From contig NC_049980.1 of the NCBI RefSeq assembly GCF_000003815.2, forward strand, positions 33,882,830-33,946,829: 64,000 bases of DNA, read 5' to 3'. Below, in pieces: positions 1 to 64,000 of the stretch (positions are counted from its first letter, which is position 1; every line of letters begins with the position of its first letter). The DNA is from Branchiostoma floridae (taxonomy: Eukaryota > Chordata > Leptocardii > Amphioxiformes > Branchiostomatidae). A model generated the notes under the pieces. That model worked only from the letters and a program-made list of their open reading frames with translations, was not told the DNA's origin and searched no databases. The translations under genes were made by a program, and so were the position numbers.

Positions 1-373
1 GGGTTCCAATCATAAGCAGACCCAAATGTTGTGTTCTTGGGTAAGGCACTTTATTTCTATTTCATTACTCAACGAAATAAGCAACTAGTTTTGGTTACGG
101 ATGTCCTCCTTGTGACATTAAGCCGGAGATCCCGCATTTGAAGAGAGCCACTCCCTGAGCATGTTAAAGCTCCCATTGTGCTTAAAAAAAAAGTAGGGGC
201 CGATCCCCATGAAAGGAGATCAAACTATCCAGCCCAGCCTTACGCTGCTTGTGATTAGTACATAACTGGAGTAACGACTAGAGAGATGTTACAGCACACA
301 TCAAGCTCATGAATGTTAAAGGATGTCTGTTAGACCTTGTAACACCAATAAGCAAATGAGAAATAGTGCGTAC

Positions 374-3300
374 TTGCACCAGGAGTGCGCCAGCCAGTTC
401 AGCCCATCCAGCTGGTAGTCTCTCAGCTCCAGCCTCTCCGTTCCTCCAAGGTACAGGGGCTGCTTCTTAAGGGCAACAAATCTGGGTCTCTGCTTAAGGA
501 CCTAAACAAAGAAGAAAAAAACAAGAAAAACTTGAGATAAGACAAAAATCAGCGTTTGAACTGCCCAGGTACAGGGGCTGAGTTTTAAGGGCAACAAATC
601 TGGGTCCCTGCTTAAGGACCTAAAAAGAAGACAAAAGCAAAACAAACAAAAAAACATTAAAAATACTTGAGATAAGACAAAAGTCAGTATTTGAACTGCC
701 TAGGTACAGGGTTGCTTCTTAAGTTAAGGGCAACAAACCTGGGAAGCACACAAATATCTACCATGAGACAAATATCTGTGTCTGAAGGGCATGGAAGAAA
801 ATGTACTGTTTGAGCCACAAACACACACAACTTATCAATGGGGTTAAACCTGATTCAAAGGAAGCTTGAAGTTTGGGCTATCTTTTGGGCCTGACTCTAC
901 TTGTTGTAATATTGACATGATCGCAAACTTATGGCATTCTTGAGATAGCAGTGCAAGACTTAGTGTTGCACAAGATTCGGCTGCCTTGTTATCAAAAAGG
1001 CCATCTTTGATCCTTGTTAGTTTTGTTACAGCCTGGTGGAATATTCTATGATATCAAATCACGTAATAACCTACATCAAATAAAACCGTATCGTAAACAA
1101 TAGAATCTATTTCTCTGTTCCTTCAAAGGAATCTTTCCGTGAAAGATACAGTTTGTAGGAACATTTTTTCACAGACAGACTTCTACGACTGTAAGGGAAG
1201 TTGGAAACGGTCAGACATCTGTTTCCAAATTAAAATATCCAGTTGCTTTTTTTGGGACAAATCTTACTACCTGGATGTCTTACCTTCATTAACGTATAAT
1301 GTTAGTCCTACCTTTGCAGTTAGGGTATAGTTTGGGTATAAGAGACCTGTTTCTTCCAGATAAATTCAGTGTCACTGACAAAAACTAGTGGAGGCTAGTT
1401 GAAACGTCTGACCGTTTCCAAAATCATATCCATATGCTTGAGTAACTGCTTTTTGGCATACCTTTGCGGTCATCTTGCCCGGGATTTTCTGGGACTTGTT
1501 CCTGACGTTGTAGCCGTCGACGGCGTCGGGGAAATACATGGAGATGAGCTCTCCATCCTCCCACGAGCACTCGGAGTACGGGAGCCCCTGCCACTTCACT
1601 AGATAGTCGGGAAACCCCGACGCAGAGTTCTTCGCTGGCTGTTGAGCTGTCGGGGTGATAAAATTGTGACTGGTTAGCGTTTTTTTAAAAGGCATTGAAT
1701 TTGTCGTTACACATCCATGCAAAAATATCCGACAGCAAGGTTGGGTGAAACACTACGACAGGAGTGTCAGCAGCTATTAGAAGACGTGGACCAAAAGTGG
1801 AACAGAGCTGCCATTAGTTTCAAATTTTCCTCTTTCTTAAACTTGCTTCATCACCTTTTAGAAATCCTTGACGTAAATGTAAAATCTGGTCTTTCTCTGA
1901 ATGTTGACCCGTCTTGGCAGAAATCATTCCAATCTTTATGTTCTACTTTGCTTCAGAATCTTGCCTTTCCTTTTTGGGGCTTGTTTCATCAAAAGTGGAC
2001 TGATCCTTTTTTTTTCCGTACAGACAGGTCACTTCGTAATGTCAGCTCTGATGTGACAATGCCTAAGACGAAGCTCCTAGGACAGCTGCATGCTTGTCAC
2101 AATCATGCAATACAGAAAGGCTTTCAGCATACACGACCAACAGCAGATGTAATTAACTCCTGCAAACTTTGACAAACTACTTTTCTCCTGAGCCAGTAAA
2201 GAATGGATGATGTGCAGAAGCAATATTGACAAGACAAAGCTGATTTGGCATAAGCATACAGCAAACACTCTGCATACAAACAGACAACTTTTCTACACTG
2301 ACCAAGAATCATTTATAATTACAACCATGGAAGTTTTCCAGGTGTCATAAACGACAGAACATAAATTCATTTTGGCTTAAATATTTCAACAGACAGCAAA
2401 CAACCTTGCATTCACAATATCTTTGCACAGACAAATGAGGGACATAAAAGCATTTCATTTCTTGTCATTGCATGTATGCAGAATAAAAAAAAAGAAGATG
2501 CTCGACAGGACAACCTAAAAGCACACATGAAGTCACTGTTAAACGGTCTGTAACAGAAACATGACAAGAAATGAATTACTTTTATGCTTTGTCACACACT
2601 GCCACACTTTCACACATGACCATGAAAAGCAGTAAGGACAAAAAGTTTGCACACAAGCCTGAAACCCAGCTGGGACCCCCGTCACACATAGCCGACCATG
2701 GCTCTCTCCTGACCACGGTAGGGACCAAGCCATGAGGAAGATCATCTGTGGTTGGGGGTTGGTCGGGGAGGTTGACCTCTTGATTTTTGTTGTTTGTGAC
2801 AGCTGTCTTAGGTTAAGGTCACATTTCAAAACCGGGGCCCGGCCGGGCAGCTTTTTGGAGCGAAAATAATTATATAAAATACATCAAGATACACGAAAAT
2901 GTCAAAATAAGATCTGATACATGGGCATGATTTGTGTATATTTCTAGGCATACTTTTCGTTTCTTAAAACATCCCGGCCGAGCCCCGCTTTAGAAATGTG
3001 ACCTAAGCCTTACTAGGCCTAGGAAAAAATGTTGTGTTTTCTGTTTCAGACCAGAGAAAAAAAGGGTCGTTTAATAGGTAGGGATTATCTTTTTTTTCTT
3101 GTAATTTTTTTGGGGGGCTGGTCAAAACTCTACTGATACAAAATACAATACAGTTGAAGTCAACAAAGTATTCTGAAATGCATGAAGACCTTGTTTGTCT
3201 TGCCATGTCAAACTTAAATTTTGTGCCATTATGCACTTTTATCCTTCATTAGATAGGACAAGCAGTGTTTTTACTTGAATAGGAAGTAGGCTCAATAAAA

Positions 3301-6300
3301 ATACTATGTATGTGACTCTACTGCCCACCAGGTTTTTCTAGGGTAGGTAGGGAAACAGCCAACGCAACATTTTTTCTTAGGCCTTACTAAGTGTGAAAAG
3401 TAATATTTTGCTTGGCAGCCACAAGAGGAGCTGGAATCGGAATGATTCTAGGCTACTCCCAACCCAGCACAGACCTTGCTTGGCGAGTGGTCGGGAGGAA
3501 AGTCATGGGAAGGCCCTGAGTGTGTGACAGGGGCCTGAGAGTGAGGGAGGGAGCGAGTGAGAGAGAAAGAGAGAGAAGCTCCCCTACCAGGAGCCCCCTC
3601 GTTACGTGACACTCTCCCACCTGAGGTCTTGCTCCTGTGGGCTGAAAAAGCAACACAGGTACTGTAAACTCACTGATTTTCGCCGTGGTTTCATTTCGCG
3701 GTAGAAGCAAAAAGGATGTCTTTGCTGTGTTTCATGTTTGGTGTTGGAAAAATTCTGTAGCTCAGTTTTACTTTGGAATAGCATATTTGTGATGTCGAGA
3801 TTTTTTTTTTTAATTAAAAGGTCACCGCGAAAATAAAACCACAGCGAACATTTCAAGAATTACAGTACATCACATCAACTAAACCCATCCTAACAAGAAG
3901 AGCACAAAACTTTTTTTCTTCACATTCCTACCCAACATTCAACAACTGTTTCTATTCCTGTTATAATGGTTGAACTCAATCCTATGTAAACTTAACTTAT
4001 TTCCATAGTACAAAGCTTAACTTTCTTATAACTTATTTCTCATGTTTCAGCAATTCATTTTGGGTTCAATGATACAGAATGCTACATAATAGCCTGATTA
4101 CATGAACCATTACTACATTGTGTAATAAATATTAAAAGCATGAAGATAAAACTGCAGATATCTACTTATGCAAGAACATGCCAGTGCTGGTCAAAGACAA
4201 AACCTCCATTAGCGTCCCATTAGTTTCTTTTATGAAAAATGGTATTGGACTTTACCACCTTCATATTTGCGCAAAAAAGGCATGTGAAGTATTCACTTTG
4301 TATGTATGACACTGTTAAGAAAATGTTCGCACTGGCATATCCATAATTTGCATGCATTAATCAATGCTGCATCTTCAAGCCTAGTTTTTAAAAATCTAGT
4401 CCATATTTGATTTCTTGGGTGTTGTGAAAATGCAAATAAAAGATCTGCCGGTGAGTTCTCATGGCATAAATGCAGTAACTGAAATGCCTCTGATCATCCC
4501 TACACATTGTCAATATCAGGCTATCAAAATATCCCAAAAGACTAGATATCAAACTTACAGTCAACACTGCACAATAAGACCACTTCAGGAAAACAATAAA
4601 ATATGGTCACTATAGATAGACTTCTTGATGCTTGTATCGATGGGAAAACTTTATCTTAAAAAGGGACTGTCAAAAAGTGGTCACACTGGTCAGGTGGTCC
4701 TTATGAAAAATTGGTCACTTGTGCAGTTTTGACTGTACTTTCACTTGAACAAGTTTAAAGTGGATACTTATATATATAACAAGATACAATATGGAAGAGC
4801 AAAGGGTATTAGAATGAGCAAAGTTTCCTGAATGTTATGATCCAAACGTTATGATCCAAACACACGTTAACGTTAGTAGTAAGGAAGTTTGTGAGTAGTA
4901 AAGGGGCAAACCTTGCCAAACGAGAGTCCATGATCCAAACACACGTTAACTTTAGTAGTAAGGAAGTTTGTGAGTAGTAAAGGGGCAAACCTTGCCAAAC
5001 GAGAGTCCATGATCCAAACACACGTTAACTTTAGTAGTAAGGAAGTTTGTGAGTAGTAAAGGGGCAAACCTTGCCAAACGAGAGTCCATGATCCAAACAC
5101 ACGTTAACTTTAGTAGTAAGGAAGTTTGTGAGGAGCAAAGAGGCAAACCTTGCCAAACGAGAGTCCACACGTTGAGTTTGGTCGGGATACGGTGGGGACA
5201 AAGGCTTTGGCTGACGTCACGGTACCACGAAACATGCGAGTTGTGCAGCAAACATTGCAAAAGCAAAGAAGTGCCCACTAAACACTGATTTTCTCTACCA
5301 CATGCACAGCCATTCACTTGCTGGGGATGGAGATGCATCGTGCATCTATCTTGCTACCAAGCACTGCGCTAATGCCTTCAAATAAAAAAAAAACACAACT
5401 ACGAACAGTTACAATTGCCATTCGTTTCAACGTGCAAACAGATTCAGTGCTTCTAGCTCTGCTGTTGCTTGGACTGAAGTCAGACCACATGCCACGGTGC
5501 CTGCTGGTTTTAACGAAGACAATGACATGCAGAGCTGTCAGGGATTAAAATTTGATTTTGGGAATAGGTATAACCTAAAATTTCGGGTGCGCAGGAAAAT
5601 TTTGCAGTTCGCATCATGCAAAAAGAAAGCAGAATTTCAAAAAACAAAATCTTATACAAACATGCACCAGTGCACCAACAGTCAAAAACTGGGAGTACAA
5701 ACTAGCATATGCACCAAGCATTTCGAGCCATGGCTAGTTATGATTACTATGTGCATGGCGATAAAATGTGTCCCACCACCACTGCTGGTAGGGGAAGAAC
5801 TCAAAATCAAAACAGGGCTGTGGTGCAAATATTGTGGGAGATACAAGTGCAGTGGCACATAAAAACACAGTAAGCCAATTCATTGTTTAAACTGCTCATG
5901 CTCAGCAAGATGCATTGTGGGTAAAATGTCAAAGTTGAAGGCCCCTGAGACATAGACGGTACACATCTGGACATTGTTATGTAAACAGACATGATCTACA
6001 CGTGAACTGTTTACAAGTTAGCTGCCTTCACTTTTGACATATTACCCACAATGCTTCTCACTGTGCATGTGCAATTGGAACCATGACCAGGCCTATTACG
6101 TGCATGACACTTATCAAATGTGTCCCACCAATGGTGAGGTTGGGGGTTTGGGGTGAAACCAAAAATCAAAATAAGGCTGTGGTAGAAAAAGTACAAACCG
6201 AGGGAGATGTAATAAATGCAGCGGGGGCACATTAGAAAGGAAACAGACGTTCGCATGTTTGTGGTACCGCGAGAGCCAGCCAAGCGCCGGTTGTCCGCCC

Positions 6301-9300
6301 CCGTATGCCCGGAACGTTGCGCGGGCGAGACTTACATTGCGTGCCATGCTCAAGCGGCTGTGGGGCGGCGGGATACGCCGGCGGGGCGGCGGGATACGCC
6401 ATACCTATGATTCTCTCCACCTGCTGGTAGGCACTCAGGAGGTCTTCGTTCATCTCCGACTGGCACTCAAGGTACTCCAGGTCCTCTGGGGATGCCTGGT
6501 CCTTCCTACAGGGGTACAGGTGTCAGGTATTGATAGATAAATAGATAAATTATAGGTATTCCTTCAGCCTGGTAATATAGCTAGGGGTGGGTACAGAAAA
6601 TTTAGGTCCACATCTGGTTCAGGTCCAGAGGATCAGGTCCAGGTCCAGGTCCAGGTCCAGACCTGAATCTGGACATAATTGTCTAAGAAAAGTTGTTAAT
6701 GAGTGACAGTCAAAACAATGGTCCATTTCGCTAGAAAGAAATTTGTTTGGTGGAGTATTTCACTCCCAATGGCGCTCTAAAATCCTACAAGGCTAACAGC
6801 CTCTGTACAATTGACTGTAAAATTTGGTAGAAATGACTATAGACTCTCCTCTACTTTGCTATTGTCATTTTCTTTGGATGATAGAAAACAACAAAACATA
6901 CAAAGGCTTAGACCATAGGGCGTTGTTAAGAAGTCTTATATTGATGACAGACTTGTTTAACTTTAAGGCCTTGCAGTACTTAAGGTCAAGTAACGCCTAC
7001 CACTGTTGAAGGTCGTTCTTCTTCTTCATGTAGTTCTCCAGCTTCTTGATGCCCTTGACCTTCTGCTCTGCCAGGGTGGCCTCTGACTCCCAGGTGTTGT
7101 GCAGGTGAGACCAGTCCTTCCACTTGATCAGGTACTGGGTCTCCGTCTCGTCTGCTTCCGGGTCGGGAGGCTTGTTCGCCACGGCCGCGTCAGCAGCGTA
7201 CATCGTCGTTATTGCACCAGTGCCTGGCAGAAAAGGGAAAAGAAATGGACAAAAAGGGAAAAGTTTAGAATTGCGATGAAGTAAACTTGCACATTGCTTC
7301 ACATGGATAAGGAAAAAGTGTACACACTTGGTCCAATACAAAACTGTAGAACATTGTTCACGTTGTACTCACTCCCTTTCTTGCCGGTCCTGTGGTTCAG
7401 AACCCGCTCGATGGCCTCAGCATCATCATTCTCCTCCTCCTTTGCAGCGATCTCCATCAGATCATCCGAGTCGGTCGCATCCGGACTCTCCTCTTTGTAA
7501 CTAAGACAAACACAGAAGGTCAATTCATTAGTGTTCGATTACTTAGTCTTGAACAACCTGAAATGGTACCACATTCCCCCATCCCAACTGCAGTCATCCA
7601 CTGCTGATAGAAGTTGGTCTCCAGAGTGTTTGCCTCTGATAATTCTGATAGAGTCGAGTTGCACAAAAGATGTTACAATGGTACTGGTTTCCAATGCTTG
7701 GCACTCAGCATTTGGGAAAGAGTATGGCAGTTGAACACACACCAGTACCAGTGGACTAGCTGTAGTGATTGTAGAGTTCAAATGAAGACTCATCTGTCAA
7801 GTCAAGTCTGTGTTGGTAGAATTGCACAAAGTTGTGTGGCTCAAGGGCTAAAATGGAGATGGGCACTGCCCTATGCACCATCAGGTGCAGAATGGGCTTT
7901 TAATCAGATTTTATTTCCATTGATGGAAGGAAACTGGGTGGTTCAGGGACCATAATGAATGAGTACCAGCTGCGTACCTGACATTAGCAGCAGCTTTTCT
8001 CCTGGAGAGTCTTTTCTGCTCCCGCTCGCTCAGACTGCCGGCGCGCTTCCGCCCCTGATTGTTGGCAGCCGACTTCCCCTTGATGGGGGCTTTCCCTTCA
8101 GACAACAAGGAAAAACATCAGGATATTAACATCTGGCTCCACTAGGTGTATAAGCTGTTGTTCCTGCATTTAATACTAAATTACAATTTTTTAGTTACAA
8201 ATTTCCAGTATAAAAGTGCACATTTCAGATTGACTTAGATCTCAACATTCATCATGTAAATCACTGGCTTTTGAAATTCTTTGTACAACCAGTATATAAT
8301 CAGCTGCCAACACATGGTGACTGTCTGCCACCTTCCTCAGGGTAATACTGACTGGTTCTACTTCGGACTGCAGTTAGGTGTTGCTGCTGCAGTACTCCCC
8401 ACTGCAGCTAGGTGTCACAGCTGCAGTACTTCACACTGCAGCTAGGTGTCGCTGCTTCTGTACTCCACACTACTTTTTGGGACCTGTAACTAGATTACTT
8501 TCACAGTACGGTGTCAGTACAGGTGCATATCCCTACCTCTGACCCTGGCCTGCGGGCGTGCTGCGGGCCTGGCCGCGGGTTTGGCTCGTCTCTTCACTGT
8601 GTAGTCATCACTGCTGCCGGAGTCGTTATCATCATCATCATCATCATCGTCATCACCATCACTGTCACTGTTTGCCTCCCAGTTTTCACTCCTGGGGAGA
8701 GGGACAGGCAACAAACTTTACAAAGGGTTTCAAGGTCCAAGTGATTGACTTGCAACTGGAAGGTTTTGGGTTCAGTGTTATGTGTTGAAGAGAACCCTCC
8801 TTGGTAGGGCCCAGAGGTGTAAGAAAGAAAGAAGAGAGAGAAACAAGAGAGAGAGAGAGATGTAAGGTTGGCTGGGACAGGATCATGAGTGAAGAATGAA
8901 TACTGTTGATCACGATCTTGTGTGTTTGGTGATCTGTAAGGAACTTTCAGCACCCTGACTGGTTCATATCAAAAGAGTTGAAAAATGGTAAAAGTTTCTT
9001 TCTCTGCTTAGTACTTAGCACTTACGAGAAAGAGTATGGGTTGAACACCTCCCACTACAAGTGGACTAGCCATCTGCTGTAGTGGCCTGTGGACTATAGA
9101 AGCAGAGATGGGCAGTGCCATTATATACTAAAGGGGTGTGGGGATGATTTTAAATTTAACTTTTACATTCAACTTTCAGGATCAACATAAAGGAAAGGCA
9201 GGTAATATCATCTACATCCTGACTGCAAGAAGACAGTACTTGTACAAACTATTTCTCACATCCCACTGAAAAGTGTTTTGCACATTAGGCACGTTCATGG

Positions 9301-12300
9301 TTTGAATGCTACTGCCATGTCTCAAACTTACGATTTTCTTTTTCTTCTGGATTTTGCTGATATGTTTTTTCTTCTTTTGCGGTGATCTTCATCATCGTCT
9401 TCATCCTCGTTATCTTCATCAGACTCCTGCAGTCAGACAAGAAAACAGGATTTAACAGACGATATTGCCACAGTGGTCCCAAGATTCAAGAAGGGATATT
9501 TAGTACATGTACTACAGATTAAGAGTAAAAAGCAGCACCTTTAACCTTGTCCACAATACACCAACCATGACTGTCACAGTTAGCGGTTCCACCAATGAGA
9601 GAGTGGCTGCATGTCTGTCAAAAATTTGCATTTTCATGTTTTCATTTTGCATCACTTTGTTTTGACAGCGGTGGAAGGATTGGACTATTGTTGATGAAAC
9701 ATGAAGACTATGCACAAAATAACATGCAACTTTGAACTGTATTGCATCACAGTGATCTCACCCATAGTGAACCTGTTTGACAGTAAACGGGTTGTAGTCT
9801 GCCATGAGTATGATTTAACATCTGAATAACAAAATTTTGATACACCATCCAAATGCCAAATCCACTAATACGTATCTAATCATCCTCAAAATTCATTTAC
9901 TGTTTACAAAATGTTTGTGATGATTTCAGTTTTTGGATGAAACTATTTTGCACTACACTGGGTGGTGCTACAAAAACTAAACCAGAACAAACACTAAGTC
10001 TTAGAGATTCCACATAAACAACAAAAGTTATACATGTGTTTGATGGAAAAAGTTGTACAACAAAATGCAGGGCTTGAAACATCCCATGCAATTTGCAAAA
10101 CATTTTCAACCTTGCCAAGAAAAACTAATAAAATAATAAAAATAAAAAATCACAAGAGTACTGACAAGGTGGCATTTTGGCGAGCTTGAATAAATTAACA
10201 CATCATCAACCACACACTGCAGACAACGGAAGGAAAGAAGTTTGATCGTTTCAACGATCAGATGCTGCTGTAAGATCACTCAAAAGAAAACAGGTTCCTT
10301 GTGTGACCGGGCCGGCAGTACCTCCGTGCCTACATTATATCTGCTGGGTTCCTTCCGGGCGCGGCTGGACCGGCGCACACCGTACATGTCCGGATACTCA
10401 TCCCACATCTGATAAACAAACAAACAAACAAACAAGAAATCAACAACACAACAATCAGATGTGTAAAATCAGTCAAATAACTACAAACGTTAACTTGAAA
10501 GTTCAACTACTAGTATGTTCTATCGCATAACGTGACCGCAGTGGATTGTTCATTCCTTGACAAAGGCTGGTGCTGTTCAGTCGAAAATTTGGGTGAGTCC
10601 AATTGTTGTGTTGGATATTACAATAATACCTACAAATGTTTAAAGGTCACAATCATTAAAACCTAGGGAAAATGTCATGTTTCCTGTCCTAAAAAAAAAT
10701 TAGGGTTGGCAGGTAGGGATTATCTTCTTTTTACCACTTGGTTTGCCAAAAGTGATACAATACAAATATAACGAAGAAAAACTGAAACGTATGAGGACAC
10801 TTATACTTTCAATGTCAAACTTCAATTCTGTACATTATGGTTATGAAATCTGTAGACATATTTATCCTTCATTACATACGACAAGCAGTTTTTTTACTTG
10901 AATAGGAAGCAGGCTGACTAAAAATTCTAACTGGAAACAATGTGACACTACTGCCCACTATATAAAAACAAACTTCAAGTCAAAGAAAAGGCGCTGTGAG
11001 ATCGCAGAACTAAAAGCCAACGTGCTGATTTGAATAAAGTTCCTAAACGGGGAACATGCGACTCCAGCGTCTTCTCTGAAGATGTGGCGTAAGTGTGAAC
11101 GGTTGGCTTGAGGTTGTCCTTCCCCACATATACTATACTACAAGCCAAAGAAAGTTCTAACGTTACCAAAAACAGTACAGAAGAAGTCTGTAACTTTCCC
11201 ACCTGTTTGAGATCGGCAAGTCTGTCCTTCTTGGGCATCTTGCCAGCTTGGTCCTTATTATCAGTGGCTTGATCATTCGATTCATCTCCATCCTCCTCCT
11301 CCTCCTCCTGATTATCCCCCTTGGTACTCTCATTTCCAGACCCGCTCTGAGAACTGGACCCGGACCCTGACCCGGACTTGGACTCTGATTCTGATTGGCT
11401 GCCGGAGTCGGAGCTGCTTCCTGATTGGCTGCTGGAGCTGGAGCCGGATTTTGATTGGTCCTCATCGTTGCTGTCCTCTGACCCAGAGTTACTCTCATCT
11501 GAGCTATGAAAAATCAAAGAGAAGAAAAACTTTGAATATACAAAAGCAATAAGCTCAACTTCAGACAATCAAATCAACGTCAGGGCTTGAAATGTGCACC
11601 TTTGTGTACCAAAAACTAGAGCCATGCACTTGTAATCATATCGCATAGGTGCACTTGTACACCTAAATATTTTGTTATGAGCTACTACTATGCAGGACAT
11701 TGTTGACAAGTGTCAGAAATAGCATCTTTGTTGTACCATAAATTATTTAAGATGCAAGCTCTGAAGACAGGCGTAAGGTTTGTAATTAAGTTCTGTTGGC
11801 ATTTGTGTTGAACACTCAAAATCTTTTCTGTGCGCCTAAATGTTTGGGTTAGGTGCATACGTGCTCCTATTCCAAAGAAAGAAATTTCAATGCCTGAATA
11901 TAGAAAGGTAATCTGAAGAATAAAAATGACAAACAGATAATTATAAAATTATGTTAAAGGATAACTCAAAGCACAAACCTAAATTGACATTTTAAAAAAA
12001 CTGGATACAAATGTACAAAGAAAGGCCATCTCTACCTTGAGCATTCCTTTTGGCCCTCAGGCTATTTCTACTTGTTTGACGTTTGTAAAATAACTTGTAC
12101 ACTAACTAACTAAGTGTGGTGGTTTATTTGTATGTGATGATTATTATAACAGATTTAGACAATTCGGGAAAGGGTCAGCTTTTTTCTGCTCATGTAAGTT
12201 CGCTTTGTTGTGAAATAAACATAAATAAATAACTTTGTTTTCATCATCTACTAAAAACAACACTACAGCAAGTACACAACACCAACACAAATCCTTCACT

Positions 12301-15300
12301 TCCACATCTCTTACCCTTTAGTCATCTTTCTAGCAGCATGGAAAGTGAAAAGGGAGAAGAAAGTTACTTTAAGTTTAAGAACATTCCAAGACCTCTGCAA
12401 TCATTCAAACTTATTAGTTATACTTCAACATTCAAACACTTCAAAACTGAAACAGCAACAAACGATACTGCATTTTCTGAAGTGTGCTGTGCCTTAAAGT
12501 TTTCTTCAGTAACATACACAGCATACACTTTTAAAAATCATGCGGCTGTACAGTTTGAATAGCTTGAACAATGGAAAACCACATCAATGTAGCATGTTGT
12601 ACGACTTCAAGTGACTGACATGGAACGGTCCATGGTCAGGGTTAGAAAACGTGTTTTGGTGGTCGCGCTAATTTTCTAGGTGAAGGTGTAATATAAACTG
12701 GACCTTTTCCTGCCAACCATTGATATCTCTATCCACTATTTTCACCCCATAGTATTGTAGGCTTTCATTGTGTCCGTACAGATGGAGTCTGATATTATCT
12801 GCTACTTCCCAGCGAGTTAGCAGTGGGTTTGACACCCCTGGTCACGGAATATCACAAGTATCGAGCAATTAGAAATTACACAAATGTTCTGGAGGCATTC
12901 TTACATTTGTATACATATAAGATCAATTTTGCGTTTATTACACAATGACTTGACGAGCAAACAGATTTTCCCAATCTTCAAAGAAACACATACAAGCTCT
13001 CTCATACACTTATTGTTTGCAATGGCTAACAGTAACACCAAGCTTCTTAAAACTTTGAAAGAGCCGCAAAAATGTAAAATTTGCAACTAAAACTTGTCAG
13101 ACCAGCAAAACGGCATCTACAAAACCTGCCCTATCTCGTGGCAGTCTCAAAACTGAGATTCTGTGCTTCGTTCTCAAAAAGACTACGTAACAGACACCAC
13201 TGTTGGTAAAACTGTTTGACTGGATAACATGTAGTACAACATAACTACCCTCACTGTTGTTTTTGTATAGCAAGCTTTGTGATAGCAGAAATCAAGGGTA
13301 CAGAGCAGTACATACATGGGGAGAAAAATATGAAAGCTACTCACATCCATTCTAAAAATTAAAGAGGTTGGAAGGTAAAATTGTTTAACAGTAGCTTCTA
13401 CTAAACCAAGGCCCGACCATGCTTTCCATGGCTGTGGAGGCCATTCAGTAAAAATGGGGTCAACGCCCTGATTTCCAACCTACATTAACAATAGGTAACT
13501 ATGTGTAACCAATGAACCACAGAAAAGAAAGCTCAAGCTCCTTAAAAACAACAAAACATGGGCAATGTAGTGGTTTAAAAATATACAGTTTGACATTAGT
13601 ATGAAAGTCTGGTTTCATGAGTCTATAACATGCTAGTTTACAATAGAACCACAGACGTGGGTCTTCACCCTTGCTGTTTGTTCTATTTAATGTGCTACAT
13701 TATAGAAAATGGCCTGTCACAAGATAAAATTGATTAATAGAACGATCAAATACATTTTCTGGAGAAAAACAGCTAGAATGTTTGCCTTCTCAAACAAGTC
13801 ATGACAGCTTATACTGGGCAGAACACAGAGTAAACATACAGCAAAGGTCAATTTTTCAACTACACAACTGAATCAACACTGTCAAGGTTTATCCATTAAA
13901 TACTTCTTTTAGCTGTACCAAAAACTATCAAAATTGTACATCAAATGATCTCAAAAGACACTGATTAAGCTAGCCAATGACAAGAGAGTAGCAAACAAAA
14001 AACTGCTGATACAAGAACACTGCACCAAAAATGCATATTTCCCTTCTACACAACATACTGACAAGAAGAAAATCCCAGAATATATCAAAAATACATTCTT
14101 ATTTGTCTAATTTCTACAAATATCATAACCAAGGAATTATTCTGTACACACTATACCCAGGTCTTTGCCACAATACCAGCTTTTGAGATAGCTTGAAGCC
14201 CAGTCAGTACAGCTGTGTTCTCCCATGCCAAAATAATCCAAACATATTTGCCTGCCACAAAACACATCAACAAAGAGAAAATCTGCAACATATAATGGAA
14301 GATACATCTAAAATTGTCTAATATCTATGAATATTAACACCATAAAGTTACTCCGTCCACACTATAGCCAGGTCTTTGCCACAACGCCAGCTGCTGAGAT
14401 TGTCTGAAGCCCAGCCAGTACAACTGTGTTCTCCCTTGCAGAGGGCCCCTGCCGTCACAGACATGATGTCATCGCTTACATTTCAAAATGAGCTGACCAA
14501 TGGGAGCGCGGGCCCCTCAGAACAGGCATTTCATGAGGCAGGTAGCAGCTTCAACGTACAGACTCACAGAGCTAGCTGTTCTGTGGATAAGCTAGGGACA
14601 CGCAGAGCTACTATAACTGTAGTACATCGATGTACATAAGGACAAAACAGTTGGAGAAGAGATACCCAGGAAAACTATACACACCGATAGTGAATGTCCA
14701 TTTGTATTGGTAGAAATCAATCTGAAGTGAACTTGAGCTTTCCAACACAAAAATTGTAAACACTGACGTCACAGAATCAGTGCATTCCTCATTCTCTGAC
14801 AAAGACTGGAGTTAGACAATCAAAAATCTGGGCATGTCAAATTTTTGTGTCAGACTTTACAACTTGAAGTTGGCCTCAAAAGTTCAAGACAAAGACTTTC
14901 ATTTAAGATAGAGCTTTCTTTTAATCTACCTATCTTCTATAGAAAAGGTTCTTGATATACAGAACAGTCTTGAGGCATCTTTTATTTGGTATGAACCTGC
15001 GAAATACGTTTTCTAATAAATTTTGTGCTCAAGAAACTCTGTACTTTTGCCTGCATATATAACGTCCTTAATCTATTACTTTCGGTTTCAAACCTTCTCC
15101 TTTAAGTGTCTTGCTGTAAAGCAAGTTACTCTGATAACTTACAGCCTCATGCTATTTCATTTGTATATCATCAGCCTTTTTTTCAGAGGCTGGAAAGTTC
15201 AAAGTTCATGTACAAAGTTTCAACACCTTTGACAACTGACTGAATATGCAAACTTTCAAAGACAATGAAAAGCTTGAGTAGAGGCCCCATTACTGCTTCA

Positions 15301-18300
15301 AAATAATTTGTAAATATGTAGATATTAATTTCATGTTTATGTTTATGGGGTGAAAGTTATCAAAGAAGAGAGGATACAAATGTATCTTTTTTTTAACAGC
15401 ATCAATAAAATTAACTGTGTCAAATGCTGAGACAAATTCAAGACTACAGTAAATTTCTAATGTTCATCATGTTCTTCACAGTTTTTGAAGGGTTTTGGAC
15501 AAATTTCATGACTAGTTAATACACTGAGAAACTTTCCAATGTGCTTTAAAGCAGTTGACACTGCCATTCCAAGTTGCTTGGCCAACTGGATCAACAGAAA
15601 GACATTCACATTGGGAAAGAAACTAGTTTGTAGTTAAGAAAGAGTTCTCTTGAAAATAGTTTGTAACTTCTTTGCCAAACTCGTCAAACAACTGCACGTC
15701 TTTGTGTAAAACTTATCCACGCTTGTTTTTGCATACAACAACAAGAATGTAAACATACACTTGACATTGGTAAACAATGTTTTTAGACTATTTTCTCAGC
15801 ATTTAAGTGTCAACAATATAATTACTAAAGCTCTAAAGGTTTTATGATGTGCAAAATTTACTACATTATAGCATGAAACATGGTACATCTCATGAAGAAA
15901 TAATACATAATGCTTCTAACAGTAAATAAACAATGTCCTTCAGTGGTTCCAGTGGCTGAAAAAGCATCGTTTACTCCTGAAGCTCTAGCAAATTCATTTC
16001 TCAACGTAGCTCAAAACCAAATGGCTCGCGTGGACCTGTGGACATTGTTCTACACATACAACAGCAAATAAACCGCAAATTCTGTAAAATGTGGAAAAAG
16101 ACTACGTATCAGACACGACCAATGAGGAAAAGCTGCTATTCTACTACTACTAGCATTGGGGGCTAAAAGTATATGTCAATTCTTTGGCTGTTTCTGTTCG
16201 GCATAAAACTTAAAACATCTCAAAATCTAGGATAACCTTCCTCACATTTACAAAGAAATACACATAATATTTGCTGTTAAAAATAAACTTTTGGTGTTAA
16301 AAATTAGAGCAGTAAAAGCCCCAGAGGTTCAATCCTGCCCTAGTTGTGTTGACTATGGGCTGGGGACAGGGGAGGTTTCATGGTCTATTTGCCATGTAAA
16401 GACTGGCCCCTCTAGCTACTGTAACCTGATCACCATATTATCAGTATAATCTACCACAGTAATCACACAAAAACAACAAAACATGGGCAGAAAAGTGCCA
16501 CAATTCTAGTAGTAGGCAACGCTGAACAAGAGTATGGTTGTTCTGGATCTGCTTTCAAGCAGGAAAGGGGCAAATATTTTTCTTCAAACAAAAATCACTG
16601 AAGGTTTTAGAATTCAAGAAATTCTTCACTTTTCATAGATAAAATTTACTTATATTTCGTTTTATATAAAGAACATAGCATCAGCAATGGCTACAGGTAA
16701 CAACAAAGGCCAGAAAACACGGTGTGTGAGCAGACAGCTAGGTCTGGTGAGACCAGCCCTTCCAATTTCACACTGCGTCATTAGACCCTCCTGTGGGCCT
16801 CACGGCTGAATAACAAACAACAGATTTACGTTTCTCTGCTTCTTTACTGAAGAAAGAAAACGGCTACAAAACGGGGTCAATAACAGAAAAGGCTGTTCTG
16901 TGTCTTTTAGGGCAGTCAAACTTGTACCAAATGGTTCACTAGGGCAGGGAACAACAAGGCACAGACGGATGGTAAAAAATTCAACAAAAACAGCTTAAAA
17001 TCAAGATTTTCACAAAACCCATGAATATCCCTAAAATGCATCACAATTCTGTTCCACTCAACATTCTGATCCAGGAAAACCAACCCATTTGTAAGTGGGC
17101 CACAGCCAGGGGCAGCCAGGCCGTGGTTTCTGCCTAGTGACAAGGGCATGCACAATCAACCACATTCACAATGGCTGAACACCACACCTCGCCCTCAAAC
17201 ACACTTCCTCACAAAATATCCACAAAACCAGCCACCACAACGCTGCAAAACTCCCCAAATCACAGAAAACACCACCCAGAAGGAGCTCCATGCAGTAAGG
17301 ATGGGTGCACAGTACCCTGACTGCTGGGTAGCCGAGGTGGACGGGGAGAGCTGGGTGCCCGACATGGCGGCCGTGGTGTGGGGAGGATCCTGTATGACCT
17401 CTACAAGTCTGCAATGCAGCAAAATGGGGGCCCCTTCAAGGGAGCTGTTTCTCTGTTACATGTAGTAGTAGGCAAGGCTGCATGTGGAACGTTACTGTAT
17501 GTTGTCTGGGGCATGGTCTGTGCCGAGTGGTCTCGGCTCTGGCAAAGTGTTAGGGGCTCAGGAGTTGGTCTGGTCTGGACGTAGGTCTTCTAACATAGGT
17601 CTGAACAAATCTGTGGAATCTTCAGCTATAAGACATTATTCAAGCCTTCAAAATAGAGATAGCAGGGCATTCTCATTAACAAAGATCCCCGATAAAGTTA
17701 AATTTACTTTCTACGTGTAAAGGGCTCAGGAGCTGGTCTTGTCTGGACGTAGGTCTTCTAACATAGTCTGTGTTATCTTCAGCTAGACTTTACACAAGAT
17801 AGCTTCAAAATAGACATATATGGCAAGACGTTGTCATTAACAAAAGCTCCCAAATAAAGTTACATTTAGACAGACTGTTAATTCTGTGTTGAAAAAACCT
17901 TGGACCAATTTTGTCAGAGTTAGACAACTACAAAGGTAAAAAAAACTTTCAGAAAGTTTTCTTGACATCTTTAAAATAGACATAACCAAGACATTGTCGT
18001 TAAAACTATCATTAAAAAAACTGTGCTTATTTTAAGTTAAATTTAAACACTTAGACTGTTGATTTTGTAATATAAAAAACTTTGTTACAGATAGACACCT
18101 ACAAGTTTCGAAAACTTTCAGAAAGTCTTCTTGACACCTTCAAAATAGACATAACCAGAAATTGTCATTAAAAAAAGGTATCCTGAAGTAACATAAAAAT
18201 TTAAACACTTCTAACGTTCAAGTTCTACCGTTAATTCTTCAACCAAAACTACGGACTGATTTCTTCAGAGTAAGCTAACTTGAAACCTGTAAAATCTCAT

Positions 18301-21300
18301 AATAGATATCTCACAAAGTTTTTCTACCAAGTTTGACTTATCTCGAAACAAATTACACCATTCTGGAATAACACATACATGTAGGTACATACTTGGAAAA
18401 GGAAACACTTTTGAAGGTGTTCAACGATTCTAGATCTATATGTTACCAGAACGGAGTCAATGGACACAAGATGACATTTACACTTCTCTTCCAATGTTTT
18501 CTTTACATGAGTACATTGTCTTGATCAAGGTTCTTTTTTCTATTTGCCATTTTCAAAATAAAACAGTCAAAACTGTCCAAGAAGGGGACGAAGCCAGGGG
18601 ACTGACAAAATCTGGTCTATGTGGACAGGTGATCGCTATAGACAGGGTTCTTATAGTAATACTTGTGATGGGTGTTTATGAGAAACATTATTTAAGGGAC
18701 TACCAAAAAGGGGTCAAATCAGCCAGGTGGTCATTATGTAGAGGTGGTCATATATATNNNNNNNNNNNNNNNNNNNNNNNNNNNNNNNNNNNNNNNNNNN
18801 NNNNNNNNNNNNNNNNNNNNNNNNNNNNNNNNNNNNNNNNNNNNNNNNNNNNNNNNNCAAACTTTGTGACCAACAGACACAATTTACTGACACACTTTGG
18901 AGGGTTGGTACAGGTTATGTGATGACCACCTAACTTCTTCTTCTCGCACTTCAGACTACTAAACAAGTAGTAAGGTTTACCAACTTTTATTAGCACACAC
19001 TCTCTGACTCTTAAGAGAATGTACAGTATCTAGTTTCTTGATTTTGAAAGAATATTCTACCTGGATGTCCGACCGTCATTAACGTTTAAAATCGCAACTT
19101 TTCGGTGAAGTTGACAAACTTTTTTCACGTTCAATTCTTCCCCAAAACATTCAAAACTTCAAGCTCAGGCAGATATTGACTCCAAGAGCATATTTTCATA
19201 GATCTATTTTATTCTCATTACTCAGATGGGTACCTATCTACCTGCTGTAATAATATGAGGCAAAGGTAACAAGATGCATAGCTACATCACATTCCATTTC
19301 ATACTCCTTAAAGATAAAGATTCCATTTCCTAGCTCTTTCCAGCTTTTTGGAAACTTCAGGGGGTGGCTTTGAAAGTGTTCTTTTACCTTGACATACCAG
19401 TCCACGTAAAGTAAAGCTCAGTAAGAGTTTGATGTATCAAACATATTGATTGTCCAACACAGAAGAATATGCTATTTCACGTTCGAAGTGCACATGCACA
19501 CACAGTATGGTGCATTGTGGGCAAGATGTCAAAGTTGGAGGCCTCTGAGACATAAACAGAACGCATCTGGACATGATATTGTATGATATGTACAAGAACT
19601 GACACAAAGTTGCCTTCACTTTTGACCTTGTGCATGAGCAGTGCAAACCAGGAACCAGCTTACTGGTCAGGGTGTTATCAGGTCTGATAACATTGTAGCC
19701 ATAACATTGTAGGGCTCAAAAGTCAAAATAATTTTATTTCGGTGATCTGCAAAAAGCAACTATTCCAAAAACTTATTTGCAAGCCAGGAAGACCAAATGT
19801 CAATTGTCTTGCCAGTACTGAAACACAAGCTTTAATTTCGGTTAATTAGCTGAATTGTTTTTCATGATAACAAGAACGAGCCTGAATTTTTTTTTGCCCA
19901 GCAAAATTGCAACTTGTCTACATTTTCAACTGCAAAAATTTTTTTGCAGGCCCTGCATTGGTTCTACCTACCTACTTCATGATACTTTTACCTCCATGAA
20001 AGTGGCTATTGTTTGGGTGTATCTGTCTGTGTTTATTTGTTTACTTGTTTATTTGTTTATCTGGTAAATATATTTGTGAAGAAGGTCTGGACTGTAATGA
20101 TATGTGGTATGTAGATATTTGGAAGACAAATGTCAAGGTTGATTTTGGGCCTCCTGGCTGCTTTCCTTGGTATTGCAGCAGAACTTCTTTTTTTTTTTAA
20201 ATCCTTTGTCCTAGTCATGCTGTGGTTTTTATTTTGGGGCGGATAGATTTTAATGTCAGGAAGAAATGTAGGTTTGGGCCTCCAAGCAGTTTGTTCTGGA
20301 ACTGCAGGTGTGTAACTATTAACATTTTTTAAAAGAAGCTATGCATGGACAGAATCAGAGACAAGTCAGGTTTTTTTTTTTTACAGACATGTTCATTTGA
20401 ATTTTGAATCATCAGTGTGGTCTAGGTTACTTACTAGTACATGTACTATTACTGTTTATTGACATCTTTTCAGGAGAGAATACTTTTTATCACAATCATA
20501 GATCTCTCTGATCTTTTTTTTTTTAAATTTGAATACCAAATGCATGTTGTTGTTTTTTATTTACTTTTTTTTCTGTCACAGACTATTCTCATTTTTTTCA
20601 GTGCACCTGTGTAACAGTTAGCAATTGCTCAGCTGCATGCTCTAAATAATGGTCCAGTAACAAAATGTCCAGATGGAAGTTTTAGATCCAGTAAAATTTC
20701 TGAGATCTCCTTTAATACGGATTCAAGCTATGCTTGAAAATCGTTTTCCGTTTTTACAACCCACTTTTCAACAAATACATTAATGAGACTCAGAGTAATT
20801 AGTGGAGGTCATTGTATGTAAAAAGCTACAAAAGAGTCATAAGAATTTTTATTCAAAAGATTGTCTATGAAACATCAAGAAAATGTGACTATAATGACCA
20901 TACACATTTTTTAATTGCCCTTTTTGGTTGCTACAACACACAGCATCTACGACAAATTCTCCACAAGTGAAAATGTTCTTCAATGGGGGCCAAAACCAAC
21001 CATGTGATCTTTCATTTTTAAAAAAAATTATGGAAAGTATGCCGCGAAACCAAATTTTTCCATCCATACAAAACAAATGGGTTTCAATCTATCACTGAAA
21101 GGTGTTGATGTGTGATATGCATGCTTTAGAACAAAAAAGACTACCCTTCAGACACAAGTTTAGCTTTAACACAGACAAGACTCAATACTATGGCCCCATA
21201 GGCATAGTAGTGAATACTACTTGTAGCAGAGGCACAGCATTCTGATACAACAAAAATCATTAGGCAGTGAACACTAGATTTAATTCAGATTGTTCTCTTT

Positions 21301-24300
21301 TCTTTTTGAAAAGAAAAATAATTTCAAAGATTAAAAACAAACAGTCTGCATTGATTGTAATTTTTTCTCCATTGTTTTCCGCATGAGAGTAACACCTCTA
21401 GCAGATATAGGTTGGACCAAGAGGCAAGACTGGTTTCTACATGCTACCAAAAAATCTGACTTCACATGTCTGTTCTTTTGCCTGTGCTTTTTTGGAAAAT
21501 ATCAGGATAACACAAACATAAATAAACAACAAAAGTGCCCAAGGCCACCTCTCTTTTGTTATCATTTCAGGCAGGGTCAAACATATCTGTTTTCCCACGG
21601 GCTTGAACAGAGCAACATGGGAGCTACTAACACCATACATGTACATATACCACAGCACCAAAGTACAAGCAGTGGGCACATTAAAACTGTACTGTGATGT
21701 CGCATAACCACAGACATTGTACCATCAGCTAACACTGCCATGCCTCGATATAGAACAGTATCTAGTATCATTCCCCAGTATACAAATAACAAAGACAAAG
21801 AGCTTTTTCCAAAGTGTAAATATTTGTACAAGGAAGACTTTTATTAATGCCATTGCCATTATATCATTCCATTTAAAACTCATAGTTGGTTCTGTAAAGG
21901 TTTCAAAATCACTCGATACAGGGGAAAAAACTGCCCTAGAGTAGAACATTGTACTAGAAAATATTCTTGTTTCTCTCATTCATACAACAGACAGGCATTT
22001 ATATACCTTCTTTTGAAATTCATTCAAAAGCAACATATTCTATCATATTAAACCTTGTAGTTCTACTAAATCAAAGAATCTACTGACAAAATTCTACCTA
22101 AACAAGATGCCCTAGAAGAAAGCCCAGTATCAGGCTGTACAGTGTGGTAGAGAGGCCCAGCCTGTGCCGCCCCTCACCTCCCCACTCCACCCTGTAAACA
22201 ACATGTCCTACGTGACCTAGGTTGCAGCTGCAATGCGACAATCCAGGGGCCCACCACGGGAAAATTCTCTACATACAAGAAACGGCCTTTAACGAAAAAT
22301 TAACCATATTATTCTCTAAATTTGTTGCTGGGAACTTGGTGCCTGTGCTCTAAAAGACACCCTGGTCTGTGTTTAGCCACTGAGGTAGAATTTTGGTGAA
22401 ATGGCCACAAAAAAGGGGTTTCCATATGGACAATATGGCTTTTGTGTAAATACTGACAGCATATGTGCTGTACAGGCCTTGTACAAAATATACTCGCTGC
22501 ATTACAAACACACATTTTACAGACAACAATTGTTTACGACACCTTCTGCCTAGAGGAAAGACTGTCCATCCACAGATGGTCTAAAAGCAGGCAACAACAC
22601 AGGCAGAAGCAGATATACATGTCCTAGGAGATAGGAAAGGCTCTGGCTTCAAGCCAAACTCCCTTTACAGTTACTTTCATCTTGTAAAAAAAAATCTAAA
22701 TACAATTTTCTCCACATAAACACAAGGTTGGACACTTCAGTCCACCGTGACTCCTGTCTGACAGGACTGACTTTCCAGACAAGCACCAAGCTAAAGAAAA
22801 AAACAAGTTATTCACAGCTCTACATTATACAACAAATTCGCAAAATTAAACACAAAAAATCACAACAGCTAGATAAAATACTGATAGAACATGTACTAGA
22901 AAGACAATAGACCAGAATGGCTCCAAGCTCAGGTAGTCCTGGTCTGTTATCTGTGCTCTAGACCAGTCCTACTGCATGGCAAGCTGTCTGGGGTACCCCC
23001 TCATACTGGGCCTCTTTCCTAGAACATGATGTCATGGCTGAAACATTCCAAGATGGCTGACTATGTCCAGGATATACTCTACCACCGAAAAGCCTTCGGA
23101 AGGGTATAATAATATTATCAAACTCTCCATAGGAACAAGGAGACCCGTGTACCGAACACAGATATGTAGGCATGGGGGCCAAGACTTCTCACTCGTACAA
23201 CACAAGGAAAGCTGGTGTTCATGTGTATGTGACTTGCATATGTAATCATTGTCTACAACATTGCAAGAACACCACGTGCACCTCACTTGAATGCTTCCAA
23301 TCTTTTAGAAAGTTTCGAACCCTCAAATAAATGACATGGTAAGACTTTGGTTCTAGGTATCAAAGATATGACTTTTCCCTCAGTGAAAAGTCTATAAGTA
23401 TAACAACGACGGATAATTCTTCAGTTTTCCATGTTGCTTGTAATTTAGGCTCAGTTTTTGCCTATTCTTTAAAGCATCTCAAAATATCTAAACTGAAAAA
23501 TCAACAAATGATGTTGTATGACACTTTCAAGAAAAGTTTCAGGTCAAGGACAGTTTCCAATGGAAGTGTTTGGTTGGTTCGATGCCTTGGTATCATACTT
23601 CGATTGTAGCTATCTACCATGTAAATTGAAAGAGATAACAAATTGTTTTCTCAGTATATATATGTATGTGACACAAAAATGTCACAATCAAAGGCCAAAA
23701 TGCATATATGTAAACTCCAACAGAATATACGGTATACTATATAGACCATGTCTACTAAAAAAGCTGTGTGGCACTGTTGCTGAGAGAATAGCTGTGTCCA
23801 ACATATTTCCAATGCTAAGAAAATATCATAGCACCATTATATACACAATTGTATACTTGTCCATTCCCTTGTATATAACTTCAGAAAACCATAACAGAAT
23901 TCAAGGCTATGATATTGTATTTAATGCCTACTGATCATAGCATTGACCCATATCATGGAAACTGTAAGTGTAACACACAGTTTTATTCGAGTAATGTTGC
24001 CTTTGGAGATGTGGAAGGCTCTTTCACTCCTACAATTTTGAGTTCACAACTTAATAATTAAAACCACATTTGATTGCTGAAAAAGAAAACCACAGTTTCT
24101 GCCTGCGTGCCTACTAGTACAGGTAGCAGACATGTGGCTATCACCGAGACCAGTGTCTTTCGGAAAAGACCAGCTGTCGAATATTCTCCATATCAACCCA
24201 AACCCTGTCACAATGTGCCCAGGAGATCTACAACAACCGTCCAATTTCAGTAATGTCTACATGTCTTACTTGCATCTGTGTGCATGAGTCGGTGAGAATT

Positions 24301-25539
24301 TAAAAAATGACATAAAAACACAAAAAGGCACAATACTTGTCGTTGTGTCCTGTATCAAAGGGTTTATGTAAGGTTTTTTCTTGCATGTTCCCATCTAAAC
24401 TCAAGTGTTCTTCAACAAACTCATTCTTGGAAAACTTCATGTAAAAATATTTTCTCAACACACGTACATAGTCATAAATGACAGCATTATGTACATGTGT
24501 GTACATTTGTTCTTGCAAAGGGTGGGAGGGGGGCAGCAACTTGTGTGAAGGCAAATTCCATATAGAGAAAAGTTCTGTTCTACATATAAAAGAGCACTTT
24601 ATATACTCCTGTATATAGCAATCCAAATCTCAGTGATACATGAGAATATCATTGGTCTAACTGTCAAACTTGGTACATTACTTACGGATAAATCTGACAT
24701 ATTGGACCTGTAAAACTTCAGAAACACACCAGAAAGAACATGTCCATAACAACAGACAAATGCTACCGTTTACTTCTTTAGTTCTACACTATTTTCCGCA
24801 CCATATGCTACAACAGTGGGTACAATTCGCTATATCTAAGCTGAACATTTTTCACAAAAATTGGCCGCATGTTTCGTGTACTAACACCCACATCATTCCC
24901 GATAACTTTCATGGGCAGGTCGCTCATTTTTACCCGGCAAAAACTGAGAAAGAAGGCTAAAAAGGCAGAGATTTTGGCGGGGAAAGAGTCGCTAGCATAC
25001 CTTGAGTCTCCACTCTCGGCCGAAGACGGCTGTTCTCTGGAGTTGTCGCCGTTTTCTAGCGTGTAAGGAGGGATGTTCTGGGGTTGGGACACCTTGTTGG
25101 ACCCAGTGTCGGGGTCCTGGAAAGTCGTCGAAATGTCGGGAGGGAGAAAGTTGCCGTCGAACTCGGCCTCTGGCAGGCCCTCGACTGTGGTAAGAGAGGG
25201 CGAGGCAGCCGGGATGTGGGACTGAGTGCGCCCGCCGACTCGCTCAACACCGGCCCCGTAAGATAACGAACCAAACTGGGGAAAAAATAAAGAGTTTGGT
25301 CAGGTTGTCGTCGGGAAATTCTGCATCCTATTCGTCCGAACACATAAACCTTTCCTCGGCGAGAACACTGCCACATGTGCTGAAAATAACTGCAAAAATG
25401 CCAAGTATTTGTCCAAGAATCCGACAAAAACTAGCACGTGGTGGTCTTCCGAACGCTTTGCAACTGCTTGGAGTGCACAAAAACGCAATTTGAGCGTGGA
25501 AAACGGGGTATAAAAGGGGGAAGCTCAGACCTGTTCCAT
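374..25539 (-). CDS. Chd1/2: CHD1/CHD2-type chromodomain helicase, N-terminal two thirds (partial, runs off left edge)
   Basis: ATP-dependent nucleosome remodeller of the CHD1/CHD2 subfamily, acting on transcribed chromatin. Exons (minus): 25531-25642, 25001-25275, 11203-11503, 10322-10408, 9332-9426, 8537-8691, 7978-8095, 7373-7500, 7001-7223, 6405-6505, 1462-1646, 374-501; all junctions are GT/AG and keep phase. Counting from the ATG at 25539 ([10 protein letters not shown]) gives 601 residues plus 2 nt. Order: Ser/Glu-rich acidic N-terminus, a conserved [16 protein letters not shown] block, basic linker, chromodomain 1 (about residues 350-490, [17 protein letters not shown]), chromodomain 2 (about 500-560, [17 protein letters not shown]), then the pre-helicase block [11 protein letters not shown] and [20 protein letters not shown]. 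The DEAD/H ATPase core is off the window. Block matches favour CHD2 in the N-terminus and either paralogue in the chromodomains, so a pre-duplication CHD1/2 orthologue is likely. Start uncertain: exon 25531-25642 is open upstream of the ATG. Confidence 0.93.
569..740 (-). repeat. Partial tandem duplicates of a Chd1/2 exon start
   Basis: Immediately upstream (in gene orientation) of the exon 374-501 lie two extra copies of its acceptor end plus flanking intron. Copy 2 (569-627) keeps an AG acceptor and an open frame reading [19 protein letters not shown]. Copy 3 (704-740) is shorter, with an insertion. The exon's GTACAGG motif begins at 451, 569 and 704, so spacing is 118 then 135 bp. The intron segment ACTTGAGATAAGACAAAA is repeated with each unit. 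Copies 2 and 3 lack the rest of the exon and a clear donor, so they are probably non-functional, though copy 2's acceptor could compete. Confidence 0.85.
1080..1461. mobile_element. Dispersed repeat abutting the Chd1/2 chromodomain-2 splice donor
   Basis: Sequence from about 1080 to 1461 belongs to a dispersed family: an element with CCTGGATGTC, a nearby TTAACG or CGACG, and a GAAACGGTCAGACG block. Relatives are seen at about 19058-19085, 41940-42008, 55650-55945 and 57075. The copy ends exactly at the exon boundary: the donor GTATGCCAAAAAGCAGTTACTCAAGC aligns with repeat sequence found elsewhere as ATACGCCAAAAAGTAGTTACTCAAGC. It looks like a retroelement tail or MITE; the class is not determined. 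Confidence 0.55.
2811..3009. mobile_element. PIF/Harbinger-like MITE (copy 1)
   Basis: A 199 bp palindromic element with termini GGTTAAGGTCACATTTC and GAAATGTGACCTAAGCC, GC-rich inner arms (CGGGGCCCGGCCGGG), and a 3 bp TTA duplication on both sides (2808-2810, 3010-3012). It is the same family as 39049-39249. The 3 bp TTA duplication points to PIF/Harbinger mobilisation. It has no coding capacity. Confidence 0.8.
3010..3395. mobile_element. MITE with GGCCTAGGAAAAAATGTTG-type ends
   Basis: A non-coding element whose left end (GGCCTAGGAAAAAATGTTG) is the inverted counterpart of its right end (CAACATTTTTTCTTAGGCC). It is flanked by TTACTA on both sides (3010-3015 and after 3390). A related, more diverged sequence lies at 10664-10966, sharing the blocks TAGGGATTATCTT, ATCCTTCATTA and TTTTTACTTGAATAGGAAG. 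It sits directly against the Harbinger-like MITE, so one inserted into or beside the other's target site. Confidence 0.6.
3659..3868. mobile_element. Foldback MITE with TACTGTAA ends (copy 1)
   Basis: A palindromic non-coding element starting GTACTGTAAA and ending TTACAGTAC, with internal TTCGCGGT/ACCGCGAA arms. It is the same family as 38372-38585, where the arms are better preserved. Confidence 0.6.
4852..5167. repeat. 79-bp minisatellite, four copies
   Basis: Four near-identical 79 bp units start with TGATCCAAACACACGTTAAC at 4852, 4931, 5010 and 5089. The last unit ends at 5167 with a few substitutions. Open frames across it are only repeats of the period and are not genes. It lies in a Chd1/2 intron (1647-6404). 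Confidence 0.92.
5750..6215. repeat. Duplicated segment flanking a palindromic MITE
   Basis: Segments at 5757-5850 and 6110-6205 are related (AAATGTGTCCCACCA followed by AAAATCAAAA and GGCTGTGGT). They flank the palindrome at 5911-6054, giving a local repeat-MITE-repeat structure in the intron before Chd1/2 exon 6405-6505. Confidence 0.6.
5911..6054. mobile_element. Palindromic MITE with GCATTGTGGGTAA ends (copy 1)
   Basis: Terminal inverted repeats GCATTGTGGGTAAAATGTCA and TGACATATTACCCACAATGC, with inner GAAGGC/GCCTTC arms. A second, more diverged copy is at 19511-19630. Non-coding. Confidence 0.72.
6600..6665. repeat. CAGGTC hexamer simple repeat
   Basis: Imperfect tandem CAGGTC(CAG) units in the Chd1/2 intron between exons 6405-6505 and 7001-7223. 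Confidence 0.7.
8361..8475. repeat. About 38-bp tandem repeat, three copies
   Basis: Three degenerate units of ACTGCAGCTAGGTGTCGCTGC followed by a CAGTACT-type spacer, within a Chd1/2 intron. Confidence 0.7.
8628..8664. repeat. (TCA)n trinucleotide tract inside a Chd1/2 exon
   Basis: A (TCA/ATC)n run on the plus strand encodes a poly-aspartate stretch on the minus strand in exon 8537-8691 ([20 protein letters not shown]). It is likely length-polymorphic in frame and sits in the acidic pre-chromodomain region. Confidence 0.85.
10664..10966. repeat. Diverged relative of the 3010-3395 element
   Basis: It shares TAGGGATTATCTT, ATCCTTCATTA and TTTTTACTTGAATAGGAAG with 3010-3395 in the same order. 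The terminal inverted repeats are degraded. Non-coding, in a Chd1/2 intron. Confidence 0.55.
14104..14436. repeat. About 190-bp tandem duplication
   Basis: Two diverged copies share CAGGTCTTTGCCACAA, GAAGCCCAG and CAGTACA..CTGTGTTCTCCC in the same order (about 14158-14230 and 14345-14436). Confidence 0.7.
17540..18230. repeat. Degenerate tandem array of about 170-bp units
   Basis: Repeats of GGACGTAGGTCTTCTAACATA (about 17577 and 17747) followed by later units sharing ACTTTCAGAAAGT, TCTTGACA and AAAATAGACATA (about 17945, 18115). Four diverged units; non-coding. Confidence 0.65.
18580..18760. repeat. Dispersed repeat (GACCACC/ACAGGT family)
   Basis: It contains GGTGATCGCTATAGACAGGGTTCTTATAG-like and CAGGTGGTCATTATGTAGAGGTGGTCA-like blocks (split here to short motifs), also seen at 4660-4740 and, in reverse orientation, four times at 48915-49190. 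The copy runs into the assembly gap. Confidence 0.6.
18758..18857. other. Assembly gap (100 N)
   Basis: Exactly 100 Ns, the usual placeholder for a gap of unknown size. It falls in repeat sequence of the large Chd1/2 intron, so no assigned exon is interrupted, but content is missing. Confidence 1.
19511..19630. mobile_element. Palindromic MITE with GCATTGTGGG ends (copy 2)
   Basis: A diverged copy of the 5911-6054 element: GCATTGTGGGCAAGATGTCA at the left, GCCTTCACTTTTGAC at the right, with the terminal few bases lost. Confidence 0.6.
25509..25516 (+). promoter_or_regulatory. TATA-box-like motif, antisense to Chd1/2
   Basis: TATAAAAG in a GGGGTATAAAAGGGGG context, next to the donor of exon 25531-25642. 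Orientation is plus. No supported plus-strand gene follows, so it may be fortuitous. Confidence 0.25.
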
Positions 25540-26030
25540 CACTTGTTGGAGAGGCGATGGTGGCCGCCCCTCATGTGCGCCTGTAGAGGTCGACTCTGCG
25601 TGCGAAGAATCGTGAATTTCCGGCACCCTGTTGGTCCTAAACCTGTAAATAAGGTACAAAATGACAGTCAGGGAAACGCTGAAGTAACGGTGTGAGATTT
25701 TAGACCGCGCGAGGCCAAAAGGAACCGTTTCCAGCAGATTTTCCAGGACAACGGCCGCTGCAGACAAGATGTCGTTTGAGCCTTCAGCACCCGAAACAAA
25801 AAAAATCACCGCGCTATTTTGCCACTTTTCCTACCAACTAGATCAATTTGGACAGCACAGAAACGTTCTCTTAAAAATATAGATCCCATTCCTTCGATAA
25901 TGACACGCCTGGGCCAATAGCAACCCCCCTTTTCGGAGAATGTTGAAAAAAAAGTACGCACTGAGAAATTTTGCCCGCGTTCAGTCGCCATATTTGCTTC
26001 TTCCTCCCACAGTGTCGCGCGCAGGGGGTT
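25531..26030 (-). promoter_or_regulatory. Chd1/2 5' region with YY1-like motif and alternative start
   Basis: Upstream of the first assigned Chd1/2 exon the minus strand carries ATGGCGAC preceded by CAAAT (25984-25996), a YY1-like ATGGCG element typical of TATA-less promoters. It is also a possible translation start (MATERGQNFS, ATG at 25991) followed by a weak GT in phase 0, which would be compatible with direct joining to the exon at 25275. The exon 25531-25642 starts in phase 2, so it needs another 5' exon or is mostly untranslated. I cannot decide between these from sequence alone. A GC-rich GCGCGCGA block lies at about 26015-26022. Confidence 0.4.
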
Positions 26031-26671
26031 GTGGGTAGAGTTAATTGATCCACCTGATACAGGCCAGGTGAGACAGGTGTGCGGATTTCAGGTGATTTAC
26101 TAACAATAACGGACAATTTAAAACAAACAAACATCTAGAATCCATTGTGCAAACCACATGTCAAAGTACGAGTTACCGGAAAAACAAATACAGGGAATAA
26201 AACTGAATAAAAAGTGTAGAAAGTAAAATGGTGATCCCAATCTAAAGTTTGGCTTTCTTAAAAATTAGAAATTCACATTGGCCAGGATATATCGATAAGT
26301 TGTGAAGTCCTGAAATGACGTGCAAATCGACCTATTTCCAACTGTGGAATTGTTCTGGGCATTGATTTGTTGTCAACTGAATAATTAATGTGACAATATC
26401 CGCTTTACATTAGCTGACCTGATGGGCGTTCAATTTTTCTCCTGCAGTTCAGTAATTATCCGCCAGAAGTGCAAGTGTCCACATCGTGGCATTGTAATGT
26501 TTGTTTATGTACTATTCAGTTTAGTTTTAGTAACGCAACTGAGATAATTGTTTTGGTTAGCAATATAATACAAAGCATTAGTAAGAAAATATCCTGCTTG
26601 TTTATAAAAATCTTGTTTAGGATTAGACGTTGAGTTTATATACTTTTATGCGCGGACAATCTTCACCAAAT

Positions 26672-26744
26672 GTCACCGTAGTGTAGTGGTTATCACGTGC
26701 GCCTCACACGCGCAAGGTCCCCGGTTCGATCCCGGGCGGTGACA
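26672..26744 (+). tRNA. tRNA-Val-CAC: tRNA-Val (anticodon CAC)
   Basis: A complete cloverleaf. The acceptor stem GTCACCG pairs with CGGTGAC, the discriminator is A, there is a GTG/CAC D-stem, and anticodon stem TGCGC/GCGCA closes loop CTCACAC with anticodon CAC at 26705-26707. The T-arm is CCCGG/CCGGG around TTCGATC. Internal Pol III A box TAGTGTAGTGG and B box GGTTCGATCCC are intact; a TTTTT terminator follows 8 bp downstream. No intron, no encoded CCA, as expected for a eukaryotic nuclear tRNA. It delivers valine at GUG codons. It lies alone between the Chd1/2 promoter and the forkhead gene. Confidence 0.97.
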
Positions 26745-27001
26745 ATGTCTTTTTGTCAGCTCTAACAATTCCTTTTTATCTGTTTTATACTTTGTTTATA
26801 AGATTTTCGTAGTAACGTAGTACGTTAATCTGGGTCATAAATTGATGTTTTTTTCTGTTGTATGAATCTTTTTTGACTGTAAGGAGGATTTGAACCCAGA
26901 ACCCCTGGGTCTTGGGCCAAGTGACGTTTAGTTACACAACACGAAATCACAGAAAGACGCTGGGAAACATAGCAGAAAAAAATCTACATGGTGTAACTTA
27001 T

Positions 27002-27243
27002 GCCCCCTTTCCACTAGACGGCGATCGCACTGCGCTCTAACTGCGACCAGCATAGGATATGTGTAATCTTCGCTTTCATACTGGGTATATCATACAAAAC
27101 GTAAAAGTGCGACTAAAGAAGACAACAAAACGCACAAAGTGTAAAAAGATTCGTTTCTTTTCTATACAATTCGTTGAGCGAAATGCCAGATTTTAGGTCG
27201 CAGAGAGAGCGCGGCGAGAGCGCCGTCCTAGTGGAAAGGGAGT
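27002..27243. mobile_element. Palindromic MITE with CCCTTTCCACTAG ends
   Basis: Left end CCCCCTTTCCACTAGACGGCG and right end CGCCGTCCTAGTGGAAAGGGAG (about 20 matching positions), with inner GCGCTCT/AGAGCGC arms. About 240 bp, non-coding. Target duplication not clear. Confidence 0.7.
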
Positions 27244-27512
27244 ATTACTTATAACACTGTAATTTTTCAAACGTCATTTTGGGGACACTTTTTCCAGATA
27301 ATCCCTCTTTCGGGACCTATTTATAGGCCCCCAACAACAACAAGTTGAACAACAAGAAAATTAAACCCTCTGTTATGAAACAAAATTGAACTTGCTGTTT
27401 TGTTAATGCATACTCTCAAGGTTTCACTTAGTCGCTAATCCCTATGTTATCTTTGCCCCACTTTTTTTGCCTCTCAGTCACAATACACATCAGCGTTGTT
27501 GCTACTTTTGTC

Positions 27513-27646
27513 TAATCTCCAAGCAGACCTTGCTGTGGCAAATGGGAAGGAGTTTAGCCGGCATAGGAGTTATTGGCCAATCAGGCTCCTCCATCTGTCG
27601 GCTAAACGCCTTCGCATTTGCCACAGCAAGATCTGCTTGGAGATTA
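27513..27646. mobile_element. CTCCAAGCAG foldback element with 9-bp target duplication
   Basis: A 134 bp element with nearly 50 bp perfect-to-good inverted arms starting TAATCTCCAAGCAGA and ending TCTGCTTGGAGATTA. It is flanked by a 9 bp direct repeat ACTTTTGTC (27504-27512 and 27647-27655). Non-coding; best-preserved member of the family in this window. Confidence 0.9.
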
Positions 27647-28929
27647 ACTTTTGTCTCCGCTTTGTTTCTGTGCTTTTTTTAGTACTCTCCAAGCAGAGGT
27701 TGAGTCGCGGGGATATAGTAGTAGTCGGGAAATTTACCGGCTCGCTCTTAATTCCCGTCGAAAACTTAGCACCTAGTTACCAAACGGTCTGAATGTGTCA
27801 AAGTAATTATATCTAAAAGGCTTGTACCGTTTCGTTCTGTAGCGACTCAACCATTTTTTTAGACCTTATTTAAGAAGAATCCAAATTGACCTTCGGGTCG
27901 CTTTTCCTGGTGTCATGAGAGAAGGGATTAATCTTGTTGTCTATGTTGCAGTTGGTGTTCTTTTTTTTTAGCGCATTTTGCCGTGTTTAATTTTTTCTAG
28001 AGGTGCGCTCTTCCTAGCCTGTGTTTACACAAGCTCTCGCTGGCTGGAGTTAATGACCCCCTCCCCGTGGCGGCAATCGTAGGGCCGGCCGCTAGGGGCG
28101 CGATTTTAGTCAGGCTACGCTCTTCCTATGGTTAACGTTACGCTATTTTAAAAAGCGTACACCTCCAGAAAAAAACATACAAAACTTTGCCAAACACACC
28201 CAAATAGCCCCAACTACAATCTGCTTGGAGATTAACAGTTTACACCATTCAAGGTCTAATAAGATGTTTGAATCCAAAATACACATTTATCCTTACACAT
28301 GCACTAATCTTTCTGGTGAATGACTTTGATGTGGCAACCAATTCTGGGAGGAAAATGACTCGGCAGGTATCATTATTAAGGCTTTCCTATCAGGATAGAA
28401 TTGCACATGCAAAACCTCTTTTTCTCAAGAATAAAGCTATAATAATTCTTCACTGTTCTGTCAGACGAGACCACAGTGCTTTACAGGAAAATGCTCGTTA
28501 ACCTAAGAAAAGTAACAGAAATGACATCAAGGTTTCCGACAGGAAGCGTCCATTACGTCTCACAGTCGCTAACAAAAAGGCACTGCGGGATAATTATCCA
28601 ATCAATTAGGCAAATCTGTCCGTCCGCGAGCGCCAATTAACACCCGATTCATGCCTGCAGAAAAGGGACGATGGCCCGGCATTGTGGAAGGCGCTGTTTC
28701 ATTATCACTTGTTTTTATATGAAAACAGAGCCGCGAAAACACCGACAAGAACACACATATGTCATAACGTATGGAGAGCAGGCACTGGCACAAAGAAGAA
28801 CGCCATCATAGCCGGACGTCTCAGGTGTACTTGCGCTCATCATTTGAAGAGCTTCTTCCTGACTTCGCGGCCGTGTTTTCACCTGGAGAAGTTGTACTTG
28901 TAGCTGGGAGTGTGTGTGAGGTGGACGCC

Positions 28930-31900
28930 ATGGCCCTACTTCACGACTGGACCGCGCCGCTAACCGTACAGGGCGCTGCCCGCGACGTCCCCTGCACGGT
29001 GCCGGGAGAGATCCAGAGGAGTGCCGAGCGCGTGGCCGGATCTCTGTCGCCGCCCTCCGAGGCAAACTCCGACGACATCGCCGAGACTCCGGACAGCACG
29101 ACTTCAGACGCGTCTTCTCCTTCTTCTTCTGAGGAAAAGGGAGAGGTAATGTATTTGAAAAGTTTTACTTTTATTCTAATTCAAGTTTTCTATTGTATGT
29201 TGTTGGCAAGCAAGGTGGATGACGATGTGGTTGAATCTGCGAACTGATATTTTTTTCTGAATCTCGGACTAAAACACATTTGACAAGAGAGTTTTCAGTT
29301 GGCCGAAAAAAGTACTCTGCCAATAAAAAAAGTACTTGTAGTAGGCCAAAATGCGTTTTGTGTAGTCTCTACCAGACTCCTCTCGTAACTGGAATAGTGA
29401 AACTTTGCCAGAAAATTTGCCAAGGGATTTAGTCGGCTCAAGGTCATAGTCCTTTTAATACCTTAGTCGACTATAGAGTCACTCGTCACGTGTGTTGACC
29501 ACGGCGAGCTCTTCTGGCATATAATTCAGTCTATTTGACCAATGACTACTATGTATGTAGTCTGATAGACGCTGCGTTTTAGGACATTATTCCAAGCGAT
29601 CCATGTTCACGATCAATATCATACATGATTCCCTTCTATCTACAAAGTTCTCGATCGTGCCTGTGTTCTACCAAGGACGTTTTTCAACTTCAAATTTTTA
29701 AACTTTGGCTCTACATCCACACATTCCACATGAACGCACAGCAAATTCCAAGCCGAACGTTCCCAAAATTGCCGCCTAGGCTCATTTAAAATGTATGTAG
29801 AAAAATGTCTTGTTTCGATTTATTTGGGGTAGGGCAAAACTGGCGTATATAATTTTGTTTTCTTTGATTTCATGTTCATGTGCTAGTCGTTTGATCCGTG
29901 GATGTGTATTGACAGATGTGTAGTGTGCGAGTGTGTTTTGACTGTACCTTTGTTAGACACTTGGCGATGTGTATTGTAACGTTTGTTCAGTGAGGCTTCA
30001 ATCACTCGGTTTGTTCAAGTCTATAAAAACAACGTTACAGAGGGGAAAACTTTGTGACTTTTCAGTCCGGAATGTTTGGACTTATCGTTGCCATCAAACG
30101 CATTTATACCAAGGTATACATTGACCGACAGCGACGTTTGATTCTATTAAACAATCTTTGATACAAATATCCAACTAACATTTCAAATGAGTACCAAGGA
30201 GGTTTTTCAACCTCCTTGTGAATACTTTGCATCGGTCTTGAGTTGTCAGGTATTGACGTTCACTTTTATTGGGGCCTGCAATTTACCATCAGCGCTATGT
30301 ATACGCTGAATTTAGATATAAAGGGGATACATGTTCTACTTCAACTAGAAAGCGATAATTTGAATTTGCATTGGTATACATTTTGTGTATCTCCATTTTT
30401 ATGCAGATATTGAAGTTGTTCATTCATTGTCCACAGGACACAGACACGAAGCCGCCATACTCGTACATCGCCCTGATCGTCATGGCGTTACGGAGCTCGC
30501 CGCTAGGGGCGCTTCCTCTCACGGGCATATACGAGTTCATCGAGCGGACGTTCCCGTACTTCCGGCGGAACAAGCGTCGGTGGCAGAACTCCATCCGGCA
30601 CAACCTGTCACTCAACGACTGCTTCGTCAAGGTGGGCAGAAGTGACTGTGACGTTTGAACGGAAATTTAGATTAAAAAAAAAAACTATTTTAAACGATAT
30701 GCCTACTCTCCAAGCAGAGGTTAGGCTCCGGCTGCTTTTTAACGTTCTTTTTTAGTCGTTTTTATCGGGCTTTTTATTTTGTATTTCATCTTGCTGTGTC
30801 AAAACCTAAGTTTGGCTGGCGTACTTCAAGAAAAATGACAAAATAGAAAGCTCGATAAAAACGACTAAAAAGCAGCCGGAGCCTAACCTCTGCTTGGAGA
30901 GTAGATATGCCTTGGTCACCGTGATTTCCAAACCGGGGCCCGGCAGCTTTCGGGAACGAAAAATATGATGCAAAATACACCAAAATACACAAAACGTAAA
31001 AAAAAAAGAGCAATGGGCATGATTTGTGTTCATTTTCGGGTATACATTTTTACTTTTAGTTTCCCCCCAAAAGCCCAGCCGGGCCTCGATTGGAAAATGC
31101 GTTTAACATATACTGAGACTTCTAGGACCATTGATGGCACGCTCTTCAAATATTTTAAGTACACAAAAATCTATTGCATACAGCGTTAAGTGGTGCAAAA
31201 TAGCGTATACTGTGTCTGTAATACATGTAGTATCCACAGCGAATGGTCAGGGTCAGTGCGTACACCTGTAAGGGTCGCCTAGACAGATTCTACACAGTCC
31301 ATAATCTCCAAGCAGATCCTACGGTAGCATAAGATAGTACAGGTATACAATTCAAAAGCTGGCAAAGAAAAGGGGTGTAGCCGGCCTAGCATTCCCTAGT
31401 CAATGCACACTTCTAGGCCGGCTAAGCCAGCATTTGTCTGCTTGGAGATGAGAAAGTTCCAACGTTTCCATGGTCCGACTGACACCACCTGTGCCCTTCC
31501 GTCCAGATCCCGCGGTCCTGCGAGCAGCCCGGTAACTTGGGTAAGGGCGGTCTGTGGGCGCTCCCGATGATCCCGACTGCGGGAACATGTTTCCTATAGG
31601 ATTACATGCATTACTGGTGTATATCATAACCGTGTAGTCCCCCCTTCCCCCTCTAGATCCCTCGGTCCTGCGAGCAGCCGGGAAAAGGCGGCCTCTGGGC
31701 GCTCCATCCCGACTGTGGGAACATGTTCGCCAAGGGAAGCTACTTACGGAGGACGGCTCGCTTCAGGTGAGGCACTTAGCTCTCCGTACAACATCTACTT
31801 TGATATTAATGATTTCATTCATTCGTTCATTCATTCGTTCATTCATTCATCCATGTATCCATCCATCCATCCATCCATCCATTCATTCATTTATTCATTC

Positions 31901-32573
31901 ATTCATCCATCCATCCATCCATCCATCCATCCATCCATCCATCCATCCAACCATCCATTTATCATTCCATTCATCCGTCCATCCAACCATTCATTCGATC
32001 ATTCGATCCATCATACATCCATTCTTTCATTTTTCTCTATTCCATTCGTCTTATAGAAGCTCCAAAACAGAAGAATCCCAGGACGGCCGGGCCCTGTACT
32101 CTCTCATGCACCCGCTCTTCAGGGGGTCTCCCTACGGCCCCACGGGTAGGCAGGGGGGTCCGGAAATCCGACCCGTGCGTTATACGGACGTTACCAGCGC
32201 AACGAGAGCGGAAGAACCTAAAAAATCCGCTCCGAGAAGCCACACATCGCCGCCGGTACCACAGAACAACTCCACCCTCCCTTGCAATCCCAGCTTGATC
32301 CCAGGGTCCTATACACGGAGCTATGGGAACGAGATGCCATCCCCATCCTCCCGTCCTACGTCATCATCTGTGGCGCAGCAATCAGGCGGCAGTAATACAC
32401 TATCGCCGCCAGGTGTCGCTCCTTACCGCGCGGTGTCGGCACCGTTCCCGCCAGTCATCCCTCCTCTCGTGCCGATGTCACCCCCCGCGAGACTTCCGTC
32501 GCCTTACCTACCGGGGTATCCCTACTGTTACGGTTACCCCTTCCTGGTACCGCTACCTTCTCTACGGCAGTGA
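28930..32573 (+). CDS. Forkhead (Fox) transcription factor
   Basis: Winged-helix transcription factor, nuclear, sequence-specific DNA binding. Four exons: 28930-29145, 30437-30631, 31657-31766, 32057-32573 (phases 0, 0, 2), total 345 aa. The forkhead domain spans about residues 76-172. It opens [14 protein letters not shown]; the recognition helix [17 protein letters not shown] is at the end of exon 2; the wing [20 protein letters not shown] is in exon 3; RRTARFR follows. An acidic/Ser-rich N-terminus precedes it, and the Pro-rich C-terminus ends in [14 protein letters not shown]. The wing most resembles FoxB/FoxAB, but I do not assign a subclass. An intron inside the domain is notable. Start chosen at 28930 (GACGCCATGG, strong context); an in-frame ATG at 28771 would add 53 residues. 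Confidence 0.93.
30704..30903. mobile_element. CTCCAAGCAG foldback element with 8-bp target duplication (Fox intron 2)
   Basis: A 200 bp element starting TACTCTCCAAGCAGAGG and ending CCTCTGCTTGGAGAGTA, with long arms (TTAGGCTCCGGCTGCTTTTT and complement). It is flanked by GATATGCC on both sides (30696-30703, 30904-30911). Its arms match 47122-47250 closely. Confidence 0.9.
30922..31108. mobile_element. Degraded Harbinger-like MITE (copy 3)
   Basis: It carries the inner arms of the 2811/39049 family (ACCGGGGCCCGGCAGC and its inverted partner) but the TIRs and TTA duplication are eroded. Confidence 0.6.
31302..31449. mobile_element. CTCCAAGCAG foldback element (Fox intron 2)
   Basis: Starts TAATCTCCAAGCAGATCCTACGG; ends TCTGCTTGGAGAT. 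Its left arm matches 45656-45811 (CTACGGTAGCATAAGATAGTA). The right arm is partly diverged, and no target duplication is recognisable. Confidence 0.75.
31507..31594 (+). pseudogene. Degenerate duplicate of forkhead exon 3 (pseudo-exon)
   Basis: A copy of the wing-coding exon lies 150 bp upstream of the real one, with its own TTCCGTCCAG acceptor. It reads IPRSCEQPG, then a 9 bp insertion (adding N, L, G), then KGGLWALP. A roughly 5 bp insertion shifts the frame there, so DCGNMF is lost. No donor equivalent to the real exon's follows. If spliced in, it would disrupt the wing of the forkhead domain. Confidence 0.85.
31811..32026. repeat. (ATTC)n/(ATCC)n tetranucleotide microsatellite
   Basis: A long ATTC/ATCC array in forkhead intron 3, ending about 30 bp before the exon 4 acceptor at 32055-32056. 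Open frames through it (IHPSIHPS-type peptides) are artefacts of the repeat. Confidence 0.95.
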
Positions 32574-33330
32574 ACATTATTCCGTCAGGTCACCTAATTC
32601 CGCCAGGTCACCTTAATCCGTCACCCTACCTACCGGGGTATCCCTACTGTTACGGGTACCCCTTCCTGGTGCCGCTACCGTCTCTACCGCGGCAGTGAAC
32701 ATAATTCCGCCAGGTCACCTAAATCCGTCACCCTACCTACCGGGGTATCCCTACTGTTACGGGTACCCATTCCTGGTGCCGCTAGGTACCGTCTCTACGG
32801 CAGTGAACATTATTCCGTCAGGTCACCTAATTCCGTCAGGTCACCTAAATCCGTCACCCTACCTACCGGGGTATCCCTACTGTTACGGTTACCCCTTCAT
32901 GGTGCCGCTACCGTCTCTACCGCGGCAGTGAACATTATTCCGTCAGGTCACCTAATTCCGCCAGGTCACCTAAATCCGTCAGTGACCCTACCTGCCCGGG
33001 TACCCCTACTGTTACGGTTACCCTTTCCTGGTGCCCCTACCGTCTCTACGGCAGTGAACTTTATTCCGTCAGGTCACCTAATTCCGTCAGGTCACCTAAT
33101 TCCGTCAGGTCACCTAATTCCGTCAGCCTACCTGCCAGGGTACCCCTACTGTTACGGTTACCCTTTCCTGGTGCCGCTACCGTCTCTACGGCAGTGAACA
33201 TTATTCCGCCAGGTCACCTAAATCCGTCAGTGACCCTACCTACCGGGGTATCCCTACTGTTACGGGTACCTTTTCCTGGTACCGCTACCTTCTCTACGGC
33301 AGTGAACATTATTCCGACAGGTCACCTAAA
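32500..33330 (+). repeat. Minisatellite amplifying the forkhead C-terminal coding end and 3' UTR
   Basis: About seven tandem units, each containing a copy of the segment encoding [19 protein letters not shown] plus stop, followed by variable numbers of TCCGTCAGGTCACCTAA motifs. The first unit is the true C-terminus (stop 32571-32573); the rest lie in the 3' UTR. Unit starts are near 32505, 32625, 32735, 32858, 32985, 33125 and 33232. Several units keep an open frame. Confidence 0.9.
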
Positions 33331-35879
33331 TCCGCCACTCCGAAAAAACAATATGTAAATATATGTAGTTTATAGGTTGCACTTCTTTGTACCATATGTT
33401 TATTTTGTTAGGTAAGAAAGCAGCTGTCCGATGAAAGTCATGAAATGTGATTAAAGCCTTCTTTCTGACATAAAATTTAGATTGTGCGCGTCAGTTATTT
33501 GGGTGGAGGAGATGATTAATTAATATAATATATGTAACGTTAAAACAGGAGCTTATTTACATAATTAATGATAAACACAATTAATACACCAGTTGTAAAG
33601 CCAAAATCATTTAGCGAAGGTATATCGTCGCGGAACTCTCGTTTTGTATGATATTTGTAGGACCAACGCAACTATGAACTTTGATGATACTAGTGTGTGA
33701 CCTGGTGACTTGTGGTTAAATCCTTGTTTTTACCTGCCATTTAAATCCGAGTAAATACGACAGTCGGATGCACGTGTGTGCGAGCGTGAGTGAGTGAGGT
33801 TACATTTATTCTCTCTGAGACTTTGGAGCGAAGCAAAACAAATATACTTCTGATGTCGCTCTGTAAATAGTCATCTCATGTCCCGGAATGGCGCCGCCCT
33901 CTGGACAATACACGGGAGCAATCAAACTGAAGTGAAAGAAACACATGATAGCAGTTATATATACACTCTTGTTTGCTTAAGTTACACAAGGGTGGAAAAT
34001 GGCGCGCTCATAAGGAAGGCACTGTTTTATGTAGTAACAGGCGACCGTTTTAATGTCAACATTTTGTATATTGGCTTGCGAATGTTACGTTTCTAACTCT
34101 TGCTTATAATGTATATTCTTCCTATTTTACTTACCCAACGCCCACCTACCCCACCAAAAAAGTCCTAGAGCCTTCTAGACTGACATTACAAAACTCACTC
34201 ACTTACAAAAACACATAACAAAATGAAAGTTGGCGTATGGTACGTGTACGTTCATTTGGGTCGTTCCAGCTATTGCAAAAGTCTTTGAAACAGGATGAAG
34301 TTGGTGCCGTGTTGTTGCGACTTATGTTTAAAAGCGATGTACTTAATTATAATAATAAATTGCCCTTTGAACACCCATTAACAAGATTGCAAATGTTTAC
34401 TTTGCCTCTGACCAAGATGCACTCACTCACACAAACACACAAGCACAGACACACGGCACACACACACGCAAGCACAGACACACACACACACACTCACACA
34501 CAGAAACACAAACACAGACTCACACTCACACACAGAAACAGACACACAAACACAGACACACACAAACACAGACACACACAAACACAGACACACAAACACA
34601 GACACACACACGGCACAGACACACACACACAGAAAAACAGACACACGCACATGGCAACTTAAATGGTGCAATACCCTCAAACATTAACATTCATTAACAT
34701 TAACATTCCAAGAAATAATGCAGACTGTATTGCAGAATGGTAAAATATTAGCCCTGTCGCCGGAATGAAAAAAAAAAAAAAACTTGCATCATTTCCATAT
34801 GCATTAAAATCTATTTTAAGAAATCTGTGCTCCTGATCCACTGAGGAAGGACGCCTATACTTTAACTCACACGTGTTAGCAAATGTGAGCGAGCCTTGTC
34901 CCACGTACTTTGTACCAACTAAGAACATATACTACAGATAACACTGTATAACTAGGCATCACACGGCCACTTATATTATGGCTGCCACTTGTGATAACAA
35001 TGGCACAGCAAACATAAATCCCTTATATTTTGCTGCAATATGTTTTTTTTTTTTTCATTTTATACATTAAAGTACCCGAAATGATGTTAGCATTACGTTG
35101 TAGCATGTTGTAAAAGTTTGGGACTGACAGAAAAAGCGGGTACCGTAGTCTAGTCACTGTGTGCTATCGGGCCCAGTCTGACAAGCATAGTCCTTTTCTC
35201 TGGCAACCTGTCTTTCTAATCGGCATTCCGAGTTATCGTCGTGAGCGAAATAACTTGTTTAAACCAACCCCGTAAAAAAATCCCGGCGCTCGCTAGAGAT
35301 CTTGGCGGCGGTACAACAGCCCTAGCCCCGTAGGGATAGCGACGACCTCACGGTGGTTTGGTAGCCAGGCTTTGGGCTAGGATATCTATAGCGATGAGTC
35401 AGCCACCAGGTCGTGCGTGAACGGACTGCATTCCTCGTGATTCCAACGTGCACGCTTTTGTTCTGGATTCTTGGTAAAACCACCGCACCTAGGTAAGGTG
35501 AGCTTTTCTCAGGTGAGGTTTCCCGCTTGTCGTCAAATGCAGCCGTCAATCACGCCGCGACCACGCCTCTTTCGAACCATTGGGGTTCTTGACCCCAAGG
35601 TTTGGTGCGCTGCTATTGGTCCGCAGCGTGTGACAACAACTCCTTATACGGGTGTTGGCGCGAATTGTGACGGGTGTGGGATTGATGACCGCATGGCCTG
35701 CCCGTGCATGTCACCGCATTTTCACATGTTCAAGAAGGAAGGCAGGACGTGCTACGCAAAACCTCCGTAGAAAACAGAGCACCGAAGGACACTTTGGCCG
35801 ATTGTAGACGCCCAAAACATCCACTTGCGCTCCAACAACAGCCCGTGCTGCAGAATCTGCTGTTTCTACGCACATCGTC
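33330..35879. other. Intergenic region between forkhead and CDKN1-like genes
   Basis: Probable forkhead 3' UTR end (ATTAAA near 33451), a CA-rich microsatellite at 34425-34650, and no supported gene. Short frames in 35.4-35.9 kb have no recognisable similarity; 35.5-35.88 kb is likely the CDKN1-like promoter and 5' UTR. Confidence 0.55.
34425..34650. repeat. (CACA)n/(CAGACA)n microsatellite
   Basis: An imperfect ACACAC/ACAGACAC array; the THTHTQ-type and CVCVCV-type open frames on both strands are artefacts. Confidence 0.95.
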
Positions 35880-36472
35880 ATGGGGGAAGTCGCGGTGAAG
35901 CGTCGACCGTCCACGTTAGGGACCGCACGCGGCCTGGCAGTCTTCGGCGAGGGGCGTTCCCCCGCCCGCCGACAGCTCTTCGGGCCCGTCGATCACGATC
36001 AGCTCCGGTCCGACTGGCACAGAGAGATCGCCCGGGTGGTGGAAGAGAAGGGGCGGGAGTGGAACTTCGACTTCGGGAGAGGGACCCCCCTGGAAGGTGC
36101 CTACACCTGGGAAAAGGTGAGCGAGTTGGAGGAGAGGTGTGCACGGGCACAGGTGAGCGCGTGTCAGGTGAACTGAGACCACCTGTATGACTCACTCACT
36201 TCCTGTAGTCTAAATGGACTTCTCAGTACACATGCGGAAGACAAGGTGTAACTGTAACGGTCAAGACCAGAACGTGCTTGAGACTTGCGTCATCGTCTGA
36301 ACCGGTCACAGAGATGCAGATATTCACACCTGAGTCGAAGTCCGAGGGAAAGTTGGCGGAGGTGTTCCGGCGTTTGCGCCAAGAAACTGGGTCGAGATTC
36401 TTGACATTCGGAGGAGACAGCATGACTTCTTCTCGGCTGCTGACCCTTCCAAGACCTGCATGGAGAATCTAA
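35880..36472 (+). CDS. CDKN1 (p21/p27/Kip) family cyclin-dependent kinase inhibitor
   Basis: Inhibitor of cyclin-CDK complexes, nuclear, cell-cycle exit. The first exon from ATG 35880 encodes the kinase-inhibitory domain: the cyclin-docking RxLFG motif at residues 31-35 (ARRQLFGPVDHDQL), a linker helix 42-60, and the CDK-binding WNFDF at 61-65 followed by PLEGAYTWEKV. Donors are available at 36116/36117 (AAG|GTGAGC) and 36152/36153 (CAG|GTGAGC), both phase 0; unspliced, the frame stops at 36176. A plausible second exon starts after TTCCTGTAG at about 36209 and stays open to a TAA at 36470-36472, but the overlapping +1 frame encodes RRRQHDFFSAADPSK ending at a TGA at about 36494, more like a Kip/Cip C-terminus. 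The LPEFYYRPP-type CDK-pocket segment is not seen. The N-terminal call is firm, the C-terminus is not. Confidence 0.8.
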
Positions 36473-37179
36473 AAAGAGACTTGGACTACCACTGAACAGC
36501 GAATGGACTGCAGTACTGCCGGTATGGAGATTGCTTGAGAAACATCATTATCGTAGAAAATGGCCTGGGGCCACCGAAAAACTGTGTCAGCATACGTGTC
36601 ACTGTCTGACAAACAGTTCATCAGTTTTTTTGTAGATCTAATATGTAGATAAGAATTTCACTCGGGGAGATATCTTATGTAAAAGGGAAATTACATATCT
36701 TGTGTAAAAAGGCAACATATCTTACGTAAAAGTGGTTCATTTGAGAATAACGTTTTACTTTCTCAGGTATTTTCACGAAGCAGCTACCTGGAAATTTCTG
36801 TCCGTTTGTAACTTATTTTAGACCGATGAAATCGTGTGCCACTGCCTATGTCATTATATTTGTGACAGATATGTATAGATTGAGCTAAAATATTTATAAC
36901 GATTACGGTTAAGGTACAAAATGTATAAGATTACGTAAGATTACGTGACCGACTGAGGGTGTACGTCATTGTTTTTATGTGCCACTGAGAGAGGTCTAGG
37001 GGCGGGGCACGGTCTTTTGTTCTGCGGGAGAAAAACATCGTTGTTTACCGCGCTGGGGCCAAGGTTTGCCGTGCGCGTGTGCTACTTTCTCACCTCGGTC
37101 ACGTCGCACGGTGACCTCTGACCCTCGGTGCGTCACGTTTCTTTGTGTGTGCGTGACGCGGAACTCGTAAACAGCGCTG

Positions 37180-37278
37180 ATCTCCAAGCAGATGTAAAGA
37201 GGCGAAATCGTAACGTTTTCCCACGGATTTCAGCGTTGAGAAACTTTACGATTAGTCTTTGTACATCTGCTTGGAGAT
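37180..37278. mobile_element. CTCCAAGCAG foldback element
   Basis: ATCTCCAAGCAGATGTAAAGA at the left, ACATCTGCTTGGAGAT at the right, about 100 bp. No clear target duplication. Confidence 0.7.
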
Positions 37279-37779
37279 TGATTAACAGTTGAACATGTAC
37301 AGTACAACCGCCCATTCAATGTTCTTGTATATAGACTAAGTGTACATATTGTTAACTTATGCGAGTGTTTCAAAGTATTAAGTTTCTTTTTATATCAACA
37401 CCTGTTTGAAATATCAGGGATAATAAAATGTATGAAAATGATATGTTGTAAATAAGAGGCTGAGTTGGAACAGAGAGATTTATGGAATAATAAAATGATA
37501 AGAAAATATAAAGGTGAGCGTTTGTCATATTTTGAATACTTGATAAGCCTACATTTTTCGTTGTCTTTCAGTGAATTATAGAGAAAATCGTGCGGATAAA
37601 AATACAGTGTATTAGATATCAAGTAAACTCAAGACTCTTAATATATGTATAATGTAGAGCACGTGTATTTTCTATAGCCCCCATTTCCACATTGGTATCA
37701 ATTCACATCGTGCAGACCATACAGGGGTCATAAAAACAGTTCTTTTGGTGAATTTTCAAGCCCCTGTTGATATTCTTCA

Positions 37780-37878
37780 ATATCCAAGCAGGCTTTACAA
37801 GGAGGGGAGGGGGGGGGGTAGCTAAAAGGAATCACAGCCAGTACTATCCTTCCTCCACCGTAACCTCTGCTTGGAGAA
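37780..37878. mobile_element. Diverged CTCCAAGCAG foldback element
   Basis: ATATCCAAGCAGGC at the left and CTCTGCTTGGAGAAT at the right with poorly matching inner arms. Confidence 0.5.
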
Positions 37879-38371
37879 TGGATTTTCCCGCCCAATAGTA
37901 CACTGTAGTCAACATCTGAAATGGGGACGCTAACAGAAAAACATCCCAACAATACAAACCACAGAATAATGGTGCCTTGTCCGAAAGGATTTCCCAGTAA
38001 GGAGAGAAAGCCAGTCCCCTGCTGAGTTGTTCTCTTGTGCGTTTTCTTCTCGGACCCGTTTTGTACCGGCCACATTCTGATACATCAGTGGGCGCAGGGC
38101 GAGGAAAAAATGAGTTATTGTGCGAGACCCACGCTTGAGGCCACGGAATAAGGACTACATGCATTTGTATGGGGCCCTAAAGTGTTTTTAAATACAGCTT
38201 GTGCAACGGAAGCGTACCTTCGGGGAGCGACAAAAAGTAGAGCAAGGCAGGACTCCACTCTAACTTGTGCCACCAATGATACCAAAATACACACTTTTAC
38301 ATTCAATTACAGTAAATTTATCACTCAATGAAGGCAGAAATGACGAACTGGAAATGTGATCATGATTTTAG

Positions 38372-38585
38372 ATACTGTAAATGCATTTAAGTTCGCGGGG
38401 ATTTAATTTCACGGTAGCGGGAAAAAGGACTTTTCGCGGTGGTTTAAGTTCGCGGTAGCACCATCCACTGTAGTCTCCTACTGCCATGGAAAAATGTTCG
38501 CAGTGGATTTTAAGTTAGCGGTGAAGCGGCCACCGCGAAAAACGCGAATATTGATCCACCGCGAAAGTTTCTGCATTTACAGTAT
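38372..38585. mobile_element. Foldback MITE with ATACTGTAAATGCA ends (copy 2)
   Basis: Termini ATACTGTAAATGCA and TGCATTTACAGTAT, with repeated AAGTTCGCGGT / ACCGCGAA internal arms. About 210 bp, non-coding; same family as 3659-3868. Confidence 0.8.
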
Positions 38586-38589
38586 TTGG

Positions 38590-39780
38590 TGTTCACCAAC
38601 ATCAGAAGGGCCACCTTGCCTTAACACTTTAAGGGCCACATGTACAACAACAAGGAATGGACTTTGCCAACAAACTTTGATACATCGTAAGTGCTGTGGG
38701 CACGTGGTACTGTCGACACGTGGTATTTCAGGTACTAGATCTATTAGCAGGTTACGAAAACGAACTAGATAAAGCCACTCTAGAAAAAAAGGGTGTCACT
38801 GTAACCAACCACCAGAGAAGGTCCAATCTGCGGTTAACCAAGGAGGTTAACCACCCAAACATAAAGTTGATACAGTGTTAGCGCTGTGGGCACGTGTTAT
38901 TGTAGACACGCGGTATTTCAGGTAGGTTAGCTATAGGAAAACACAAACACACCAGATAAAGGGACTCGAGAACAAAAGTGTGTCGGCAACAACCAGTGAA
39001 GGTCCGATCTGCGGTTGAACCACAGAAACCTAAATAAACGACCGCTTAGGCTAAGGTCACATTTCAAAACCGGGGCCCGGCCGGGATGTTTTAAGAAACG
39101 AAAAATTACAATGTATACCTAAAAATATACACAAATCATGACCATGAATCTTATTTTGACATTTTGTGTCTTTTGATGCATTTTATATAATTCTTTTTGC
39201 TCCCGAAAGCTGCCCGGCCGGACCCCGGTTTGGAAATGTGACCTAAGCCTTAAGAGATATGTATGGCGCCAAACGTCATGATAAAAAGAACCTATTTCTA
39301 AGTACTACATGACATGTACTAAAATCGTGACCATGTTCAGGACTTGAGATAGAAAAGCCTAACCGGTCTGCTGCAGTACCACGGAAAGCCACCAGAAGGT
39401 CCAAAATGAACGGACATTGTGGCGAAACAACATATAACCCAGTGAATTTATCAGTCAATGAAGGCAGGAATGAAGAACTGAATGATTTTGAATGTTAGGT
39501 GTACACTAACATCAGAAGGGCCACAACAACAACTTACGGAATAGAGTTTGTCAACAAACTGTGATGCAGCGTTAGTGTTGCGGGCACGTGTTACTGAAGA
39601 CACGCGGCATCTCAGGTAGGGTAAGAAAACACCATCGCGCCAGATAAAGGCGGTCCTTGACCAGATAACGCGACTCGAGAACAAAAGCGTGTCCACAACC
39701 GCCAGTGCGGTTAACCACCCAAAGCTAAACGACCGCTTAAGAGATACGCATGGCGCCAAACGTCATGATAACTGGTGATA
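38590..39780. repeat. Three-copy local duplication
   Basis: Blocks ACATCAGAAGGGCCAC, GCTGTGGGCACGTG, ACACGCGGTATTTCAGGTA and GATAAAG..ACTCGAGAACAAAAG occur in order at about 38598-38830, 38881-39290 and 39500-39765. The second copy carries the Harbinger-like MITE, the third does not, giving an internal empty-site comparison. Confidence 0.85.
39049..39249. mobile_element. PIF/Harbinger-like MITE (copy 2) with paralogous empty site
   Basis: 201 bp, ends GGCTAAGGTCACATTTC and GAAATGTGACCTAAGCC, flanked by TTA at 39046-39048 and 39250-39252. The paralogous locus at 39731-39745 reads GACCGCTTAAGAGAT with a single TTA, i.e. the uninterrupted target site. Confidence 0.9.
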
Positions 39781-41248
39781 AACGGAACCTATAACTACTT
39801 ACTACATGTACTCAGTGGGTAAAACGTTCAAACACCGCTACAGACGCTATCAGAAACATCTTAACCTCCTTGAACTTCTTAGCGAAGAAAAGCAGTGTCA
39901 GTTTTACTGATAATCTTTATTGCATATTCATGCCCGAGGGCTAAATGCACAAAAGGACCGCAAGTGGTATTATGGATGCAGAGGAAAAGACAGAGGATTT
40001 TAAACTAGGCTAAATGGAAGGTACTGTGTGTTACAATCGCTAATGGCTGCATCTAACATGATCTTCTCTCTTTTTGAAACACATGGAGACATATTTGCAA
40101 ATTGCGTTAATAGCATGATCGTCCGTGCATGACATCAAGTACTTAAAGTCTTGTTTTGACATTTTTTTTCATAATTATTGTCTATTTGTATAGTATTGAA
40201 TAGGGATTGGCGTTCGTATTCATATACTAAAAGTTATAATGTACAGGGACGTTAGTAATTATTCTATACTTCCAAAGCTATAACTTCTAAGTGAAACGTG
40301 CAATGAAACACGTATCAACGGTTGTTCAAAACCAGCGGACAATAGTAGTAACGGTTGCCATGAGTTGAATGAACCGATCATGACCTGTAGTAACCTCACT
40401 CAGTGGGAGGGGGCATTTTACTGTTACGACGTTTATCAACAGCTAAATTCAACGTCAGGATTCGAAAATTAGAACAGAAAGAGACAATTTTTTACACAAA
40501 GTAAAAGATTTTTAATGTAACAAGCACAATATCGCAATATTCGTGTAAATAGGAACATCATGATTTGAAAAGAACTATTAAACGTTACGTGTACGTTTCC
40601 ACCAGCCTATAAACCACTCGACCAATCAACGTCACCCCAGGTCGTTGACCTACAATTTCCCAAAGCGCGCCAGTATCAATGACATGACCTGTAGTACCCA
40701 GGTAACCCGATAGCACTTGTTGTTCTGGGCCAGACTACAAAAACATCCGTCGCGCCTTATCTTGTGGTCTCTCGCGCGGGATAATTTGCGACACAAAACG
40801 GTCCGATATAATCAATAAATCATCAATCAGCTCGACCTGATACACCGAACGACAGCGAAGAAAGAGATATAACGTCCTTGACATAACATAGCACAAATGG
40901 TGGCAAGGTGATCTTATGGTTAGGGTTGTTGAATCCTCGTGAGAAGTTCTGTAAGTTATAATAGTACAACAATTTCCGAGTGTTGTGCCCTTGGGAAAGG
41001 CACTCTGCACATATTTGCTCTCTTGACTCAGGTTAAAATTAGCCTAGCTACCTTCGGTTAAGGTCGTCCTGTTGGACGGAACGCCAGGTCCCGTGTTCGA
41101 GGACAGTCACACCTCGAGCAGGCTATTTAATAGTTTTAAGATTCCCGCCACAAGTATGAAAGAGTGTAGGGGCCCATCCCGGTATGAGTGATAGTTACTA
41201 GTTACCTGTTACTAGTATGGCAACCCTTGTTACTGGTATGTCAAGCCT

Positions 41249-41463
41249 TACTCTACAAGCAAAGGTTCGACTCCGGCTGTTTTTTTAAGTATTTTTATGC
41301 GTTTTATCGGACTTTCAATTTTGTGCAGTTTTCTTTTACATCTTCTAATATTTGGCAGGAAGGCATAAGAAAAACAGCACAAAAAGAAAGCCCGATAAAA
41401 ACGCCTATTATATATAAAAGACACGTCAAAAACAGCCGGAACCGAACCTCTGCTTGGAGAATA
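41249..41463. mobile_element. CTCCAAGCAG foldback element, diverged left end
   Basis: Left TACTCTACAAGCAAAGGTTCG, right CTCTGCTTGGAGAAT, with long inner arms (CTCCGGCTG..., CCCGATAAAAACG). Related to 30704-30903 and 47122-47250. Confidence 0.7.
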
Positions 41464-41535
41464 CCCAAACTGTGGTAAATCTCAATAGCTTAACAAACAT
41501 GTCACTTGTGTTGTGGTCCACACGCACACTTACTG

Positions 41536-43341
41536 AGGGCCCCAATGCCCTTTTGCGTAGAGCGTAATCGGCCGTTTTAATTCTACGTAGAGCGTAGACG
41601 GATCGCTTAATTCAACGTAGAGCGTAATCGATGCATTTTGCGTAGAGCGTAATTGACTCTTTTCATTCTACGTAATACGTTGTAGCTCCCCGGAATTTAC
41701 CGTAAAACGTAATGGATGAATTGTGCATATAGCGTAATCAAGCCTGCCCTAACCATCGATTGCCCTAAGTTCCGTCAAAATGCAGGAAATTGCGTTTCAG
41801 AGGGTCGAGATTTCAAAATGTCCGTGGACCTCCTTTGCGACGCCCCGCACAATCTGCGCTCACGGCGACATGGTTAAAATATGTTGGGGCGTCGCCCTCA
41901 AAATTTAAAACTGTATTTTCAATAGAAATGGCATTAAAGATTCGTCGATGAAGGTTAGCCATCCAGGTAATAAGATACGCCAAAACAGTTACTTCAGCAA
42001 AATCATATCCTTTTTTTGGCGGCATTAAGTATTGCCTAGGAAAATATGTTGGGGGGGGAGGGGAGCAAGCTGAAACTTTGTGTATTTTTGATGATGCAAA
42101 TTTCATAAAATCGAGCTAGTCTAACGGCAAAATTTACCCCTGAAAATGCGAGAAACGGCGTTTCAGAGAGTCCCGATTTCAAAATTTTGCCAGACCTCCC
42201 TGTCCCGCGTCTACGGCACAGAACAATATGTTGAGGGAGAGTCGCTCTCAAAAATCTTTTAAACAAATAGAAATTTTCGCTAAAAATGTGTCTTTCTAAC
42301 GGAATTGCAATCAAACTTAGCTTTGTCTGGCAGCAAAATTTGCCTGTCAAAACGCGGGAAAAGGTGTTTTAGAGGGTCAAGATTTCCAATTTTCCCGCGG
42401 GAGCATGCCCCCGGACCCCCCCTAGGATTAATTGTCGCGCCTCCGGCGCGACGGGTTGCGTCAAAGGCGCTACATCTGCTGCAAAATTCTGTCAGGAAAA
42501 GATCGTCCCCCAAAACAATATTTCCTGCCACCTCTGGAGGAGATGCCCCTACAGTGCTTGGTGATAACAAATTCCACTCCACGATAGTTCTGGAGAAGTA
42601 CGATTTTTTGAACACATCAATTCTAGGTTGGTAACTCTGGTACTTGAAGGCATGACTGTTTCTTGTTCTTTTTTGAGCTGGTATTAGATACTCATCAGTC
42701 GGTACGTCCACCAGTTTATTGGTCATTTTGTACATCATGAAAAGTCTGGACATTTTCCTTCTCACGGTCTTCAAGTGACATCCACTGCAGTTCTGTTTTC
42801 ATTTGTAGTCTGCAAAAAAAAGTTGCCCCTCAAATGCAGGAAATAGCGTTTCAGAGGGTCAAGATTTCAAAATTTTCCCGGGGAGTATGCCCCCGGATCC
42901 CTCTAAGATTGTCGTGCCTTCGGCGCTCAAGATGATAAAAATTCGGTCAGCAATATTGCGCCCCGCGTTAGAAATTTGCTGCCGCCGCCTCTGCCGTAGC
43001 CTCCATAGCAGGCTCTCTATGGACTTTTTTGGCACTTTTGCTGGTCATTTCTTTTTGTACTGGGTCGCTGATTGCTGGCCTCTCTCATAGCCGTCCATTC
43101 TAAAATGGGGAGCCTGCTATGGAGGCTACTCTGCCGCCGGTTACCATGAATACTTTTAACTCAACTTTTGTACCATCTTTGACACAAACGCTCAGTCGCT
43201 CGGTAATGAGTTTTGCATAACGTGTGGGAAAGCTTTTGAATTTAGCGTAGAGCGTAGAGAGGCTTCATGAATTCAGCGTAATACGTAGCCGGCCATCAGA
43301 ATTTAGCGTAGAGCGTTGTCGGGACCCCCCATTGGGGCCCT
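41536..43341. mobile_element. hAT-like non-autonomous DNA transposon, 1.8 kb
   Basis: Terminal inverted repeats AGGGCCCCAATG (41536-41547) and CATTGGGGCCCT (43330-43341), flanked by ACTTACTG (41528-41535) and CCTTACTG (43342-43349), a 7/8 match to an 8 bp target duplication. Subterminal arrays of GCGTAGAGCGTAATCG motifs sit inside both ends (41553-41735, 43243-43316). The interior holds a repeated roughly 90 bp module and a retrotransposon-like fragment. No transposase seen. 8 bp duplications with subterminal repeats fit hAT; the superfamily call is inference. Confidence 0.75.
42280..42774 (-). pseudogene. Non-LTR retrotransposon C-terminal fragment
   Basis: The open frame has the tail pattern of LINE reverse transcriptase ORFs: R..R.SRLFMMYKMTNKLV..., HAFKYQSYQPRIDVFKKSYFSRTIVEWNLLS. 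Only this tail is present; the catalytic RT region is absent. It sits inside the hAT-like element, so it was probably captured or inserted. Confidence 0.65.
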
Positions 43342-43435
43342 CCTTACTGCGTGACTGTTGTTAAGTTGTCGGATCGTACTGTCTCAACAACGGTGGTGTC
43401 GACCTGGAGTTACCTCTACGTCTTTGAAAAAAGGG

Positions 43436-43471
43436 TGACGTCACTTGTTGGTTGGAGAGGCGACGTCATTG
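43436..43471 (+). promoter_or_regulatory. Tandem CRE-like sites upstream of the PhyH-family gene
   Basis: A perfect palindromic TGACGTCA at 43436-43443 and CGACGTCA about 26 bp downstream, roughly 240-270 bp upstream of the PhyH-family start codon and just outside the hAT-like element. These are CREB/ATF consensus forms; function untested. Confidence 0.4.
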
Positions 43472-43708
43472 TTAGGCTTTTAGGTCAAGTAGCTGTTCTC
43501 TTCTGCTGCATTTCTTGTCATACTTGCGTGAGGACTCACTGCGGGACGCATCGGGACTGCACCCTTCTTTGCTCAATCGCCACCTGCGACACTACGTAGT
43601 GTTCTACAAACATGGATTTTGAACTTTGGACTTCGGTGATCCTATTCACAACTATTCACACTTCTAAACTGCAGTAGACTGGGTCTTGCGCTCCTTCTAG
43701 TCAAGACC

Positions 43709-46700
43709 ATGTCCTCAGAAGAAGTCCAGTGGCCGACTCTCCAGAGCCCTGAAGAATGGCTTCTGCAACAGCCCACGGAGAAGTGGGCAGAGCAGTTCGG
43801 TCGGGACGGATATTTGGTAGGGACGGATATTTGGTAGGGACGTATATCCTGGGTGTTGAAACCAGATATATAGCGGCTGTTTGGGGGTTTAAGACCTAGA
43901 CTTTCCTTCCGGGATACGCCAGGGTGAAAAGACGTAATTTTCTCAGACCTAAAATGAGAGGACCACCGTTTATATTAGAACAGGGCCGCTAACGTTATAT
44001 CTGTAACGATGGCAAATGGTTCGTTAAAACTAAAAATCCTAGCAATGGCCTTGGTACATTTCGACCTATGTCCCTAGCTACCTCTAATAACATTGGAAAG
44101 AGTACAAAGTCTTGAAAACACGGACCAAAATGAGCCGTACCCTTACTTCTGCTTGGAGATACACTGCCTCAGACTTACGGTTCCGATTGTAATCAATGAG
44201 CGATTCAGAAAACAATGCGTGGACCTAAACCTTACTCGCAATTCGAAGATACAAAAGTCAACAGACCTTGCAACGGACAATGATGGTTCTATCTTGAAAC
44301 GACCCCAAATATTGTATGAAACCATAGTGCTTTGAACATGACCGTGTTTCGAGTTAACGTTACCAACATCGTGTTAACTATACCAAGAAAATGTCTGAAC
44401 ACAGTTTGATAGTTGAAGACCCCAGGAAAAGTGGAGGGGTGGTGCATAACGACAAGAAGAAGAGAGAACTATCAAATTGACAATTCTAAATATATCTACA
44501 CTAAAGAGGTTCCCGACTGAAAATATATTACTTTTCCGTTCCTGCAGGTGGTCCATAATCTGATCGGTATGGAAGAGGTCAAAGTGTACAGAGGTAAGAC
44601 CGTCGTTGGTGAATAGGACGTTTATGACGACATTTAATGGTCCATTCTTTTGTATATCAACGATGTTTCACGCAGCTCTTGACAAAATACGTCTGAGGCT
44701 TGAATGGAAACTGCACCAGTTGACAATCCCTGAAGAAGTGAAGTGACGGCGGTGGTTGTGTTTCAGACGTGTACCGCCGGATGGTGCAGGGAGAAATTGA
44801 CACGAGCATACATCGGCACGATCTGGGGAACCAAGGTAAATCGTCATATGTCATGATAGTAGAACTTTCATGTTTGTTATTAATAATTTTCTTTCTATGT
44901 TACTTGCAATTAGCAAGACTGTGCAATAACCTTAGTAAACAGCGACTAAGGTAGGGTAAGTCTAAGAAGGAAGGCTGGGGAACAGGTGAAAGGGTTTCGT
45001 TGCAGTCATCTCTATTGCCATTTATAAATGAAACAAATACATTGAACTGTACCTGTATCGTATAGTAGGCGTAACAAATGACCAGCTGTAACGTTAACGT
45101 CTGTCTGTGACACAAACCTAGGTTTTGACTAATGCAATGTGCGAACCGTGATACTAAAAGCACATATGTAAATATACTTTTATGTTGACGTGTAAGTCCT
45201 GACTAAAGCCACATCTTACGCGTTTTTCGTTCTATTCTGATACAGACGAGAGGAAACGGCCGAATGTGGAGAATATTTGCCAAATCATGTGGCCGAGTAC
45301 TTACGTACAGAACCTGGACAGGGTAAGTCTGCTAAAGAATCCAACCAAGGAACGTGTTTTCTCTTTAATTATTTCTTATACTTGTATTTTTAATACATGT
45401 ATTCTTAATACATCTTATACATGTATTTCTAATGCATATATGTATAATACACTTTGGCGGCACAGTCAAGTCATCGACTTATTTTCATGGTTTACGCACA
45501 TGACATGCTTCGGACTACTTTTGACAGGGCCCCATTCACGCACGCGCAGAAGCCATCGCACGTCTACTGTTGGGAGAGGACGTCGCGTTTGACTTTGACA
45601 TGCTGATCTACAAGGTACGTCATAGGGGAGGGGGTGATAAAAGTCTTTATATTTGTAATCTCCAAGTAGATCCTACGGTGCCATAAGATAGTATCAAATC
45701 TGGCCAAGGAGCATAGCCGACCAAAGAGAGTCAGACGGGCACCGGAGTAGCAAACACTGCCAGCTTTTGATACTATCTTGCTATGCTACCGTAGGATCTG
45801 CTTGGAGATCATATATTTGTACATAGTTGGAAAGTGTTGAGGAATAAGTTATTCTTACACGTTTATCGTATACATTTTGAAACAAAAGATGAGGAAACAT
45901 TCGCAAATACTTTCACTTCAAGCTTGGCTGAGGAAAGTTGCCAGAAAAGTAGAACGCCTCTCATCTGTAAGATTCTCTTGACGGCAATCGAATCATAAAA
46001 CAAAGGCCCGAGAGAATGGTTGCCTTTTTAAGTGAAACTTCAAAATTTCTACAAAGATTTGACAGAAAGTTATAAGAGTCATTCCTTTAATCAATCTACT
46101 AACTGAGTGCACCGAAGTTTCTCTGCCTTTTTAACGTCGTTTATTTCCCTTCGTATTCTTTTTTACTCCACTGGCGTCGATGTCCTACTGATGTACCACA
46201 CGACCTTCCTGTTTCCAGGCTCCACAGGCGAACTCTGTCTCATTTCCTGTCCAATATCATTCTTCTTTACTCCCTTCATGCCAGTGTTGTACTGTTTCCA
46301 GGCGCCCCAGACGAACACCTGCACCCCCTGGCACCAGGACGAGGCTTACTGGCCCGACATGCCCGACAAACGCGCCCTATCCTGTTGGGTGAGAACAGTA
46401 CATAATTTATGAACGGTAAAGAATAGGGCGGTGACAAAACCTTACACCTCTAGCATATTAGAGCGTTCCTTCTTTAAGAAAACGACGAGGTATGACGTTA
46501 ATCAATTTCTGTTAGTCTCTTTTTTAGGCCCTCTTAAAGTATCATTTTCGTGTATTTGGCGTACTGGTCTGCGTTCCGCCCTTCTCCAGTTTTTACTGTG
46601 TCGTTTTTACTTTTCTGGGAATCCTTCCCCCGCAGGTTGCCCTTGACGACGCGACCGTTGATAACGGGTGCATGTGGTTCGTTCCCGGGTCTCACCTGCA

Positions 46701-47847
46701 GCCGGTCCGGCCGCATCGGGCCGCTAAGGAGGGCGTGCACGTGCTCATGACGGACCACTGCTCAGAGGTAACACGCACATACACATGCACACACGTGCAC
46801 ACACACACACACACACTAAACACACACACACATACACACTCAGACACACACACACACACTTACAAGCACACACACAAACAGACAGAGAGAGAGAGAGAGA
46901 CGACGGGGGAGAGACAGATAGATACACACAACCCATCCTTGCTTTTAAAAAATTCTGTGATCCATAAAAGATGCTGAAACCACAACCTACTTATCTCGGT
47001 GGTATCTGATAGATGTACACACGGCTACCATAGTCAGTACACTCATCTGTGTAGGGAGCGGCACGCCTACATCCTCAACACACACGCACACACACACACA
47101 CACACTAACATAGTCCGTACATACTCTCCAAGCAGAGGTTAGGCTCCGGCTGGACACAGTAAGAAAAAATGACAAAATAGAAAGCCCGATAGAAACGACT
47201 AAAAAAAAACGTTAAAAAACAGCCGGAGCCTAACCTCTGCTTGGAGAGTAGTCCGTACACCCTTCTGTACGTCCAGGATGAGGGGAGCGCCATGCCCATC
47301 CCGGCGGGGTCCTGTACCCTGCACCACGGGCGGACTCTGCACTACACCCGCGGCAACAGCACGGGGCGGGAGCGGCGCGCCTACATCGTCGCCTACAGGC
47401 CTGGCGACATGGTGCGCTGGGAGCGCGAACACGGGTTCGACCACGGCAAGAAGGTGGGTGGTGAGAGATAAATGATGAAGTACTAGTATTCACGGCAAAA
47501 TAGAATAAAGAAAATTATATCTTATTGTAGATCTTAAATGCAATGGACAAAAGAACATAGTCCCATAACTAAAACTGGGACGTGGTGACGGCGAAAATTT
47601 AATAGACAGGGTGATTGACCCGAAGCATGTCACGTGACCTGAATGGAAGTGTGACGCCAGCAAAGGGTCAAAGGTGCGTGACAGTTGGTATCGGCCCCCG
47701 TGTCGGGTTGATCAATGAGCCATTATCTAGCTTATAATGCAAAGGAACTTATCTTAATAAAAACACATTGTGACACTTAACAAAGTTTGAAATCTCTTTC
47801 AGGGAATCAAGAAGGTTCTTAAACTTGACCAGAAAGAGGACAGCTGA
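43709..47847 (+). CDS. Phytanoyl-CoA dioxygenase (PhyH) family Fe(II)/2-oxoglutarate oxygenase
   Basis: Non-haem iron, 2-oxoglutarate-dependent oxygenase fold; the substrate is not predictable. Nine exons: 43709-43816, 44548-44593, 44767-44835, 45246-45322, 45528-45614, 46302-46388, 46636-46767, 47277-47453, 47803-47847, all GT/AG with consistent phase; 275 aa, a usual family length. The Fe-binding HxD is H140-D142 (TPWHQDEAYW). VALDDATVDNGCMWFVPGSH forms the conserved core strand. The distal His is likely H224 and the 2OG-binding Arg R235 (LHYTRGNSTGRERRA, spacing 11 as in PHYH). No signal peptide or PTS1 tripeptide (ends KEDS), so cytosolic location is the default. It differs from the PHYHD1 pattern and resembles bacterial-type PhyH proteins more. 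Foldback elements sit in introns 5 and 7. Confidence 0.92.
43805..43839 (+). repeat. Duplicated splice donor of PhyH-family exon 1
   Basis: The 17 bp stretch GACGGATATTTGGTAGG occurs twice in tandem, giving two identical donors TTG|GTAGGG 17 bp apart (GT at 43817 and about 43834). The first keeps phase and yields GYLVVHNLIG; the second would add 17 nt and shift the frame. Confidence 0.8.
45656..45811. mobile_element. CTCCAAGCAG foldback element with 8-bp target duplication (PhyH intron 5)
   Basis: 156 bp, starts TAATCTCCAAGTAGATCC and ends GGATCTGCTTGGAGATCA, flanked by TATATTTG at 45648-45655 and 45812-45819. Arms match 31302-31449. Confidence 0.88.
46770..46900. repeat. (CA)n/(GA)n microsatellite in PhyH intron 7
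   Basis: A CACACA-rich run followed by GAGAGAGA, starting 3 bp after the donor of exon 46636-46767. A second CA run is at 47083-47104. Confidence 0.95.
47122..47250. mobile_element. CTCCAAGCAG foldback element next to PhyH exon 8
   Basis: 129 bp, TACTCTCCAAGCAGAGG to CCTCTGCTTGGAGAGTA, flanked by 9 bp GTCCGTACA duplications (47113-47121, 47251-47259). The next exon begins at 47277, only 26 bp past the element. Confidence 0.92.
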
Positions 47848-48740
47848 GAGGTGTACTGCTGCGTGACGTCACTCTCCAAGCAGATGTTAGGGAGGCTTTC
47901 CCTTCCTGTGTCAGAGGGTCGGTTCATCACCGAAAAAGAGAGTTGAGAAAATGTAAGGATTTAACCTCGCCAACATTGGCTTGGTGACTTCCCAGGAGCA
48001 ACAGAGGAAAATGAAATGATGTAAGAATCCTAGAATATTGAGAAGTGCCAGGAAGTATTTGCTATTGGAGGATGGTGCACAATATCGGACAACTGAATCT
48101 ACATCCACGTCATGCCAACACAAGAAGGAATTATGAACAAAGAAGGGACTTTTCACCTTTAAGATGTGATGGGAACGATTGTTGCTGTAGTTTTACTTAG
48201 AACGTTCAACCTGAGGTAACATAGGCCAGTAACCCTGTGTTCTTTTTCCATTTAATTTTCATATAACCTCAAGACCATATGATGGTTGATGTAAATCTGA
48301 ATGATTATTCTATCCTTTAATACTGGAAAATTTTACTTAGCAGTCAGATACATTAGAAGGGTAGAGAAAGCTTTATTTTGTTGTGAAAAAATGACCTCCA
48401 TAAAAAGGAATAGAAATAACTTACTCCTGCGATATAAGTTATAATCATGGATGCTGAATTATGAAAACGAAACATTTACTGTTGTTCTAATGGACCAAAA
48501 CAGTGGTGAAAACAACAACAACAAGGATATGTTATTCCAGCCACTATGTATACAATAGATATGCATTAATAAAGACTCACTTTTTAAATATCAAAAACAT
48601 TTGCCTCATTGGCAATTTGTACAGTAGAACTCTTTCACAATCTTTGATACAAATTTACAAAATCATGGATATAAACTTGTTAAATCTTGTAACATACAAG
48701 ACAATGGAAACATAAATTTTGGAATAAAGAAAAGTGATGC
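47848..48740 (+). other. PhyH-family 3' UTR with poly(A) signals
   Basis: AT-rich, non-coding sequence after the stop, with AATAAA hexamers near 48567 and 48722. An isolated foldback half-site CTCTCCAAGCAGATG lies at about 47873. Confidence 0.5.
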
Positions 48741-48914
48741 TTCCAGTTTCTCATTGTAATTTCTGAAAGCTTTTTGTAAGATGGTTTCTGCTGAAGTTAC
48801 TAAGAAGAAATGTAAGAAATACAATATGTAAATCAAACTGGGCAGTGTTTATATGATCTTAGTATGGTCAGAAAAGGGAATGGTCCAAAACAGGATTGGC
48901 CAATGGAATACAAA

Positions 48915-49195
48915 ATACAGTCAAACCTGTACAAGTGACCACCTCTACATAAGGACCACCTGGCCATAGATATACAGTCCAACCTGAACAAGTGATCATC
49001 TTTACACAAGGACTGCCTAGCCATTGATATACATTTTGGACAGTCAAACCTGTACTAGTGACCACCTCTACATGATGGTTGTAGATAAATTTCCCCATTG
49101 AAACAAGCAATAAGAACCCTGTCTATAGTGACCCCCTGTCAAAACAGACCAGATTTTATCTTTTTCCCACGTGGTCTACTTGGACAGGTTTGACA
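48915..49195. repeat. Tandem GTCAAACCTGTACAAGTGACC repeats between convergent genes
   Basis: Four variants of a roughly 60 bp unit (AGTCMAACCTG..AAGTGAYCA..) lie between the 3' ends of the PhyH-family gene and BDP1. The same family appears in inverse orientation at 4660-4740 and 18580-18760. Confidence 0.75.
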
Positions 49196-49236
49196 TTTCT
49201 GCCCAATAAAAATGATCTGGAAACCATCAGCATGTG

Positions 49237-52200
49237 CTAGCTCTCTGCCTCCAACCCTGCCGCAGGCTTCTCCGCCGTACTGTCTGCATCCGGCTGCTCT
49301 TTAGCCATCTCTGTCACGATCTCTGTGATCATCTCCTCCCCGATGACAACCGGTACTTCCTCCTCCTCTTCCTGTTCCTCCCCCCTCCTCCCCTCCATCT
49401 GCATCTGTTCTAGGATGTCCCTCGCTGTCAGATGCTCCCCGGTTACGAAGCTTAGCGACAGGCGCTCTGAACCTCCGCTGGTGTTACCGTCCAGGGAGGT
49501 GTTGTGTGCGGAATTGGAGGACGGAACTACGACAGAGACTGTTTGCTGTCTGCTTGGTGAGGTGTTGTGCGAGACAGAACTGGTCGGCACGACGACTGAA
49601 ACCGTCTGTTGTCCGCTCTGTGAAACAGAACTGGTCGGCACGACGACCGAAACCGTCCGCTCCCCGCCTGAACTTGTGTCCACCACCGGGATGACCAGAT
49701 GGTACTGGGTGGCGCCGGAGTCCGTGGCCGTCCGGTTTCCTTCGTCATCCGTGAAAACCAGTTCTTCGACGTCACCCACCACGACACTGCCGTTCAGTGC
49801 GGTGCCCTGGATGATGGGATGCTGTGTCTCCGACGGCTCGAACCTCACCGGACTCTGAATCATCACTGTCTCCACCATTTCGGGTTCGCTTTCCTGCTCC
49901 CTTCTGGGCGACTGGAGGCCCCTTTCTGCCGTCCTCGGGCCGGTCTCCCCGGGGATGTAGAGCCAACGTTTACGTGGCGAGCTCCCGACGGCCCCCTGGC
50001 CTGGGGAGAATCGGGGAGGGCTGCCGATGGGCGATGCACGGTTCACCACGGTGGGTGGCCGCGGGCGCTTTTTCGTCGGTTCCACGTTGATACTGAAGGT
50101 TTGAACGCGTTTGGGTTGCCGCCCGGCCCGCGTCGGTCCTTTCAGCATCCGGACAATTTTTGTTTCCTCGTCTTCGTTTTCATCATCCGCATCCTCCGTT
50201 TGTTCTCTCCTGGTACCCGCCTCATCATCATCTCTGCTAACATCCGGGCGGGCGGAACTGTAACCAGGGAAACCTGCTGCGTTCTTGGGAGATGCTGTCA
50301 GCGGCGATGGCCTCACAGCCTCGCCATCTCGTTCCCCAAGGGCCTTTCCTGGAGAAAGTAAAGAAAATATTGTAATTTCCTTTAATTTTGTAAGGAGTCA
50401 ATTTTGCTGTGAAAGATTTTCTTTTCACCCTGTTTTAATTTCACAGTTGAAACAATTAAGCAGCAAAGATCATTAATTGATTGATTGATTTAAGGGCTCC
50501 TGGTCATCAGGACAGAATGTTAAATCATGGTCCTGTATTGTTTGTGCTAGACGAAAGGAGCTAGGGGACCTGTAATTTCTGTACATAGCGCCTGTCCTCT
50601 CTGTCACGACATTTGCAAGACTAGATCTTTTGTGTGCTGAAGTGTTTTGAGGTCACTTAAATATTTCATTTACTTAAAACACTTACAATGAGCCTGTAAA
50701 TACTGTACACAGCATCTGCCCATTCTGTCCTCTATGATGGACAAATATTGGCATGTAAAGATATCAAAACAGATTCCATTGAAGCAAGCAGAGTCTGCAA
50801 GCAAAATTTGCCCCTCAAACTGCAGGAAATAGCATTTCAGAGGGTCTAGATTTCAACATTTTCCAGGGAGAAACAAAATCCTGGACCCACCTAGGATTGC
50901 CATGCTTTTGGCGCTCAACAGGATTTCCAAAGTCAAAATCCAAGGGATGGAAAAAAACTTCAGGCTGGCTAGAACACTGCGGCAGACTTACTTTTCCCTC
51001 CAGACTGGCCGTATGTCTCGTCATTTTCCGCCCCCCTCGGTCTCCCCTTCCCCCTCCTGGAGGCCTGGTCCTTCCTCCTCCTCTTCTTCTCATCTTCTGA
51101 GTCGGAGTCTGACTGGTCGAAGATGGACTGGTCAAACTCCTGTCTCAGGGCTGGGGGGAGAGACAGAAAAGTTTTCTTACAACTCTTCATTCAGATTAAT
51201 TTTTAACTGACTTACTTCATGCAGTTTTCAAACAAAAACAGTTTGCAGTGAAAAAAAGGACTTTTGCAGGCGTAACATTTACCTCCTCATGGTCTAGCAC
51301 AATAAACTACTACTCTGTTTATTCTTACTCAAACATATTCATATACATAACAAATGCATTTGCTGACCACCCCCTCCAGCTCTGTCCTGTCCCATGCTAT
51401 ATAATCTAATAGAATGCCACAGGATATGTGTCACACCTCCTGTAACCATGGTGAAAACCTAACCTCCACCAGGCTCCACAGGTCACTGGAAAAATGGTAG
51501 AAATTGGCAAAACTGTACTCCTCAGCCATCTAAATCTGGCGTGTTTTCTGTCTTATTTGGCCAATTTCTATTATTTTTTCACCGACCCATGGAGCCCGGT
51601 AAAGGCTAGAGAAAACCATCTGATCCATGTCATTATTTGTTACAACTTGTCATACAGGCTTACTATCTATCTCATATCTCACTCTTTGTTTACAGAATTG
51701 AAGCGAAAATGAAGTACATCTTTTTTAGTATTACACCCATTTTCTATTATCATTTCACAATTATAACTTACAAAGTGCCCTGTCCACCAGGTTCCTGTTC
51801 TGTTTCTCCTCCTTCTTGAACTTGGCCTTGAGCTGTGCCCGTGTTCTCTTGGGCAGCATGGCCGCCATCAGGGTGAAGTCCGTGCCGACCGTGCTCAGCG
51901 CTTTGTAGAACTTGATCGTTTCTGAGGAGGAAAATCAAAATTTTGTAAATACAATGTTTTTGCTGCATGAAAAGATGTAGAATACTAGAAGTGATACAAA
52001 CATAAAATGATAAAGATTATGATAAAAGGTAGAAGCAAAACTTGAACTAAGACATAAATAATATCTATCAGATGAAAAAATGAAAACAAATGAAAAATAC
52101 ATCACATGATTAATCTCAAACATTAGTTAATTATCATTTACTTGTATTTCTTTACTGTACATTGTTATATATATTGGTTGTGTGAGCTGGGCTCCTTGGG

Positions 52201-55200
52201 AAATCAGTCTGTGCCTGATTTCAGGACCACCCAGTCGTTTCTTATCAAGATGAATAAATAAATAAATAGAAGGAATAATTAAACCTTAATTAATATGTCA
52301 AGAATAATCCATGTTTGAGGGAAGAGGGTCAGCATCAGCGCTGTCTCCAGCTTTAAATTTTTTTCCGTCCAGGTTCGGGAGCCCATGTTGCTAAATCTGT
52401 TATTTCAAGCTTAAGAAGACACATTTTCATTAGTTTTATGTCATGAAGTTCAGATTTTTGGGATGGATGCAGTGAATTCTTTTTCCGTCCCAACAATCAA
52501 ATTTCCGTCTCAGGACAGAACAACGGGTCCTGGAGACAGCCCTGGTCAGCCACTCTTCTTCTTACATCATCAAAAGAAGAAGAAAGTACCTTTCATGTTC
52601 CAGGCCTGCGTCTGCGGCACCTTCTTGCGGAAGCTGGAGTAGGTCGTGTTGGACTCGTCCTCGCGGATGATGTCACTGTCGGAGCCCGCCTTCTTCGCAG
52701 GCGTGGAGACAGTCAGACTGAACGATGGAGTGCAAGGTTACTCCAACATCATCAACACCGTAGAAAAATGCTTTACTCCCAACACTGGGATTAACACTAT
52801 AGGGACTTACCCCTTGTCAAGAGTCAGGAAGTATATTTCCAACTCTTTTAATCAACTTAAAAGCAACTACTAACACAGGGCATGGACCCTCCTCTGTCCC
52901 AAACCCCCCACGAGCGAGGCTGTTTTCTGTATCTAGGTCACCTGTGGGCACTTCTAAATCCTTATCAGTGGCCATCACATCCCAGTAAATTTTCAGACGG
53001 ACTCAGAACTCTGTTGACCTTGTTTGCAGAATGAAGTGTCAAGAACGCACTGCTTTTGCAGGAAGGGGGCCATAAGTATCAGAAAGTTTATGTCACACCC
53101 CGTCTCTGTTGTTTTTAACATCAATTTGGGTAAATTTCACAGTGATTGAGATAGAAATAGGAGCAGGTCCCAAGAAAAGAATAGTTTACAGATACATACA
53201 AACATTGTCAAGCTAGAATCATAATCTACCATGTGAATATGTCTTCTCCCTTTGTGATGTGTGTAATGGTTTATTGAGCAAAAACATATCGCCACATTCG
53301 CAGCCTAACGGCTGAATTGCAGTTGCAATATCACAATAGAATAAACGCATTCGATCAATGTCCAACAAGGCAAAAATGTAAGAACAGTTATGGTTTATAC
53401 ATCTGTAATCAAAGTTTGGCCAGATACATTAGAAAAATGAAAAAAAAAATGTAGTATCTTCAGCAAATGAAGGAAAATAATTACGTCTGTTCATTAAGAA
53501 CGATGGTTCCGTCCTCGGCCACCCTGACCTGGGGCACCAGGAGGCTGTCATCAGCTGGGTCTTCCTCTGCTGGGGGCGGGTCTTGGCTGGAAAAGGTGAT
53601 TATTAATGAAGAAATGTTCAACATTTATTTGCATAACAGACACTTATGTTTTCCCTGAAAGGGGAATACATATTGTTTTTTCTGGCAAGTTCTTTTTATT
53701 TCTTCTTCTGTCAGGAACCAATCAGAGCTTAGAACTGCCATCAACATCAATTTGGGTTAATTATGCGACCAGTAAGGGAGAAATAGTCAAGACATAAGAA
53801 TAGTTTACAATAGTTTATAAATACAAGCAAACAATGTCAAGGTAGAATTATAATATACCAAAAAAATCCAATTTCTCCTCACTTCTTTGTGATGGTGACA
53901 ATGTAACAGATATGTTTTATAATCAGAGCTTAGAACTGGGTTAGCATATTAGCTTTACATTGTATAATTATTTTTGTACCCACACACAATACTATAGGGC
54001 GAGCCTAAGTGGTCCCTTACCTGCCCTCCTCCTCCAGCATCTCTTCCTCCCTCTCCTCCTCCTGGTCCCTCTCACTGGTAACATCAACATCCTGTCTCAC
54101 CTGCTTCTTTTTCTCCTTCAGCTTTTTGGCCTTTTCTTCTGTTGATCTGGAGTAAAAGAAATAAGTTAATATCCCACAGGTTCTTCTTTGAGTCTTCATT
54201 TAAGCTCAAATCAGCCAAGTAGTAGCAGTATCCAGTATTTGATTAAGCTCAAAACAGCCAGCAGGCCACTTTTCATTGAGGTCATGAGGGAGCAGGTAAG
54301 GGTCAGATAAAACATAAAGATACATGATTACATTATAGTGTTATGTAGGTATGTTCGTCTGTATTTATATTGTACACAGTATATGGGTCAGCTGTGACCA
54401 GTGCAAGCTGCCTAGGCTGACTAACTGTAACGAATTGTTTCATTGTTAATAAGTACAAAATTATTACAAATCAAAAAAAATATCTTCATGTCATTGAAAG
54501 AATAACTTACTTCAAAACACGATTTAAAAACTGATGAAAAGACAATCACTTTAGGTTTGAAGAAAGAGCTTTTGAAACTCTGACCTGACTTTTAGATCTA
54601 AAAAATGAAACAGTTTGGAACTGACTTCATCATGTTGAACTTGGGGTTGTAGTAGATGAGGTCAGCCATGGTCATCCTGTTCTTGTCTGGAGGTTTGCTC
54701 TGGTTGTGCCGCTGTCTGCGTTTGGCGGGGCCCTGGGAGGTAATGACAATCACACAGACCACATTACAGCTACTCAAACACTAGGAGAAATATGATATGT
54801 GTCCTTGCACTCACACTCGCTTATCAGTGACTCACTATCAGTCACAAATCAAGTACACATCTCCAATTTTGGGTGCACAAAAGTGCAGACATATTCAGTA
54901 TTTCCAACCGAGTACCTTACTTCTTAGTACATTTGCTAAACTTTCTTCCAACACAAAGTTACACGCGGATCAAATTTTCATCAACCACTGTTGCCGTCTT
55001 CAGGATCAATAGTGATGGTCACTCTTGCAGATATATGACGTCAGCAATCGGTCACTGGTTTTTGATAGTGATTGGTCATCAGTATTGATCCTGAAGAAGA
55101 CGACAGTGGTCATTGAAAATTTGACCCTTGTATATATACCTTTGTGTTTTAAGAAAGTTTAGCATTGTACTATGATTACCACCAACACAGATAAGCTTCC

Positions 55201-56851
55201 ATGATACTTTACCTCTTCTTACCCCTTCTTTTACAATTTTCAGTATAGTAGTAGTATCCGTTATTTGATTATAATGCTGCTGGGATCCCTGACACAGGGG
55301 AAGGCAGCAGTGGTCAGTGACAGAGATCTGAAGAGATCTTGTTGAAGAGTAGGTTTTATATCCCAACTATGATTTGATATGCAAAAGAGTTGAAGACAAG
55401 TTTTAGTGGTACTTTACCTCTTCCTCCTCCTGCTCCTTCTCCCTGCGCCTCTCCGGCTGGATGTTGGGCGTGTACATCCCGCTGACCCGCCTCTCGCGAT
55501 GCGGGATGGTCAGCGGCCGCTCCGAGCCGTCCCGACCGTCCACGCTCGACGTGGAGTCCAGCCTCCGCCTGGGGATCACCAGCGGGGGAAGGTGGCGCGC
55601 AGGCGGTTTGCTGAAAAGGAGAAAAGATGTCATGTGTCACGTAGAAGACTGGATATGGTTTTGAAACGGTCAGACGTTTCGGATAGAATCCACTATCCTT
55701 CATCAGTGACACTGAAGTGATCTGGAGGAAACACTTTTTAGTCTTTTATACTCTAACTATGAATGGAGACAATTTCAGATGTCCAACAGGAAACGTTGTT
55801 CTTCCAGAACTCTTCAGTGTTACTGACGAAGGATAGTGGAATCTATCCGAAATGTCTAACCGTTTCCAAAACCATCTCCAGTTGCTTGAGTAACTACTTT
55901 TTGGCGTATCTTATTACCTGGATGTCTAACCTACATCGACGCATGTAGAAGACTGTCCATAACAGTACTGTCAAGAGAAGAGTCAATGATCATTCTTTTT
56001 TTGTACCTCTGAGTATGAAAGGAATGATGTACACAAATTACAGACAAGCGAGTAATTTACTACAGGTGAGTCCAACAAGTTAGCTTCATGAAAGGTTCAG
56101 AATGTGTTACCGACCTGCTGAAAGGCTCCGACACCCTTTGTACGGGCGGCGGCTCCTGGAACTGTTTTTGCCCCGAGTCTTCCTTCTTCTCTTCGTTACC
56201 GGGTGTCGACTCCTTCTCTGTTACCGCGGCAACAGGTTTCCCAGTAGTCGCCGCACCCTGTCTCCGCCGACCCAGGTTCGGCACCGCCATGACGCGCTTC
56301 CTGCGCCCTGCGACCGTGGCTGACTTCTGCCCATCTTTGTCAGAAATCTTTGCATCCTTCTGGGTTTTGACGGTTGGAGCACTGCTCTTGCTTTTGTCAT
56401 CGCTAGAAGCCTTGACGTCTTTCTGACTTTTGTCTTTTTGACTTTTCACTGCTGCAGCATTGTTTGCAGTCTCATTTTTGTCATTGCTTGACAAAGTGTT
56501 GTTGTCAGTGGTACCCGTATCAACATTTTTGTCAGGAATCTTTTCAGTCGGTCCTGCAGATTCTTCCTTCAGCTTGCTGGATGCTTTGTCTGGTGGTTGA
56601 GGAGGTTTTACTGAGGAGTTTGAGTTTGTTTTCCGAGGCGGCGGTGTGGAGACATTTTTAACTGCAGTTTCAGGCTGCTGCTTGGCTTCCTGCTCGGCTG
56701 CTTGAGCGGTCACTTTCTCCTGCTTGTCGGGAGCTTTTGGCTCCTTGTTGGTGACTTTGGCGGGTGTTTCTTTAGCAGAGGGAGCCTTGCCTCTGGACGC
56801 AGCTGCCACGGACTTGACGTTCGGCCGGAAGACTGCCCTCGCTCGCCGCAT
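49237..56851 (-). CDS. BDP1: BDP1, TFIIIB subunit B'' (RNA polymerase III initiation factor)
   Basis: TFIIIB B'' subunit, which with TBP and BRF recruits Pol III and stabilises the open complex; nuclear. Exons (minus): 56115-56871 (start ATG 56851), 55418-55610, 54626-54732, 54021-54146, 53485-53586, 52590-52717, 51772-51921, 50992-51150, 49237-50348; phases fit and the total is 937 aa. The N-terminus MRRARAVFRPNVKS matches the BDP1 start. MADLIYYNPKFN, LLVPQVRVAEDGTIVLNEQTLTV and TTYSSFRKK lead into the extended SANT domain (about 460-515: ETIKFYKALSTVGTDFTLMAAM, KRTRAQLKAKFKKEEKQN). The tail is acidic/Ser-rich with three TVSVVVPTSS repeats. The donor at 56115 is chosen for phase; a TCG|GTAACA alternative lies 6 bp downstream. 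Much shorter than human BDP1 because the long C-terminal repeat region is absent. Confidence 0.93.
49490..49700 (-). repeat. In-frame coding repeat in BDP1 last exon
   Basis: Three tandem units encode TVSVVVPTSSVS / TVSVVVPTSSVSHNTS / TVSVVVPSSNSAHNTS, each preceded by a QQ or ER dipeptide. In-frame period 17-23 codons. A low-complexity, probably disordered tail. Confidence 0.85.
50815..50910. repeat. Copy of the module found inside the hAT-like element
   Basis: TGCAGGAAATAGCATTTCAG and AGAGGGTCTAGATTTC, then CCTAGGATTG, correspond to four modules in 41536-43341 (about 41780, 42145, 42352 and 42835). This fifth copy is isolated in the last BDP1 intron, about 80 bp from exon 50992-51150. Confidence 0.75.
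55650..55945. mobile_element. Dispersed repeat copy in BDP1 intron
   Basis: GAAACGGTCAGACGTTTCGG and its inverted partner CCGAAATGTCTAACCGTTTCC, then TTGAGTAACTACTTTTTGGCG and TACCTGGATGTCTAACC: the same family as the repeat at 1080-1461. Confidence 0.65.
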
Positions 56852-57218
56852 GTTGGCACGGTCCAACGGCACTGGAAAGAACAGAAAATATTGAAGCTTA
56901 GCTGGGCCAACTTACTCAACAAGAAACAGATCAAGCAAAGCTATTCCCTAAAGTGCCAGATGTTTCATTATCTCTATCTTGCATCAGTGACTGAGAATGA
57001 AAAACAACAAGTGTAATCTTCTGGCTCTTGAGACAATTTATCCAGCTGCTTGATTTATTATGATTTATAATGTCCTTTCTGGATGTCTAACATTCAATCA
57101 ATGTAAAGTCCTATCAGACCTATTTTTGTTGTTGTTGTTGTTGTTGTCCTCATTTACCGTCTATTATTTCGCTAGACGTGGTCTCTTGGTGCTGAGTAAC
57201 ACATGGTTCGCTTTAGAG

Positions 57219-57563
57219 TCAATAGTCTCTCTTGGTATTTAACTCTTGGTTCCTTGTGCTTGAGAGTTGTTGGAGGAGTTTCGAGGAGAGTACGTCGAAA
57301 CGGTGTGTACTCTCAATGTACTGGGAGAAGGCCATGTACATCTGTTTGTTGATTCCTTCTGACAGGTCTTCTCTCATTCCAGCCAGCGTGGTGATGTCGG
57401 TGTCTCTGCTGTCTCCTGCTGTGTTGTATGTCTCATATATATTCTCCACTTCTAGCAGCATGTGTTGTCTCTCCTTATCATAGCGAGGGCAGTGGTACAG
57501 GAAGTGGTTGGTGGTCTCCACAGCACCGCAGTTTGTGCAGCTAGGTGAGATTTCAGGGTTCAT
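57219..57563 (-). pseudogene. Non-LTR retrotransposon 3' end, zinc-knuckle fragment
   Basis: The frame shows a LINE C-terminal CCHC-like motif, CTNCGAVETTNHFLYHCPRY (C-x2-C-x8-H-x4-C), typical of the end of RT-encoding ORFs, followed by a poorly conserved tail. No catalytic RT domain nearby. It is in the first BDP1 intron, just outside the CACTA-like element. Confidence 0.72.
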
Positions 57564-58717
57564 CTATGTAAAGTAAAGTAGATTGGACACATTCCTCAAG
57601 CTACCGATGCCTTTTAATTTTGCACCGCAGTCATCCCTCAGTAACAAATCTGGAGCCAAATAGTTCCCATTTAAGAACTTTTATAATTTCAGCCAGTCAC
57701 CCAGGTGTGAAAGATGTTGGTAACTTTAGGAATGAGTTCAATCTACTTTATAGTCCTACCAGACCTAGTCTACCAAAGCATGCCAAAAAAAACCCAGTCC
57801 ATGACAGTTCATAAAATGGAAAGCTGACAGCTGTACCAATAATATCTGCCCGTGCCAGGGATATAATTCGCTGAGTGTCACAAACCGATGCACAGTGCAC
57901 GGGGAGGTAGGGTTTACGTAAGAAAAGTGTTGGAAAAACATCGGCGCATGCATGTGGGAATATGGTGGTTTTTCGTCGGCATTTACAGTGATCCGTCTTG
58001 TCCTTTGGATTTTCGCTGGAAAACCGTATTCCAATGTCGATTTTCCAATGATATAACGGCACTTATCCGATGGGCTTTTAACTTCCGACATTAATCTGAT
58101 GGCCTTCCGACGACAGTTAATGGTTTCATGTCGGTTTTTTTTTCCTACAGAGTTCCGATGCAGGTCACCTAGACAACAAGTAACAAACGTGGCAAATGGG
58201 ATTTCCCCGCTTGGATGTGGCCATGGCAACGCCACTGAGTGACGAATAGCTTCTTTATTGGTTACCATGGCTACTGAATGATTGACATCCGTGATCGTCG
58301 CGATTTGTTTTGTTTTCTCAGCTGTGGCGTTAAGAATATGAATAATTAAAGAAAAAAAGGTAACTTCAGACGATCACTTTGAACCCAGAAAATGTGGGTT
58401 CGAGCCCTTGATGCGACATTATTTTTTAATGTTTTCCCCGAAGGGCAAAACACATTGGCTTGACCAAGGAGTTTGTTTTGACTCCCTTTTTGTTGGGGTA
58501 GACAAACAAAACAAATTCTAAAGTGAGTTGGAAGACAAGCTGGACAGCTCCCCTAAAGGTATGTAGGGTAGGCCCCAAGGCTTCCCCTAGCAGAATGGCA
58601 ATCCAGTCGACCAACCACAGAGCAGACATCACGCTTCAGATTAACTTCATCAGCGTGAATGGCTGCTAACACATGCGCTTCCCCAGGTGATGTAGAGCAC
58701 ACAATTCATGCAGACAG

Positions 58718-59180
58718 TTGTCTATGCTTGCATACTTTAGAATGTGGTTTATAAAATGGCCACATTATGTATTTTTCACAAAACTGTACATAAAGAAACT
58801 GATTTAAGTGATATTGCCAAGAACAATCGCATATATTTCATGGTGCATCAAACCCATTCACAAAACATGTTTATTATTAGAGGAATTCAATAAATAAAAA
58901 CATTTAATAAATTATGTTAATGAGGTCCTGAAAACTCAAGGATGCACACACCACTCGTATTAAGTTGTCTACGCTTGCATACTTTGAATGTGGTTCTTAA
59001 AATAGCCATATCATAACCTTTTCACAAAACTGTACAAAAAGAAACTGATTTAAGTGATTTTGACAAGAACAATTGCGTATATTTCATTGTGCGCCAAACC
59101 TGTTCACAAATCATGTTTATTATCAGTGCAATTCAATGAATACAAACCTTTTGATAAATTATGTTAATGAGGTCCAGTTA
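58718..59180. repeat. 249-bp tandem duplication inside the CACTA-like element
   Basis: Two diverged copies (58718-58960 and 58968-59178) share TTGTCTAYGCTTGCATACTTT, AAAGAAACTGATTTAAGTGA and AAATTATGTTAATGAGGTCC in order. Confidence 0.88.
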
Positions 59181-60116
59181 ATGAGCATTTTCTATTGCTG
59201 AGCCGTCAACCCAGTTGCTTATCATAGATAGATGGACCAAAAAATGAATACCACACTTTCTTGATTAAAGCACCTTTAAATTTGTTTGGGAAATAAAAAT
59301 GTTTTCTGACTGATCTGTTATGGACCTCCTACCTTCAACTACTATTGTACTATGTACATGTGCAACATATCTCTTGCGTATGCGGAAACCTTCTGGCGTC
59401 TTTCATACAATTTTTGCAGATGATTGCGGGACGTAAAGAATTTTTTTTTTAACGTTACGTGTTCTAATTCTGCGGAAGATTGCAGGACGTATTGCGGAAG
59501 ATGCAAAACGTCGGCAGAAACTTGAAGCGCATTTCATGGCCGTTACCGATGACACATCTTTTATAAAATCGTTAAAAGACGTTATGTCATCCACTTGCGT
59601 GAAAATATCTTCATGGCTTTCATGGACCCATTTCGACGCACAGTATTTTTAAACTACGGTGATTCAGAAAAAAATACTACCAATTATCGGACAGTGGTTA
59701 TCTTTTTTTTTATTTACTTAGGATTCACCTGGGTAGATAAGGGGGGGGGGCGAAGGAGGCCATATGACCGAAGGAGGCCATATATATATATAGGATTCAC
59801 CGCAAAGGCTCATGGAGCCACTCAAACGTTTTGGGTTATAATACTGTATTGTGAAAGATGTCTGTTAACCCTTGACTTAATCAATCAAACAATCAAAAAT
59901 GGTTTATTAGTAAAACAAAGTACTGGCAGCCAGGGGCTGAATTGTGACTTGTTGTACATTAAAATCTCTGCTTACTTAATATAATTAACATACACAATCA
60001 ATTTCTAGCACGTGATTGCACTTTAAAACAAATGATCTCGGAGAGAATTGCTGTTTAAGTGGATAGTTCATTTAACATGAATAAAAGCATACATAGTTTA
60101 CAGTTCATAAACATTG

Positions 60117-60524
60117 TCATTTTTTCTCGTTGAGAAGCCTTAGCATTGATGGTACAGGACTGTTGCGGAATCTTGTAGTGCGGAAGGTAGGTACGGTCAG
60201 TGTTTGTGAATTCCGCAGGTTACGGCCATGCGTCTGACCACGGGTTTGCGGTAACAGGTGTGCAGTTCTTTCTGACTTCTGCATACTGGATGCAAACCTT
60301 CGGCAGAGGTTGGTTCTTCTTTCCTCCAGTGTTTCAAGTCCACACTGTTGCAGGGCTGATGAGTAGTCAGTGTAGTTACGCCCGAGGATTGTTCGGCAGG
60401 CGCGTCTCTGTACAAGTTCCAAGGTTGCGGTCTGTTTGCTTGTAAGACTGTTGTGGTACACTGGTGCACAATATTCCAGAATAGGCCTGATAAATCCACA
60501 GTACACCGTTACCAAGTCAGCCAC
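60117..60524 (-). pseudogene. Non-LTR retrotransposon RT C-terminal fragment
   Basis: Thumb/post-RT pattern of LINE elements: YCGFIRPILEYCAPVYHNSL, LELVQRRACRTILGRNYTDY, then CGLETLEERRTNLCRRFASS. About 135 codons, ends at a stop; upstream RT catalytic sequence is missing. Nested in the CACTA-like element. Confidence 0.8.
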
Positions 60525-61800
60525 CGGTATTGAACGTCTTAAACAGTTTCAGATTGTACCCATGGGGAAGCAAGTCCGAGGAAGCTTATTCCATAGCGAT
60601 GTCAGGTTGATCCATCTTCTACCCGTATGGTCTGGCCAATGCTTGACCTAGTCTTTTTTATCAAGTGATAATATCCAGTCTATTATCTTGTTAATAACTA
60701 TAGTCTGTGTGGACTGTCTTTGGCTGAGTTCATGTTAACTTTCGAAACGTGTTAGTTCCTAGATTAGTGTTAGAATTAGAGAGTTAGTGTTAAAGTGACA
60801 AAACAAACTTTTGAGAAAAACAGTGAAATATTAATAAATCAACAGGAAATCAAACTCAACAGGAACAAAACGGATAAATCAATAGATAATATAAGATAAA
60901 TCAGTTCTTCCGTGACAGCACATCTCCATCCTCAAACTTTGACGGTATTGACAAACCTGAATAATGGGAATACACGACATTAGTCATGATCAACATAATG
61001 CACTGGTCAACTAGCCACCGAAAGTGACAGTGGTTTCAAAAAGTGGGCATCCTAAAAAAATTGTTAAACCCCAGTTAAAAAATGTAACATAAAAGGAAAT
61101 ATGTAATCAACAAAACAGTATCAACTCTGTAGCTCGTTTATTCATATCGAGATATTCCTACATTATCCTGTTAATCGGGGCCTGACGCCTGTCATGACCT
61201 CAAATGACCTCCAGTCGGTGCGTTAAAACCAACACATTTCCAACATCTATTGGGAACGCATCGGAAGACTGACGGAAAAACAATGGGCGGGCGCCATTGA
61301 TTTGGCCTGATTTCTGGATTTCTGTCGGATCCAACATCGGAAAATCTGAATGTGAAAATCCGACACAAATCTTACATAATTACGTTACCAACCCATTGAC
61401 AATCCGACCTCCCCGTGCACTGTGATGCACGTGCAGCACTTTGGAACGATCAGCTGTCGATAATCACTCAATGTTTTTGAGACTTGCTAAAGTCTACGGT
61501 ATATGAATTTCAAAAGACAACAGGAGGCGTTATTACATCGTGGCCTAAAGTAGTAAAGAAAAATGCTACTCAAAACGCGAATTTCGCCACGGTTTTTTAA
61601 ATTAGACACCGGAAAAAAGACTAAATTATTTTGTTTTGAGGAAGATCAGACAGAAGCATGTTCGACGGCAGACCGCCCGTAATTCTAATTTTTACCGAAT
61701 ACAGAAGGATTTTCAGCTCACATGGCTATTCAGGTTGCCTCACTGGAACCTTCAGGAATTTATAGACACAATGATTAACTGGTGACTAGGTCCAACTCAC

Positions 61801-61880
61801 CCAGTTATTGCGAAAGAAAGCAAAAATCTTGCAAGATCCGAAATTTTCAGCCGTCGGCCGCCATGATGCTTGGAGTGTGA
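61801..61880 (-). other. BDP1: Probable untranslated first exon of BDP1
   Basis: On the minus strand a GC-rich start (ATGGCGGCCGACGGCTGA, a five-codon-plus-stop uORF) is followed by a strong donor CTGG|GTGAGT (exon end 61801). Its partner would be the acceptor CTTTCCAG|TGCCG at 56872/56871, 20 nt upstream of the BDP1 ATG. If right, the CACTA-like element occupies BDP1 intron 1. Inferred; no transcript evidence. Confidence 0.45.
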
Positions 61881-61890
61881 GCGCATGCGC
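61857..61890. promoter_or_regulatory. NRF1 and YY1-type motifs in a bidirectional promoter
   Basis: A perfect NRF1 palindrome GCGCATGCGC at 61881-61890 and a YY1-like ATGGCGGC on the minus strand (61857-61864), between the inferred BDP1 first exon and the rightward exon at about 62.0 kb. Both are hallmarks of TATA-less divergent promoters of housekeeping genes. Confidence 0.55.
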
Positions 61891-62039
61891 GAAGAAATCT
61901 CCCACCATGCAGTGCTAATTTTAGGTCAAAGGTGAATTTAAGGTCAAAAGCCATATCATAGGAGCTGAGGTCAAATCCGCAAAAAAACATGTTGCCGCGA
62001 TTACGAGGCGTTTAATTGAAGCTACGTAGACTCCTAGTG

Positions 62040-62270
62040 GTCAGAGTTTGCACGACAAGAAGATGAGAGCGACTAGATGACCTCTGCTATCGTTGTGAGC
62101 CGTCTTGGCCCGCGATTGGCCAGTAGGTTGATGGTGCGAGCGGCTGGACCAATCACACGTGGGGGAGGCACGTACGAAACATCACCTCATCGCTCAGCTG
62201 GACATCAAACGCGCCGACACCTCAGCTGGAGGAAGAAGACTTTCAAGTCTCAGCTTTGGCAGCACCCCGG
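62040..62270 (+). CDS. Probable first exon of a rightward gene, product unknown (partial)
   Basis: A GC-rich stretch ending in a strong donor CCCCGG|GTAAGT (62270/62271). From the ATG at 62077 the frame reads MTSAIVVSRLGPRLASRLMV, an Arg-rich, acid-poor start that could be a mitochondrial presequence, then RAAGPITRGGGTYETS. Another frame over the 3' half (AQLDIKRADTSAGGRRLSS) is equally protein-like but lacks an ATG. The continuation is beyond the window or not recognisable. Frame and even coding status are uncertain. Confidence 0.3.
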
Positions 62271-62619
62271 GTAAGTTCTGTGTCATTGTGACAGACTGAT
62301 CACTGTAACTATACTACAAGTAAGATGTAGCTGGTGTAAGAATCAGTTTAGAAACAACTTAGTGAGGAGGTTCACTTAAAGACATATTGAACCAAGGATG
62401 TTTTCAACCTCTTATTAATATATAATCAAGGAGCTTTTATATCAGAAGCTCCTTGATATAACGTCCTTGTTTGGAGAGACACTTTCCTTACTTCAATTTA
62501 TGTCCAAGACCTTTGCTTGTCAGGTGTAGTGTAACATTATATATGTCAGTTTAATAAGAGAATCCAACACTTTCACTTTCATTAAGGTTACACTTGCCTT
62601 GACCACAGCTCTCTCACCA

Positions 62620-63870
62620 TACCACCCCCACCTAACTCAGCTTTTCCCCCTACCCGTTCACCTTCCACCCCCCCCGGACTTCCCTTTGCCCCCCGCTGTA
62701 CTTCATCTGTGCCCCCGTCCTTCATCTTTACCCCCGGTGTAATTCCGCTTTTCCCCCGCCCTTCCGCTTTACCCCCCAATGGCCGCCGTCAACCCGAATT
62801 TCACGTAGTCGACACGAAAATTGTTCAGAAAGTAACAATAACGGTCATGAAATAGCCTATTGTCTAGTACACATTCTGGACCACCTTTCTGCCAAGTGGC
62901 GTTTCACAACTCCTTCCCAGTCTTAACTGAGCGGCGGTCTCAAAACATCGGGCAGAAGTCACCTCTCGTAACCCGGAAGTGACAAGCCATACTGGCAAGA
63001 AGTTCGGTTCAGCTAAACACCGAATCCCAATGCTACTGTGTCATCCATGGCCGTGGCCTGGCTGCAGTACTGGCACGGAACGTTATGATGATGATCCATG
63101 TCCCATGTAATTTCATCCTCCTACGCAGGGACATCCAACAGCCAAACTGCCTGTCTGGATGTACCCTGCTCTTTCAACCGTCACTCTTAGTTCCTGTGGA
63201 CGTCCCCTCCCCCAAACCAGCTGTCAGCCAATCAGAGAATAGGCCTTTCCATTTTCAAAAGGGGTCTCGCATATGTAAGCGTAAGCTCATTGATATCTAT
63301 AAGCAGGGCGGTCAGGAACTAAGGGTGACGGTTGAGAAAGCAGGGTACATCCAGACATGCGGTTTGGCTGTTGGATGTCCCTGTGAAGGAGGATGATGTA
63401 ATTTAGGCCAGTTTTGTATCTGACTCTCTGGTTTGATTTTTCTGTAGAATGCGTAAAAAGAAAAGCAAGCTCACTGTGGGGAAAAAAGGTGCGAGGTACT
63501 ATAAGAAGAAACGAGCAAGCACAACAAGGTGATGAGTATTTTTATCTTTAGACCGCCGCTGACGGGGCGCGCTTTTTCAGTAGAGACTGGGAAGGAGTTG
63601 TGAAACGCCACAAGGTGGCCCATAAAAGAGTACCAGAGAATAGGCTGTTATTGTTACTTTCTGAACGATTTTCGTGTCGACTACATGCAATTCGAGTTGA
63701 CGGCGGCCTTTGGGATCAAAGTGGAAGGGCGGGGGAAAAGCGGAATTACACCGGGGGTAAAGATGAACGACGGGGGCACAGATGAAGTACAGCGGGGGTC
63801 AAGGGGAAGTCCGAGGGGAAAGGTGAATGGGTAGGGGACAAGATGAAGGAGTTAGGTGGGGGTGCATGCC
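62620..63870. mobile_element. Large nested foldback element
   Basis: Outer inverted arms of about 300-340 bp: left about 62620-62960, right about 63553-63870, e.g. GTGTAATTCCGCTTTTCCCC against GGGGAAAAGCGGAATTACAC and GGCGTTTCACAACTCCTTCC against its complement near 63590. Between them is an independent inner palindrome: left about 63104-63192, right about 63311-63404 (GGGACATCCAACAGCCAAAC and complement). Arms have modest divergence. No transposase is seen, so it is a non-autonomous foldback structure. Confidence 0.85.
63450..63533 (+). CDS. 27-codon very basic ORF inside the nested foldback
   Basis: ATG (63450) preceded by an acceptor-like TTGATTTTTCTGTAG|A encodes MRKKKSKLTVGKKGARYYKK followed by KRASTTR and a TGA. 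About half the residues are Lys/Arg. It occupies the only non-palindromic stretch between the inner palindrome and the right outer arm. It may be a small exon, a DNA-binding peptide of the element, or chance. I do not recognise it. Confidence 0.3.
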
Positions 63871-64000
63871 ACCTATGCACCTTACCACGTTTAACATAAC
63901 TTTGTGTTGTGCGTGAATGAGTGTTTTGTATTTCCCCTCTGATGTAGAATTGTTTCAACCGCAAACAGTGCAAAAACTTTCCTTTCCCAATGCACAAAAA

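Follow-up and report, generated by a model that had tools for sequence, protein, structure and literature searches.

Palindromic elements sharing a 15-bp terminal tip in a 64-kb window, probably several families of non-autonomous MITEs

Features of the locus and the tip-bearing elements

The window, by which we mean the whole 64-kb stretch of DNA analysed and the single source of all element comparisons reported here, contains several regions recognized by Pfam: a chromodomain piece (Chromo) at 1372-1752, a forkhead exon at 30437-30658, a cyclin-dependent kinase inhibitor domain (CDI) near 36.0 kb, and PhyH matches at 46.6 and 47.3 kb. Positions 26671-26745 correspond to a tRNA-Val (CAC) gene or a tRNA-derived element, and 100 N in a row at 18758-18857 are probably an assembly gap. 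On the 3' side of the forkhead exon, two alike stretches of the form GATCCC.CGGTCCTGCGAGCAGCC.. were noticed by eye (31506-31590 and 31655-31740), perhaps an exon and its degraded copy; the tandem repeats at 32495-33334, with periods of about 107-233 bp, take in the end of an open frame 3' of the same exon. Short repeats containing CGTAGAGCGTA lie 1.6 kb apart at 41556-41630 and 43237-43316.

The tip TAMTCTCCAAGCAGA, allowing at most two mismatches, occurs 19 times in the window (9 exact sites, 7 with one mismatch and 3 with two), and all 19 sites fall within 27513-47884, the rest of the 64-kb window being free of the tip at this threshold. The left tip of E9, which has three mismatches, raises the total to 20. 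The chance expectation is about 0.1 site per window, ten Markov-1 sequences of 64 kb having yielded one site altogether; similarly, the core CTCCAAGCAGA with at most one mismatch has 21 matches versus 1.17 expected. The tips resolve into eight tip-paired elements of 103-215 bp, one element (E8) that has lost its right tip, and three solitary tips (Table 1). Seven palindromes sharing the tip had been listed in the original prediction, and each was found at the place given or a few bases from it; E8 and E9 are two elements beyond these seven. The constant tip, previously taken to be 13 bp long, measures 15 bp, or 19 bp with GGTT, and is of two kinds, TAATCTCCAAGCAGA and TACTCTCCAAGCAGAGGTT. A search for partner arms of the solitary tips revealed none upstream of S28220 beyond the tip of E1 (compared with 50 letter shuffles), and, apart from the tip itself, none above chance for S44148 and S47870 (50 letter shuffles each).

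Table 1. Coordinates of tip-bearing elements, solitary tips and flanking duplications in the window
Feature	Position	Strand	Description
E1	27513..27646	.	134 bp, palindromic; arm TCTTGCTGTGGCAAATG..GTTTAGCCGGC
E1 TSD ACTTTTGTC	27504-27512 + 27647-27655		exact, 9 bp
E8	27683..27853	.	left tip TACTCTCCAAGCAGAGGTT; 11-nt inner inverted repeat GGTTGAGTCGC; right tip missing
E8 probable TSD TTTTTTTAG	27674-27682 + 27854-27862		9 bp, in T-run
Solitary tip S28220	28220..28234	-	exact
E2	30704..30903	.	200 bp; GGTTAGGCTCCGGCTG arms; TSD GATATGCC; downstream of forkhead exon
E3	31302..31451	.	150 bp, asymmetric; left arm TCCTACGGTAGCATAAG.. + core, right arm core only
E7	37178..37280	.	103 bp; TGTAAAGAGGCG-type arms
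E9	37778..37880	.	103 bp, degraded; left tip A kind, right tip GGTT kind
E6	41249..41463	.	215 bp; diverged GGCTCCGG-type family member
Solitary tip S44148	44148..44162	-	2 mismatches
E4	45656..45811	.	156 bp; TCCTACGGTAGCATAAG-type arms + core; TSD TATATTTG; 825 bp before first PhyH match
E5	47122..47250	.	129 bp; GGCTCCGG-type; inner left arm deleted; TSD GTCCGTACA; between both PhyH matches
Solitary tip S47870	47870..47884	+	1 mismatch; then TGTTAGGGAGG

Exact target site duplications (TSDs) at symmetrical ends flank four of the nine elements (ACTTTTGTC and GTCCGTACA, 9 bp each; GATATGCC and TATATTTG, 8 bp each), which confirms the four duplications of 9, 8, 8 and 9 bp reported earlier. Given the random duplication rate of 0.000355 per pair, determined in the window for spacings of 90-220 bp, the probability of four such duplications among nine elements is ~2e-12. 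The TSDs of E2 and E4 can also be read as at least 9 bp, when the duplication is taken to include the initial bases of the left tip. A fifth TSD is probable in E8, which has kept its inner repeat despite the missing right tip: TTTTTTTAG occurs three times on the given strand of the window, and two of these occurrences flank the element. No recognizable TSD was found at the ends of E3 and E6, and E7 has none in register (a 6/7 match exists out of register), while the flanks of E9 (GATATTCTT and GATTTTCCC) agree at 6 of 9 positions. Near E5, the right duplication ends 15 bp before the AG at 47275-47276, a possible splice acceptor for a PhyH exon; the downstream PhyH match in Pfam starts at 47289.

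Palindromic structure and relations among the arms

When the eight tip-paired elements are folded as single-stranded DNA, all but E9 greatly exceed their shuffled counterparts in stability, with z-scores from -6.7 to -17.3. The energies of E1 and E2 are -57.8 kcal/mol (z -15.6) and -77.8 kcal/mol (z -17.3), and the z-scores of the others are -6.7 (E3), -9.1 (E4), -12.4 (E5), -11.6 (E6), and -8.4 (E7); for the degraded E9 the z-score is -1.5, and 14 of 200 shuffles were equally good. The possession of long inverted arms does not set this tip apart, since inverted pairs (36 in all, with arms of at least 20 nt and at most 400 bp apart) are spread throughout the window, and many of the 25 longest of the 36 carry no such tip (for example, 63113-63396, 55659-55870, 54934-55164, and 51459-51609). 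The inverted pairs at 2810-3010 and 39048-39250, likewise lacking this tip, are related to each other and look like copies of another palindromic element, with ends AGGYTAAGGTCACATTTC and GAAATGTGACCTAAGCCT and with CTT before and TA after each copy. In contrast to the scattered inverted pairs, the 12 tip-family insertions (12/12) are clustered within 20.4 of the 64 kb, the probability of which under uniformity, calculated post hoc, is ~3e-5.

In E2 and E5, the left and right arms pair without a mismatch over 38 and 31 nt, respectively. This complementarity would agree with the explanation put forward originally, in which a constant tip repeatedly captures unrelated arms, and the identity of the two arms arises by homogenisation or by hairpin-primed replication; in light of the arm comparisons below, we consider that explanation very improbable. 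Some of the arms are related to one another. E2 and E5 belong to one family (79 nt at 95% identity), and E6, 76-86% identical to their long arms, is a more diverged member. The TCCTACGGTAGCATAAG arm is common to E3 and E4 (the alignment of E3-left with E4-right scores 49). Furthermore, E1-left and E3-left can be aligned with a single gap and 25 matching columns out of 31 (TGGCAAA..TAGCCGGC.TAG), and the score of 30 is the highest among 3158 windows (mean 12.6, sd 2.3) and was reached by none of 300 shuffles, the next-best, unrelated window scoring 26. In the same register, E1-right scores 23 with E3-left and 21 with E4-left, where unrelated windows of the scan score up to 22. Thus E1, E3, and E4 probably form a single group, its members differing by gain or loss of the segment that separates the tip from the core; the evidence for their apparent shared core comes mainly from one alignment. 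The earlier description of the inner arms as unrelated is therefore doubtful for the elements at 27513, 31302, and 45656, which apparently share this core.

The arms of E7 and E8 bear no convincing relation to other arms in the window. Their interiors, for which the window offers no clear relative, are the ones that capture of new arms would explain, and replacement of a whole interior is conceivable in these two cases. A resemblance between the loop of E2 and the arms of E1 (TCTTGCTGTG[GT]CAAA), scoring 25 with E1-right and 23 with E1-left, is only suggestive, as unrelated windows score up to 26.

Tip kind and adjoining arm bases tend to vary together. Where GGTT follows the tip, as it does in eight cases, position 3 is always C or T; among the 12 other tips it is A in 11, and only S47870, with TGTT next to it, departs from this. 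The association between position 3 and the next four bases, which was noticed post hoc, has a Fisher P of 7e-5 for 20 tips and 0.015 for 11 elements (a count that leaves out E9, whose two tips differ), and is not significant for 7 families (P 0.14). Such a link is expected for separate lineages and not for freely swapped arms; it is thus weak evidence, at the level of tips and elements though not of families, against free swapping and against repeated capture of arms by a constant tip.

The two outer arms of E3 are unlike each other. In E3-right the core sits directly behind the tip and the CTACGG segment is absent, so that the CTACGG arm is present on the left side only. An unlike pair of arms without a TSD is reminiscent of chimeric copies of the Drosophila foldback element Galileo, as described in PMC3573991, and suggests a second alternative, in which a double-strand break in one arm is mended with the opposite arm, or a different copy, as template, with arms lengthening by recruitment of internal sequence and chimeras being formed. 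The mixed tips of E9 could be accounted for in the same way. Since the inner arms of E3 still pair with each other (12/12 at TAGCCGGCCTAG), however, one-sided loss suffices to explain its asymmetry. Together with the divergence of arms in E6 and E4 described below, this makes a Galileo-like origin of the arms unlikely.

Divergence of arms within and between elements

Both alternatives can be confronted with the divergence between the left and right arms of an element relative to that between elements, a comparison proposed along with the original prediction. Over their first 31 nt, E2 and E5 have a single arm sequence: left and right arms agree exactly, and so do the arms of one element with those of the other. 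Over the same 31 positions, the arms of E6 have 5 differences from each other versus 4 and 3 from the arms of E2 (30704) and E5 (47122), and of the differing sites in E6 five are confined to a single arm whereas one occurs in both, contrary to what a Galileo-like repair of one arm from the other would predict. Over longer stretches, identity is 92% between E2-left and E2-right, 91% between E2-left and E5-right, and 96% between E2-right and E5-right, compared with 71% between E6-left and E6-right and 86% between E6-left and E5-right. Similarly, the right arm of E4 resembles E3-left more than its own partner, E4-left, with which it scores 41. In E6 and E4, divergence within the element is thus not lower than divergence between elements, the outcome that had been named beforehand as the refutation of arm homogenisation.

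A different pattern is observed in E1, the arms of which are 92% alike versus 63-77% to E3-left and E4, and in E3, the arms of which are 90% alike over 40 aligned columns versus 72-81% to E4, although the placement of gaps in the latter alignment is uncertain. In addition, three elements have between them four features that are present in both arms and absent from relatives: position 20 and a GTGC stretch in E6, the C after CCGGCTG in E2, and the lack of 12 nt relative to E3-left in E4. These concordant features, together with the closeness of the arms within E1 and E3, are what Galileo-like repair would be expected to leave, and arm conversion at a low rate is compatible with groups of three elements each. 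Both observations are also explained by subfamily differences. The sequences of E6 and E4 hence speak against homogenisation, whereas E1 and E3 leave the question undecided; neither capture followed by homogenisation nor hairpin replication, as first suggested, is supported.

Interpretation, candidate transposases and known systems

Miniature inverted-repeat transposable elements (MITEs) are short, encode no transposase, have terminal inverted repeats and target duplications, and may comprise several families sharing their ends; arms that form a long palindrome are also known from other MITEs. The tip-bearing elements in the window are likewise short, with terminal inverted repeats and TSDs of narrow length, and have no capacity to code for a transposase. 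No transposase domain was detected by Pfam at E<=0.1 in six frames of 26001-50002, where the only matches were CDI, Forkhead, and PhyH. Among the open reading frames tried beyond this region (1372-1752, 56060-56911, 57219-57563, and 60117-60548), only the first had a match (Chromo), and the frame at 49237-50397, which spans the edge of the scan, had none in Pfam.

In our opinion, the elements are very probably non-autonomous MITEs, constituting several mostly palindromic families and decayed copies that were moved in trans by a transposase encoded elsewhere. A cut-and-paste enzyme of this kind would recognize the 15-bp tip and make staggered cuts 8-9 bp apart, the corresponding duplications being observed directly. 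If the tip alone is needed, the interior would be free for deletion, extension, and divergence; each successful interior would be amplified as a family, the copies decaying independently afterwards. The differences between arms would then be due to the separate founding of families and to sequence gained or lost in the stretch that joins tip and core, and not to continuing exchange of arms. Several observations fit less well with this interpretation as MITE families, namely the lack of a duplication in E3 and E6 and of one in register in E7, the imperfect flanks of E9 and the T-run at the flanks of E8, the unmatched arms of E7 and E8, the mixed tips of E9, the solitary tip S47870 that breaks the rule relating tip and arm, the four features concordant between arms, and the greater closeness of arms within E1 and E3. 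The gains and losses next to the tip (E1 and E3-right), as well as the missing tip of E8, which has kept its inner repeat and probable TSD, might also be explained if the transposase repeatedly re-joined its minimal 15-bp end to new inner positions of one and the same core, so that re-tipping and not mutation founded families with new subterminal arms, but the chance that this is the correct account seems very slight.

Mobilisation by a single transposase had been proposed, and the shared end and the 8-9 bp TSDs support this to the extent of a cut-and-paste transposase or a small number of related ones. Target duplications are 8 bp only in the hAT superfamily and 8-9 bp in Merlin, and their range in the P superfamily reaches 8 bp. 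In this small sample, TSDs of 9 bp (E1 and E5) occur beside TSDs of 8 bp (E2 and E4), and therefore a strict 8-bp hAT enzyme, one of three types originally suggested, is less likely. The 9-bp duplications likewise exceed the 7-8 bp of the P superfamily and Galileo and speak against a 7-bp Galileo-like enzyme. The two other suggested types, Merlin-like (8-9 bp) and Mutator-like (MULE, including Phantom, 8-10 bp), agree with the observed lengths, though not specifically, and remain candidates.

If correct, this interpretation merely extends the known repeats of a single animal genome by some MITE families, and it illustrates how arms of palindromic elements can seem to have been swapped when sequence was gained or lost next to an end that stays constant; the tip would be a useful handle for tracing the autonomous transposon. 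An exact 27-base pattern had no matches in viral and prokaryote contig collections, which says little about an animal element. Searches of literature text for 13-mers of the tip returned only papers with titles on other subjects, and further literature searches, judged by titles and the beginnings of abstracts, gave no description of this tip family among the papers listed.

From MITEs in general, the tip-bearing elements do not clearly differ, matching them in length (103-215 bp), terminal inverted repeats, TSDs, and lack of a transposase domain. LanceletTn-2 of amphioxus, named in PMC5802833, can be likened to them by description and not by sequence: it is a MITE located in an intron of an animal gene, and the window may itself come from a lancelet. 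Tm1 of root-knot nematodes, a Mutator/Foldback family, has TSDs of 8-10 bp, mostly 9 bp, and MITE-like members beside members coding for a transposase, according to PMC3169594; the TSD range and the MITE-like members are the points of likeness. The repeats of Tm1, as described there, consist largely of tandem units of 13-15 bp and have asymmetric 7-bp end motifs, whereas the tip analysed here is symmetrical and no tandem units of 13-15 bp were seen. For Galileo, a member of the P superfamily, lengthening of inverted repeats and formation of chimeras have been published; PMC3573991 describes non-autonomous copies made up mostly of inverted repeats of varying length, a division into subfamilies, and some copies whose two repeats differ and whose flanks lack a matching duplication, in all of which Galileo resembles the present elements. 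It differs (PMC3573991) in its 7-bp TSDs, in repeats of hundreds of bp, and in having known transposase-coding copies. The published cases of Tm1 and Galileo indicate that this kind of structure is already known.
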